DNA of 64,000 nucleotides from contig NBIV01000111.1 in NCBI GenBank assembly GCA_003194525.1, positions 1-64,000 of the forward strand, written 5' to 3'. The notes under the pieces are model-generated. The model had not been told where the DNA came from and did no database searches. It worked only from the letters and a program-made list of their open reading frames with translations. Within the stretch, counting starts at the first letter, position 1. Each line of letters starts with the position of its first letter. The translations under genes and the position numbers were made by a program. This DNA comes from Gracilariopsis chorda. Lineage: Eukaryota > Rhodophyta > Florideophyceae > Gracilariales > Gracilariaceae. Shown here piece by piece: positions 1 to 64,000 of this stretch.

Positions 1-1355
1 GATTCGCCCCCGGAAGAAGGGAAGGAAACACTTAGGATTGAGGGAACTCAAATGTACTAATCACCTCTACAAGAGGTTGGTATCGTACCGATATTATCGG
101 CTTGAGGACTCCTCATTGGATCGTACACCCGTGGTACGGGTAAGGTGAAGGACTGCATAAAGCGTATGCAGCTTTCCCTTCGTAACCAGTCCTTTTCTGG
201 AGAAAATCCCATATTGGTGTTAGACTTCCTCGGAAGGTTCGTTTCCGAAGCGGACATACTTGGTATGAACGAAGGACAGGCGTTTATTGCCCTACCGTAT
301 TTTCTACGTGGACTCGCCGAGGATCAATACAACTCTGTAAGAGGTTCTTCCCGAGCCTCCGAAGGAGGTGTAACGTGCTGGCCGGAAGCGGTTCAGTACC
401 TCTTGCGATCCTACGCGACGAACAACCCTATCAAGCGGCTATTCTCGCTTTACGCGATACCCGCCAGAAATCTGGAAAGACGGAAACCGAATTCTCGGTA
501 CGCCTTAATAAGGCTTTCCACAGGTGTGGCAATGTTTACTCCTCTGGAGAGCGCTGCACCATGTATATCGATGGATTAGATCCGCAATCCGTACGCTGGT
601 GGCCCGATATCGGGAGGATCGTCGTAACACCACCTACCTGGAGTTGATTCAACACGCGCAAGCGGAAGGCGATGCACTTCGAGCTCGTATCCCTGCATCG
701 AGTTTCGTCCCGCCAAGGCGTTGATGATGGAAGCCAGCTCACCATCTTTATCGCTAGCAGCGAGTGGACGCCTTCAAGGGACTACGATAACGTTTACCTC
801 GCTCAGGCCGGTGCTCAGTCTATTCGACCACGGAACTGCCGTCCACGACGGATGCGTCCTACGACAACAGCTCAGGAGAATTCCCTGCTGTATGTTGACG
901 GACCCCGTGTTCACGGACCTCGCATTCCCATTCGAATGGTGCCCTCCGGCAGAGTCGTCCGGATGAAGGATACCCGCCCAGTGGTGAGACACACAGATGC
1001 TCGTTCCGGTCAGGCGCCCCCACGCTCTGGAGTCATATGCCACATATGTTACGAACACGGTCACATTTCACCGGACTGCATCCTCACTTTGAGAGAAGTA
1101 ACCCGAGTGATCGGTAACTATGAAGCCCTTACTCCAGCGGAGAAGCAGACCGTTCCGATTGCCTCGTACTTACGAGCGAAGACGGACTTCCCCCGGAATA
1201 TCCCGGATACGAACCCGCGACACGCGTTGCTTTCCCCTGCTGAGCAGGTCACTAACCCCCGTCTTGTTCGACAAGACACCCCCGCTAACGCTCCACTGCT
1301 AGTGGTTCAGGATTCTGAGACCCCGCCTCAGGCGGAACGGGCTCAGGAAAACTGA
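1..1355 (+). pseudogene. gag: gag of chromovirus copy A, 5'-partial, frameshifted
   Basis: Structural polyprotein that forms the particle and binds RNA. The capsid-like part is recognised by alignment to copy B gag: VTCWPEAVQYLLRSYAT at about 370-420 matches VTCWSEAVQYLLRSYAT in copy B. The reading frame changes near 120-140 (entering frame 1), near 430 (frame 1 to 3) and near 590 (frame 3 to 2), and returns to frame 3 for the nucleocapsid part. A CCHC zinc knuckle with spacing C-x2-C-x4-H-x4-C (CHICYEHGHISPDC) lies at about 1037-1078. The frame ends with TGA at 1353-1355. The indels mean gag is dead in this copy. The 5' end is cut by the window edge. Confidence 0.85.
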
Positions 1356-4300
1356 TTTCGGGAGTCTCCCCTACGGGAGAGGCGCCCTCAGAGTTGGGTT
1401 GAAGGCGCCCGAGGCGTCACTGCCTCGCTCCCCGGTCAAAATCCTTACTAGGAAACAGGCCGTCTCAGACGTGAACTCTGAACACTTTAGTGTTCTGCGT
1501 CGACCGTGGAAACGTGTTCGAAACAACCGGTTCCCGGACAGAGTTTTGGTAATGGCCAAGAGAAACTACAAGGTATATGCTGACCTTGGCCTTTCCACCC
1601 AGTTTATGGTGCGAGTTCTCACTGTTTTGGACACAGGTGCAGGCCGGAACTTCATCGTTGAGTCGCTCCTGCCACCGTCATTGCAGTCTCAGATCCGCCA
1701 TGGCGTGATACCGGATGTCGCGGATGCGAATGATAACCCGTTATCAACGGTTGGGACAATCGACCTGGTCGTGCGCCTTGGCTCCTTTCTTGTGAAACTC
1801 AACTTTATTGTTTTTCGGAAACTTGCCGCCTTTTTGATCTTGGGATGCGACTTCTGTGACAGATTCGTCGATGCCATCAGGCCCCGTCTAAGACGTGTGG
1901 AAATGGAAGACGGCTCCTCTGTTTCGATCGTACGTCGTCCTCTACGACGTGCCTCGAAGAAGCACGTTCTATTACCTGCTTTGCAGGAACCCCCACCAGC
2001 TTCCCGGGACTCTACAAAGCTCCGCGTTGCCGCGTCTGTCCAACTTCCACCGGAATCCCAAGTTTGGGTACGAGTCACTTCCCGTCAACACTGTTTACGA
2101 GTAATTCAACCCCTTTCATCCTCATATGATAGGTATCAACTCGCCGTGGCGAATGGAGTAGCTCAAATTGAGCCCGAAAAGCCGTTCAACGTGCTGGTTG
2201 TCAATCTAGGCTCTACGCTCCAGTCACTGGTGAAAAACCAAGTCGTTGGTTCGGTAATGCCCCACCCCACCGCGATGGTTCCCACGAGAATGACCGCCGC
2301 CGATGTTCTCGGTCTCGTTCACTCTAAGGAGGGGGAGGACACTGCCGTCCAAATGTCGAAATGCTCGGATGCTAAGCCCGTTCAAACGAGTTACGACCGG
2401 ATTGATCCCGTCAAAGAACTCGAGGAACTCGAGCTCGGTCATGTGCCGGAATCGCACCGTGAACGTCTCCGTGAGGTGCTACGGAATTTCACCACGATGT
2501 GGGATGGCTCCCTAGGGGAGATTACTACAACGGAGCACCGGACTGACTTGCTACCTGATACCAGGCCGATCGCTCAGCACCCCTATAGGACAGGCCCTAA
2601 AGCTCGAGAAGAGGAAGAATTCCAAGTGCAAAAGATGCTCCGAGCTGGAGTAATAGAACCGGCTCAGCCGCCGTGGGCATCCCCAGTGGTACTGGCTCCA
2701 AAACCGGATGGATCCTGGCGCTTTTGCATCGACTACCGTCGACTGAACGCCGTAACCATCAAGGATGTGTACCCCATCCCAAGAATGGATGAGTACATCG
2801 ATTCAATCGGAAATGCTACCGTTTTCACGGCTCTAGACGCCAATTGGGGATACTGGCAGGTGCCTGTCAGGGAACAGGACCGCGACAAGACTGCTTTTGT
2901 TTGTCACTCCGGACTCTACCGTTTCAAACGGATGCCTTTTGGTTTGACCAATGCTCCCGCTACTTTCCAGCGTGCTATCGACATACTACTGGCTCGCTTC
3001 AAATGGCGTACATGCCTCGTCTACCTGGACGATATCATAGTATTCTCAGATAATCTGGATGACCACCTCACACACGTGAGAGATACCATGACCACGCTAC
3101 GTGAGGCTGGAGTTACTCTCAAGTTGAGGAAATGTGAGTTCTTTACAGATACAGTGAAGTATCTGGGGCACATAATCCGCCCTGGGCGTGTGATTATCGA
3201 GGAAGCTCGAGTTAAGTAGCTCCGTCAAGCGAAGGAACCCGCCACTCAAACGGAACTACGCTCCTTTCTAGGATTAGTCAACGTCTATCGACGGTTTATC
3301 CCGAATTGTGCGGATATCTCAGCACCCTTGAACGCGCTCTTGCGGAAAGGCCAACCACCGAAATTGGAACCCTTTACGTCCGTCGAGACGAAGGCGTTTA
3401 ACTCCCTCAAGGAGGCTGTAACATCAGCACCGATCTTATCGTTACCGAAACTCGGACTACCGTTTACCGTAGACACGGATGCTAGTGACTACCAAGTAGG
3501 TTGCGCTCTCTTTCAGACAACTCCCGAAGGAGAACGAACCCCTATTGGGTACTGGTCACGCTCACTGAATGTTCACGAGCGGAATTACTCCGTCTCGGAG
3601 AAAGAGTGTCTTGCAGTTGTGTGGGCACTCTACACTCTCCGCCCCTATCTTATGAGTGTGCACTTCACCGTTTACACGGGTCACTCGTCATTACGATGGC
3701 TCATGACAGTCTCTGAACCGTCAGGCCGCTTAATGCGTTGGAGGCTCCGCCTTGCAGAATTCGACTTCGAGGTGATCTACAAGAAGGGCACAAAGAACGC
3801 TCAGGCGGACGCGCTGTCGCGTTTACCCACGAATGGTGAAACTCTACCCACTGGGGACGAGTACATTCCTTGCTTCGTCGTCGACGGTCGAGAACCGGAG
3901 GCCCCGGACCGTGAACCCGATAACTCGGATGAAGAACCGGAATCGGATGATGAACTGGACGCACTACTCGTCTCGGACGATGCTCAGAAACCCCCACCGG
4001 GTAATTTCGTGCCAATACCCCCGGAGGAGATGGTCAGAGAACAACAAGGTGATCCCTTCTGTACTCAGATTCGCGCCTGACTTAATGGCGGTGCGCAACT
4101 CCCTTTCGAGGTGAATGATGTTGGATACCTCGTCAGGACGGTTCAAACAACCCCACAGGTAATGGTACCGCATACTCTACAATCTAGAGTGTTGCACTTG
4201 TCGCACTATGCAAAACTTGGTGGACACGCCGGTGGACGGAAACTTTACCTTACGTTGCGACGGAGTTACTATTGGCCAGCCATGGCTGTGGACTGCTACG

Positions 4301-6901
4301 CGACTGTGCGGTCATGCACGGAGTGTGCCAAAAACTGGGTCAAACTCCGGAAGCACTCAACGAAGTTGAAGTTATTTCCAGCACGGGCCCCTCTCGAGTT
4401 TGTCGCAATTGACCTCTTGGGACCGCTGCTCACCACAAAGCGTGGACATAAGTTTTTACTTGTTATCACGGATCGTTTCTCCAAGTTGGTTCGCACCGTA
4501 CCTTTACGGAAGATATCCGCTTTCGCGGTGGCGCAAGCCTTCGTCACCCATTGGTTCTTTGTCTACGGACCACCGGTTAACATTCTATCCGATAACGGAA
4601 AGCAATTCGCATCGCGATTCTTTGAGGACGTGTGTCGGATTCTCGGTATCAAGAATCTGTTCACAACGACCTACCACCAGTGTAATGGCCAAGTTGAGCG
4701 GTTTAACCGAATACTGTTAGTCTCTCTCTGTTCTTAAGTTGCTGATCACCCCAAAACATGGGACCTGTACACTGACGCCTTGACGTTTGCGTATAACACA
4801 CAGGTACACCGTACAACGGGTTTGACTCCATTTGAATTGGTACTTTCGCATCATCCGCCCGCCGTAGCGTTGGAACCCCAGCCTACGCTGGCGAACTTCC
4901 CTTCCGTGAAGGATTATCGCCAACGATGGAAAGCGTGGCTTACGAAGTTAATCCCGGTCGCCCGGAGCTCCATGGCACGAGCACAGGCCGCGTACAAGCG
5001 TGATTTTGACTCTCGTGTACGAGGTACAGCACCGCCAATTACGGAGGGTGACTACGTCTTCGTCCGTAAGGAGAACTGGAACCCTGATAAGGAGAAACAG
5101 CATAAGCTCTCACCCGTCGCGGATGGTCCCTACAAGGTCATATCAGTGGATAACGACACCTTAGTGGTGGAAATGAACGACGCTCATGAGCGGATTTCCC
5201 GCGATCGCGTTGTTATGGCACCGCCGCCCTCCGTAGAGGTTGCTTACCAAGATGAGAACCAACACACCCCAGTGGAACAACCCACATCTGTGGTTAACAG
5301 GCCTTCTGTGTTGCCACACCCTTCAAGGGGACTCTCAGATATACCGTCCTTATCGGACGCAGGCCCGAATGGCCTTTCTTCTCTAACGCCACCACGCGGT
5401 GTCTATCCCAGCAGTTTGGGCGCTTCTACCACTCCCCATGCCGCTCCATCTAAGGAGGGGGAGGAGAACCCTAACTCTCGTCCAGAGACTGAAACCGCTT
5501 CGTCGCGTCATGACAACCGTGGTGCACGGACCTCCGGAAACATCGAAAAGGATAATAGTGGACCGAGAGTTCCGTCTACTGACGTGCCATCTTCGCATTT
5601 GCGCGCTACAGCTCCCGCTGAACCCTCTCGAGGAATTTCTACCGCATCTGCGTCAGATCGCACTCCCCACCGGGATTCTAGTCTTCAAAATGCACCACGC
5701 AGTGGGAAGTCTCTCGCCAAACTGAAATCGTTGCAGGAAACTATTCGCGTTCGCGATACTGAACCGGCTGTGCCGTCAAGCGTTGATCCGCATTCCGTGG
5801 GTCACGGTTCGTCAACAACAGCTACGCTGGATAATACAGAGCAGGCCCTCGCGGGATCCTCTGAGCCGACTACATCGGACGTGGTTACTCCTACTGCACG
5901 GCAGAACACACCGGCCAGGCCGGGCAAGCACACAGTACAGGACGGAAGGAAAACGACCAGCAAGCTGGATTCTGGTTTAGGACCATCGCGCAGTCGCGAA
6001 CTCACTCCGAGTGTCTCGGTTGATCCCGGCAGTGTCGCCGAAGTCGCACCGGTGACTCCGGAACTAAAGCACGTCAAAGACGGAAATACTTCGTCGCCGA
6101 AGCGAGACAACACACCAGCAGCACCGTTGCAACCGCCCTCACATGAGGAGGCGGAACGCAACACGGCGCGGACAACCCTCGACCATCCGTTGCAAACGGC
6201 ACGTGACCCCGACACCGTACGGACGGCAAAGGCACCAATTACCGCCCGAGGCGAGTCGACGCGTACTGTACGACGCACCGTGGTACAACCGACTTCGTCG
6301 TCTGAAGCACCCCTGTCAAGACGGATATCTACACACAAACCTGTGGTTCGCGACCCAGATGCTCATCTTTCAGATGCGTTAGAAGCCCCTCAAAGGGTAT
6401 CGTCAATAGAAGCCCCCTCAAGGAGTGAAGAAACCGCGAAGCGGGATACTTTAACCCACAGCAAGGGTCCCGATACGCACCATCAAGTGGTCGACGCAAA
6501 CGGCCGTGCCGAGGACCTCCAGACCCGCGAAACGGATGAACCTACCCGGAAACCGGTTAATGACCCTCAAAGGGCATGGCCAGGCAGTACCAAGCCATGC
6601 CCTTCCGGGGAAGACTGTCCAATACCCGCCAGTGGTGGTAGAGCCTGCCGTGCAGGACGCGATAATGCGAACACGGCGAGGCCGGGACGTCTACAAACAG
6701 GAGTTTGTCTTTGACCACATTGTGGAAAATTCTTACCATCCAGATGGTTAAATCCAGTACCGCGTATGCTGGTACGGTTTTGGGCCCGAATATGATTCGG
6801 ATGAGCCGATAGAGCACCTCCCACGTTCGAAAGTGGTGTCATATCATCGCAGAACGCGAACAGGAATCCCGGCATCGGTGATAAACGCCCAAGTGGGATA
6901 A
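1303..6901 (+). pseudogene. pol: pol of chromovirus copy A (PR-RT-RH-IN-chromodomain)
   Basis: Polyprotein that processes gag, copies the RNA and integrates the DNA. The frame opens at 1303, overlapping the end of gag. Aspartic protease LDTGAG lies at 1627-1644. Reverse transcriptase has the catalytic YLDD at 3022-3033. The RNase H acidic site DTDASDYQ is near 3472. Integrase has an H2C2 zinc site at about 4186-4335 and D, D, E in the AIDLLG, LSDNGKQF and GQVERFN motifs. A GPY/F module (DGPYKV) is near 5122. A long Pro/Ser/Thr-rich linker follows, and a chromodomain (YRVCWYGF, EPIEHLPRS) ends at 6901. Stops in the same frame are TAG 3217, TGA 4078 and TAA 4735. One frameshift lies near 6600-6690 and a TAA at 6750 interrupts the chromodomain. 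Copy B aligns throughout. Confidence 0.92.
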
Positions 6902-6912
6902 GCAAGCCGCTG

Positions 6913-6984
6913 CGGTGGAAGGAAGGAAATGAAGGATCGAGTGGTAGTATGGAAAGGAAGAAAGGAAAGGAAAGAAGAAGGAAC
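6913..6984 (+). other. Purine-rich tract between pol and the antisense gene
   Basis: About 70 bases composed almost only of A and G (runs of GGAAGG and AAAGGAAAGG), starting 12 bases after the pol stop. It could be an internal second plus-strand priming site. On the other strand it is a pyrimidine tract just past the end of the antisense gene and might belong to its 3' UTR. Copy B has a weaker purine-rich stretch in the same place (62595-62695). The function is inferred. Confidence 0.5.
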
Positions 6985-7114
6985 ACAAGTCAACTTGGAT
7001 TTTATTCGATACGATCGATGGAAAACCGACTAGTCGAAGGACTACACTACGTCACAAGGTTGCACCCCCATGGTGAGGGAACACGCCCCCTTACGGGTTG
7101 GAACTGCCCCCACC

Positions 7115-9010
7115 TTAGTGGTTATTTCCCTGGAGTCGGGCTATCAGAGAATCCCGGATCGCGGTGACATGGCCACTGGCCTCGTTACCTCCCAGCCCCA
7201 CTTGGTGGAGGAACTGAGAGATCACGGCAGCCTGACCCGCAGGGGCCACGTTCGCTTCACCTGGCGTAGAGGACCCACCAGTGGGAAGACCGACCGACGG
7301 ATTGGACGGCTGACCCGCAGGGGCCATGTTCGCCTCACCTGGCGTAGAGGACCCACCAGTGGGAAGACCGACCGATGGATTGGACGGCTGACTCGCAGGG
7401 GCGACTCCAGGAGCATCCATACCATATGGTTCTCCCTCTGCCTCGGCGTGACCGGCACCTTCGTCGGGCTCGTTGTCGAACATCGGATCCTCACCGTCGT
7501 AGACGTTGTAGTACTCATCGGCGTCAACAAAACCGGTCGGATGCCCCTCGGGTATATATCTCGGTGCAAACCGCAGCTCGTTCGCTTCCTCCGCGGAGAT
7601 CTCATGCCCCTCTCAAGGTTTGAAGTAGATGAAGTCACCCGCGAGCGGAGTTCGACGCCCTGGCGACAGGTCCTGTATCCGGCTACCGGCAGTACGCCCA
7701 CTCTGCTCTAGAGGAACTGAAGCCCAGTCAACCTGGTCGATGAAATCGAGGAGCCCCGCTACTTCGTCAGCGGTTGCCTCACCACCTAGTGGGATTCGTA
7801 AGTCCAGCGCTCGGATGGCGGCACGGACCTGCAACGGGATGAGCCACAGTCTGTACTGGTCATAAACCTCCCAGAGGATGAAAGGCGCTGTGCGGACCGC
7901 CCATTCGGTGACCACCATGGACCAGAGCCCGGACTGAGGATCCTCGATGAGGTATGAGCCGTAATACGTGATCACGGGAGGCAACTCGATGTAGCAACCT
8001 CGGCACGCTTCGAGGTGTGACCACCACGGTGGAATCGGAACGTACCGACCCCTTCGGTTCACCACGCGGATGCGTTCGACTTCTACGTTCTGATACGGAA
8101 TCAAATACCCGAATCGGGACCGTGCTCGCCGCTCAAAGCGTATCATCAACAAGAAGTTGGCCCTCGCTAAGCGACGCATATAGCGGAATTCAGCCCGAAT
8201 GATCGGTAGTGTCCAGCACACCGCGTCTTGGCGCGCCGCGGGAATGCTTCTCCACAAGAGTGGTTCCAAACCCGCGAGGCGGTCGAGGTACCCCATTTCA
8301 CCTTGGGTGCGATACAATCCGATGTCGGAGCCCATACCATCGGGGATGGGATACTGAAAGGGAGCCCGGCGAAGCCGTTGATGAGCGAGTAAGACCAACG
8401 CCTCGTGCGCGGAAGCTGCTGATTCCCGACCCCGTCGGATTACCGTGTGCACGGGTATCGCTATGCGATTGCGCCAATCCCACGAAGTGGTCACGATTGT
8501 CGGAACGTCCCCCGGGAGCATTCCGTTTCCATCGGTATACATCGCCAGAAGCGCATCATTGAACACCGCAGTCGGGTGGAACCACGGCGCTAGCCGGAGA
8601 GTCATCGCATGTTGCGACGGCTGCAGCCCGACCAGCATGTCGTACGACGGCCACGCTGCCATTAGATACCCTCCCGTGGGAGCCGCACTCGCATTTGCGC
8701 CTGTTTGTTGCGAAGGAGTCGAGAGACCGCTCTGCGGTAAAGGCACGGAATGAAATCCGGAGAAGTACTGTAAAGGTTTGTTGCTGCCGGCGGTGCCGTT
8801 GTTGTTGCCGTTGTTGTTGTTCATCTTAGATGAAGGAAGCCGAGTAATCGGAGAAGAAGGCCGCGAAAGCGTACGTGTTGTTGGAAGAACCTCGGAAGAG
8901 TTGGTCGCAGATTCGCTGTTCGCAGCTAGGTGCTCGATACCCAGAGTGGGATGGAGAACCGGCGAACCGGACTTACATTTAAGGACCTTGCCCGGTGCTT
9001 CCGTCGCCAT
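7115..9010 (-). pseudogene. Antisense gene of the chromovirus, unknown function, one stop codon
   Basis: A minus-strand frame of 632 codons from ATG at 9010 to TAA at 7115, broken only by TGA at 7613-7615 (codon 466). It lies between pol and the 3' LTR and points against gag-pol. The N-terminus is Asn/Ser/Thr-rich (MNNNNGNNNG near codon 63). The middle is rich in Arg, Trp, Tyr and Pro. An acidic patch (EYYNVYDGEDP) follows, then a tail built of 26-residue repeats. Copy B holds a homologue at 63033-64000: RAEFRYMRR against RAEFRFLRK, GRYVPIPPWWSHLE against GRYVPIPAHWNHIE, LPPVITYYGSYL against LPLVLTYYDCEL. Similarity continues past the TGA, where copy B has Trp (TGG), so the stop is a recent transition. 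I see no signal peptide, membrane segment or known catalytic motif. Identity unknown. Confidence 0.8.
7232..7405 (-). repeat. 78-bp tandem repeat coding 26-residue units in the antisense gene
   Basis: Two full units and a partial third, starting at 7232, 7310 and 7388, exact period 78 bp. Because 78 is a multiple of three the repeat keeps the minus-strand frame, coding a Pro/Gly/Ser-rich unit (QPSNPSVGLPTGGSSTPGEA). Copy B lacks this repeat, so the tail is not essential to the family. Confidence 0.9.
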
Positions 9011-9030
9011 CGTGGATGTCGTATTCGCAC

Positions 9031-9045
9031 CTCAGGAGGGGGATA
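9031..9045 (+). other. 3' polypurine tract of chromovirus copy A
   Basis: CTCAGGAGGGGGATA directly precedes the LTR start (TGAAGTGC at 9046). This is the usual place for the plus-strand primer of an LTR retrotransposon. It shows that the antisense gene is inside the element rather than host DNA beside it. Confidence 0.7.
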
Positions 9046-9949
9046 TGAAGTGCAATCCTCAAGGAGGAAGACTCAGCGATGCCCTGTGGACTTGGTGTTT
9101 TTTTGCCGCTTTCGCGTGTTTATGATTACTACCGCTATTAGCGGGTGTCTCAGCCCTCAGCGGATCCGCGCTGTGCGCCAGGTGCACACCTGTGCATGTG
9201 CAGTGTGCCGCCCAAGGCGTGAGTGGACCACGTGTGACACGGATAGTGAAGAGGAGGTTGGCACCACGGTGTGGACATTTAGTTAACTTATATTTATTAT
9301 TTATTATTTATCTACGCTACAGTAGGGAGATTACTACATTATATAGTGGCTCGGCGACCTCGCCCTGACACTGAGTAAACTTCCCCAACCAGGGTTCTTG
9401 GCTCTAAGTCTTTTCCGCTTTCACGAGTCTTCTACACTCCTCGGAGGTAGAGCCGCGTTACTAACGGTAGACCTATCCACTCTGCGTCACTAGGAGTATC
9501 ACCGCCTTGGGCATTTGTCACTTAATTCACCACCGCCGTGTTCTCGCCCCTGTATAGGGTTCCTTTGTACCTTTTTCCGTGGTCCCGTTGGCCCACACCC
9601 CCGTCGCCCCCAATCGGGCATCCCCAGTATTTCCCTTGCCCCACTCTCGTGGTTCCTACCCCTTTGTGTGGTTGCTCGTCACCGCTGACGCGTGTCTCTC
9701 GTGCTGGTATCCCATGACGTCTTCCCCCACTTACGTGGACTCGTACTCCGTGGAAGGGCTGTTTTCCCATTCGTGGTGATCCTAATCCTACCGTTTCAAC
9801 TCTCCCCGCTTGGCGTGAGGGTGAGCCTCGGCTTTACCACCCGACTTCGTCGTGCTCATCCGGAGAGCCTCCGTTCGCTGTGTTACCCTCCAGAGGGGAA
9901 GATTCCGAACGTCTTCGTGTGTTGTCCCGCTTGCGGGTATTGCACTACA
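9046..9949 (+). repeat. 3' LTR of chromovirus copy A (904 bp)
   Basis: It starts TGAAGTGCAAT and ends ATTGCACTACA, a near-perfect terminal inverted repeat with the canonical TG...CA. A related LTR with the same ends lies at 37501-38296. An AT-rich core at about 9286-9320 (TATATTTATTATTTATT) could hold the promoter. The LTR is studded with short perfect hairpins, for example at 9132-9144, 9437-9446, 9886-9897 and 9926-9937. The right edge abuts the Copia gag remnant. Small open frames inside it are not conserved and are not called. Confidence 0.9.
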
Positions 9950-10143
9950 AGTACGGCTGCGAGGATGGGATGTTGGTGCGGGTGGAAGTAGTTCTGCCTT
10001 TTGGGGTCAGTGGGGCCGGGGGATATTTCGTTGAGATGTGGGAGGGCATTGATTATGGGGGCATATGTTTTCAAGTCTAGGTACCACAGGGCATAGTTGG
10101 CGGTGTCAAGGTCGGGTATTTTGGGTGTGTTGTCCGCTTCCAT
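9950..10143 (-). pseudogene. gag: gag start of Copia element 1, cut by the chromovirus LTR
   Basis: ATG at 10143 begins MEADNTPKIPDLDTANYALWYL, which aligns with Copia element 2 gag (MENDKTHRKPDPDVSNYADWYL). Similarity runs to ILAAVL against LLIAVL, just before the frame enters the LTR at 9949. The open frame extends further upstream (to 10620) and downstream into the LTR, but those parts are leader, LTR and junction, not gag. Only about 64 codons remain. Confidence 0.75.
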
Positions 10144-10337
10144 GGCTGTGATAGATGTGAAGCAGTGCTGGGTGGTGTCTTTGGATACGTGGGTGTCGTT
10201 GAGGTTCAGTATGGCGTTGTTGTTTAGGGTTTGTATGTAATGGTTTTGGAGGAGTTCACGGCCTTGAGGGCTGGCTCGGCGGGATGTTGTGGGCTCCGTG
10301 ATGGGGTTCAGGGGGTAATATTGCACAGCTACTGTTT

Positions 10338-10347
10338 GCCCATAACC
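10338..10347 (-). other. Primer-binding site of Copia element 1
   Basis: The minus strand reads GGTTATGGGC directly after the LTR end (CTCACA). This is complementary to the anticodon region of eukaryotic initiator tRNA-Met (GCCCAUAACC), as in the half-tRNA priming known for Drosophila copia. The same site follows the LTRs at 34460 and 46121. Confidence 0.7.
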
Positions 10348-10440
10348 TGTGAGTGAGAGGCACTGCCTCGTGAGTTTACTTTGTCGTGGTCGTTTCACGA
10401 CGTATTTATACTGATATTCTACTGTGATGGTGTTCGACCA
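10348..10440 (-). repeat. 5' LTR of Copia element 1 (93 bp)
   Basis: The minus strand runs from TGGTCGAACACCATCACAG to ACTCACA and contains a TATA box (TATAAATA, plus-strand 10403-10410). It aligns with the 88-bp LTR of Copia element 2 (TGTCAAACAGCATAACAG to GACTCACA). The very short LTR is a property of this family. Confidence 0.7.
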
Positions 10441-13199
10441 TGAGATAGTTGGGGCGATATTGCTGGAATCACCTCGTGCCTTCACAAGATATTTGTGAAG
10501 CATCCCCCCCCCCCATCCGTGCCGTAGGTGGAAAAAGCGGAGAGGGGGTGAAGTAACTATGAGAGGCGATCTAATTTTAAGAGCCAATCCCCCTCTTGCC
10601 TTTTCCATCTCAGGTCCCACTCATCACCTCTTGCCTTTTCCACCTCAGGTTCCAATCACCACCACCACGCGCACCCTTATCCGGCGCCCGAGCCTTCACG
10701 CAGCCCGGCGCCGTTAGTGTGTCGCACTAACAGCACCCGCCGCCGCCAATGCTGCCGAACTCCCTGCTCCGATCCCGCGCTGCTCGTCAGCTCCGTCTCT
10801 ATTCTCCTGGCGCAACTGCAAACTTTGCGTCACCTGCGGTGTCGTCCGCTAAAAGTCACAAAAAATACCCTAAGAGGTATAATTTCTTTTTCCAAGGTGG
10901 TCCATTGTGGCCAGGATTTGGCCCATGATAGGTTATTATGAGTTGTTGCTTAGACCTAGTATGCATAACTAGAAATTATAACCCTAGTCTAATTGTGTAT
11001 AAAAGCCCGAGGTCGGCGGCGTCCAAGCTGACCCGAGCCAGACTATTTCTTCTTCGTTTACTGATCCCCACATTACTTTAGAGCCGTATGCTTTCCCTAA
11101 CCTGGAACACTACCGTACCCAACTTACCCTGCATAGCTAAGCCTCTTGGTCTCCTTCAAACGATGATTGACACGGATGCCTCGGTGTGCAACGAAATCAG
11201 CTGGCCTATCAGATCGCTCTAAGCACCACACTGGACCTAAGATTTTGGTTGTGCGTGATCAGTGAAAGCATTTGTATGTTTTTTGCACTTAAGCTTAGGT
11301 TTTGGTCGCGCATCTGTTTTCACCACTTTTATTCTCGACCGCTACTGGTCGGATACTGTTCTGTGTACGCTTTTATCATCATCTATTTCGGCCTTGCCTT
11401 AGTCGAGGCCGTCCATTTTTTGTGCCTGCCACCGCAGTACTCACGTTGCTATTAATCCTTTTCGGTATACTATCTATTTGCATTACACGCCACAGCTAGT
11501 ACAGTGGAGCTACGAACATATTTTCAAGCTACTCTCCAGCAAAAAAGGGTACAAAAACAGCTGTTATCGTCCGGTGTCGTGAAATCGTGCAACATGACAA
11601 TCACAATTTTTATGTAGATTTACAAGTCATCATTCAAAAACATATGTCCGATGTAAATAGATATATACCGAGGTTGTGTTTTAACCATACTTAAATATGC
11701 GTTGCAATAATTTAGAAGTTCAAAATTCTGCCTATGAATTTATTGTAAGATGTTCATTGCAAAATTTCAATATAACGTCCATGTTCTGTTAATTGGTTCT
11801 AAAATACATTTTTCATCAACGCCATAACGTCAAATAATGGCGAAACTGAACAGACAATGAACGATACTACGCTTCCAAACACGACATAAGTGTGAAGGTC
11901 TCAGAACAACGGCACTACAGATGTTCACAAATGCAATCAGTTCTAGAAGAGCTGTGCACTTCAAAAATCTCTTGGGCGTTACTTGTAGAAATTCCGGCTT
12001 TAATGTCATTATCAAAACGTCTATTTTGCTCAAAAACGTTATTATTTTGTTTCTTGATATACCATAACTTCGTTTGCATCCTTCAGCTATTTTCAATTTC
12101 GCCGCACTACTACACCTAGAACCTTAGCTTATAGTAATTTTCGTTTGAATTGCACATCCCAGCTCATAAGGACCGAAATAACGGGGGGAAGAGAAAGAAT
12201 AATTGGAACACATCGAAACAAGAAAATATTTCTTCTACATTCGTTCTAAACGTAGTGGTCGTAATAAATTTATACTCCACTATTCAACGAGATAAATATC
12301 TCTCAAAATATCGTGTATTTAAGGGCATGTATTGCGCCGAATTGGAGAATCACAATAAGTGTGTAACAAAGCACTTTCCCAAATTCTTGGGGCATGCTGC
12401 ATCTCACATGAGTGCAAGTATTCTTCTTGTGCCTGTTAGAGGTCTGTCTCCAGTGACGAACAAGATACCAAAAAAGATGCTTGTGGTACGAATAACGAGA
12501 ATATTCTAGACACAGAGCAACCATTACACATCTACGCCTGCATTGCATTCGTGCAAATGTATCTTGGACATGACCAAACCTTTGTGTTGACATTTAAGCC
12601 AGAGCGGTGGCAATAACCATTTCCTTTTTTTGTCTTTCTATAGTTACTACCGAATTATTATCATAGCCAGACATTCAAAAGACTTTTCTGCGATAAACCT
12701 TTTGCACCAGAAATTTGAGAAGAATGTTATTCACGAGAGCGACCGACGAAAAGACGCCTGTCAATCGGAAGAATAGTTTCAGAACCATAAGCTAAAAACC
12801 GTTTGCACTCAATTTATCCGCATTCGCAAAAAATATCTACGACGTAAACAAGATGGTAAGATAGTCAGGAATACAAAAACAAGTTACAGTATATGCACTG
12901 ACGCTACTCTTCTTCTTAATTATTTTTTATTTAATGCAGATGCAGACAGTTTGAATCGACGTGGCACAAATTCTGATGTTAAGCGTCCTGGCATTGCATC
13001 AGATGATTTATTGAATACGACGATATTTCTGAGTTCACTGTTAGAGATCAAGTGCTTTTTGATTGGGGTCAACCGACTTGAATTCGTCGTATTTGATATT
13101 TGTTTGGTCTGAATCTATGACCACAGTACCTAGTAGAGCAACAGTTGCCATACTGTTGCTTTCAAGAGTACGAAAAAGGTTTTCTGTTCATTTTGTGGA
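10441..13199. other. Intergenic, no gene recognised
   Basis: It holds a C11 homopolymer (10504-10514), a 35-bp direct duplication (CCTCTTGCC units at 10592 and 10627), a small hairpin (GTTAGTG/CACTAAC, 10713-10731) and a TATA-like TATAAAAG near 10998 that might belong to an old LTR or a promoter. From about 11500 the sequence is AT-rich. Short open frames here show no conservation or domain and are left out. Confidence 0.5.
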
Positions 13200-13486
13200 T
13201 GATGCTTTGCGCCCGATTTAGGCCCTCGCATTGTTCATATTCCAATGCATCTGAACCCCGCAGATGGCCTTTCTCTTACGTGGGGCACCTATGATTCATT
13301 TGCCGTCTACACCTGGGCACCGCCATCGCCCGGCTTAGGTAAGCCCATATGCCCAGCACGCTGGCCAGAGTCTACTCTATACATGCTTTGAACTCCAATG
13401 ACAGAAAGCCATCAGGATACGATCTGGAGTAAGGTGAAGACAGGGAAACAAACTCTCTACTCCGTGTCAGCGGTCAACCCTTTTCT

Positions 13487-14467
13487 TTGCACAGCCACAC
13501 CAAGAACTTTGAACTTTCAAATGAAGACTTTTTTGCAAGGTATCCGCTCATATCCCCAACAATTTCTCTCAAGACGAAGAACCTCTACCAAGCCGCTTAT
13601 GTTTCATTAATTTTTTCTCTCCGACGGAAGCCCTGTACAGCTCAACAAATCGACGAGTCCCTCGCAAAGTACATACGCGAAGCCTATCGTAGCTGTCCAT
13701 CTGCTGGAAATCGTCAGCATGTTTATAACCTTTTGGCATTTCTGTCCTTATCTATACCATATATACGAACAAGCCTTGGTCTCTCTCGTCGGGCTTTGAA
13801 TGGGTGGCTCAAGACAAAACCTCCGTTACCAGCATTACCACTCTCGAGATCGTTCATGATGGCATTCGCTGAGTTCTTTATCACGAAGAATTTTATGTCG
13901 GCCGCAGTTGCACTGTGCGTGCAATGGTCTTGCTATATGAGAGCTTCAGAGGTTCTTGATCTTTGCGTTGGTGACATCACCCTACCGGGAGATGTACGAA
14001 TTGCCCATGCTGGAGACCAGCTGGTGGGTATAGATATTGAGTACTCAAAGACGGGTCCTATGCAGTTCACACCATTACGGGACAAATCAGCACTGTCGCT
14101 ACTTCAAAGTTACATAGAAAAGGTTCGTGGTGTCCATTACACGAGGCTGTCTGATCTGACATACACAAAATATAACAGCCTGTTAAAACAAGCGGCGCAC
14201 CACTTTGGTCTGGATTTCAATCGATTCACCACTCACTCTGCTCGCATAGGAGGGGCCTTTTCGGACTATTTATATGGACATTCTGCGGAGACTATTGCCC
14301 TCACTGGACGATGGAAATCGTTTTCCTCGATGCAACGCTACCTTGCAAATGGGCGAGCAGCTGTCACGCGGATGTCCATTGCTTTTGAGACAAAAGGGCG
14401 CGTGGAACAGTATTCTAAGAAGTTTAAAATGCTTCTGTATCGATGCATTGAGTACCAATGCAACTAA
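13487..14467 (+). CDS. Tyrosine recombinase of DIRS-like copy A
   Basis: About 326 codons. It joins element DNA to the genome by a tyrosine-recombinase reaction. The catalytic set is visible: Arg in MRASEVL (near 13938), Lys in SKTGPMQF (near 14048), His-x-x-Arg in THSARIGG (near 14230), the second His/Trp position in TGRWKS (near 14304) and Tyr in MQRYL (near 14330). Over its whole length it aligns with the recombinase of copy B at 33118-34175. The frame is uninterrupted, unlike copy B, but the first codon is TTG and the true start is unclear. The C-terminus ends at TAA 14465. The enzyme could still be functional, although the element has lost its RT. Confidence 0.85.
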   Translation: MHSHTKNFELSNEDFFARYPLISPTISLKTKNLYQAAYVSLIFSLRRKPCTAQQIDESLAKYIREAYRSCPSAGNRQHVYNLLAFLSLSIPYIRTSLGLSRRALNGWLKTKPPLPALPLSRSFMMAFAEFFITKNFMSAAVALCVQWSCYMRASEVLDLCVGDITLPGDVRIAHAGDQLVGIDIEYSKTGPMQFTPLRDKSALSLLQSYIEKVRGVHYTRLSDLTYTKYNSLLKQAAHHFGLDFNRFTTHSARIGGAFSDYLYGHSAETIALTGRWKSFSSMQRYLANGRAAVTRMSIAFETKGRVEQYSKKFKMLLYRCIEYQCN

Positions 14468-14550
14468 ACACAACTCAGAACCCTTTTCGAAGATGCTCTC
14501 GCTCCTCTCTGTTTGGGGTGGGAGACGCAAAGAGCAATTTTTGCGATGGA

Positions 14551-14565
14551 GCGACTGGAAGTCGC
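14551..14565. other. Conserved-position hairpin in the 3' region of DIRS-like copy A
   Basis: GCGACT-GGA-AGTCGC is a perfect 6-bp stem with a 3-base loop. It comes directly after the conserved run GAGCAATTTTTGCGATG. Copy B has a different but also perfect stem after the same run (34247-34267). Confidence 0.65.
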
Positions 14566-14660
14566 AATATATCCCTACTCTCACGATGAGAATTTGGGAT
14601 TCTCTCGGATGAGTGTAAGAAGCACCTGGCCCGCAAACCAGGTTTTCCGACACTCAGATA

Positions 14661-15787
14661 TCAGTTTGGTTCTCTGAAAGGTCTGGGGGCGTACAAAGCA
14701 TAATAATGCTTTTCAGACTTGTCTCCTGCCAACATCAAGCTCATGCCACTAGGCTTTTTTGTGAGACATTTTCCACATGCGAGCCCGTGTTCCTATCAGA
14801 ACTATATCATGAGCCATGAAGACCATAATGTGTCTGAAACGACCTTATATAAGCTTGAATTCTCTCCCACGGCGTCGTGGTGTTCAATACTTAAACAGCG
14901 AAGGCGTAAATCCTCTAATAACAACAGTGTTGCTTCTTTTTTCTAAGCCAAAAATAGTTGCCAGGGATGGGCTAAAGGTTTAACCAATATTCAAGGGAGA
15001 TACGTAGACATCCTTGTAGGGGACTAGCTACGTTCTATTCTTGTTATCAGTGCTACTGAAGCCCTGCACTCGCGATCAGAACTTCTCGGGGTGAACATCT
15101 TGTTCCAACCATCTTCGTCCTCCATTATCTTACCTTTATGCTATAGCAAGAGCGTTTTGTCGTTGCGTCTCAATGTGTACAGCAGCACTACCTCCTTTCA
15201 TGCTGTTGCAGAAAATATGCGTCCCGTAGTGTTACGCGTATACTTGGTGCCACTTACGAAGCAGTGGAAGGAATGCCCAAACTCAATTATTTTCAACCTT
15301 CGCCACTTGATCCCAGTTTGATAACATCTACGTTTGAAACAAACATCAAGCACACCATCACACCACAGTAGACTTGTTACCTGAGAACTATTCTGAAGTG
15401 CGCTCTGTTTCTACCCTTCGCATTCAACCAATTCTAAAGCATGTGTTTCTAATTTCTTTGCACGTTACCCGAACAAATCTTACTATATGCTGTATCCGCC
15501 GCAGTTCCGCTCTCGATTCTAATGTGCTGAGATAAAACCAAAGCGGTATGAGTCAAGTGATAAGTGTTAGCTAATGCGCTTCACGAGATACTCTGAGGGT
15601 CCAATTTCTCGACGCTTCCAAGGGAAGAGCTAATTAGCGTTAACTCTTCGGTGAGGGTTGTGGATGGTGCACATCCGCTTAGCTATGATTTTTTAAAGAT
15701 CAAGGAGTACTCCTACTTTTACGTCAAGTGTCGTTCAGTTATTGTAGCAAGACGATAGTACCGGTGAGTTCATTGCCTATTGTCAAG
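14661..15787. other. Intergenic, no gene recognised
   Basis: Spacer between the DIRS remnant and the 3' end of the peroxidase gene. Short open frames at 14719-14946 and 15091-15321 have no recognisable domain. I see no repeat or RNA gene. Confidence 0.5.
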
Positions 15788-17484
15788 TTAAACCAAGAAT
15801 GCGTTACTACGCCTGTCAAGGGTTTGGACTGAGATGGGAGTGTTTCGGAGCAGAATCCTATTGAAGAGGAAATCGTCGTGGAAGAGCTCCGTTTCAAGGG
15901 TACTAAGTTGTTGGAACACTTCAGGGCGGATTGTGTTGCGTCTCTCATAAAAGAACTGGTCACCATTCCTCAGACGTTCAAACTCCCGCCTCAAAAGTTG
16001 TCCAAGAGTCCGGCCAACACCAGCGCCAAGAGCCTTGCTCTCGGAAACAAGCCCAATCCAAGCCTCGACATTATCCACAGTACCGTAAGCTCGTCTCAGC
16101 TTGTCCATCGTTTCCCTGTTACGGGAGATGTCACGGAAGGAACTGGCACGAGTTCCACGGAAGAACTCTCGCAGGTCATTGTACTTGGGAACGTTATGAT
16201 CGCGGCTTCGCTGCAGGTTGAGCGCCACCAAATCAAATCCTTCCTCCTCTTCAACGTTCTCGAACAGGAAGTTACGAAGCGTGTCCACAACCTTCTCGTC
16301 GAATTCCTGTGCACGGAATACAGAAGCTGCCCGCAACAGCTGACTAATTAGTCGACTGGGGACCTCATCGCTTTTAACGAAAAACATTTCCTCTGCGGGA
16401 ATGGGAGGAAGAACCATCCCACGGCCATTCATGCGCCTAACATTTCCACTGACGAGAGTGTGACCGAGTCGGAATCCAGCCGTGGTGAACTCTATGCTGA
16501 CAGTAGGATCAACGCTTCGAAGATATCCGGGATAAGGACGAAGATTTAAGGGGCCGAGAATTGCGGGTAGCCATTCCTTGTATATGATCTTTTGATACTG
16601 TGCGATGTTGATAGCTCGGGCTGTTTCATACTGCTGCACCGAGTCTGCGTTGGGGAATCGTTCATCGAGCACTCGACAGAGACGATTGTGTTCACGAACC
16701 CAAATGGTGTGCATGGCAGTTAACATAGGGGTTTCGTTGGCTCGGGCATCTCCAGCAATGAAGAATTCATCGGTAATGGTGGGGACATTCACGAAGCCTT
16801 TCGTGTTACGTGGCAAGAGTTCGGCTCCCGAAACTGCATCCCGCGAAGTTTTGAGCAGGCATGAATTGGGCACCCTCAAAACTCGGTTGCGATCTTCCTC
16901 GCTGCCGTAAACGGTGCTGAGATCGAGCGCGGAGGTGAGCACGGTAATCGGACGTTCTACGGGAGAAGTTTGATCAACTCGCTCCCGTTCCGACCGAATG
17001 AATTCCAGAGAAGCTACTGACAGCTCCGGATCACCCGTCGGAACTTCGATATCAAGGTGTTCAACCGGCTCTATGGGCGGGGGGACAACGCGAAGTCATG
17101 ATCAATAAACTGACCAAAGAACGTGAACATTTCATTCAGACCATGGCTGTTTTCAGTGGGACCTTCCTGAGCACTGACAATGTTGGAGACGAGTCTAGGA
17201 CTTGGTAAGTTTTGATCGGCAGGCTGCTGAGTACTAACGTTGAAATAACTGGCTTGGGCACGACGGGACTCGCCTAGAGTTGGATCGGCGTCGTTTGTAC
17301 AGAATCCTGTGATTGTTCGGGTGGTGATGCCGACGCATTCTGGACTGACTGCTATTCTGGCTGCCCTGCGTCGCGGTCCTCGCGAGGATAGAGAGGAGCT
17401 TCCAATACCAATACGGCGAGGGGCCTGTGCAAGTGCCGTGGTGGCAAATGCGGTGATGAGAAGTATGGCGATGAGCTTGATCAT
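15788..17484 (-). pseudogene. Secreted animal-type haem peroxidase, one-base frameshift
   Basis: ATG at 17484 starts a signal peptide (MIKLIAILLITAFATTALA). The haem peroxidase fold follows, with distal His in FGQFIDHDF (residue 129), catalytic Arg in IWVREHNRL, proximal His in FRLGHTLV and the SRDHNVPKYND motif. The family oxidises small substrates with H2O2, so a role in defence or halide/phenol oxidation outside the cell is plausible. There are no introns. The N-terminal part (to 17071) and the C-terminal part (from about 17085) are in different frames. The break falls at six G at 17079-17084, where seven would join FALSP to PIEPVEHLDIEVP without loss. It may be a true mutation or a base-calling error in a homopolymer. 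The rest looks under selection. Confidence 0.88.
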
Positions 17485-18487
17485 TTGAGAAGCAGATGCG
17501 ATGCAAATGAAGAAGTGAGGAGTTGAGAGGTGCACTGGAGGTGAGTGATGGACGAAGCGAATGGTGGAGGGCGGAATGGGATGGGTGGTTTTATAGAGGG
17601 AAGTGGGACAAGGAGGCGACGGAGCAAGTTCGTCGAAGTTGCACCGCAGATCTACGAAAACAGAGAAAAGCGTGAAGCAGCATGAAGCTGATGTTGACGG
17701 ATGAAGCGCGGGGGCGTGCCGCAGTGAAGACGAGTATGAACAATGCAATGCGGCAGCTTGATGTTGGCGGTTGAAGAGTTAAACGGTTAGTGATAGATAA
17801 CCCAGCCCCTGTGGTTAAACCAAAATTTAGAAAAAATAGCAAAGGCACACCAATCGCTCATTTAGACCATGGAAAAGATTTGAGACACTTGTACGCAAAA
17901 GTATCGCGACTGTTTGGGGGCGCAGTTATACACGTGTTAAGAGGATATGGTCAACGTGTTTTGTCTACAGAGCATAGATATTAGCATTGACATTTCTCCT
18001 TCAAGAGCAAATACGACAGCTAATAAATTATTTGACGTGCGCGGAAGAAGGCTCCATTTCCCACAACCACAACCTGTGGTGCGCTTACCATAAGCTTGAA
18101 TAATCTATCTCTGGAAGGCATAGAGCTACAATTGATCACGAGAGCACGTTTATATCCACTGGTTTAACTCGCAAGACAACCCAACGGATACTTCAGCTAC
18201 CTACATGTAGTTTGTAGTTGTCTGTGTACGTACGCGACTGGTGCCAGGTCGCCGAAAGCATTAGGTACTTTCGCCAAGACTTTTGAAAAACCACGGGAAA
18301 CGCGTACAACGAAGTTTGAAAGTAAAGAATATAGTTCAAAAGTTTGCGTTGAGGTCATCATAAAGCGATAGTGATTTAACAGCGATTTCTGAGCATTGCC
18401 TATACTGAGCTCACTAAAATACTTTTCTTTAAAAAGACTGCACTAGCTAGCAGAATTAGATACTATAATGAATAATCACTTCAGTAA
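17485..18487. other. Upstream region of the peroxidase gene, no gene seen
   Basis: It should contain the promoter and 5' UTR of the minus-strand peroxidase gene (about 17485-17800), then an AT-rich spacer. Open frames overlapping 17591-17848 are shadows. Confidence 0.45.
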
Positions 18488-18958
18488 TTAAAGTGTCTGT
18501 GTCTGATTTGCATCACCAGACAAGTCGGCAACCAGCGGCCACAGTTGAAGGTAATGCATGGTATAGACTTCTAGCAGATCTTCTGTCAAGTCCAGCCCTC
18601 TATTAGATTCGGAACAAATCTCTTCAGCGTGGCCCTTTTGATGTTGTTCAATTTCTGAGGCATGTGATGTTGAGAAGGGGCATTCATTGCATTGGTGTTT
18701 GGAAACTTTCCTGTTTTTGGCAAAAACACGCAGGAGCTTTCGACATATGTTCCGAGTTTTGTTTGGTCCCGCTTCTCTTGCAGCTCCAGGAGCTGGAGCA
18801 ATTTTGGAACTTCTTCCAGAAATGGGTTCGATCACCGAAGTAGACCCCTTCGTGAAAGCCCTATGGTTTTCTTGTTCACAGCAAGAGAGAAGTCTTGTTG
18901 ATGGAATCATTGAGTGAAGCGTTGGCCTCTTTTGGATGATAGCCAGTTTGGTTCGCAT
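18488..18958 (-). pseudogene. Truncated C2H2 zinc-finger gene related to the one at 24632-25393
   Basis: A 156-codon frame with one C2H2 finger, CNECPFSTSHASEIEQHQKGH (C-x2-C-x12-H-x3-H). It aligns with the first finger of the protein at 24632-25393 (CNKCSYAAQYKSRILQHQEVH), and the following HAEEIC matches HAERIC. In the intact relative a second finger starts there. Here the pattern is lost (CSESNRG) and the frame ends soon after. This looks like a partial, decayed duplicate of the nearby gene, though a small one-finger protein cannot be excluded. Confidence 0.6.
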
Positions 18959-20818
18959 CGTTGATGATCACGTTGATATTGTATTTGCGAGTATTGAATT
19001 GTTTGGTGCTTGGTCTAGGATTGGCATTAGCTGCTGGACTAGTCGTTTTTATAGACGACGTTTGAAAAGTTTGGATACCTAATCATCCCGGAAATACATT
19101 TCAAGTTTCTGTATGAATTCCTAATTCTATTGTATAGCATATTGAATTTGTCTTCTACTGATACCTTTCACTTTATCGACACCACCCATTTTTCTCAGTT
19201 GACGTGCCCGCGTTTCCTATGTGTATTAATCAGAAGCTCATAATACGCCAGATTCATGCTCTTTTGGAAGGATGTTTCGAATGGATTAGGAGTTTTTATG
19301 AAACGGAACTGACCTGCAGTTTTAGATATCCCCGTTGTAGCTCGGAAAAGGCGCTCGTAGTTACCTGGTCTGTGTTCTTCGTTGTTAGAATCAATACAAT
19401 TACTTTCTGCAACTTCGTCTACAGATCAAAACGCACCTGGGGCGTATTCATAACTGGATAATTACGCAGCATTAAAGTCACCTAGTAATACCATTTTCGC
19501 TCTATTTCGTCAAGCTTAGTCATAATCCAATAATCAAGAATTAGTAGAAAACAAATCCCTAAGTGGTGTTTCTTTTGCTATTGTTGTCTTTCATGTGATA
19601 TTTTAAGTGCAACTTTGACAGCAGTAGGACGCAGGGCATCATATCGCTTTGTGGATTCAGTATTGTGTTTCGACTCACTGGAAGAGTCTCACGTATGAGC
19701 GGAATTACGGTGAGATAGATTTCTTGAAATAGTTTTTCACCGAATAACAGGTATGATACCCACGCCTTTGATCTCGTTCGCGAAATATTCCAAACGAATA
19801 ACACTTCGAGGGACCTGTCCGTTGTTAACCTACAGCAAATTCTTAAACCGCTTTTCTGCTAGCTCTCGTAGTGTGTGATTATATTGGATCTAGGGAGATT
19901 GTTATTATCTGCACCAACGTAGTGGCATGCTGCGCACAGCAACCGAAAATTTGCGCCGTTCAGCTACACTTGCGCACCTGGAGTACTCCATATAGACGTT
20001 TTGGTCGTGATATTAACAGTTACTCATTTGATTTACCTACATCTCGATGATGCTGTTGATGCGCTACAAGCGTTTGAGTTGTCTCCCGCATCAAATGAAT
20101 GGAGTCTTCCTCTTGAATTTGAATTCCTCGTTTTCTACACCATTGAATCTTTTTGATGTAAGTGTTGTATGATTTCTGTTGCTCACAATTTAGAGTTCAA
20201 AGCGGCATCTTTTGATTCACAACAGAATCAAATCAGTGAAGTTCTCTCCAAGAAACGCCGCTGTCGAACATTGAGACTGTTAAAGCATCGAAGCTTGCTC
20301 TCTCCAATCCAACACGAAATATAGTTAAGAAAGAGATAAATCTGGTACTACCTGTTAGAAACTCGACGTATGGAATCAGATATATGAACGGAGCATGGCA
20401 TGCACAGCCTTCCAAATCAAGAGGAAAGTATGTTTAATCCTTCTGAAACACCTTCTCCCGACACCGGGACACAGCTGTACTCGCCAGAAGAATGAAAAAG
20501 ATTAATTACAGCTATCGATGCCATCGGAGGAGATCGGATCTCCACCCGAACCAATTGAGCAGAGGGAGTCGCAGCAATCACTACGTGGCTATGATGAGCT
20601 CCTAAAGATACGAGTGATTGCGATCCGCTCTCTCGTTGCCAGCCTGTCAGAGTAGATATGTCCACCAGGAGTTGTGTACGAACAGTTTATCGGAAGGCAA
20701 GGCTTGTTAAGAATGGTTGGGGGCGATGAGGAGAAACCCAATGGTACGACTCGCGCTCGTTGCAGGTGATGTATAGTTTTTGCTGCCTACGTGAATGACT
20801 CTGTCATGGCTGGGATGT
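18959..20818. other. Intergenic, no gene recognised
   Basis: AT-rich spacer. Open frames at 19204-19461, 19559-19804, 20233-20415 and 20417-20665 are short, overlap on both strands and show no domain. I see no repeat. Confidence 0.5.
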
Positions 20819-20820
20819 TA

Positions 20821-20836
20821 ACCCTCACAAGGGCTC
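20821..20836 (+). repeat. Left TIR of the pogo-like transposon
   Basis: ACCCTCACAAGGGCTC, flanked on the left by TA (20819-20820). It pairs with 22984-22999. Confidence 0.85.
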
Positions 20837-20989
20837 AATATGGCAAAGGGTTTAATTTGGCAGAGCCATTTTAACAGCAAGTTAGTCAGCATCAAACACA
20901 TTCCTGTTCATAGTGACCTCACAGATCTCCCACTCCACTTCAGGTCTACGTCCTTCAGTATCACTCACAGTCCCGAGACTACAAACAGC

Positions 20990-22837
20990 ACCATGCCCCC
21001 GTCCATGCGACAGCAGACAGCCAAACTAAAGACCAGACATAATAACAGGAAAGATTTACAACTTTGCCGCCAACAAGCCGCTGTGCTTATACGAGACCAT
21101 CACACCATTACAGATATTGCCGCCGCCACCTCAATAGGTCAACAGACTCAGCAGACACTCTATCGCATCAAACAGGCCATCAGAGACCACCAGGGGCAAA
21201 AGTTGAACCACTTTCTCACACCAACTGAGCATTATCTAGATCGCAAGCCATTTCTTACGTCTGCAGAAGAACAAATGCTTGTAAACCGCGCAATATTTGC
21301 TTCGAAACTCGCGTTCACCGTAGGAGAGTATAATATGCGTTCATTGATGGGCCAGGTTGCTACCCATGGGCGCCCAACGTTCAAAACGGTTTGTCTTCCA
21401 TTTATGCTTTGCGCTCGTTTCGGTCGCACGATCGCCCTCTCACAATACATCGCACAGAAAATATTGTGCTCAAACGAATCAGCGTACAAAAGCCTGAAAA
21501 CCTGCAAATCTTAGTAGATATCATAGAGAAAGTTAAATTAAAGATGCCAGAAATATTTACCGACCCTCAAAAGGTCTGGGACCTGAATGAGACGGCAATT
21601 TCGGCGTCATACGGTCGTCGCTATCGAGGTTTTAACGCCGAAACCCGTAGAAACGGAGGCCTAAGGATGAAAATGAAAGACAGCGGTAAGGATTTTACGT
21701 CTGTAATCATAAGTTGCGGTGCTGGCCATATTTCTTCAATGTTTCTCATCGCGCAGGGAAAAATCCCTGTTAGAAATTGGACGAATCCTACTCTCCCACA
21801 TATTACCGCAAAACTCCCCAACGAGTACAAATGGCTTGGCGAAGACGAGTAGCTCCCAATTGGCGCCGATGTCGTATGTAGCTCAAAGAGGCCCGTAACG
21901 AAAGAACTTCTGCCCAAAGTGATAGGGCATTTCAATTTCTTCGCTCGCATGTCTGTTCCAGAGGAAGAGAAGATGTTTCTACATCGATGGCTCTAGCCCT
22001 GTGAAACGGAAAGAGTGGATTGAAGCTGCAATAGTCAAAAACATTGAAGTACCTCGGTTTTCAGCGAACACGTCCCACCTTCTGCAACTTTTCAACAATC
22101 GCATAAACAAAGTATTCAAAGAGAATGTTAGAAACTCTTCGGATGTGTTCTTATATAGACGTGCTTACTTTAACACCAACATCTTTGTGAATATGAAACT
22201 TTCGGCAGCATCATACAGGTCCTTGAATGCAAACATCTCTGTCAAAATTTTTCTCAATCGCGGCCGGTAACCCTTTGATCCAGCTAAAATCATGAGTTTT
22301 GCGATGTCACCACAGCGCGAAACGGACCCTGGCACCCGTTTGATCTTCCCTGCCGAAGGAAGTTCCCGACTTGCTGATGATGCCATCGCGACGGAAGTGT
22401 GAAGAATGGCGAGTGAGTTGAAGTGCTCTAGTGACTTTTGACGCCAAATAGAGAATTTGTATCAGTAACTGTCAGCGAATTGCGCAATCTGGCGTCCAGA
22501 GCCAGTTATTACTGCGACAAAAGCGAACCCTAACACAAACCCCGGTGGAACACCTGCGCTTTGGTTGACGGAAGGAATAATCGCTCGTAATGCGCACAGT
22601 AACTTGCAGCAGGCTGGTCGTAATCTGTCTTTTTCTGGTGTTGCAGCGCAGAAAAAGGAGAACAAATGTCAGATAAGCGAGGTAAATGATTCTGCGGTTA
22701 GCAAATCAAAGGATCTTGACGACATGCCTCTCGCATTATGGCCTACACTAGAAAAGAAGGCTTGTGATGATCGCTCTGCGGCGGGTGTGCGGCATGAAGC
22801 TGCTACGGCTTTGATGGCGTTACATTATTACCGTTGA
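20990..22837 (+). pseudogene. DDE_1-type transposase, frameshifted
   Basis: Cut-and-paste transposase spread over three frames. The first part (from ATG 20993, MPPSMRQQTAK) has a likely helix-turn-helix DNA-binding region. The middle (to 21852) contains VWDLNETAIS, then VIISCGAGHISSMFLIAQGK, the usual core strand after the first catalytic position. A later part (from about 21970) has YIDGSSPVKRKEW and the diagnostic FSANTSHLLQLFNN, equivalent to PxxTSHxLQPLD in pogo/Tigger. In the DDE pattern the first Asp (usually DET) reads NET and the third (usually PLD) reads LFN, so two of three acidic residues are lost. A further frame at 22565-22837 may be the C-terminus. The element is dead. Confidence 0.72.
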
Positions 22838-22983
22838 GAGGCCGGAGATGAGCGCATGGTTCGGCTGCCAAATTGAGCCCTCGGCGACGACCCCGGCTTT
22901 TGCGCAATAAAAATATGACGCAAAATCACCCCTTAAGCGTCTGTTTTGGGCAGTTTCTGAGGCGCATGAATGTCTGCCAAATT

Positions 22984-22999
22984 AAGCCCTTGTGAGGGT
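22984..22999 (-). repeat. Right TIR of the pogo-like transposon
   Basis: Reverse complement of the left TIR, followed by TA (23000-23001). Confidence 0.85.
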
Positions 23000-23001
23000 T
23001 A

Positions 23002-23469
23002 CTCAAAATGGTATGTCGCAGTGCTGCTCTTACCGAAAACGCGAAGACCATGGCGAATTCATCGCTGACATGATGTCCCACAAACTGGCCTGAGAGCCGT
23101 TCAACAAAGGAGAAAACAGCAAGGAAGTTATCGTACAGGACACTACAGTGGATATAGCAGAACGTAGAAAGGGTCGGCGGCGACTGTGATCGAGATTCCT
23201 GATCAGCAATGGGTGGCTGGAATAAAACTTGAGCACATGAGTGGCTTAATACTGACAAATATGCCAGCCCGACAGTCAAAATTCGAACGCAAAAACAATA
23301 CACGGATAGATTTGAACCGTCACTCTACTACAACATTTTGGTGTGTGACGTGATCACGCTTGTGCAGTTCGACCTGACCGGCCGGTAAGCTGTTGGTTCT
23401 GGAATTGGAGCCTAAGCTGTGAGGAGCATTAAGCCGTTTGAGAGTAGGTCGCAAGAGAAACGACAGGTC
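23002..23469. other. Spacer before the SnoaL-like gene
   Basis: AT-richer sequence that turns sharply GC-rich at about 23430. It should hold the promoter of the gene starting at 23470. The open frames on the minus strand are not convincing. Confidence 0.4.
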
Positions 23470-24243
23470 ATGGGCACCGCCAAGGACAACGCGATCAACC
23501 TGTACCTGGAGGGTATCCAGAAGGGCAAACCGCGCGAGGCCGTCGCCGCGTACACGGGCGATCGGTACACGCAGCACTCCACCGGCGTGGCCGACGGCGC
23601 GGAGGGGTTCATCGCCTTCTTCGAGCCTTTTCTCAAGCGCAACCCGGTGCGCGACTTCAAGGTGCTGCGCGCGCTGCAAGACGGGCGCTATGTGTTCCTG
23701 CAGGTTTATCAGAACATCAACAACGGCGAGGCGGAGTGGCTGACCACCGATTTCTTCGACTCCGACGAGCACGGCAAGATCGTGGAGCACTGGGACGTGA
23801 TCGCGCCAGTGAAGCCCGCCAACAGCTCGGGACGCACCCAGATGGACGGGCCCACAGAGATCACCGATCTGGACAGAGGCGCAGAGAACAAGGCGCTGGT
23901 GGTGGAATTCATCAAGCGCTGCCTTGTGGGGCGCGAGATTGAGCGGATGGCTGACTTCATCAACGCGGACAAGTACATGCAGCACAACGCGGAGATGGGC
24001 GACGGACTGGAGGCTTTCGTTGAGCTCTTCGGACGCGACGACTGTGCGCTCAAGTATGAAGAGTGCTTCCTGGTGGTGGCGGAAGGCAATTTCGTGGCCA
24101 CGCTCAACCGCGCGAGCCGGGACGGTCAAGAACTGTGCCAGGTCGATGTGTTCCGCGTGGAGGACGGCAAGATCGTGGAGCACTGGGACAACTCCGAGGA
24201 TGTGCCGCCTAGGGAACAATGGGCCAACTCCGGCAAGTTTTGA
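23470..24243 (+). CDS. Tandem SnoaL-like / NTF2-like protein, GC-rich
   Basis: 257 residues, single exon. Two copies of a SnoaL-like (cystatin/NTF2-like cone) domain are seen at about residues 3-115 and 135-250. Each has a Tyr-x-Gln-His motif (YTQHS, YMQHN), a following acidic DG motif and a GKIVEHWD end motif. SnoaL-like proteins include polyketide cyclases and many uncharacterised bacterial enzymes, so no substrate can be assigned. The first ATG (23470, MGTAKDN) matches the start of the first domain. The in-frame extension back to 23419 lacks an ATG. The gene is far more GC-rich at third codon positions than its neighbours, which suggests transfer from bacteria or strong codon selection. 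A long minus-strand frame over the same bases is a shadow of this composition. Confidence 0.85.
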   Translation: MGTAKDNAINLYLEGIQKGKPREAVAAYTGDRYTQHSTGVADGAEGFIAFFEPFLKRNPVRDFKVLRALQDGRYVFLQVYQNINNGEAEWLTTDFFDSDEHGKIVEHWDVIAPVKPANSSGRTQMDGPTEITDLDRGAENKALVVEFIKRCLVGREIERMADFINADKYMQHNAEMGDGLEAFVELFGRDDCALKYEECFLVVAEGNFVATLNRASRDGQELCQVDVFRVEDGKIVEHWDNSEDVPPREQWANSGKF

Positions 24244-24631
24244 GGGCCGAGTGAGAGATGGCAGCGACGGGTCCACGTGTACAAGGGTACACCACACAAA
24301 CGTGGACAACAATAAGACTTGTTGTTATCGCCCACTTTCCTTTTACGTATTTACCTCGTCGAAGCGGCTTTTATTCTTTATAAAAACTTCCAAAGAGCTT
24401 TTAGAAAAAAGGTCCTTCCGTCAGTTTACCCCTTTCCTGCTGGTCGTGCTAACCGATCAATCACCCCTTTACTTATTTCGTTCTAGGATGTCACCCGAAT
24501 CGTTCGGCTGGATGACGTGAGAAAGACTCGCCTCCTGTCGTTGACAAAGAGTGTTCTTCTATCTCTATCTACAACTTTGCACTTAGCATTCGTGATTCGT
24601 CCCAAGTAGCTTTTCGAATGTACTTGTGCAG
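24244..24631. other. Convergent 3' region between two genes
   Basis: The SnoaL-like gene and the zinc-finger gene converge here. The region includes a run of short T-rich and A-rich stretches that may serve as 3' ends. No gene is seen. Confidence 0.4.
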
Positions 24632-25393
24632 TTACTTGGAACTGTCGTGAAGCTTCTCGTGCCTCCGCATATCGTTTTTTCTATCGAATTCACGCCCACA
24701 AATGCTACATTCATATATTCTTGCTTGGAACTGGTCAGGGTGAGTTTTCTTGACGTGTATTGTCAGACCTCGTTCCATATCAAAAGTTCGCTCACAATAT
24801 TCACAGGTAAACTCCCCCTGAGTCATTTCTCCGTGCGTCCTTCGCATATGTCGCCTCAAATTAAACCTCGACTTATAAACATTTCCGCATCGCTTACATG
24901 TTAAACGTTCCTCATCAGCAATATGACTTCGAGTGTGATTATGGAAATCTTTGCTCGAGTAAAACGATCTATGACATGTAGGACATATCCTTTCTGCATG
25001 CACTTCTTGATGTTGTAGGATTCTTGATTTATACTGTGCTGCATAGGAGCACTTATTGCACTGATACCTTTTCGTACGGCTCTGTTGGTGCTCCACAGGT
25101 GGTGCTGCACCGTTCATCGATTTACCTACAACAGCGGAATATCTCTCCCCAGTAACAGATTCAAGCACATCCACTGCTTCCGCAGAGGCATCCCTCCATC
25201 CTTCATGAAGTTCAAGCAGCCCATATGCTGCTATTCTTTCGTCAAGGGTATAAGCTGACTCGGGCTTTGGGTTCTGTGCGGACGCTTCAATCATGAGAAT
25301 ATCAGTATCCTCTCGGGCTCTGTTTCGTTCTGTTCCGCCTTTGAGGCGGCGGCCCGGAGACTTGCCTCGTGGTAATTTGTGTGGCGATGACAT
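24632..25393 (-). CDS. C2H2 zinc-finger protein with five fingers
   Basis: 253 residues, single exon, ATG at 25393. The N-terminal third is basic then acidic, without a known domain. Five C2H2 fingers follow from about residue 112: YQCNKC...HQEVH, RICPTC...HTRSH, LTCKRC...HMRRTH, FTCEYC...HVKKTH and YECSICG...HEKLH. The array with short linkers is that of a nuclear DNA-binding protein, probably a transcription regulator; the target is unknown. A TTTGC repeat in the plus-strand sequence just upstream (25394-25420) lies in the likely 5' UTR. A truncated relative lies 6 kb away at 18488-18958 in the same orientation. Confidence 0.88.
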   Translation of the reverse strand: MSSPHKLPRGKSPGRRLKGGTERNRAREDTDILMIEASAQNPKPESAYTLDERIAAYGLLELHEGWRDASAEAVDVLESVTGERYSAVVGKSMNGAAPPVEHQQSRTKRYQCNKCSYAAQYKSRILQHQEVHAERICPTCHRSFYSSKDFHNHTRSHIADEERLTCKRCGNVYKSRFNLRRHMRRTHGEMTQGEFTCEYCERTFDMERGLTIHVKKTHPDQFQARIYECSICGREFDRKNDMRRHEKLHDSSK

Positions 25394-26433
25394 TTTGGGT
25401 TTGCTTTGCTTTGCTTTGTCGTTCTTTGAAGTTATTTCGATTCACTTCGGATAGTAGTCGCGTTGTACTAGTTAGTGCTCACAGATAGAACTTGTCAGGC
25501 ACGCTAGACTTCGTGCATGTGTACCAAGTTTTCGGACAGTGTGGGTCTATCCCTATTCAAAATGGTTTCGGGATATATATTTCGCGACACTTACATGAAC
25601 TCAAATCTTCTATTGCGAGCTGTACACCACTTGGGTTGGAATTGTGTGTTTACATAGCATATATAGAAATCGACAGAAACCACATCGCTGTTCTGAAATG
25701 CGCTTTATGGTTCATGACGCATTAAGCGGACGGGATCATGAGAATGCCTTCCCGTGAAACATTTCGAGTTTAATAGTATACCTCAGATATGATTTGCATT
25801 TGAAGTATGGAAAAGAGAATAAATCTCTCGTTTCAGACCCACCACATCTTTAGAACTGAAGTAATGATTGCATACAATCGGAGTTCCAGAAGGGGACGAA
25901 AACTCATAAATTTATTCTCATAAATGAATAGAAATTTGGCTTTCGGCTCTGTGCCTGAGTTATAGGTGATAAACTTAATGAGAATGAGTAGAGTATATGA
26001 CGTTTCTAACTTTTAGGCAGTATAAAAGAATCACCGCTTGTCAGCCAACGTTTTATATCAAATGAGTATATATTTTGTTTGCCTATGCTTGGGAGAGCGG
26101 ATTTTGTGTATATGTATATGAGATATTAGCTCTTTCTAGGACAAAAGCATGCTCTTTTGAAAGTAGAGTGTCAAACGAATTTCGGATTCTTTAATGATAT
26201 GTGTAGACAGAACTGGTCTCCTTAGGGAACTTCTTAGAATGGCATTACATAGTTTGGAAAATGCAAACATAATAACGCTACTTCTGATCTTGGGGTTTAG
26301 CATAAATTGAAATGCTCCGCCAACTTCAACTTCAACTGCCAAATCGCAAAACAGCTAAAACAGAAAACAAGCTAAATCTGAACAACAAAAATCAACCAGC
26401 ATAACAAAACCTAGAAAGTCTATTAACTCCAAC
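25394..26433. other. Divergent intergenic region
   Basis: The zinc-finger gene (left) and the ubiquitin protease gene (right) are divergent, so both promoters should lie here. AT-rich, no conserved open frame. The bases just before 26434 are A-rich (AACAAAATCAACC), suiting a 5' UTR. Confidence 0.45.
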
Positions 26434-27828
26434 ATGAACATAGAAAACGAATACCTTACTGACTCAGATGAGGGCAGCATCTCCGCTTCCTCTGGTAGCA
26501 GCAACGCAAATCAAACACTGTCATTTGCTTTGCTATCCAAGGCTCGAGCCAATAAGCGTTCGATTTCGGACCTGGAAACCACAACGGGAAGGAGACTTAA
26601 CATGTCTTTCAAAGCCAGCGAGTTCAATACGCTTCCTGTTTATGGAAACAACGAATCCTCAAGTAGTTTTGGGAGCACGTCAGAAGACCTGGACCACATT
26701 CCCCACAGGTGTGAACCCGGCTTTGTTAACTTCGGCAACACGTGCTACATGAACGCCTCTCTGCAATGCCTTTTGCACTGTGTACCCTTCGTTGAGCAAA
26801 TTAGGGCTCGCGGGGGTCACTTAGAACACGGTCGTCAGCACCAGGGATTCTGCATCCTGGACCAGCTTTATAAGCTAGTGCAAGAGTACTTTAGAGCAGA
26901 CCCTCCTCTTGTGATTGCGCCTCAAGGCTTATACGGAAACCTTCGCGAAATAAGCCAGTCGTTCACTTTGGGTGCGCAACAAGATGCTCAGGAGTTCATC
27001 CATATGCTTTTCGAAAACATCAATGAAGTTGACTGCCACGGATGCAATGAGGGTGACGCCCTTCCTGATCAAAACAACGACACGGTTGGCCCGATTCTAC
27101 AGAATACTGTTCGCGGAATCATGTCCCAGCAGTCTACATGTCTTAACTGCTACCAAACTACCGGTCAAGCAAATCCATTTCTCCAACTCTCCCTGCCGAT
27201 AGTTGACGTCACATCTGTTGCGGATGCTATCGGCATGATTACTGGCGAGGAGACTCTGGAAGGTGACAATGCCTTTCATTGTCAAAGCTGCGAATCACGT
27301 TCACGCGCAATAGTGGTTTCCAACATCACTCGTGCTCCGTCAGTGCTTATACTGCAACTCAATCGCTTCCAAACAGGAACGAAATTTTCGGACTTTGTCC
27401 CGTATCCGCGGATCCTCGACATTGAGCCATTCATGTCAACTGCCGGACCGCCTCTCGAGTATGAATTGGTGGGTGTTCTTGTGCATGAGGGTGCTAGCAT
27501 GCATTGGGGCCACTATGTTGCCTATATACGGGTCTCTGACGGTCATTGGTGCAGAGCGGATGACGAACGCAGAGTCAAGATTAGCTTGGAAGCATCACTG
27601 GATCAGGAGGCCTATTTATTGTTCTACCAACGACGGGAAGAGCTTCTTAGCTACGGTGATGTTCCTAGCGTGGAGGAGATCGCGGAAGATGGTCCCGATG
27701 ATGAAGGGGATAACGCACAAGATTCTGTCTCGAACAATGATCAGGCTAAACAGATTTCATCTGTGGTCGCCCAGTCATCCCCACACGTGGATCAAAACTG
27801 CTTTAGCCGACGCTGTGGCCTTTGCTAA
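26434..27828 (+). CDS. Ubiquitin-specific protease (USP, peptidase C19)
   Basis: 464 residues, single exon. It removes ubiquitin from proteins by cysteine proteolysis. The Cys box is FGNTCYMNASLQCL with catalytic Cys104. The QQDAQEF motif is at about 182-188. A zinc-ribbon pair of CxxC motifs (C236/C239 and C283/C286) lies in the fingers subdomain. The His box HWGHYVAYIR has catalytic His360, and Asp376/377 in HWCRADDERRV is the third member. The USP core spans about residues 94-398. The N-terminal 90 residues are Ser-rich and the C-terminal 65 are acidic, both likely disordered. All catalytic parts are present, so the gene is probably active. Which USP class it belongs to is unclear (plain single-domain type). 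Confidence 0.95.
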   Translation: MNIENEYLTDSDEGSISASSGSSNANQTLSFALLSKARANKRSISDLETTTGRRLNMSFKASEFNTLPVYGNNESSSSFGSTSEDLDHIPHRCEPGFVNFGNTCYMNASLQCLLHCVPFVEQIRARGGHLEHGRQHQGFCILDQLYKLVQEYFRADPPLVIAPQGLYGNLREISQSFTLGAQQDAQEFIHMLFENINEVDCHGCNEGDALPDQNNDTVGPILQNTVRGIMSQQSTCLNCYQTTGQANPFLQLSLPIVDVTSVADAIGMITGEETLEGDNAFHCQSCESRSRAIVVSNITRAPSVLILQLNRFQTGTKFSDFVPYPRILDIEPFMSTAGPPLEYELVGVLVHEGASMHWGHYVAYIRVSDGHWCRADDERRVKISLEASLDQEAYLLFYQRREELLSYGDVPSVEEIAEDGPDDEGDNAQDSVSNNDQAKQISSVVAQSSPHVDQNCFSRRCGLC

Positions 27829-29588
27829 ATATCAAATCTATATAGAACCGAATAGCGAATAGTAACAGTTACTATCCATTCCAGTAATTGGCATCCAATA
27901 ATCCGAGGAGCCATCTTATGAAACAAGGCCGTATGCTCCTTCCTGCCCAAAAAACGTGGACTTCATCCGAATAAACCAAACTCTTCTGACATCATTGCCA
28001 TCGTTATCTAAACGGTACCGACGGTAGGTTTCTTCCTGAGCCAATACTGGTAAGCAAAACCATTTAGCAATCGCCACGCTTGAAACAGTACTGCTACACG
28101 AACCAAAGCCTGAGAAGTAGGCATTTGCCGGTTTGCGAGACAAGACAAGCCGCGCTTACGTTGATGAAATCGGTGAAACGTAGAATACTCTCTAATCTGA
28201 TTCTGCAACCCCCAGGAACAGATTTGTTTCGCAGCAGAACGAATCCATTTGAAAACATTCCTACATGAACACGACAAGCAGCCGGACTACCAGCGCCATC
28301 ATATGCAATACTGCAGATATTTGCATGAGACCCACAAGAACACGACTAATAGTTTACTCACACAGGAGAGGTCTGCTCGTGGTTGAACAACGCAATAAAT
28401 GCCTTTTCTAAGAGAGAAAAATTGTGGAAAGTAGAAGAATTCCATAGCAATAATTAGAGCATAGAGTAAGAGAGGGTAACGATATACTAGACTATAAACG
28501 AGAAGGACTGGGATGGAAGGGAGTAAAGAAGGAAACCATGATCTTCCTACAACATATGTACCCTTCCCCATCAGGGTAGTTTAGAACACAGGCTAATTAA
28601 ATTACCCTGGAAAAGGGTCTTGGGTTCTGTTTAAAATTTTGGAACAGAACCCAAAACCCTTTTCCAAACTGGATCCCTGCTAGCAGTTTTAGATTTACAA
28701 TAGCTTACTCCTCTTCAGATAGGCTCTGGTAAGTAGCCTTTCATCGTAAAGCTCTTTCAATTGACGTCATACACACCGTCGTCCTACGCCTTCTCGTTTA
28801 ACCTCTCCCACACCACAGAGATTTCCCCGGCTCTTTCTACCCTTGACTACAATAGCGACCCTACAATCAAATCGTGACACCAATCTCCTAAGTTCAAAAC
28901 AATTATGGCGCCAATCTCCCAAGTTCAAATCAAGAATTGTGCCAAAACCACTAAGGAGTGTTCTGCACTCGACCCATGCTCCTATACTACTTGATCCCAG
29001 TGTAGTCCGTAGACCACACCCATACTTGCGAGATGATTATTCCAAACAGACAACCCGCGACGAACATGGTCACTCATTCTATGCGCAGACAATCTTCTGC
29101 GATACGAAAACGCCACGATCTTCACACCCGACTCACACAGCAACGTGAACATGCAGTCGAGCTAATGCCAAATAAAAAGATTCGTAATGTTGGACAAAAG
29201 AAAATGATTGTTTATTGGAGCAGTCGGTAGCTGGACGATGGGTCTCGAAGGATACGTTGACCGTTTGGAAATATTAAGTCAAGTTATCGTGGGTGTCCTT
29301 GTGTTGATTTGGATTCAAGTCTTTTTGCGTAGGTCGCTGACTGTTGGCGCACTTGAAATTTGAATTGTGACACTCAGAAGTGTCTGACTGTTGGATTGTG
29401 TCTTGATAGCACGCCATGCTGAAGACTCACTATCTTCGTCTTTGGACTATTTAAAGTCCAGATCGTATCAGCTGTCGTGCGTTTTATCTGGCTCGGACAC
29501 CAACCACCGTTCCGATCTTGTGTTCATTTGGGCTTCATCTTCTTTGGACAGTTCTGGGTACTGTATTTGCTTTTTCCTTGTGTCTGCC
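27829..29588. other. Intergenic with a near-perfect hairpin and short direct repeats
   Basis: No gene is recognised. It contains the hairpin at 28609-28665 and a direct repeat CCAATCTCC[TC]AAGTTCAAA at about 28881 and 28911. The left end of the DIRS-like element probably lies in its last 300 bases but cannot be placed. Confidence 0.45.
28609..28665. repeat. 57-base inverted repeat (23-bp stem, 11-base loop)
   Basis: The left arm 28609-28631 and right arm 28643-28665 pair at 22 of 23 positions (GGAAAAGGGT... against ...ACCCTTTTCC), with loop TAAAATTTTGG. It could be a foldback element end, a small-RNA precursor or a terminator-like structure. No open frame crosses it. Confidence 0.8.
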
Positions 29589-29897
29589 ATGTCTGATACT
29601 GACGCAATTCGCCCCGCCAGTATGAAAGTCATGCCTATGCCTTATGACAACCTTCGATCGCTTACTATCGACCAGCTTTGTGCCGCAAACCACAATGCTC
29701 TCAAGAATGTGTTTACCTCCGCTCCTCAGGAACTCCGTAATAAACATGCATCAAGGAATCGAGGCGTGTACAAGCTGCTGGCACTTATTCTATCCTGGCG
29801 TGAACAGCTGATAATGCAGGAAAATGTAGCTTTTGGTACTGGTGATGATGTTAATGAAATGGAAAGAATGTTCTCTTTGTCTATTGATGATCTCTAG
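29589..29897 (+). CDS. Unknown small protein at the 5' end of DIRS-like copy B
   Basis: 102 residues from ATG 29589 (MSDTDAIRPAS) to TAG 29895. No domain recognised. It is followed after only three bases by the ATG of the next frame (29901). The tight spacing, and the position before a DIRS RT, suggest that the two frames are the gag-like part of the element, perhaps read by re-initiation or once a single frame. This is inference. Confidence 0.45.
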   Translation: MSDTDAIRPASMKVMPMPYDNLRSLTIDQLCAANHNALKNVFTSAPQELRNKHASRNRGVYKLLALILSWREQLIMQENVAFGTGDDVNEMERMFSLSIDDL

Positions 29898-29900
29898 AAA

Positions 29901-30719
29901 ATGGCTGACGAATCCCTTCCGGAATTGGTAAAGCTAGTTGAAACCTGCCTTCGACTGGACCCAAGCCTCACCCTAAGAGATTTTGAATCAAGTGATAAGT
30001 CTTCTGTTTCGAGTTTAGTTTTCAAATGGCAAGTTGCAGCAACAAGAGCAGCTCTCGAACGTCGAGACCTAGACGAAAGACATGGAGCTCTGTCCGGAGC
30101 AACAAGAGCTGCTGATAACCCACCACCCACCGCAAAGCGATCCAATCCTTTTTCGCAACTAGTGGCAAACGAAGACAACTTGAAAAGACAAAAAGTGCAG
30201 CACAGAGCTGGAGTTCTAACTGGAGATGGAGATGAAAACATCTCGGATTTTGGAGTAAGGCTCGGAGGCCCAACACCCGTACGTCCGAGCCAATTGAACT
30301 CCTATCCGGGTCGCTCAACAGTTCTTCTCAACTTCCAAGAACTAATGGGTCCATCAATTCTTCATTCTTTTTGTCAGGAAGGTCCGAACATCGAGCTGGT
30401 AGTTCGCAATGTACGACGGTTTCGCCAATCCGACGGAGGACCTTTCAGCTCCAAAGTGGAAGCTCTTACCCTTGACAGATGCCTGCACTTTCATTTGTGC
30501 AATTTACGGACTATGGAAGAAGCTATCCTATCAGCGCCGTGGACAGAAATTGCACTCCGAAGACTCTGGTCTCTATTGGAAGTGGAACATCTGACGTCGG
30601 GTCCAAGTCCACTTACCCGAGAAGAAGCGCTTCATCAGGTCCTCCCATTACTCGAAGTGTACCCGGATATTGGAGTCAGAGTCCCAGCCACGAGGTCTAT
30701 TGTCAATTGTCACATTTGA
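29901..30719 (+). CDS. Unknown protein, candidate gag of DIRS-like copy B
   Basis: 272 residues from ATG 29901 (MADESLPELVKL) to TGA 30717. The N-terminal 110 residues are charged and helical in composition, with Arg-rich stretches (RAALERRDLDERH). The middle contains an NFQELMGPSILHSF stretch and the end is Leu-rich. No zinc knuckle or known domain is seen. Its place directly before the RT region of a DIRS-like element argues for gag, but a captured host gene is possible. The frame is intact while the RT after it is broken. Confidence 0.5.
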   Translation: MADESLPELVKLVETCLRLDPSLTLRDFESSDKSSVSSLVFKWQVAATRAALERRDLDERHGALSGATRAADNPPPTAKRSNPFSQLVANEDNLKRQKVQHRAGVLTGDGDENISDFGVRLGGPTPVRPSQLNSYPGRSTVLLNFQELMGPSILHSFCQEGPNIELVVRNVRRFRQSDGGPFSSKVEALTLDRCLHFHLCNLRTMEEAILSAPWTEIALRRLWSLLEVEHLTSGPSPLTREEALHQVLPLLEVYPDIGVRVPATRSIVNCHI

Positions 30720-31479
30720 GCAGCATCGAGAACAAGGAACGCAGTTCGGCGAGCCCAAGCGAACTCGCCCAGGCCCACAAAAGCAAAAGCGATCAAGAAC
30801 AACGAATGGTACAAACGACAAATCGGACCCCTGATACGCACTCCCAGACACCGAACCTTTCCATTGGCTTCTTTCTTCAGGAAAACTTCAAAGGCCGGAT
30901 CCTTAAATCCCTTGATATCTGGTGCTTTTAACTCTCTGGATTTTCTCTTTTCAGGTTACCACACTATTTGAAACCAAAAAGACGTTGCACCAAGTCAGAC
31001 GCGGGCTTCTGTACCCTCTGTTGTGAAACGGCACATGCAACTAACGAATGATTACGATATGGAAGCCGTTACACGTCTGTTTTTCCCCCGACTCGAATAT
31101 AACCTCCTTGTACAGTGCACCAATAAGTCAGAATCCGAACGCCGAAGATTCAATAAAGTTTCTTCTTCATTTGCACTTTACCCGGCGTTGTACGAGGTGA
31201 CTTTACCCTTCTCAAAGCTGATCGTCTCGATCTGCCTGCCATGACGGCTTCTGATCCTATGGTCTGGCTCCGCAGAATGCCCCATCCTGTGCAGCATATG
31301 TTCAGCGGAAAAGGATATTATGATCTTCTTAATGGAATGCAATCATATGAAGCTTTTTCGCCGATTACAACTGCACATGCTCACTACATACCTGGCCAGT
31401 ATTCTCTGGCCTTGCTTCGTCTCTCTAATGCAGGAATGCTCCAATGGTCTGTGGTTGAAGAGGAAGAGGAGCACTACCG

Positions 31480-32958
31480 AATCTTAGCTGATTCGATTAC
31501 GATGACTACCTTGCCGTCGTCAAGGATGGAGAAAAGGACAGGTTAATAAGCTGGCCAAGAGTCCAGAATCTCTGCATTCCGGAACCACCTCATGTGTGCA
31601 AATGCCAAACTCCGGACACTTAGCCGCCATTTCCGTTACTGAATCTTCACCTTCGCTTTCGTCCTTCTTTCTTGATATTGCGAAAATGTTCCATAATATC
31701 CGCCTGTCCCCAAGCCTTGCTTCCTTATTTCCGTTGACATCAATTGATTTCGGAGATCATCCCGGATGTTTTCAGAGAACACTTCAAGAACGTCTAGGTT
31801 ACAGGCCGCAACAATCGCACAAGATGCGCCCCTGTCAACGGACACTCCCAATGGGGTTCAAGTGGTCTGTATTCATTGGACATACTTTCGTGGAGTCATG
31901 GTACTCGGAAGCCTTTCAGATCTTTCTACATAATTCGCGCATCTTCAAAACCTCTCATACCTTTCCAATTCCAGTTTTACTACATAAGCACAAAGGTATA
32001 GTGGAGCTCACGAAAAAAACAGTATTGGTTCTTCACATTATTGACGACCTTAACCTTGTTCTCGTGGGGTGGCCTAATGAAGAAACTGCCAGACTCCAAC
32101 ACACTATTGAGTCGGTACTATCCCAAAATCAGTTGCCTGTGAAGCGATCCAAGTCATTCCCGCTCGGGTAATTCGAAAGAGATCAGTTATCGTTTCTAGG
32201 ATGTATATGGTACTTACGTGGTCACGTATTTAGGCCGAAGCTGGAGAAACTCGATCCCGCCTTGAAACGCGTTACCAAAGTCATACAATCCTCCTTAAAC
32301 GAGTCAGAAATTCGAACTACGGTGGGAAGGCTCATATGGATCGCTCTAGGATGCCGACCGTTGCTTTCCAAACTTTACCGTACTTTTCTATTTTTTGAAG
32401 AACCCTCCAAAGTGAACCCACAATAGAACGAGCTGTGTTTAGAGAGCTGACGCTGCTAGCCAAGCTCCTCCCCTTTTCGGGCATACGGCTGCAGCGACCC
32501 TATTGGAATCGTATAATTGCCTTTGACGCGTCTGAGGAAGCAGGTGCAGTCGTGTACACAGATTTCCCTCCCTTTTGGCTTTGACAACTCACCTGGTTGG
32601 CCTTCAAGGGCCACTCCCACCTTTTTATCACGGCAGAGGATCTCTCAAAATTCGTCCGTAGTCAAAACTGGAAGACGGCTTTTGTGCACAAGTGTCGTCG
32701 TCACGAGGATATCAATGCTCTTGAGGCCCACACTGCTGTTCTTGCTCTAGAATGTGCTGCGTCTTTCAATATAGGCGGACACAGTATCTTGCTGCTCTCT
32801 GATTCTATGGTCTCTATTGGGGCCTTTCGAAAAGGTCGTTCCTCCTCGCCCTTCATGTGCCTTCCTTGTCGACGATACGCCGCTCTATATATTGCGCATG
32901 GCTTAGATCCTTTCTTTATTCACATATCTACTCATTTCAACACCGCAGATGGCCCTTA
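31480..32958 (+). pseudogene. Reverse transcriptase and RNase H of DIRS-like copy B, frameshifted
   Basis: RT fragments in order: LAVVKDGEKDRLISWPR (near 31503, the K...RLI motif), FLDIAKMFHNIRL (near 31668, first catalytic Asp), LPMGFKWSVF (near 31844), HIIDDLNLV (near 32034, the xxDD active site) and FLGCIWYLRG (near 32194, thumb). RNase H follows: INALEAHTAVLAL near 32710, LLSDSMVSIGAF near 32790 and HISTHFNTADG near 32920. Frames change near 31590, 32165 and 32500 and there are further stops. The motif set and order fit the DIRS lineage, not Ty3 or Copia. Inactive. Confidence 0.8.
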
Positions 32959-33117
32959 GCGAAAATGTTCAACGGCGGGGCAGCTATGAATTTCCCACCT
33001 TTTTCGTTCGGACGTAGCCCTTCAGCCCATGAACCACTCCGGACGAACAAAAAGGCGTAGCAATTTCGGCTAAGTCCCTTACACCCATTATTTGAGCGCC
33101 AATGGAGAAAAAGAATC

Positions 33118-34175
33118 ATGAGACCTTCTGGAGTAAGAAAAGATCTCATGGGAATGAAACGGGTGCATCCAAAACCCCGCAAATCATTGCTCTTCTCCGA
33201 CACCCGGAGAAATGACTTTGAACTACCTGATGAACACTTTTTTGCACGATACCCGCTTATCTCTTACACCTTGTCTGGCACAACTAGACGGCTGTATCAG
33301 GAAGCTTATATCTCCTGTAGGAAGTCCCTCCAGCGGATCCCACTTTCTTTCCAGGAACTTGACGAGTGCCTCGTGGACTATGTACATGACGCATTCCTCG
33401 AAAACCCTGCTGCAGGCCATCGGCAGAAGATCTGCTACACTTTGGCCTTTCTGTCATTTTCACTCACTTCTACCCAAACAAGTCTTCGACTGTCCCTTCG
33501 TGCTTTAGCTGGATGGCACAAGTCGATACTTGCCCTCGCCGCAATTCCATTCACCAGAACCTTCATGCTCCCATTTGCGGAATTCTGCATCTCCAAGCAC
33601 TGTGTCACCGCTGCAGTGGCCCTCTGTGTACAATGGTGCACTTATATGAGAGCCTCAGAGGTTCTTGCGCTACAGCGTTGTGATGTGGTTCTCCTACAAG
33701 ACGTTTGCCTTGCTTACACTGAAGCAAAGATCGTGGGAATCAACATTGAGAACTCGAAGACAGGGCCCATGCAGTTTACTCCCTTACGAGATGTCGCAGT
33801 AATTGCAATTCTTCAAAGTTGCCTGGAGCAGATTAGCCCCGTCTCAGAAATAAGCTGTTTGATTTGTCATACGCAAAGAATAACTCACTATTCAAAGACG
33901 CTGGCGGTCACTTTGGCGTGGACAAAAACCGGTTTAAAACTCACTCTGGACGCATCAGAGGTGCACTTTCCGACTACTTAAATGCACACTCCGCACAGAC
34001 TATAGCTCTTACCGGACGTTGGAAATCACTTACGTCACTGCAACGCTACCTCCCCAATGGTCGCTCTATTGTCACTCGGATGTCAACTTCTGTGTATACC
34101 CAGGAACGTGTTCGACAATTTTCGCAACGTTTTAGTAGTCTCCTGCAGCAATGTCTTTCTTACAAAAGAAACTAA
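33118..34175 (+). pseudogene. Tyrosine recombinase of DIRS-like copy B, one frameshift
   Basis: Homologue of the recombinase at 13487-14467: FFARYPLIS, YMRASEVLAL (Arg), NSKTGPMQFTPLRD (Lys), THSGRIRGA (His-x-x-Arg), TGRWKSLTSLQRYL (Trp and nucleophile Tyr). The frame from ATG 33118 runs to 33981 and becomes meaningless after about 33860. The end of the protein continues in another frame (33864-34175), so one indel near 33860 breaks it. All catalytic residues are still readable across the two frames. Confidence 0.88.
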
Positions 34176-34246
34176 AACGACTTTCAGAACCCATATCGAG
34201 TTGGATACTCTCCATTTGGACTGCAACAAAGAGCAACTTTTGCGAT

Positions 34247-34267
34247 GACGCAATTAGGTGTTGCGTC
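34247..34267. other. Conserved-position hairpin in the 3' region of DIRS-like copy B
   Basis: GACGCAA-TTAGGTG-TTGCGTC, a perfect 7-bp stem with a 7-base loop, placed after GAGCAACTTTTGCGATG as in copy A (14551-14565). The stem sequences differ between copies but both pair fully. Confidence 0.65.
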
Positions 34268-34371
34268 ATTTTCCTTTCACGAAGAAAGGGAATTTATCTC
34301 GAAAGAGCGAAAGAAACTCCTCACTTAGAAGTCAGGTTCTCCGAAACTCTAAAGATCAGATTGGTTGTCAT

Positions 34372-34459
34372 TGTCAAACAGCATAACAGTGGAGATTAGA
34401 TATATAGGTCAAGGCAGCAGCACAACCAAGTAAACGAGAGTTAGGACCTTTGACTCACA
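34372..34459 (+). repeat. 5' LTR of Copia element 2 (88 bp)
   Basis: TGTCAAACAGCATAACAG to GACTCACA. It contains AGATATATAGG as a possible TATA element. It abuts the primer-binding site. Confidence 0.8.
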
Positions 34460-34470
34460 GGTTATGGGCC
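34460..34470 (+). other. Primer-binding site of Copia element 2
   Basis: GGTTATGGGCC directly after the LTR, complementary to the anticodon region of initiator tRNA-Met (GGCCCAUAACC). This points to half-tRNA priming. Confidence 0.72.
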
Positions 34471-34729
34471 TCACGCAACGAATGACCTCGTAGCACCCAA
34501 CTTCTCTCTCTCTCTCCCATCCCACATCTCACAACGAACTCCGAACGTCACGCCCGCAGACAAGGACGGGCTCTCCGCCAAGACCCCTACACTCTCAACC
34601 TATAAACAAACGCAATACAAAACGCTAACGACAAGCACATTCCCAAATATATCACGCAACATAGCCATCACAACTCACCACCCAGCTCTACATTGTCTCC
34701 CATTTCCTCTAAACCTAACCTCCTCCAAT

Positions 34730-36157
34730 ATGGAAAACGACAAAACTCACCGTAAACCTGATCCAGATGTCTCTAACTACGCAGACTGGTACCTCGCTTT
34801 GCAAATATATGCCGCGAACATTCAAACCATTGACCATCTCGAGCAAAATCCGCCAAACCCAGAGGCAGCAGAAGCACTTCAGTAGCATTACAATAGGAAG
34901 AATTGCTTGCTGATCGCAGTCCTTAGCAGCGTGCCATCAAAGACCCTAGTTCTCTTGATAGTCCCAGGGGTTCGTCCAACGCCACACGATCTCGTGCAAA
35001 AGATTATCAGTCACATCACTCAGTTCTCCAAAGAGAATCATCAATTCCTTAAAACAGAAGCCCAGAGCATAAACTTCAACACCGACACCACTATTGACGA
35101 ATGCATCAAGCAGCACACAGTGGTACGTCAGAAGATGATAGCAGCCCAATATCCGGACATTATAGACGAAAGCACGACCGTAGACTTCTTCATTGCCGGC
35201 CTCCGTAGCAACACCACCATCACCACAATTCTCGGACCCATACTCGCAAACAAATCCACCAACATAAAGAACTTCACACAAACATTCAAGGAACTTTTCA
35301 ACCTATATCAACCGCTTTTCACGCCCCGCCCATCAGTAAACACCACTCCTAGATTCACTGGGGACTACGGACTGGCATCCCGCCATCACAATGACACTCG
35401 TCGACCGTACAGACGACAGTACTACCAACAACCGAGAATACCACCACATCAGCGTTGCCAGTTCCATATGGCATTTGGGCGGCCCTGCAACCACACCGAC
35501 GCCCAGTGCCGAGATCCACGACACCCCAAATTCCACAACGCGAAACCGAGAGCCATGCTCACTCAAACACAACACCCAAATACAACCTATCCATACCCGG
35601 CACTTCCTCACCACAAGCAACTCCCGGTCATGCCAACCCATCTAGCACCCCCTCCCCAACCCCAGGCAGAAATACACTCCGACATACATAACGAGAACAA
35701 CGGTAAGTACATATTGGATAGCGGTGCTCACCCCACACACATCATCAAACCCACACACAACATGACATTGATTCGAAAACCCACACTAAATGAGACAGCT
35801 CTCAACCAGATGACCCCATGCAGCCACCATGGATTGGTACAAATCCGTCCGCATCGGAGCACGAACACCATTAGCACGTATGCAGTGGCGAATAGGAATC
35901 TACGCCACAACTTACTCTCCGTCCACGATCTGGCAAGTCACTATGGACTCGTATATTTCACACCACGTTATGGCGATATTTTCAACACCAGATCAAGTCC
36001 ACCAACACTCATAGCACGGGCAAAAAGGACCCGTAATCAGTGTAAGCTCACAAGAACCATGCCCCAATGTGCTAATGCATACACTTCACGCACGATAGCA
36101 TATAAACGCACACCGGTTAAACTTCGAAAGAAACAAGCACCCCCAGTCCTCCCATAA
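34730..36157 (+). pseudogene. gag: gag and protease of Copia element 2
   Basis: ATG at 34730 (MENDKTHRKPDPDVSNYADWYL) starts the gag frame, interrupted by TAG at 34883 and open again to TAA at 36155. The central part matches Copia gag helices (LRSNTTITTILGPILANKS). A Cys/His cluster CQFHMAFGRPCNHTDAQC (about 35458-35511) stands where the zinc knuckle is expected but does not have standard CCHC spacing. The aspartic protease active site ILDSGAHPTHI is near 35714. Gag and pol share one frame in this family, so the loss of frame after 36157 is damage. Confidence 0.8.
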
Positions 36158-36289
36158 GGCCCAACACATGTTGCCGCCTGTCCCCCTCCCGTCAAAAAAT
36201 CTCACAAGGCCAGGGGTACTCCCACCACCATCACCACACAATCGCTGCAACATTTAAGACACCCAAACCGACAGTTACGCAGCACCACA

Positions 36290-37302
36290 ACACAAACTCA
36301 AGCTCACAACTGGCATCTCAAGCTCAACCACGCACACCTTCGAAAGCTCCAACTAACGGCCCAAAACCATTTATACCGTCCATGCCAACATATCTTCCCT
36401 ACGACTCCCCCCTGACGTGCAGTGCATGCCAACACGCCAAAGCCCACCCCTCACCCCACAAACGCACTCATCATCTGTACCAGCCAGGAGAATACATCAG
36501 TTTTGACACCTGCGGTCCCATCAAACCCACCTCTTGCCATGGCAATAATCACATGCTCATCCTCATATGCGCAGCAAGCCGCTTCGTACTTGCGCACTTC
36601 TTGCGCAATCGCAAGGAAATTCCACATTACATTGACATAACACTACACTACATACGACAGAGACTGAAACTACCTCTCACGGATTTCCGTAGTGACAATG
36701 CCAAGGAGTACACCTCAGCAACCATTCAAACCATATGCAACAAACACCATATAACACATCATCTATGGACACCACACCAACCACAAGAAAATTCCATTGC
36801 GGAAAGAATCAACCTAACAATCATGAACACAGTTCGTGCCAATCTCGACACCTCAGGTTTAGATGACTCATACTGGGAGGATGCAGCTTTTCATGCCATC
36901 TTCAAATATAACCTGCTTCACCACTCGGCCATTAACACTTCCACATGCCACAAATGCCATAATCAACAACCGTCAATCAAGCGTATCTACACCTTTGGCC
37001 AGATCGGCACCCTTCCAATATATTCACCGAAGAAAAAACCCCAATCCCGTGCTAATCCCGCAATGAACATGTACGCAGACAGTCTCACTCATATCTCAGT
37101 ACTAAACCTTAGTACAAATCAGTATCAACGCATAAGAGCACAGGACTTTACAACCTATCACACACACGGATCCAGCGGCAACCACCACTCAAGCGTTTCA
37201 CACACAACTCGAAACCATCCCACTCTCACAGTCATAGACATAAGCGCCCCTCCCGCAGCCAATGTGGTACAGGCTCGCCACTATCCTGATGCACCCAAGT
37301 GA
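36290..37302 (+). pseudogene. Integrase of Copia element 2
   Basis: The zinc-binding region begins with HNWHLKLNHAHLRKLQL (near 36305) and ends with CSACQHAK (near 36418), with a frameshift near 36380 between them. The catalytic triad is Asp in SFDTCGPI, Asp in DFRSDNAKEY and Glu in PQENSIAERIN (about 36500, 36690 and 36790). The frame from 36382 stops at TGA 37300. The part up to the RT (WLSPAFQP, near 37355) stays readable in the same frame. Confidence 0.85.
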
Positions 37303-39669
37303 AAGACTGCTCACGACAAAGAACTACACAACATAGATGCCCATCACTGCATTCGATGGCTATCCCCAGCGTTTCAGCCACTCCAAAACATGATTATACC
37401 CCTCATGATGCTATATACGTACAAAAGGGATACTGAAGGCAGCGTCACACAACGCAAAGCACGATGTAATATCAGGGAGGATCTGATGACGCCCGGCCTC
37501 TGAAGTGCAATCCCCTCAGAGAGGGATTCTTGGTACTTGGTTGATTTCCCGAATGTTTCGGTAATGTATTCATTGCATGAACTACGACCACTAATAGTGG
37601 ATTTGACACGTGGGACACGGAAGAGTCATTTGGCGGTTGGCCACAGTAGTGGGCATAAACCACCAAAGTGAAGTAATTCAGTTAATTCTATTTATTATTT
37701 TTATACCCATTTCTGGGATGGTTAGTACTTAGTGCGCCGGCAGATTGCCGTTGCACCAGTAAACCTTCCCCAAGAAGAGACCCCAACCTGCGTAACTGGC
37801 TCTTGACCTCACCGCCTTCGCGTGTTCTGTACTCCTCTTTGGAGGGAAGTACCGTCGCATACGGGAAGTCTAACCCCCTTGCCTATCTAAAAAAGCCGAG
37901 TATTTGGATTGTTATTCCAGCTTTCTTGGTGTTTGCCTTGTATAAGGTTTATTTACTGGCACTGCCGTTAGTCTTCGTCACGACACTCGTGACTCAGCTC
38001 CCCCTTATTTTTCCCTTTATAGGGTGGGTTTCTCACTACCCACAGCTCGTGTTCGCGCGTGCCACTAAGGTCAAAATCTCACCTCTCTAGAGGATAAACA
38101 CCCACATACACCGCTACTGCGGATACCCGATTCTTGCCTCAACCTCCCTGTGCAAGTCGCGACGGGTGGCCTTGGCCTTACAACCTGACATATTCGTGCC
38201 ACTCCTGGGAGGGCTCTACCCAACTGGGCTCACCTCTAACGAGGAAAGGTCCTGAACGTCTTTCGGTGCACTCCCGCTTCTGGGCATTGCACTACACCCC
38301 CCAATTCAATCCTAAACACAGAACAACTTATACTGCCCACCGCACCACCCAACGACTACTCTTTGCGCCTCACGCTCAACACCAAATGCCCTTGGGACAT
38401 TTCGACATCACCTCGGCATATCTCCGCGAAGAATACGACCATGAGAAGCCCATCTACGTCAAGCAGATGACATTCTTCGACGGAACTCGCAAACACAACA
38501 CACAGTATGGCGAACTAATAGGCAATATTTATGGGTCACCACCCGCACCCTACTATTACAATCGTGGTCTCAAGACGTTTCTAACCGCGCACAATTTCTT
38601 GGCTTCGGAAGATGACCCCTGCTTATATATCAAAGTCTCCAAGAACGGTATTACAATCATCAGTACAACAATAGATGACTTTCAAGTTGTAGCATCCACA
38701 AAGCAGCTCATCGAGAAACTATACACCAAAATGGCTTCCAAGTATCAACTCAAACGCTTGGAGAGACTCACTCACTTTTTTAACTCGACCATCGCTTATA
38801 ACCATACAGGCGGAGTTCACATCTCAGAACCCGATGCCATAGAGGCCATCCTCAAGCAGACAGGCATGAAAGGCTGCAACGCCACTCAGACAACATACGC
38901 ACATCCATAACACTGGACCAGCAACCATGCACACCGCCATTACAACCAGAACAAGCCACTTCATTCCGACAAATTCCTGGCGAGATCAGATACACTACAG
39001 ATTGCACACGGCCAGACATCACTTACATCACCCATCTCCAAACACATCATTGGCAAGCGCTGAAGACTCTACTTCAGTACCTCCGGGAAAATAACAACTC
39101 ATGGACTTCTCTACGAGGCAACTAGCCCAATTCATCCATACTTCCACTCTGAGCTGCTGACCTATAGCGATGCAGACTATGCGAACGCGAAGAACCCGAA
39201 GTTTATATCCGGTAATGTGCACTGCTATGGACCAACATCGAACTTATGGTGCTCCAAGAAGCAAAGTATTGTGGCATTCTCAACAACTGAGGCCGAACAC
39301 ATTTCGGCAACGCTTGCCACTCATCACACTCAGTGGCTTGGCCGCCTTCTCGAATCGGTACATATCCAGAACATATATCCAACCCCTCATTATATAGACA
39401 ATCACTCAGCCGTCCTTATCGCTAAAAATCAAGCTCCAACAAAACGCAGAAAATACCTGGATATCCGCTATCACTATCTGCAGCATCATGTTACAGAAAA
39501 ACACATACAACTCCACCTTATTTTTACAAACGACATGCTGGCAAATATACTTACGAAACCCCTTCCTTGGGACCGTTTTCGCCAACTTCGCAATCGCTTT
39601 CGAGTCACGAAACCTCTCTGCCGACAGCGCAATGCAGCAACCGAGGACTGTCAAACAGCAGAAGCATGA
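37303..39669 (+). pseudogene. Reverse transcriptase and RNase H of Copia element 2, split by the solo LTR
   Basis: Left of the insertion the RT reads YTYKRDTEGSVTQRKAR and REDLMTPGL. Right of it the protein resumes QFNPKHRTT, then FDITSAYLREE (Asp motif, near 38402) and TTIDDFQ (xxDD, near 38669). RNase H has YSDADYAN near 39166, TTEAEHIS near 39286 and ILTKPLPWDRF near 39547, ending at TGA 39667. Stops are present at 38908 and 39061. If the LTR is removed, the RT joins without loss, which fixes the insertion point. Confidence 0.87.
37501..38296 (+). repeat. Solo LTR of the chromovirus copy A family (796 bp)
   Basis: Same termini as the LTR at 9046-9949 (TGAAGTGCAAT ... GGCATTGCACTACA) and an AT-rich core at about 37684-37702. 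No internal chromovirus sequence is present, so it is the product of LTR-LTR recombination. The flanks GCCTC (37496-37500) and CCCCC (38297-38301) may be a decayed 5-bp duplication. It contains perfect hairpins, for example GTCACGA/TCGTGAC at 37977-37993 and CCTCT/AGAGG at 38082-38093. Confidence 0.9.
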
Positions 39670-39695
39670 ACATTGCTGCATTGTTCCTTTTGAAA

Positions 39696-39783
39696 GGTCA
39701 AACAGCATTACAGTGAAGATTAGATATATAATTCAAGGCAGCAGAACAACCTAGTAAACGAGATTTAGGACATTTGACTCATA
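39696..39783 (+). repeat. 3' LTR of Copia element 2 (88 bp)
   Basis: GGTCAAACAGCATTACAG to TTTGACTCATA. It aligns with the 5' LTR, with about 10 differences including the first base (TG to GG). A purine-rich TGAAA precedes it. Confidence 0.78.
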
Positions 39784-40975
39784 CACACAGAGGCAGGATG
39801 CATTACCTGTCCAGTAAACCACCTAAAACTACAAATCACCGCTACGTAGTTCACAAGTGTAGACCACAAGGCTTTGCAGTGGTTCTGTGGTTTCTATTGT
39901 GATTCATGTCACGAGAGATGTCAAAAATCTAAACAATAAGAAACGTAAGACTTAAGCCTGCTCAGTAGCCCAAGAAACTCAAATCTAATATTATCCGCAG
40001 ATTGAACAGTAGCTGATATCTTTATTTGCATTCCAAAACATCATCAAGTGTATGAATACCTACACACTCTCCAACAACCTACGTTTTTAGTATGACCTTT
40101 TTTAATACTCTGCAAAGTTTTCCTCTTCTTTCTTGGTGAGCTACACTTTCTCTATATTTCATTCTCCGCTTATTACTCTATCTCTTCTGTAATAGAATTG
40201 TTACGGATAATATGCCTTCTCAACATCCGCGAATCAATCACCCCAAAAACTGTATCATAAGTCTTGAAAAGCAGGAAGAAGAAGTAACTGAGCTGCATTG
40301 CAAAACCTGTATATCACACTAAATGCCTTGAGCCAGTGCACAACCCACCACCGTTCTTACTACTACGAGGGATCGCGAAGGTGTTCCAGTGGACGTTCGT
40401 GTAATTCCAGCGCCAAGAACATGTCATTGTTGTAGAGAAAAGATTGATGAAACCAAGTGGAGAACGTGATCTTCGTATTCGAACACGAAAGCGGAAATCA
40501 ATCTGGAAATGTTATCGGAGCAGAAACGGAAACGTGTGTTGAAGCGTCGCAAAAAGATGCAAAGCGCAGAGAGCAACTTATGCAGAAGATTGGTGTTCGG
40601 GAGACGGAGCATTGAAGAGATTGAGATGTGCATTGGTGTCTACTAAAATGAAGTTTGTGAAATCCCAGCGTAACCGTTTAGGTATCTGTAGATACTGCCT
40701 GTCGAGTCAAAAAGTTACTTTCGATGTCCTATTGAAACGTCTTCGCCTGTCTCGGGATCATCGAAACCCATGACCATCGAAACTTCTTTGTTCATGAAGC
40801 CTTTGTCAGTCTTTTACCCTCTCAACTCACTGACTGCCCTAAACAATACTTCTTGATCGATCGCATGCTTCTAACTGGTGCTTTTATCTCTAGTTCTCTG
40901 CCTGTCTACCTCTCTCTCCACGCCTGCGCTAAATACGTCTTTGGAAGAAGATGCTGATTTCATTACAGGTATTGA
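39784..40975. other. Intergenic, no gene recognised
   Basis: AT-rich spacer without a convincing open frame on either strand. No repeat noted. Confidence 0.45.
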
Positions 40976-41197
40976 CTACGCTTTAGCATCTGGCAGTTCG
41001 ACGTACGCCACCGAGCGTTTTCTTCGCTTTTTGCCGTAGGCAACAATCATTTTAGTCAGAAAGATGATTAATATACCCCCCAGCAGCGTTTCCTCAACAA
41101 GATTGATGCGCGCCCTGTATAGTGCAGCTCCGGTACGGCCCACCACTTTGGCAATTTGGCTGAAGCCGTCGCACTTAAGTTCACCAACGCTGATTAG
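40976..41197 (-). pseudogene. Possible histone H4-like fragment
   Basis: A minus-strand frame of about 73 codons without a clear ATG ends at TAG 40976. It contains VEETLLGGILIIFLTKMI followed by a Lys/Arg-rich stretch and VAYVEL. The spacing EET-x2-G-x-L-x2-FL-x3-I and the basic block after it recall the central helix of histone H4 (EETRGVLKVFLENVI). Overall identity is low and conserved H4 parts are missing, so this is either a decayed or very divergent H4-fold fragment or chance. Confidence 0.2.
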
Positions 41198-41219
41198 TAC
41201 CTACTAACCCATTGCAAGG

Positions 41220-41455
41220 CACTCCAGAGACATTTACTCGCCTATTCATCGACCCATTCCCGTCTACTTCGCTCGAGCTGCGAGCATTGTGAATATCATC
41301 CAGGCTTGCAATGTGCGTACCAAGGTACTTCACTTTCTGCTCATGTCGATTCAATCGGAACAGAATATTGCTGTGGGAGCCGTTTTCGCTCTAGTCTAAA
41401 ATGAGATCGACATCGGCGACGAAGAAGAGAAGACCATGATGAACATCGTTCTGCG
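41220..41455 (-). pseudogene. Possible LINE reverse transcriptase fragment
   Basis: The minus strand reads LLFFVADVDLIL (near 41440), similar to the YADDxxL active site of non-LTR retrotransposons, then after about 30 codons and a stop KVKYLGTHI and an N-x2-R stretch typical of the RT tail (YLGxxI...EIxxRI). The order fits, but the active site reads VADV and the spacing is short. A heavily decayed LINE piece is likely but not certain. Confidence 0.3.
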
Positions 41456-43341
41456 CTTGTATCAACTCAGCTCATGGCATCTGATCTACCCGATGTACTA
41501 CATGCTATTTTGTACAGTTTAAGCAAAACGAGCAGTAGTCAGAAAGCTCATGTATTGAACAGGCTTGTGTTTGTTAATTTTCAGAGATCTTTCAGCGATT
41601 CTCTCACCCAGGCTTCTCGAATTGATTGTGTGGGTTTCGGAAACTCGACGGACTATTATTGAAGTCATGTTTGGAACAATTGGGCAATCTAAAACGGCTG
41701 AGCATACATATCCTTGATGCTTTCTGTAAAATCTACGAAAGTATTGCGACAACTCCAAGATCTGCGTTTGCCCTTCAAGAATGTCAAGGGATCCTGAAAG
41801 AAGCTCTTGAAGTTATTTCTCTTCTTCCGGCAACCTATGACTGTCGTATACTGAAAGCATATGTACCAATATTTGTAACGTGTACCAGTTTATCTGACTC
41901 GATGTTAGTATTTCTAAAGCTGCCAGCTCCAGTTCCCGGAAGTATCAGATAATAGTTTGCACTGGACTTCTTACTTTTCTGTCTCAGGTAGTCGTATCTG
42001 ATGATGTATTTCGCGGGTGCTGTGAAACCCTTCAACTAATCATGAAAGCGACTGACATCACCGTCAAATCTAATTTGATAATACATCTCTTCAGATGTAT
42101 TGAGAGAACGCCAGAGTATAGTACGCGAATGAGAAGCCTGGATGAAGCGCCCTTGAACCAATTCAAGTCCATGTACCAGATGCAAGGCAGGCATACGAAA
42201 AGTTTAGAATCAACCACTTCAAGTCCTTGTGCCAGAGGCCAGCCAGGCATACGAAAAGCTCAGTATCGCCCGCTAACTAGCAGATAGGGTCGACTCAGTA
42301 CGAAAATTGGTTGGACTTAACGAATTCTGCGGCGAGTACGTGCTCAAAGAACCTGTCGGCTTGTTGGCCAAGTTTTGTTTGAGCAAGCAACATGACGACA
42401 AGACAATACAGCCATTCATGGAAAGGCACATCGCATACCTTGGCATTCATATGGGTGGGCCATCGGATGCCCCCCAGCATGGTAGGTCAAGAGTCCCTGT
42501 GCTTCCAAGAAGAAACGTCACCTCACAGTAAAATAAATGGTGGAGTCTTGAACGCCGGTTCCAACCTGCTGGTGCGATTTGCATCAGTGGCAGCGCGTTG
42601 TTCACAAATCTTTGTTCCCAACCAATGCTGAGTGATGCATGTACGTTTCGAGAGAGATTGAAGACGCTAAAGGCTAGGGAACATTAAACAGACGATGGCG
42701 TCATGGCACGTATTCTACAGAAGAAAGTGTGTTCTGATATTCTGCGACGACTGCGCGTTAATATGAAAGAAGGCCTCCTAAGGGACACAGAGAAGTTCCC
42801 AAAACACCGAGAAGTCAAAGAGATGGTGGAAGTCCTAGGTTCATTGCACACTGAGAAGTTTTCATGGAAATTAACACATCTAACTGTACGATCTCTTAGT
42901 CTTCATGTCGGAGCTTTGGACGAGTTCAATCACTGCAACGGAGGCCATAATCCTGACAAAATAAATTCAATCCCGAAAAAGGATGATGATTCCGCACAAG
43001 GGCCAAAAAGGGCTGGATTGTATCACCACCTTTTGTCACATGTTCATCTACCGGCCGATGTTCCAAAAGCGATAGAAGTCCAGAATATACAGAACCAGGG
43101 TCCGTCACTATGTATTACTATGCCAAATGCAGCCTTTAGTGCGCTTCTGTGTCTATGTTCCTATAGCTACATAACTGACGAACTGCAAACTTTCTCTGAG
43201 TCAGATTTCTGTGCGTCGAAACAAACTGGTGCGTTGCTTAGTCTGGTAGAGTCCCGGAGCTGGAGCTTTGTTCACATATTAGATAGATCATGTCGTGACG
43301 TAGGCGGTAGATTCAACTGGATTCAGCCAGGTACAGTGTGA
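41440..43341 (+). pseudogene. Decayed gene resembling FANCI (Fanconi anaemia group I)
   Basis: Three plus-strand pieces in different frames recall FANCI in the right order: ASDLPDVLHAILYSLS (41474-), then FALQECQGILKEALEVISLLP with RILKAYVPIF and SDSMLVFLKL (41770-41930), then KVCSDILRRLRVNMKEGL (42724-) within a 212-codon frame ending at 43341. FANCI, with FANCD2, is monoubiquitinated at stalled forks in DNA crosslink repair. The comparison is from memory of the family and identity is low. Frames at 42042-42287 and 42307-42531 may be further pieces, or introns may separate exons. Treat the name as tentative. Confidence 0.35.
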
Positions 43342-43955
43342 TTCAAGAACTCAAGTTGATTCAACCCAATTCAAACTTGAGTCTCACACTATCCCGTTTG
43401 GGAAACCATGATTGTAATAGAATAGAATTGCTTGATTTACTGCTACGCACACCCACGCATTTGAGTATGCGCGGTAGATAGTTTGTAGCTCACTAGAGCG
43501 GCCGCCGAGCACTATAAGAGGCCTCGAACCAGCCCCGTAAACTGTAGAGAGACCGTCAGGTGTCTGATTGAACTTCCTCGACTCCCATCTGACCGACAGA
43601 TCATAGTGATCTGACATGACGATCTTTCCTAGCTAGGAGGCTCCCCATCATGCTCAGCGGCACCCACTCACCCCGGCATAGCCAAAGCGCCTGCGTGGCT
43701 GCCATTGATGTAAGGGAGTTCCCTTTTTCTATGATGGTGCGGCGCAGACAGAATGCTGGAGTGTTTAAGCGCGACGCTCTTCGAAAACGACAACCAACAG
43801 CGCGGTAACTCATATTGTGGCGGAAAACGCTCGCCTGCTAAGGTTTACTTTCAAACTCTGAGCACAAGCAGATATGCATCTGATGCTAAGATCTAGCTAA
43901 TTCAAATTCAAAACAAACTCTCATTTTCGTAAACAGATTGCTCATTCTCATTACT
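43342..43955. other. Intergenic, no gene recognised
   Basis: Short overlapping frames on the minus strand (43384-43617, 43601-43813) have no domain. A GAGCGGCCGCCGAG GC-rich point lies near 43496. Confidence 0.4.
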
Positions 43956-44951
43956 TCAGCAACTCGTCCCACTTCGGCGACGACCAACACGTCTCTTCAC
44001 CTCCTCTACAGCTTCAACATCTTTCCCCCGGCGTTCATCCGACTGGGTATGAAGCTCTTTGATCTTGTTACCGTTGTCATAAGCATTCCTGCTGTCCTCT
44101 CGAGCTTGTTCGGCAATTTGTCCAGCCGCAATCACAGCGTTTTTGCTCTCACCTTTCAGTCGCTCCACTTTATCCTGTAGTCCTGGGCATATATCGCACT
44201 CCATTTCGTCCTTTTCAGCGTTGGCTTCTTCGCTTTTAAGTTGCATCTCTGCTACTTCCGCATCTCGGTTCGCTTTCCTCGCCTTCGCCGTCAATCTGGC
44301 CAGGTTCCTCGATCCCTTGTACACCTTCTTCCCTTGTTGGCTAGCGGCCAATGTCAGAAGACCAGCCTCTTCTCCAGCATCGATAATTAAATCGCCATTT
44401 TTCTCGATCTTCTCAATCTCCTGAGCACTCATCTCATTTCGCATCTGATCCATCGATTTCATAGCGTCATTCTTCACTATGAAGTCCGCCTCAATTGCAA
44501 GAACCATTTCATAAACGCCCAGATTCTCGTTAAGAATGACGTCAGTCCAACTGTTCACTTCCGTTTGAATGTTGTCCACTGCTATCACACTATGCATCAC
44601 GTAGTCAAATCTGGTGCATGTCCCGGCGTATATCGTCAAACGGCATCCGAACGGAGCCCTTTCGCTAGGTAGCGCGTTTTCTTCCGCCTTGTGTAAAGCA
44701 AATCTGGATCGAGGTCACATTTGGTATCCCATGCAGTCGCAACGATAAGATGATTTGCAAGACCCAAGTAGACACATTCCGCTACTTTCATCCCGCATGA
44801 AAACTTCTGAAGATACCGTTTGTGAACAAGGGCACGACGTTTCCGTGATGACGCATGCTCCGTCCTTGCCTTGTGCATGGCTTATTGAAATCAAGCCAAA
44901 CGTACAGACGGCTCCGACCAGGGCCAACCACCACTTGTGTGCTGTCAACAT
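43956..44951 (-). pseudogene. Secreted Cys-rich coiled-coil protein with one internal stop
   Basis: The minus-strand frame from ATG 44951 to the stop at 43956 is open for 332 codons except TGA at 44715-44717. The N-terminus is a signal peptide (WWLALVGAVCTFGLISISHAQ) followed by a Cys-rich segment (CVITETSCPCSQ, CLLGSCKSSYRCDC). After the stop the same frame continues CRLTIYAGTC and then a long charged, heptad-like region (KARKANRDAEVAEMQLKSEEANAEK, shortened here) with one C-x2-C (CDIC). Composition on both sides of the TGA is coherent, so I read one gene with a nonsense codon. I do not recognise the family. A separate small secreted protein (44715-44951) is the alternative. Confidence 0.5.
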
Positions 44952-45886
44952 TGTTCAATGGCATAGATAACCGTGGATGGATCAGAAAGGATTGTTACGA
45001 TGCTGGTGAGAGATGATACTTTCACACAAGCTGCGTGAGACAATGAGGATGAGGCAGTCGGAACAGAAGCTGGAGGATGCGGGAGGCTTTAGCACCCATC
45101 CAGCTGTACTTAGATTTGGGTTTTGACCTTAGGAATAGAAGCGAACGCATCCGAATTGGGGCCACCAGAAGCAGTGGCAATGCTGACCGTGATGACGCCA
45201 CTTGGAGATGATGATGGCACGTAAAGCGGAATGAGCAGTACACTTTTGCATAGCTTGAATGCATCATACATCTTCTTGTGGAACATAGCTATCCAATGTG
45301 AAGCAATCACATGGGTGTGACTTTGTTGCGGATTCTTCCAGGGAGTATGAAGCGTACCAAGTGTAGTGATATGATTCTAATATGCATGACTGATTGCAGA
45401 GCCCCGCGCTCATCGTTTTTTCGGACAGAAAGAGAGGAAGCGGGCCACAAAGCATTAGGTAAGAACCATGCTAGTGGAACCAAAACAAGTGCAACTGTAC
45501 GCTCCACTTCTGCCTTCAAAGAGAAGTGCGATTCTTAATGCAAGGAGAACGGAAAAGAGCTGCAAGACCGTGTTCGAAACGTAACGAATGTTTCCTTTTT
45601 GATGGAGGGTGATGTTGCCAGTTACGGAGGACTTGAGCCGTATGGGATTGTGCTGGTTTACGACGTAGGCGTGTCTCCACGCGGAAACTCGGCTTATTGG
45701 TTTGATACCGGTACAAAGCCTTCTCCATCGTGACGCACACGCGAAAGTAGGGCTTCCAAAACCGCACCTATGAGCAGGCTCACGTTTGCGGCTCATGTGT
45801 CCCCGCTATCTTACCAAAGACACGACTGTTGCACCCATGTGGATATCACACTGACGCCCACCAAACCATTACACTTGCTATCAGAT
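44952..45886. other. Intergenic, no gene recognised
   Basis: Overlapping short frames mostly on the minus strand (45022-45796) show no domain or start context. They precede the target site of Copia element 3. Confidence 0.4.
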
Positions 45887-45891
45887 GTGTA
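45887..45891 (+). other. Target-site duplication, left, of Copia element 3
   Basis: GTGTA, repeated exactly at 51597-51601. Five bases is the usual Copia duplication. Confidence 0.9.
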
Positions 45892-46120
45892 TGTTGCACT
45901 ACTGAGTTGCACTACTGACGTAAGCTCAACAACAACTTACGCTGACATGGCCTCGTGCAGCTCGCGCTCCTCCGAGGATGAGCTAAAATAAACTCCTGAG
46001 TCGCGCTTGGCACTGCCTGCCAAATGCGGGGGACAGTGACGAAGAGGACGGACTTCTCACTGCTTTTTCTCCCCTTTGAACGGACCCTGTGCGCTGCGCG
46101 AAATGTCCACACAACCAATA
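45892..46120 (+). repeat. 5' LTR of Copia element 3 (229 bp)
   Basis: It starts TGTTGCACTACTGAG and ends CACAACCAATA. The start contains TTGCACTACTGA twice. TAAAATAAAC at about 45987 is a possible TATA element. The only differences from the 3' LTR are three bases near 46021-46026 (AAATGCGG against AAGGGCAG). Confidence 0.95.
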
Positions 46121-47452
46121 GTTATGGGCCCAGCACAGGGTAGCGCAAAACCCTTCGCGCCTACAGACCTCCCAATGTTCAATCCTGCGGGAGATTTGCA
46201 AGAGTATCGTCGGGAAGTCTCGCGTTGGGTTGAAACGATTCAAGCAGCGTCGCAACAAGGTTCCGATCGTCTTTACAAAACAGTTTATGCCACACTCGCA
46301 AGACACTTATACGACCGTGGTCTTCCGAGAGAACAGAAAACTATCGTCGACGAAGCTCAGAGGAAGAAACTTATCAACTACAAGCAAGCAGACCAGATTG
46401 AGGCCATCAAGCAGATTGTTAAGCTAATCGCAGTTGACCCCCCGATAGCAGTTGTTACACGCTTAATATCCTCGTTTAATGACGTTACGTCTTGTCGTCG
46501 GTCTCGTTTGGAAGACTTGAACTCGTTTGCTTCGCGATTTCGCGGTTTAGCCGCTAAAAACCTAATGCATGTTGGCTTATCTGCATCATCTCAGGTTGGC
46601 GAGGTACTTTCGATCACGCTCCTCAACAATGCTTTGCTCAGTGAAGAAACTCTGACCAACGCCAAGCTTCAGCTTGTAGCTTTAGCAGAGGCTCGAATGA
46701 AAGCCGAGGTTCAAGAAGAAATCTCTATTACAATGGAGTCACTTTCTCAAGGGTTGAAGGTATTCAGGGATCTGAAACAGGTGCTTCAACGAAACGAAAA
46801 CCGACCGCTATCTTCTGACAATGCAGCTACCGCTCGAAGCAAAGCTCAATCGCTCATATCACAAGTTACCAATGTGATTGATGGGAATGTTCAACTAGAG
46901 AATTACCTCACCGAAAAGAAAGCATCCGTTGAAGAAGAAATTGACATATTTTCTACTGGTCTCCGTTGCAAGCTCAATCTTGATGATGCAGTTACAGTCA
47001 TTCGCAACCTGACCTCGTCACCGAAGAGCGCAGAAAAGACCTACACGAAGTCGGAAATTGATAACATGGTATCACAACGAGTGGAACAGCGCGTTGAGCA
47101 GCGCCTTAATCAGGCTATGGCTGCATACCAGAAAAAGCTAGGTCTTCAATCTGATCGTTTGCGTCCCATGGGCTCGTCGTTTTCTGGACCCTTGCCTACA
47201 CAGAAACACAAAACTAGACCGCCCGCAGTTGTTGTCAAGGACAAGAAACGGAAGCCAGATGATCGAGGATTTTGTTACGACTGTGGCTCAAAAAACCATC
47301 GCCGAGGATCAGAAGAATGTGAAACTCCTAGATTCTACACGAAACGGCTTAGATCAGAAAAGTTGAATCCTTCAGAACAGGATCGGCCACACCATACTGA
47401 ACGCCGGGATTTTCGGCGGGGCTTCACCCCCTTGCAAACCAGTCGTCGTTAA
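46076..47452 (+). CDS. gag: gag of Copia element 3, open from inside the LTR
   Basis: Up to 458 residues. Three in-frame ATGs are possible: 46076 and 46103 inside the LTR and 46124 inside the primer-binding site. All lie before any leader, so the gag frame starts in or at the LTR edge. The body is helical and charged. The C-terminal part is basic with a Cys/His motif CYDCGSKNHRRGSEEC (C-x2-C-x4-H-x6-C, near 47273-47320), a zinc knuckle with wide last spacing. A repeated VEQRVEQRLNQ stretch before it suggests a coiled coil. It ends at TAA 47450, overlapping the pol frame by 52 bases. Confidence 0.88.
   Translation: MNGPCALREMSTQPIVMGPAQGSAKPFAPTDLPMFNPAGDLQEYRREVSRWVETIQAASQQGSDRLYKTVYATLARHLYDRGLPREQKTIVDEAQRKKLINYKQADQIEAIKQIVKLIAVDPPIAVVTRLISSFNDVTSCRRSRLEDLNSFASRFRGLAAKNLMHVGLSASSQVGEVLSITLLNNALLSEETLTNAKLQLVALAEARMKAEVQEEISITMESLSQGLKVFRDLKQVLQRNENRPLSSDNAATARSKAQSLISQVTNVIDGNVQLENYLTEKKASVEEEIDIFSTGLRCKLNLDDAVTVIRNLTSSPKSAEKTYTKSEIDNMVSQRVEQRVEQRLNQAMAAYQKKLGLQSDRLRPMGSSFSGPLPTQKHKTRPPAVVVKDKKRKPDDRGFCYDCGSKNHRRGSEECETPRFYTKRLRSEKLNPSEQDRPHHTERRDFRRGFTPLQTSRR
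46121..46136 (+). other. Primer-binding site of Copia element 3
   Basis: GTTATGGGCCCAGCAC follows the LTR directly and matches the complement of initiator tRNA-Met from the anticodon (GGGCCCAUAAC), as in Drosophila copia half-tRNA priming. An in-frame ATG of gag (46124) lies within it. Confidence 0.78.
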
Positions 47453-50400
47453 CTGCAGGTAGTGAAGCCTACTCAGATATAACGCCATCTAAGGATCCAA
47501 ATCCGATCCTTGACCCAGGCTGTCCGAAGAGTGTGGGAGGAATTGAATTGATCTCTCAGCTCTGCGCATCTCTGCGTATTGAGTTAGAACTCAAACCTTT
47601 AGATTGTGAACCATTTCTACATGGCTTTGGAGAACGCTGTGCCAATGCGCTCCCATTGTTCGCGATCTGGACACTAGAAGGTGAAGACGAATACGGAAAC
47701 GCTTTCTATATTCCGTTTTATGTAGTAGTTGGTGATGGACCCATTCTGCTAGGAAATGACTTACTCTCTCGTTCAGATGTGCTTGGCATTGCAAACCAAT
47801 CGCGCATTCCGAAAGGGGTCGCTGGACCAATTGAAATCCTTCTCAGAACGTACTGCACTGGACAAGATCTGTCCAAGCGCACCCGTCTTCTTCTCGTACC
47901 TTCCAGTATCAAGTCGATGAAAGCCTTTTTTGCTCCAACTTCGAAAACGAAGAGACAGTTCATTGAAAATGAAGAACTTTTTGCGAAACGGTTTCATGTT
48001 TATACCCATATGCGTCCAAGGGAAATGAAGAACCTCTGTCGACAAGCAAAACTTCTGACCAAAACTCTCGCAGCGCTTCTGGACGAAGCATATGACAAAT
48101 GCACAAGTTGCAAGTCGACTGGGCGGCCCCTTGCTTCCAGAAAAGTTTCATTCTCACGTCTTTTACAAAGCTTTAACGACCATTTGCAGGTTGACTTCAT
48201 GTTTGTTGCAGAGCTGGGAAATCTTCCCATTCTACACATGAAAGACGCAGCTACTGGCCTAACTGTGGCTTTATTGACATTCTCTCGTTCAATGCTTGAA
48301 GCACGGAAGTCCATTTTCTTGCACTGGATCACAGTACACGGACCTCCAAGAGAACTTTCAGGAGATCCCGAGTTCAACAATGATCAAATCCAACTCTTAT
48401 GTGCAGAGAATCAAATCAAGTTCTCTCCACGTCCTGCGAGAAGACACAACAAATTTGGTATTGTCGAATCTTCTCATGAGTCTGTATGCTATCTCATACA
48501 GCGATTACTAAAGGATCGTGAATACGCAATATCTCGAGGTATACCGGTCTCCTCAGACCATGAAATTGTCTCCAAAGCTGCTTTTCTAAAGAACATTCTC
48601 CAAGGCTCAAACCTAGTATCCAGTTTCGAGTTGGCTCGAGGTTACAGACCTTCAATCACTGGGCTTTCTCAAAGTCCAACCAGCAAGGACATTATCTCAG
48701 CGCATACAGAGCAAACCACACGGCGAGCTCTGCATCGTTTTTTGAGGTCTGGGGACATCAAAACGTTATCTCGAACGTTGCTTTCGCCCGGGACTCCGGT
48801 TTTCTTCTTCAGAAAAACCCAAAAACGTGGTGTCTGGCTTGAAGGATACGTAAACGAGACCTACAGCCATCTGGTCGCAGTCTCTTCTAAGCCCAAATCA
48901 GGCGGTAACAACTACGCTGTTGCGTACGAAGATCTGAGACTTAGACCGCTCAGTCCCCTTCTCAGAGACTTGGAACGTCTACAACTTGGTTTCCAAGAGC
49001 TGCCCTCCAAGATTATGGACAGCGTTAACGCTGTCGTGAAAGAACCTATCCTCCGACCAATCCCAAACCCACTAGTGGTAACTACGGATCATTCACCAAT
49101 GCAGATTGATGATGTCCTTGAACATTGTCCTTTGGACTACGCCGTTTGGGATGAACATCCAGCAAGTATTTCATATCTGGCAAAAACGCAGTTCCGTCAA
49201 TCCTTCAACGCTCCCTCTAGAGATATTGGTCTCTATGCATATTCGAAGATGAAACCATTACCTCTCAAGTCTGCTTCCCAACCAATACTTCGAGAACTCC
49301 GCAATTCTTTAGGATCAGGGCCTTTATCCGAACACAAGCTCCAATGCGTGCCCCGTTGGTTGCTGGATCATGCCATTGCCAACGAGAGAGAAGCTTACCG
49401 CAGAAATAAGGCATATAAACCGGTCTCCATTCGGTCTCTCTCTCGAAACGCCAACCTCATCTCTTCGCATCATTTCTTTGTGATCAAACATGACGGAGAG
49501 AGCAAAGCTTTGAAACTTAAATGCCGGCTCGTACCACATGGGAACAAGGACAAAGATAAAGACCAGTTGCGATCGGATTCGGCAACAGCCCAATTCCCTG
49601 CTATTAGACTGGTGCTCTCGATGGCAGTCCTGTTTCATTTTCGACTTGCCTCCATTGACATTAAGTCTGCTTATCTGCAAGCGGGCTCCATCAAACGTGA
49701 CATATATATGAGGCCTCCGAGAAGTTGGGTAGATACGTTTGACGAAGTCTGGAAAATACTTGTCCCAACGTATGGTCTCGTTGACTCTAGTCGCTTGTGG
49801 CAACTTTGTGTGGAGGATTGGTTGTTGAAGCGTGGTTTTGTCACGATTCCGGGACACCCTCAGCTGTTTCTTTTATGGGAGAATCAAGAAGTTGTCTTAA
49901 TTCTGGCAAAAGTGGTAGACGATATGATATTCGCAGGAAGCCATGAGGAACTGATTCGGTTTCATGAATCTATATCTGCACAGTTCGAGGTCGGAAGATT
50001 CTTGCAAGGCCAGGACATGGTTTTCAATCGTCTTTTCATCACTCAATTGCCAGACTTCTCAATACGAGTATCAATGAAGGAGTTCCAAGAAAAAATTGTT
50101 CCCCTTTCGGTTCCTCCTCCAAGGAAAAGGGAAAACGATGACATCTGCACAGCTACGGAACTACGCGATTTTCAGAGCTTGACGGGTAAGCTCAACTTTC
50201 TTGGTCATGGAGCACTCCCTCAAGCTTCAGTCGTTGCAAGCAAGCTCCAGCAACAGGTATCTCGCCTCAAGGTACACCACATGCGTCAGCTAAACAGCGC
50301 AACAAAGCAACTTAAGAGCCTTAACCCAGCTTTCCTTTACAAGGCCTTGCCCACCCCCGTTTCCTCTGCTTCACAGATACATCTCCTCAGTTTTAGTGAT

Positions 50401-50907
50401 GCTGCTACCGGTGCGACATCATACGGACAATCTGGATATGTTTCGGGAATACTTGCTTATCAAAGCTCTGATTGCATATATCATGTTATTGACTGGCATT
50501 CATCAAAACAGACGCGTGTTTCTTTTTCTTCTGCAGGAGCTGAAATCATTGCGGCAGCCTTTGCAACAGACCGATCTGTTTTTGTTTCGCAGACTCTTCC
50601 CTACTTCTTCCATGAGTCTGGTTATGCAAAACAAATTCTGACAAGTCTTTTCGTTGACTCTTTTGGTCTTTATTCTACAATCTCTACGTTGCATGAACAG
50701 AGAGACTACCGCCTACGACCTACCGTTTCAAGGCTTCGAGATTCGTTTGAATCAGGGGAACTACACGAAATTTGCTGGCTTCCTGGATCATTAAATATCG
50801 CGGACGCCTTAACGAAGATCAATCCACACTCGTTTCGTTTATTAAACCGAATAATGAACGAAGGAACACTGCCGAAAAAGGTTTCAGCGCATCTGGAGAA
50901 ACATTAG
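47401..50907 (+). CDS. pol: pol of Copia element 3 (PR-IN-RT-RH), intact
   Basis: The frame opens at 47401 in the -1 frame relative to gag and has no ATG near its start, so it is probably made as a gag-pol fusion by -1 frameshifting in the 52-base overlap. A protease-like ILDPG is near 47506. Counting from 47533: integrase zinc ligands are near H155/H159 and C190/C193, and catalytic D221, D278 and E312 (GIVESSHE). RT has SIDIKSAYLQ (D709) and VVDD (794-797). RNase H has SFSDAATG near 957 and ADALTK near the end. The domain order is that of Copia. There are no stops over 1,168 codons, and all catalytic residues are present except that the protease reads DPG instead of DSG/DTG. Confidence 0.92.
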   Translation, partial: TPGFSAGLHPLANQSSLTAGSEAYSDITPSKDPNPILDPGCPKSVGGIELISQLCASLRIELELKPLDCEPFLHGFGERCANALPLFAIWTLEGEDEYGNAFYIPFYVVVGDGPILLGNDLLSRSDVLGIANQSRIPKGVAGPIEILLRTYCTGQDLSKRTRLLLVPSSIKSMKAFFAPTSKTKRQFIENEELFAKRFHVYTHMRPREMKNLCRQAKLLTKTLAALLDEAYDKCTSCKSTGRPLASRKVSFSRLLQSFNDHLQVDFMFVAELGNLPILHMKDAATGLTVALLTFSRSMLEARKSIFLHWITVHGPPRELSGDPEFNNDQIQLLCAENQIKFSPRPARRHNKFGIVESSHESVCYLIQRLLKDREYAISRGIPVSSDHEIVSKAAFLKNILQGSNLVSSFELARGYRPSITGLSQSPTSKDIISAHTEQTTRRALHRFLRSGDIKTLSRTLLSPGTPVFFFRKTQKRGVWLEGYVNETYSHLVAVSSKPKSGGNNYAVAYEDLRLRPLSPLLRDLERLQLGFQELPSKIMDSVNAVVKEPILRPIPNPLVVTTDHSPMQIDDVLEHCPLDYAVWDEHPASISYLAKTQFRQSFNAPSRDIGLYAYSKMKPLPLKSASQPILRELRNSLGSGPLSEHKLQCVPRWLLDHAIANEREAYRRNKAYKPVSIRSLSRNANLISSHHFFVIKHDGESKALKLKCRLVPHGNKDKDKDQLRSDSATAQFPAIRLVLSMAVLFHFRLASIDIKSAYLQAGSIKRDIYMRPPRSWVDTFDEVWKILVPTYGLVDSSRLWQLCVEDWLLKRGFVTIPGHPQLFLLWENQEVVLILAKVVDDMIFAGSHEELIRFHESISAQFEVGRFLQGQDMVFNRLFITQLPDFSIRVSMKEFQEKIVPLSVPPPRKRENDDICTATELRDFQSLTGKLNFLGHGALPQASVVASKLQQQVSRLKVHHMRQLNSATKQLKSLNPAFLYKALPTPVSSASQIHLLSFSDAATGATSYGQSGYVSGILAYQSSDCIYHVIDWHSSKQTRVSFSSAGAEIIAAAFATDRSVFVSQTLPYFFHESGYAKQILTSLFVDSFGLYSTISTLHEQRDYRLRPTVSRLRDSFESGELHEICWLPGSLNIADALTKINPHSFRLLNRIMNEGTLPKKVSAHLEKH

Positions 50908-51360
50908 TTGTCGAACTATACTTTATACGTCTTCGATGCCTGCACTTTATCTGTAGTATGCTATGGAAACAAAAAAGGAAAAAGAGTTTGCTCCAGGTTA
51001 TGCGTAAGACACGAGATCGCCCCCCGCTGCGCGGTTCCCGCCATTACAGTACATTGTGTTACCGTTACGAAGGCGGGGAATTACAGCCGAACTGGACATC
51101 CCTGCCCCCACAATTAAGTAGGCCCTCAATACACCTTCCGGTGGTCAGCCTTCGTAACGGATATACAACACGGACGCTATTTTCGCGTCAGCACTTCATG
51201 ACTTAACGGTCTCATTTCGTCGAGCACCTGGTTGGTCTTGAACCTAGTACTTTTTTCTCACTTAACCAGAGTGTTACCACTCTGCTACGGTCACTTCTCT
51301 TTCTTATCTACGCTAAACCTGAAGAGGGATTTATTCTGCTTTGGCTGTTTACCGCCAACT

Positions 51361-51367
51361 GGGGGGG
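51361..51367 (+). other. Polypurine tract of Copia element 3
   Basis: GGGGGGG directly before the 3' LTR start TGTTGC. Short, but in the expected place. Confidence 0.65.
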
Positions 51368-51596
51368 TGTTGCACTACTGAGTTGCACTACTGACGTAAG
51401 CTCAACAACAACTTACGCTGACATGGCCTCGTGCAGCTCGCGCTCCTCCGAGGATGAGCTAAAATAAACTCCTGAGTCGCGCTTGGCACTGCCTGCCAAG
51501 GGCAGGGGACAGTGACGAAGAGGACGGACTTCTCACTGCTTTTTCTCCCCTTTGAACGGACCCTGTGCGCTGCGCGAAATGTCCACACAACCAATA
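51368..51596 (+). repeat. 3' LTR of Copia element 3 (229 bp)
   Basis: 226 of 229 bases are identical to the 5' LTR. It is followed by GTGTA (51597-51601), the target duplication. Confidence 0.95.
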
Positions 51597-51601
51597 GTGT
51601 A

Positions 51602-52209
51602 ATATCTCGCATGAAGTAGCTCAATCTATGTTTGATATCCCAAGCAAACAATTGGAGGAGCTTTAACCGCGGCGGCTACTACTGTACTGTTTCTGGCGAC
51701 TAAAGTCCGCAATATGCCGTAACGTCAAAAACCGCCATTCTGTCTCCGCAGGTTGGCGCACACTCTGAGGCAATGGGCCGTGCCCACATTGTGCAGAGCA
51801 GGCGCCACGCATGCGCTGCTCACAACTGTTGCCCTGTGGTTCTGCCGCTTCGCTGCCCGTTCCAAAGTGGTGCTGATGTGAAAAGATCGCGAGCATGGCC
51901 ATCACCCAGAATCTCACGAACCGTTCACTTCCCTGTTACCAGTGATTCTTTGGCCTGCTTTTGTCTCCATCGAGTATTACGCTCAAGGCCCATTGCGGTC
52001 TCTAAAACTTTGGCATCTATTCTACACGCACAAAATCGGTATCTCCGGACTTTTGTATGTCAGTTCTGTACAGCGTTGCAACAGGCGTTCGAAAAGGGAG
52101 AGGTTCAAAGACGCCAAATCTTAGTCTCAACTTCGATGAACGACTTCGTTCTCCTTACGAACTTGTGTGATCTGCTTGCAGTGATGCTACCAAGTCGTCC
52201 AATATAAAG
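51602..52209. other. Spacer, no certain gene
   Basis: It contains a 144-codon frame (51773-52207) with no domain. The end of that frame carries TGCTTGCAG just before the next frame, which could be a splice acceptor, so a two-exon gene with 52210-52602 cannot be ruled out. Confidence 0.35.
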
Positions 52210-52602
52210 CCCTTTCTTAAAGTAATTACAGATTACGAGAAGATCAAACAAGCATCTGATTCTATTAGAGTAACGCCGTCTAGGTCAACCTTTGTTTTGA
52301 ATTTATTAGCGGACTACTGCAAATTCGGGAAGCCGGACAAACTGAATATTGATGTGATGAATGCGTTGATACAAGGTTTGAGACTCGTTTACTCACAAAA
52401 AGGTCACAGCAGCACATGGTTTGTTGATGTAACAAATTCGAAAGCTCATGAAAACCCTTTACTAGGCAATCCCGAACTCGATACGTTACGAAGATTAGAC
52501 AGAGTGCATGTAGCGCATTACGGTGTTGTAACATTGCGCTCACGGCCTACAACGGTTGAGCACCTTTGGGATCACGCCAAGAGGTACTGGTATACTGTTT
52601 AG
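52210..52602 (+). CDS. Hypothetical protein fragment
   Basis: Frame 1 is open across SNIKPFLKVITDYEKIKQ (from about 52198) to TAG at 52600, with the first ATG at 52297. The C-terminal part (NPLLGNPELDTLRRLDRVHVAHYGVV, shortened here; then TTVEHLWDHAKRYW) has a regular, protein-like composition. I do not recognise the family. It may be the last exon or 3' part of a larger gene or element. Confidence 0.4.
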   Translation, partial: PFLKVITDYEKIKQASDSIRVTPSRSTFVLNLLADYCKFGKPDKLNIDVMNALIQGLRLVYSQKGHSSTWFVDVTNSKAHENPLLGNPELDTLRRLDRVHVAHYGVVTLRSRPTTVEHLWDHAKRYWYTV

Positions 52603-53672
52603 AAGCTATCTGTCAACTTAAAAGATGTTCTATTTCATTCTATTCTAGTCAGGGATGTAAATTAAGGACTGCGTTATGATGAAGTTTGTATACTTAACTG
52701 GAAAGTGTGTCTGTGAGATCCGGTCGATAGACTCTTATTATAAATGAGGATGTAAAGAAGTTTACCAAGCAGAAGAATTAAAAACTTAGAGACTGGGAAA
52801 GGAACAAGACTTTACGATTTTCACTGCTCATGGATCATTTTTTCGAAATGTAATCCTGGTTGATTTTGCGCGGGAGCTTACGAGGACCCGTTTTTTTGTG
52901 ACGTACGAACTTCAGCAGGTGGAAATTTTCTTGATTATTCTCGGCACTGGAGCGCAAAAAAGCACACGGACTTGCTTCAACGGCGATTAATCTCTATAGG
53001 CGTTAGCAAAGGTGAGGTTCAAATGTACTCGGGCAATTCTATCGAAAGAGGAGCAGTCCAGCTGTATTGATCGCTAGGTCTCAGAGATGAAGCGATCACG
53101 GAGGTAATTTAGATGGCTGGTCATCATGCATACGCAAACGATTTTGCAGCATATAACGACTGTGCTCTTCAATCTCTTTCTCCCTTTACATTTGGGTCAG
53201 AGTACATCAAGCACGCTGAGAACATATCCACAAAGTCAGATATTACTCATGATAGTGTAGCTTTCCAAGAGTTCATGACAGACATTCATGAAGAGCAAAC
53301 TGACTCACAGCATCATTAAACCCGTTTTCTAATACAGACAACTTCTTTAGATGCTTTCAATTTGTGCAATCTAACACATGTCTATTTAAGCCAATATGAG
53401 ACTACGTAAAGCTCCACCACATAATCAATGCTAACAATGGAACACCTATTTACATAGGCGTAAACCAAATCGATAAGAGTTACATGATGTGCCGTTTATT
53501 TCTTAAGTTAGGTATAAATTGCACTAGAGTGGCCACAAAAGTCCTATCGAGTACATATATGGGCCTCCGAACAACAGGAGAGGTAGGCGACGTAACAAAA
53601 CCACTCCAATACAACCCGAGCTACATATATCATTCTAAATAAAAAACAAATAAAGGGGCTTGAATACAATCG
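52603..53672. other. Intergenic, no gene recognised
   Basis: AT-rich. A 68-codon frame at 53113-53319 has no domain and is not called. Confidence 0.4.
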
Positions 53673-54118
53673 CCATGACGTCCAGTGGGCATAAACCGCT
53701 AGAATCCATAGATTGGAGGTGGACCTGGCATAACCAACCTTCTTTGTGTCACGGAATGGGCCAAGCCCACTTGATGCTCCAGCAGGCAGATCCGAGGTGG
53801 TTTAACCGCCGCCGCCATGAATTCCAGCGGACGTAACCCACTAGATGCCATAGATTGGGGGCGGAGGTGGCATAACCAGCCCTCATTGTGGCACCGAGTG
53901 GTTGTAGCCCACTTGGTGCCACACAGGGCAGAGCTGAGGTGGTTCATGCGCCCTTGCCATGATTTCTAGCGGACATGACCCGCTAAACGTCATGGTTTAG
54001 AGGTGGGGGTTGCATAAAAGGCCCTCCTTGTGGCACCAAGTGGGCCTACCCTACTGGTTGGCACAGCGCGCAGAGCCAATATGGTTTAACCGCCCTCTCC
54101 GTGATACCTAGCGAGCAG
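53673..54118 (+). repeat. 142-bp tandem repeat, three units plus a partial fourth
   Basis: Units start with CCATGA (fourth: CCGTGA) at 53673, 53815, 53957 and 54099, an exact 142-bp period with diverged sequence. Each unit contains inverted repeats; the clearest is GTGGCACCGAGTGG ... CCCACTTGGTGCCAC in unit 2 and TAGCGG ... CCGCTA in unit 3. The 14-mer AGTGGGCATAAACC of unit 1 (53684-53697) also occurs in the chromovirus solo LTR (37648-37661). There are no unique spacers, so it is not CRISPR. Confidence 0.9.
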
Positions 54119-54368
54119 TACAGGCTGCACACCATGTATGTGAAATATAGGTGGCATACCCACCATGGTTCGGGAAAAGAAGCGATCCCAGCTCATTTGG
54201 TGATTTTTATATATCCTAATCTCTTTAGTTATAACATTATTCGTATGAAATGTGGACTGATTACTGTAGCATTTGGAATGCATTGGTATCGGTATGCCGG
54301 ATCGTGAGCTGAGTCGAGGACGACATTCATAGTATGGTGCTACAGTACATGGCTTTCCAGCAAGGACT
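54119..54368. other. Flank between the tandem repeat and chromovirus copy B
   Basis: No gene. An imperfect inverted pair (GTGCTACAGTACATGGC near 54333 and GCATGGTACTGTAGTGGG near 54434) spans the expected LTR start. Confidence 0.35.
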
Positions 54369-55360
54369 ATGAATGTAACCCCTTTATGGAGGAATGTGAA
54401 CTGTGGATGGTAATCTGGCACTGCACTGCTGTGCATGGTACTGTAGTGGGCCACCACTAATTAATTAATTATTCTCTTATATTTTATTATTATAGTTAGT
54501 GGAGAGCCATACATTTAGACACTACTGTCAGACTATTGAATGGCTTCGCAGCCTAGTAAAGGGCGACCTGCCCAGGTGAGGGAGGCGAAGGCCAACCAAC
54601 AACACCCTCAGCTCTTGACCCTTTGGTCAGACCGTCAGGAATCCTAAGTCGTTTACGACACAGGGGCACCTATAGTATCAGTACTTAATCGTTTCTGAGC
54701 TATAGCTCTTTGTTCCGAGGATATCCTCACGTTTTTTACAGCTGACTGTTCTCGTTTTGCTCTTTTGTTTATTGATATTGTTGTGTTTGCCACAGGACCA
54801 TCTGATACTCTTATCTTTTGGCTACGCTGAGTCTCCGCTCTCGGATACGCTGTTCACACACGTGACATTCGTACTGCTGGTGCTCCCACCTTGGCACTGA
54901 TCTTCTAGCCCCGTTGTTCGTAAGGCAACACCCACATTCATGGTTCGTTTGTGGCTTTCCACCCCGCTACCGAGGCCCCTACAGGCATTAGTGGAATACC
55001 ACATAAACTGGTCTCCCGACATAGAAGATCAGTTTACCACTTTGGTGTGGTTCGGTTACTCGCTTTCGAGAAGTCTTGTGTGTTGTTCACATCGTCTTCT
55101 CCGGAATCGGACTTTACTCGCGCCATTGATATTTGGAACGCAGTTGGAACCTTCGTTACGGACTCTGTTGAGACAGAAGGCTCACAGGTCTGAACCATAC
55201 TGTTCACTCGTTATATCAGATATCTGAAGTTTGAAAAGTTTGTTTTCTGTTTTGTTTTCTGAGTGCAGACCAGTTGTCGTTGTCGACCTTGTTGGTTTGT
55301 GTCGATTGCGACTCTCTTTGCGCTACGTGTTCGTTTTGTATTGCGTTTTTCGCTGAACGA
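54369..55360 (+). repeat. Probable 5' LTR region of chromovirus copy B
   Basis: It lies upstream of gag. The possible start TGAATGTAACCCC resembles TGAAGTGCAATCCCC of the other LTRs, and it shares an AT-rich core (54465-54495) and a downstream CTCTTGACC with the solo LTR. The right border and primer-binding site are not certain (candidates near 55210 and 55364). It is too diverged to align by eye. Confidence 0.4.
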
Positions 55361-55389
55361 TCTGGAACGCCAGTGGGTATCCGGTCGTT

Positions 55390-57483
55390 ATGCAGACAAG
55401 AAGCCGGTCTACTTCAGTAAAGCCTGATGCGGCTGGTAGTCGTTTAGCCACGTCTACAGAGGTGGGCAACCGCTTATATCAGCAAGCAGTGAGGTCAAGG
55501 TCGACAGGAGGGGCTGGAACACCTTCTAAGGTACCAACACCCACTGCCCGTGAGGGTTCGTAGTCAACGGACGTTCTACGTGCTGAAATACAGCGGCTCC
55601 GTGCGGAATCTGCGTCGCAGGAGTTCCGTCTGGAGGAAATGCAAAGTCAAGTGAACTTGTTAGAATCGTCATTGGAGAAGTTGAAGCGAGAGCAGATTGC
55701 TCTGAAGAACAAAAGAGATGATTCTCAGATGGCTGATGTCGTTCGGACAGTACGAGAAGACGTCAACCGCCTGATGGAAACGCAAGGAAACGTTTTGGGT
55801 ACCCCATCGGCAATACCGGTCACTGTTGAGGAGTTCCTCTCACGCGTTAATCCTCGCCTGGAACGACTTGAGAACGTGGTGAACACACCTGTGCAAGCAG
55901 AACGTTCCGAAGCGCAAGCTGTCGCTCCAACCGAAGCCCTTTCGAAAAGGAAAGAACGGAAGAAGCAGTCTTCAAAGCGGTCTAAGAAGTGGAAGTCCAC
56001 AAGGCCTGATGATTCTGATGAGAATTCGGAGTATTCCAATGATGATGACTCCTCTTCGGAGATTTCTGAGGACCATTCGTCAGAGGACGACAGTAGCTCA
56101 AGTGACGAGAAAGAATCTCGCCGCACGAGAAGGAGGAAGAGTGGTAACTCAGTTTCGTGTCTCAAGAAGGGACCTTCCCACCGGGGAATGAAGCGCCTTT
56201 CGTGTACGAATCCGCTTTATCGGAAGATTCCCGATTCTCGGTACTATCGATTACGCGTTCGTAAAACAAAGCGATCAGGTCGCGAGACGGGAAAAGTGAG
56301 GGGTCACATTCGCCGATTGAGAGTTGGTTTGGATGAACTCACCTTTGATGGGACGGATCCCATACTCATCTTTGAGTTTTTGAGTCGGTTTGTCATAGAG
56401 GCAGACACTCTCAAGGTTAGCGAAGCGCAGGTGTTCGTGCCTTTACCACATTTTCTGCGAAGGCTCGCACTGGAACAGTATCGTGCTGTCAGCGGTTCGC
56501 TGAATGCAGATGATGGTGGGGTCACCTGTTGGTCCGAGGCGGTTCAGTATTTGTTGCGTAGTTACGCTACTTCGAACGCCATTCTTGGGGCAATCTTGGA
56601 TCTCATGGATGCTACCCAGAAGGATATAGAGACAGAGGTGGAGTACAGCTCGAGGCTGAATAGTGCAGCAATTCGTTGCGGAAATTTTCACTGTATGGAT
56701 GACAAGATGACGCTTTACATCGATGGGCTAGATAAGACTATCAAGTCACTTGTTGCCCGTCATCGGGAACGGCATCCTCGAATTCGCTTCTTGGAGCTTA
56801 TTCAATTCGCATAGGGGGAAGGAGATGCGGTCCGAGCCCGCAGTGGAGTGGGCTCTGAAACCAGACTTCTTGGGACGTACACCACTAAAGATGCAAGTGT
56901 GCAGCATGGTGCGGAGAGGGGCAAAGCCATGTATCTGGAATCGCCAGAGGATTCGCGCCTTTCGACGCAGACGCCACGGGAAAGCCATGCAAAGCATGAT
57001 GCTGTGCAGTATCTGGATGAACCAGTTGGTTCAATACCAACCACAGAGTTGCCTTCAACTGAGTCTCTTCAGGATTCTGAACTGATGGCTATGGAACCAC
57101 GCAGGTATCCATACCAAAGAAATGCGGTCGTTCCGCCCCCAGGAGGGATAACTGAGAAGAGACCCGGTTGGGTAAACAATCGCTTGGTAGGCAACTACGA
57201 GGGGCGACAGAACAGGGAAGGCCTGATTTGTTATAGCTGCTATGCTAGACACCATCTGTCGGCAGAGTGCACGCTGGTTGTGAGAAACCTTGGTCAGTTT
57301 ATCCTGAATTATGAAGCCCTTTCGGAAGCTGAACGTGCCCGTGTACCGGCTAATTCGTATTGGCAGGCCAAAGCTTGGGTTACAGCAGACGCCAGACGCC
57401 AAGGGGAAATCCAGAAGGTGGAGCAAGGAAGCGCTGAAGCGAAGATGTGGAACGCACCGGGGGTGGTTCCTAGGCCCGTTTAA
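55390..57483 (+). pseudogene. gag: gag of chromovirus copy B, two stop codons
   Basis: ATG at 55390 (MQTRSRSTSVKPDAAG) opens one frame to TAA 57481, 698 codons, broken by TAG at 55561 and TAG at 56812. A coiled coil (LRAEIQRLRAE through LESSLEKLKREQ) is at about 55580-55710, then an acidic Ser/Asp/Glu tract at about 56000-56110. The capsid-like core (DPILIFEFLSRFV, VTCWSEAVQYLLRSYAT) is at 56357-56575. A zinc knuckle CYSCYARHHLSAEC (C-x2-C-x4-H-x4-C) is near 57229-57270. At 56812 copy A has Gln (CAA), so CAG to TAG is likely. Without those stops it would be full length. Confidence 0.87.
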
Positions 57484-60400
57484 TCGGGAAACTAGAAGAG
57501 GGAGTCCCCAGGGGGTCGGTAAAGATCGATCCCATCTTACCGGCCGGGGTTGCGACATTGCCCCGCTCCCGGGATTTTAAACCGAAGGTTCTTCTGAGAT
57601 TAGAGAGATCTTCGAATGTCGGAAAACGAGTGCAGCTCGATTGCGCTTTGAAACGCCCTTGGAGACGATATGTGTGCCCAGGAAGACGGACGGACTACGT
57701 CATGATCATGGCCCGCAGGAATTATAAGGTCTAAGCCGACATCGGCTCGTCAAATTCTCTCCTGTCACGCAGGCTCGCAGTTCTTGACACTGGCGCTGGG
57801 CCAAATTTCATCAGATTGTCTGAACTACAGTCTGACGAGCGAGCTCGAATCCAGGAGGCATGCCTATCGGATATCCGGGATGCAAACAAGAGACCCATCA
57901 AGTCTCTTGGAACGATAAAACTTGTCGTTCAACTTGGAAATCATGTTGTCATGTTGCCGGTTATCTTTTGTACCACGTTAGCTGCACCAGTTGTGCTGGG
58001 TTGTGATTATTGTGACAGGTTTGTCGAAGCAATTCGTCCGAAGAATCGGGAAGTTGAGTTGGACGACGGGTCCACTGTACCGATAGTACGGAGGCCATTG
58101 AAGCGTTCAAACGCAGCTGCTCCATTACCGCCTTCGCAGAAATACGAAGCCCCGAAGGGCAGGACTTCACCACGTATTCGTGTGTCTCAGATGACTGTGG
58201 TGCCTCCCCAACATCAGGCTTGGATAACAGTTACGACTGCGAACCATGGACTTGTTGTCATTCAGCCGAACACGGCACTTTATCATACCCATAGAGTATT
58301 GGTCGCTAATGGCATTGCCCAAGTGGAGCCCAACAGGCCATTCAAAATCTTGGTGAGCAACACCGGAGTCAATGAGTGCAGACTGCACAAGAATCAGGTT
58401 CTTGGGACCGCTCTGCGACACCCTTCGGTAGTTATACCTACTCATGTTATGACGGCAGACGTCTTGGGAATTTCACCTGAGAGTGATTCGCAGCCGGCAC
58501 CAGCACAAACAGTGACGAACAACGTGAAGGAGGAGAAGGTGTCCGAGGAGAAAACTGAAGAAGCCCTCGAGGGCGTGAAGATGGAACACGTTCCTGAGGA
58601 GTATCGCGAGAGATTACGCAGGCTACTGCTGAAGTTTTCAAATATGTGGAATGGCCACCTTGGCCAGATCGCTGCTACAGAGCATCACATCGACGTGTTG
58701 ACGGGCACTAGACCCATCGCCCAACTACCGTATTGGGCAGGGCCGCGAGCTCGACAAATAGAACAGGAACATGTTGACTCCATGCTGGAGAAAGGATTTA
58801 TTGAGCCAGCTCAATCAGCATGGGCCTCACTCGTGGGGTTAGTTCTGAAAGCAGATGGATCGTTACGCTTTTGCGTTGAATACATAAAACTGAACGCAGT
58901 AACAGTGAGGGATACTTATCCATTGCCGCGCATGGATGAATGCATCGACAGCCTTGGAGAAGCCAAACTTTTTACTACGCTTGACGCAAATTGGGGTTAC
59001 TGGCAAGTGCTCGTTGCACCGAAAGACCGCGACAAGACTGCTTTTGTTTGTCACGCAGGATTATATCGCTTTAAGCGAATGCCTTTTGGTTTAACCAATG
59101 CTCCGGCGACGTTTCTGCGCGCAATCAATATCATACTCTCATAGTATAAGTGGAAGACTTGTTTAGTCTATTTGGATGACATCATTGTCTATAGTCGAAA
59201 CATAGAAGGCCATTTCTCTGATTTCGAGGCAATCCTCTAGCAATTGGATGATGCGGGAATCTCATTGAAGACTAAGAAGTGTGAATGGTTCACGAAGCAG
59301 GTAAAGTACCTTGGACACCGGATCAAACCGGTAACTTTGGAAATCGAGGAGACGCAGACCGCTGCAATACATGAAGCAAAACCACCGCGGACACAGACGC
59401 AACTACGTGCCTTCTTAGGGCTCTGTAATGTCTACAGGAGATTTGTTCCACGCTACTCGCACGTCGCTGCGGCTTTGAAAGCTTTATTGAAGAAAGGTGA
59501 ACCCTCACAGTTGAAGGAATTCGGGGAAGCCGAAACGGACGCTTTCGAAACACTGAAGCAGATGCTGACCTCAGCCCCAGTGCTACGACTTCCAAAACCG
59601 GATCTACCCTTTTCCGTCGACACGGATTCTAGTGATTACCAAGTAGGGTGTGCCCTTTTTTAAACGCACGAAGACGGTAAGCGTTATCCTATTGGATATT
59701 GGTCTCGTTCACTGCATCAGGCAGAGAAGAAATTCTTCGTTTCCGAAAAGGAATATTTAGCTGTAGTATGGGTTCTTACGACCCTTAGGCCTTACCTACA
59801 GGGGGTACACTTCACCGTCAACACGGATCATTCTTGCTTAAGATGGCTTATGTCAATTTCTGACCCTTCAGGACGCTTAATGCGCTGGCGGCTACGTCTT
59901 TCTGAATTTGACTTCGCACTCAAATACAAGAAAAGGACCTGTAATGTCTACGTTGACGCACTTTCGCGGCTCAAAACTATGGGCAAAACCCAATTGGAAA
60001 TTGATGATGACATCCCTTGTCTTACAATGGAAGAGCTGGTATCTCCAGAGATAGAAGTGGAAACTTGGGACGAAGACGATTACGTCATGGATGTACTGAT
60101 AGCACAGACAACGGATACTGATGCTGATCGGAAGCTCGAACGAATTACGCTCGAGGAGCTACTCCGTGAACAGTTCACTGACGCTTTTTGTGCGGCAATC
60201 CGCTCACGTCTTAACGGGGGGGAGGTGCTACCTTTTCGTCTCGACGATCGCGGAATACTAGTTCGAACTGTCGAAGCCTATTCGCAGATTGTAATACCAC
60301 ACTCTCTCAAGAGCAGAGTACTGCATCTGGCCCATTATTCTCAGCTATCTGGTCACCCAGGGGGTACGGAGCTTTATCTAAGCCTAAGAAGAGACCTCTA

Positions 60401-62552
60401 TTGGCCAACATTGGCGATGGACTGCCACGCGACGGCTAAGTTTTGCGCAACGTGCGCTAGGAACAGAGTGAAACTGTGGAAAAAGAAGAAGCCGCTGAAG
60501 CTATTTCTGGCGAAGGCACCTTTGGAGTATGTGAGCATAGATATACTTGGGGAATTAATTCGCTCTAAGCGAGGAAACAGAAACCTCTTGGTAATTACCG
60601 ATCGCTTCTCGAAGCTGGTGAAAACTGTTTCGCTTGAACGGATTACCGCTCCCATGATCGCACGAGCTTTTATCCACCATTGGCTTTACTAATACGGACC
60701 CCCGCATAATCTGCTCTCAGATAACGGAAAGCAATTTGTTGCTCGCTTCTTTCAGGATGTATGCAGGATACTGGGTGTTAAGAACGTGTTTACCACGACA
60801 TGTCATCCGCAGTGTAACGGTCAGGTAGAACCATACAATCGCACTCTACTAGCCGCTCTCCGGCACTACATTTCTGACCACCCGAAGGATTGGGATCTGT
60901 ACACGGATACTCTCTGTTACCTGTACAATACACATGTGCATTCGACGACGAAGTTTGCTCCGTTTGAGCTGGTACTGTCACGCCGACCACCGGCTCTACC
61001 ACTCGAGGTTAGCTCGCAGAACGATGGCGAAGAAGACATGCTGACCCCGGCTCAGTTTCACCTACAATGGAGGAACGAGCTGTGCGCACGCGCTATGCAG
61101 GCCGCTAAGCAAATGGGAAAGGCCCAGGAACGGTTTAAACGCAACTACGATGCGACGATCAGACTGGCCATACCGGATTTGCAGGTTGGAGGACACGTCT
61201 TCGTGAGATTGGAGAGAAATTACAGGAAGGTGCCCGAAGAAAAGAAAGGAAGACGACGCCGTCACAAGCTAGCCCCGATTGCGACAGGGCCGCACGAAGT
61301 TGTTGAATTCAACGAAGACACCGTTGTCATCAAACGAGGAATTGAAGTGGAGCGTGTTTCGCGCGATAGAGTGATGAATGCACCTGTTCAAGAGCTTCTG
61401 GTGAACGCACGGAATGCTCCTGCCAGTGCAGATACCACGCGTGTGGACACGGGTGAGCGGTTGCCCGCCCAACCTCTCCCAAAGTCAGAAATAATGGATG
61501 TACCGCCGATCGGATACTCAGGGCACACACGAGTGCCACTTGGCATTCCAAATTTGGGACACGGCTCCGTATCACCGGAATTCAGTGACTCGCACCACGG
61601 CGCGATGCCTGGCGACATCGCCGACGTTGGGGCGACCCCCGTGGAGAGCGCCACACCTACCAGTAGCACTCCGCGCGACCCGAGCGCGTCACATGACGGT
61701 CGGATAACCGAAAACGCCGCCCGTAGCGGAAAGGACACGACTGTTCGTGAAGAGCCACTGCCAGCTAAAGAAGGTGAACGCACCGTGAATGATTCCTCGC
61801 CAAACGTTGAAGTTTGTCAAACGGAGGAAGATACTGTGATCAGTGAAGATATCCCGGAATCGGAGAAGAGAGAAGATGGATTTTCATCATTTAGTGACGC
61901 TACAGTGAGCAAAGCTATTGTGGAAGGGCCACATAGCGAGCAGAAAACTGTGTCGGCAGATTCTGTGTCTGTTGGTGCAGCCACGAAGAAGGGGATCACC
62001 CCAACCCTACCGGCTATCGTAAGCCCGGACAAGAGGCCAACCTCTTCGAAAAGCCCCAGACAGCTAAAGACTGTTAGTGTTGACAGTGCACAAGAAAAAT
62101 CGGATCAACCGAATGGAAATGTTGTTTTTGCTAAGCCATCAAAGGCACCGGACCCTAGGAGACTAGCAGTGAGATACCGCACTGGTGGAGGAACCGCTCT
62201 GCGTCACCCCGCAGTAGAGGGACTCCCACCGAGGGGAAATTCAATTCGTTTAACAACGCAAGTCGACGCGTTCTCGCGAGATATTCCTAAGGAAACATCC
62301 AGTCACAGGGATACTGTACGCAGTAACGACTCAACTGCGAAGACGCAAGAATATGTGAGGGAAGACATCGTCGATCATTATACTGATGATGAAGATCACC
62401 GCTTACGGTACAGGACCAGATGGTACGGGTATCCGCCTGAGTCTGACACATGGGAACCCATAGAAAATCTGCCTAGGTCGCATGTACTTCGCTATTGCAA
62501 GCGTTACGGACTGGCTATTCCAGAGGATATCAATTCTGCGATGGTTGGATAA
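57474..62552 (+). pseudogene. pol: pol of chromovirus copy B (PR-RT-RH-IN-chromodomain), five stop codons
   Basis: The frame opens at 57474, ten bases before the end of gag and in the -1 frame, and runs in one frame to TAA 62550. Stops: TAA 57732, TAG 59142, TAG 59238, TAA 59661 and TAA 60690. Protease LDTGAG at 57783-57800; RT YLDD at 59169-59180; RNase H DTDSSDYQ near 59622; integrase H2C2 site at about 60320-60455; Asp in SIDILGE, Asp in LSDNGKQF and Glu in GQVEPYN. GPY/F module (TGPHEV) near 61286, a Ser/Pro-rich linker, and chromodomain YRTRWYGYPPESDTWEPIENLP at about 62409-62475. The chromodomain is complete and typical, suggesting targeting to histone H3 lysine-9-methylated chromatin. 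Confidence 0.93.
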
Positions 62553-63032
62553 CCCCTATCGTGTGCAGTGTACTGCGTCATCGCATGGACTCATGAAACA
62601 GATGCATCAGAAGATGAAGTAGAAGAGTTATGAAGACATACGAAGATGAAGTAGGAAGCTACGAAGAACTGGAGACTTGAAGCCAAGAAGACAGAAGCCA
62701 ATGGTTCGCATGGAAAAAGAAGTATGAGGGATATAGGTTTCAAGTTTACTTGGATTCATACCGATAATCGGTTGATGGTCAATCTAGATACCTAGTTAAC
62801 CATGAGGGCTCATGTTCATACGATTTCGGAGAAGCTGCATCAACCCAGCACGATTTTGACCCTGTACGAGCATAGGAGGGAGCCCCGTTTCAATGAGGAA
62901 ATTACTCAAGTTGTCGAGGTTATTCTCTCCACTGCTTGTCGGTTGCTGCTGCGCCGTTTCGTTTGCAGGACCCTGCTCTTCAGGTTTCTCTTGTGAAACC
63001 GACCCAACAGCAGGAGCTGGAGTAACTTGTGC
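62553..63032. other. Purine-rich spacer between pol and the antisense gene in copy B
   Basis: 62595-62695 is rich in GAAGA and AGAAG. The rest shows no open frame conserved with copy A. Same position as the purine tract at 6913-6984. Confidence 0.45.
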
Positions 63033-64000
63033 TTACTGCACGTTCTCTTGTTCCACCGGCATCGGTCCCTCTATATTGTCGAGATCGACGTATTCACTGT
63101 CGTCCATTTCGTCAATCACGGGATCGTCGTACCCTTCCTCGTCATCGAGTGCATCGGAGTTTACCGGTTGTGGCGCAAACACATAGCCAACAGGCTGAGT
63201 CGTCGACATCGCCCGAGGGTTTTCGTGCAGATGTTTAGCTGCTTCAGTTGTGACATGTTCACGAGTCCAGGGGTCATACCAGATGAAATCACCACCTTGG
63301 TTACTGGTCCGTCCAGGAGAATGGTCGGTACTCAAGGCCAAGCTGCCGCGAGTGCGATGTTCATTCCGAACTAGATCCCAGTTAACGTGGTCCATAACGT
63401 CTAGAAGGTGGTGAAAGTCGGCCTGGTTGGCACTTGAACCCAACACAAGGGACAAATCGAGTGATCTTGCTAGCTGCCGTGCTACCGGCGTCATGTACCA
63501 TAATCAATATGTGTAGTATACATCCCACAGGATGTAACACGCCATCTTGGCGATGAATTCCGTGTAGCCCACGACCCAGTATCCGGAACACGGACTTTTT
63601 GCTAGCTCGCAGTCATAGTAGGTGAGTACTAGAGGTAACTCCGTCGGGCAACCACGAGGACTCTCGATATGGTTCCAGTGAGCTGGAATGGGAACGTAGC
63701 GTCCGTCACGCGCAAATCGGCGTATGCTGTCAATCTCAATCATTTGATATGGCACCAGATACCCGAGACGTGACCTCGTTCTCCTCTCCCAACGAGGGAA
63801 CTCCCAGCACGGAACTTCCCGTTTTCGAAGAAACCGGAATTCGGCGCGCAGCAAGGGTTGATCGAAGCAGAGAGCTGCGTTGTCGACGGTCGTGGGAGAC
63901 CTCCATTGGCGAACGTCCAAGTTTGCAAGGTTCTCGAGGTACGAGTACACTTCGCCGTTGGTACGAGCTGCCCATGTGTCCATGTTCCAATCCTCATCTA
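63033..64000 (-). pseudogene. Antisense gene of chromovirus copy B (5' end outside window, one stop)
   Basis: The minus-strand frame from the window edge to TAA 63033 is interrupted only by TGA 63504-63506. It aligns over the whole visible length with 7115-9010 of copy A: LLRAEFRFLRK, RRTRSRLGYLVPYQ, GRYVPIPAHWNHIE, LPLVLTYYDCEL, LWDVYYTY, GGDFIWYDPW. At the TGA copy A has Arg (AGA). The C-terminal part is acidic (DDEEGYDDPVIDEMDDSEYVD), as in copy A, but lacks the 26-residue repeats. Divergence is high while hydrophobic, Arg, Trp, Tyr and Pro positions are kept, the pattern expected of a protein under selection. The function is unknown. Confidence 0.82.

Follow-up and report, generated by a model that had tools for sequence, protein, structure and literature searches.

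Between pol and the 3′ LTR of two LTR retrotransposons of the red alga Gracilariopsis chorda, the minus strand holds long reading frames that resemble each other, which raises the question of whether these frames form a gene and, if so, what that gene does for the elements that carry it. Both elements lie in the window, by which we mean the whole 64,000-nt stretch that was analyzed (contig C111, positions 1–64000), and the genome searched comprises 91.3 Mb in 1081 contigs. An earlier interpretation of the bare letters (the sequence-only reading) had described homologous minus-strand frames in the two elements, copies A and B, and our coordinates and frames confirm them. It had also assigned them to two families; the shared antisense gene stands, but the number does not, since we count at least nine antisense families, 32–65% alike. 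Copy A belongs to family F1 and copy B to F4. Families F1 to F8 were read as DNA through one representative each (L010, L076, L075, L041, L049, L061, L067 and L077, respectively), with pairwise identities of 35–65% among F1–F7, and the ninth is represented by a database protein, P0005.

In copy A, a gag region spread over several frames (145–1355, plus strand) is followed by pol in pieces (1399–6714, plus strand), with a reverse transcriptase (RT; Pfam RVT_1, 3.2e-38) and a chromodomain that was tested in the F1 sibling copy L016. The antisense gene occupies 7115–9010 on the minus strand, with its ATG at 9010 and a 632-codon frame that contains one in-frame TGA (7613–7615) before the terminal stop. 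Only a 35-nt leader (9011–9045, minus strand) separates the ATG from the LTR edge; it includes a polypurine-tract-like run, and its sense strand ends GGGGGATA. The 3′ LTR (9046–9949, plus strand) starts with TG and ends with CA, its 5′ partner lying outside the contig. We placed the LTR start at 9046 because the first 205 bases recur as spaced pairs, 10.36–10.75 kb apart, on five contigs (C22, C30, C148, C26 and C14; 40 matches scored); one more pair, on C177, is spaced at 8.9 kb.

Copy B is a complete inserted element with both LTRs and a 5-bp target-site duplication, ATTAC (54260–54264, with the second copy at contig 65387–65391). Its 5′ LTR (54265–55003, plus strand, 739 bp, TG start and CA end) shares 98.9% identity with the 3′ LTR (contig 64648–65386). 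A primer-binding-site-like stretch, TGGTCTCCCGACATAGAA (55009–55026, plus strand), is shared, with one base changed, by the F1 copy L069 (865–882); a search for tRNA genes within the 64-kb window found none, and no tRNA match to this stretch was obtained. Then come gag (55639–56814, plus strand) and pol in pieces (57816–62552, plus strand), with the chromodomain at about 62361–62480 (Pfam Chromo, 5.6e-8). The antisense gene covers 62796–64000 of the window on the minus strand and begins at an ATG at contig 64499, past the window end. The frame previously given as 63033–64000 is thus present but incomplete, the full protein extending further at both ends, from contig 64499 to 62796. Premature stops lie at 64092–64094 (beyond the window), 63504–63506 and 63033–63035, and the F4 family's own stop, judged against the 567-aa sibling L041, is at 62796–62798. 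The antisense frame is therefore broken in both window copies. Similarity runs across the differing stops, namely the copy A TGA and the three premature stops of copy B, as had been reported, and the sequence blocks named at that time (RAEF(R)(Y/F), GRYVPIP, WDVY and others) are recognizable, with conservative changes, in seven families of this genome.

Several other features share the window. A frame at 13487–14467 matches Pfam Phage_integrase (1.3e-7), and a similar-looking frame at 33118–33981, with no Pfam match, lies near an RT-like frame at 31596–32171 (1.3e-5, below the cut-off); we take the first two possibly to belong to DIRS-like elements. A Copia-type element at 46076–50907 has an open gag-like frame of 458 aa (no Pfam match) and a pol of 1124 aa (RVT_2, 5.9e-19). 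An animal-type haem peroxidase at 15788–16942 on the minus strand (Pfam, 1.5e-98) is likely a host gene, of which the upstream frame at 17071–17748 may be the first part.

The hosts of the antisense gene had been called chromoviruses, and pieces from F1, F4 (copy B), F5, F6 and F7 do carry chromodomains above the Pfam cut-off. Assignment to the Ty3 type rests on gene order together with this domain, the RVT_1 match showing an RT. In common with chromoviruses, the red-algal elements possess an RT, an integrase, a chromodomain at the integrase end, LTRs and a 5-bp target duplication; they differ in having the extra antisense gene.

Searches of the alga's own genome for the antisense protein gave 92 matches with the copy A piece and at least 150 with the copy B piece. 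When the coordinates from the RT search and from protein searches with four antisense queries (the copy A and copy B pieces, P0003 and P0005) were pooled, leaving out repeats of one place and second pieces of one match, at least 258 merged genomic places matched the protein, many of them stop-free; this figure, reached once overlaps had been merged, takes in incomplete and broken copies, may count separated pieces of one copy twice and, as with all our genome-search counts, is treated as a lower bound. Further open copies, proposed as a check on the original claim, were found: 25 of 47 full-length F1 matches are stop-free over the 465-aa query part (counted by eye, and including copy A, whose stop sits just past the query end), as are 55 of the 58 matches that are 54–56% identical to P0005, namely F2 and its nearest kin (also counted by eye).

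The layout recurs as well. Among the best 150 of 3380 RT candidates in the genome search, at least 55 have an antisense match 3.6–4.9 kb downstream on the opposite strand, and no same-strand match at that distance occurs among the matches listed for these 150. All 55 paired matches, each within 5 kb, thus lie on the strand opposite to pol, unlike a sense-oriented envelope-like gene. The 95 unpaired RTs are not evidence for absence, since the listed matches are a lower bound and contigs end early; two of their neighborhoods were inspected, one of which (C6) holds, at the predicted place, an intact 594-aa minus-strand frame 33–42% identical to F1–F7, while the other (C201) is without the gene. 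The lone same-strand match listed, 7.9 kb from its RT, is a second, inverted copy on C705, and in two cases, one on C832 and one on C110, a match precedes an RT by less than 6 kb (the C832 match is also paired with the RT at 2045). On C705 (9272−, 12834+) and C701 (7761−, 12204+), antisense genes on opposite strands form pairs 2–3 kb apart, which are either tail-to-tail insertions or assembly palindromes. The C201 element is a compact chromovirus (L078, C201:81801–84800) in which integrase and chromodomain are followed, about 170 bases on, by a gag-like frame (labelled by eye), and tblastn with F1–F7 and P0001–P0004 at E 0.01 found no antisense gene there. Because this compact family is without it, the antisense gene is a feature of some lineages rather than of every chromovirus of this genome.

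That the frame is a protein-coding gene is almost certain. Stop-free runs in the eight family representatives span 546–640 codons (the F2 run being cut by the end of the sequence examined), against a maximum of 307 codons in 200 simple base shuffles per representative, which rules out chance open frames. The remaining five frames have 9–33 stops each in the eight families, and the 9–29 stops in every sense frame rule out a mirror effect of a sense-strand gene.

The conclusion that the protein was under selection also stands, synonymous change being far above nonsynonymous change between families. Over the F1–F7 core (317–325 codons, 21 pairs), pN was 0.14–0.44 and pS 0.66–0.81. Omega, limited to the 4 of 21 pairs in which dS was computable and with F8 outside the test, was 0.094 (F4–F7), 0.098 (F5–F7), 0.261 (F1–F7) and 0.278 (F3–F4). 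Differences between families fall in excess on third positions (for F5–F7, 56/31/166 by codon position). When the other five frames were scored in three pairs, four gave the reverse pattern, and one sense frame, with pN/pS of 0.33–0.48, looked similar because wobble positions are shared. Selection is not visible within the family of copy A, where 13 intact F1 copies gave an omega of 0.69, dN fell below dS in 61 of 78 pairs, and variable sites were distributed 88/94/98 by codon position, with no third-position excess; these copies were drawn from the 15 of 30 F1 loci whose frames reach 540 aa or more, after L024 and L034 had been dropped because their ends differ. This ratio is the one expected for copies drifting after insertion and alone gives no support for selection. 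Identities of pol and of the antisense protein rank alike in the pairs compared (67%/43% for F1–F3, 51%/35% for F1–F4 and 68%/55% for F4–F5), the F3 pol being that of L006, which was assigned to F3 by antisense match and not from its own antisense sequence. Taken as a whole, the elements very probably make and need the antisense protein.

The protein has about 550–640 residues (546–640 aa in eight families); variable ends flank a conserved core of some 325 residues (L010 143–467). Besides the first Met, 28 columns are invariant over 11 sequences, a number that falls when 19 more varied or incomplete sequences are compared. In agreement with the sequence-only reading, it belongs to no known family in the collections searched: 19 members gave no convincing Pfam family, NCBIfam gave no match, and PDB sequences gave none even at E 10. 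Weak Pfam matches to VirE1 (E 0.018), DUF6127 (3 of 19 members, best E 0.1) and others, as well as to the YafO toxin for the copy B piece (E 0.17), were below cut-offs and were taken as chance. A search for relatives in viral contigs returned 22 pattern matches, none confirmed (records of the G. chorda genome possibly lie outside that collection), and a third protein-database search added only P0009, a weak match at E 1.8e-4. One member, P0005, stands in public annotation as 'hypothetical protein BWQ96_03215 [Gracilariopsis chorda]', with its gene at C30:292265–293737; residues 1–491 match C30 at 100%, and the C-terminal part, which is not in one piece with the rest, perhaps reflects a wrongly predicted intron. 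In the nine own-genome rows for which core limits were found automatically (the procedure failed in several others), the core has a pI of 7.2–9.5 and the tail a pI of 4.1–4.6; P0003 and P0004 have no acidic tail. A simple nuclear-signal pattern is present in only 7 of 20 members.

The protein is also poor in lysine, with 1–8 lysines against 38–62 arginines per 546–640 aa across eight families, and 11–14 lysines in the distant P0003, P0004 and P0007. In copies A and B, the gag and pol pieces contain 4.0–6.6% lysine; two host genes of the window are also low (1.5% and 2.3%). AAA and AAG triplets number 40 in the frame, while the other two frames of that strand contain 110 and 61, and because they are rarer in the frame, the scarcity goes beyond strand base content alone, although in F3, F5, F7 and F8 one of the other frames shows little or no such difference (F7, 8 versus 12 and 4; F8, 5 versus 17 and 5). 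Conserved lysine-free stretches have been reported, in a passage of PMC10169902, as a shield from ubiquitylation. We use the lysine scarcity as a hint of ubiquitin escape only in the sense of a clue.

With its ATG 35 nt from the LTR, the F1 frame leaves only the LTR and this short spacer as start sites for its transcript, unless transcription begins further upstream, outside the element. Junctions were readable in 26 of the 30 loci L039–L068, copies of one family not being independent: all 18 readable F5 loci have TATATAA 36–42 nt inward from the LTR edge, and all 5 readable F4 loci have CATAAAT 42 nt inward from it. No TATA-like box was found at that place in F1 (3 rows), F6 (2) or F7 (1), TATA-like strings in F1 and F7 occurring only further out in the LTR. 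The long F5 frame continues into the LTR, and the true F5 start, going by the sequence, may be a later ATG.

From these observations we propose that elements of a Ty3-type chromovirus lineage of G. chorda possess an additional gene, which runs against gag-pol between pol and the 3′ LTR and whose protein would be made from its own minus-strand mRNA starting in or next to the 3′ LTR, as the 35-nt spacing in F1 suggests. More tentatively, the protein might act in trans as an accessory regulator of expression, silencing escape or nuclear steps, and its lack of lysine might spare it from ubiquitin-driven turnover. We put the probability of this main reading, a separately transcribed accessory gene encoding what may be, by analogy, a trans-acting regulator or counter-defense factor, at about 0.5. 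A more far-reaching form of it, in which a 'stealth' protein of new fold, largely purged of lysine against ubiquitin and expressed from a promoter at the junction of polypurine tract and 3′ LTR, shields the element from silencing or turnover, seems to us doubtful; if it is true, antisense accessory genes of great age would exist beyond plants, fungi and retroviruses, and this protein would be a candidate for transposon-encoded counter-defense.

A regulator is not the only product that such a gene could encode, and a particle protein with a structural or packaging role, or one residing in a membrane (capsid- or envelope-like), is an unlikely but arguable alternative. The large conserved core would suit it, as would the pace of change between copies A and B, which is of the order of that of gag or faster (gag, 56% similar over 96 aa; antisense protein, 37% over 382 aa). 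Profile comparison, however, found no similarity to the copy B gag or integrase-end piece, so that a duplicate of either was rejected, and the antisense orientation is unlike that of env. The usual hydropathy limit for a membrane span is 1.6; the maximum 19-residue mean ranges over 0.94–1.97 in 20 members and exceeds this limit in 5 of them (L049, L050, L067, P0004 and P0007), whereas 15 stay below it, and a membrane span appears unlikely from the sequences.

It is rather improbable that the ancestral element captured a host or viral gene in reverse and kept it for the job of its source. Absence from the compact chromovirus family of the same genome would fit such a capture, as would the protein's lack of resemblance to any gag or pol piece compared, but it has no convincing relative in Pfam, NCBIfam or PDB, and no free-standing source gene was seen, a weak point given that most places were examined by coordinates only. 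This reading concerns origin and could be compatible with our main one.

We consider it very unlikely that the antisense transcript itself matters, through dsRNA, silencing or interference, with the frame incidental. Roles of antisense RNA are discussed for plant elements in part of PMC7264820, but as a sole explanation this is contradicted by codon-level selection between families and by stops in every other frame, and the long frames are open in many copies. An artefact, whether a sense-gene mirror or chance frames, is scarcely credible given the sense-frame stops and the shuffles, the one sense frame with a low pN/pS owing this to shared wobble positions.

Returning to the accessory-gene reading, the closest parallels in layout come from plants. 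Passages of PMC7264820 and PMC11963269 describe antisense genes in Ty3/Tat elements, namely Grande gene23, RIRE2 and a Retand ORF with Transposase_28/TRP28 (PF04195), which likewise lie between pol and the 3′ LTR, occur in most copies of a family and are conserved like other element proteins; for the red-algal gene, 'most copies' applies among the matches listed. A role as trans-acting regulator is proposed for Grande gene23, which has an antisense transcript of its own and a nuclear protein. Part of PMC7264820 places a promoter in the region upstream of gene23, whereas in the red-algal F1 elements just 35 nt lie between start codon and LTR. Retand is described as a non-chromovirus, whereas the red-algal hosts are chromoviruses. 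A relation to TRP28 (PF04195) was rejected, with 0 of 19 members matching at E ≤ 1 and no genome match at E ≤ 10, in a search whose controls were without a plant genome. The red-algal gene thus resembles the plant genes in layout and perhaps, by analogy, in use; membership is unsupported.

Outside plants, HBZ of HTLV-1 is a small bZIP factor, as against a red-algal core of about 325 residues, and the two are likened by layout only. Parts of PMC7264820 and PMC11963269 describe HBZ as a minus-strand gene near the 3′ LTR, as in the red-algal elements, and a passage of PMC7264820 mentions Boty of Botrytis cinerea, an LTR element from outside the plants whose antisense frame also sits between pol and 3′ LTR and which we liken by description only. 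By analogy with retroviral antisense genes, the red-algal gene too is likely to have an antisense promoter within or beside the 3′ LTR. Our literature search, whose coverage left out most subscription journals, returned no paper on the antisense protein or on an antisense gene in a chromovirus.

In a tree of the protein, F3 has P0001 as its sister, and F1, F2 and P0005 are joined by P0008, a fragment from Agarophyton chilense that covers 35% of the alignment columns. The tree leaves four inner forks open and puts P0007 on a long branch. Because proteins from elsewhere are nested among the families of this genome, the sequences suggest that the antisense families are older than the split between Gracilariopsis chorda and Agarophyton, with transfer between species also possible.

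Antisense genes of LTR retrotransposons have so far been mainly a plant observation, with one fungal case. The red-algal protein is a sizeable unnamed family, with at least 258 merged match places in one genome and at least one member annotated as hypothetical (P0005). A protein that does not detectably resemble the plant one and occupies the equivalent position and strand, under selection between families and probably predating the split of G. chorda from Agarophyton, suggests either repeated origins of this arrangement or an age far greater than assumed, and the red-algal gene provides a second case for finding what antisense element genes do.
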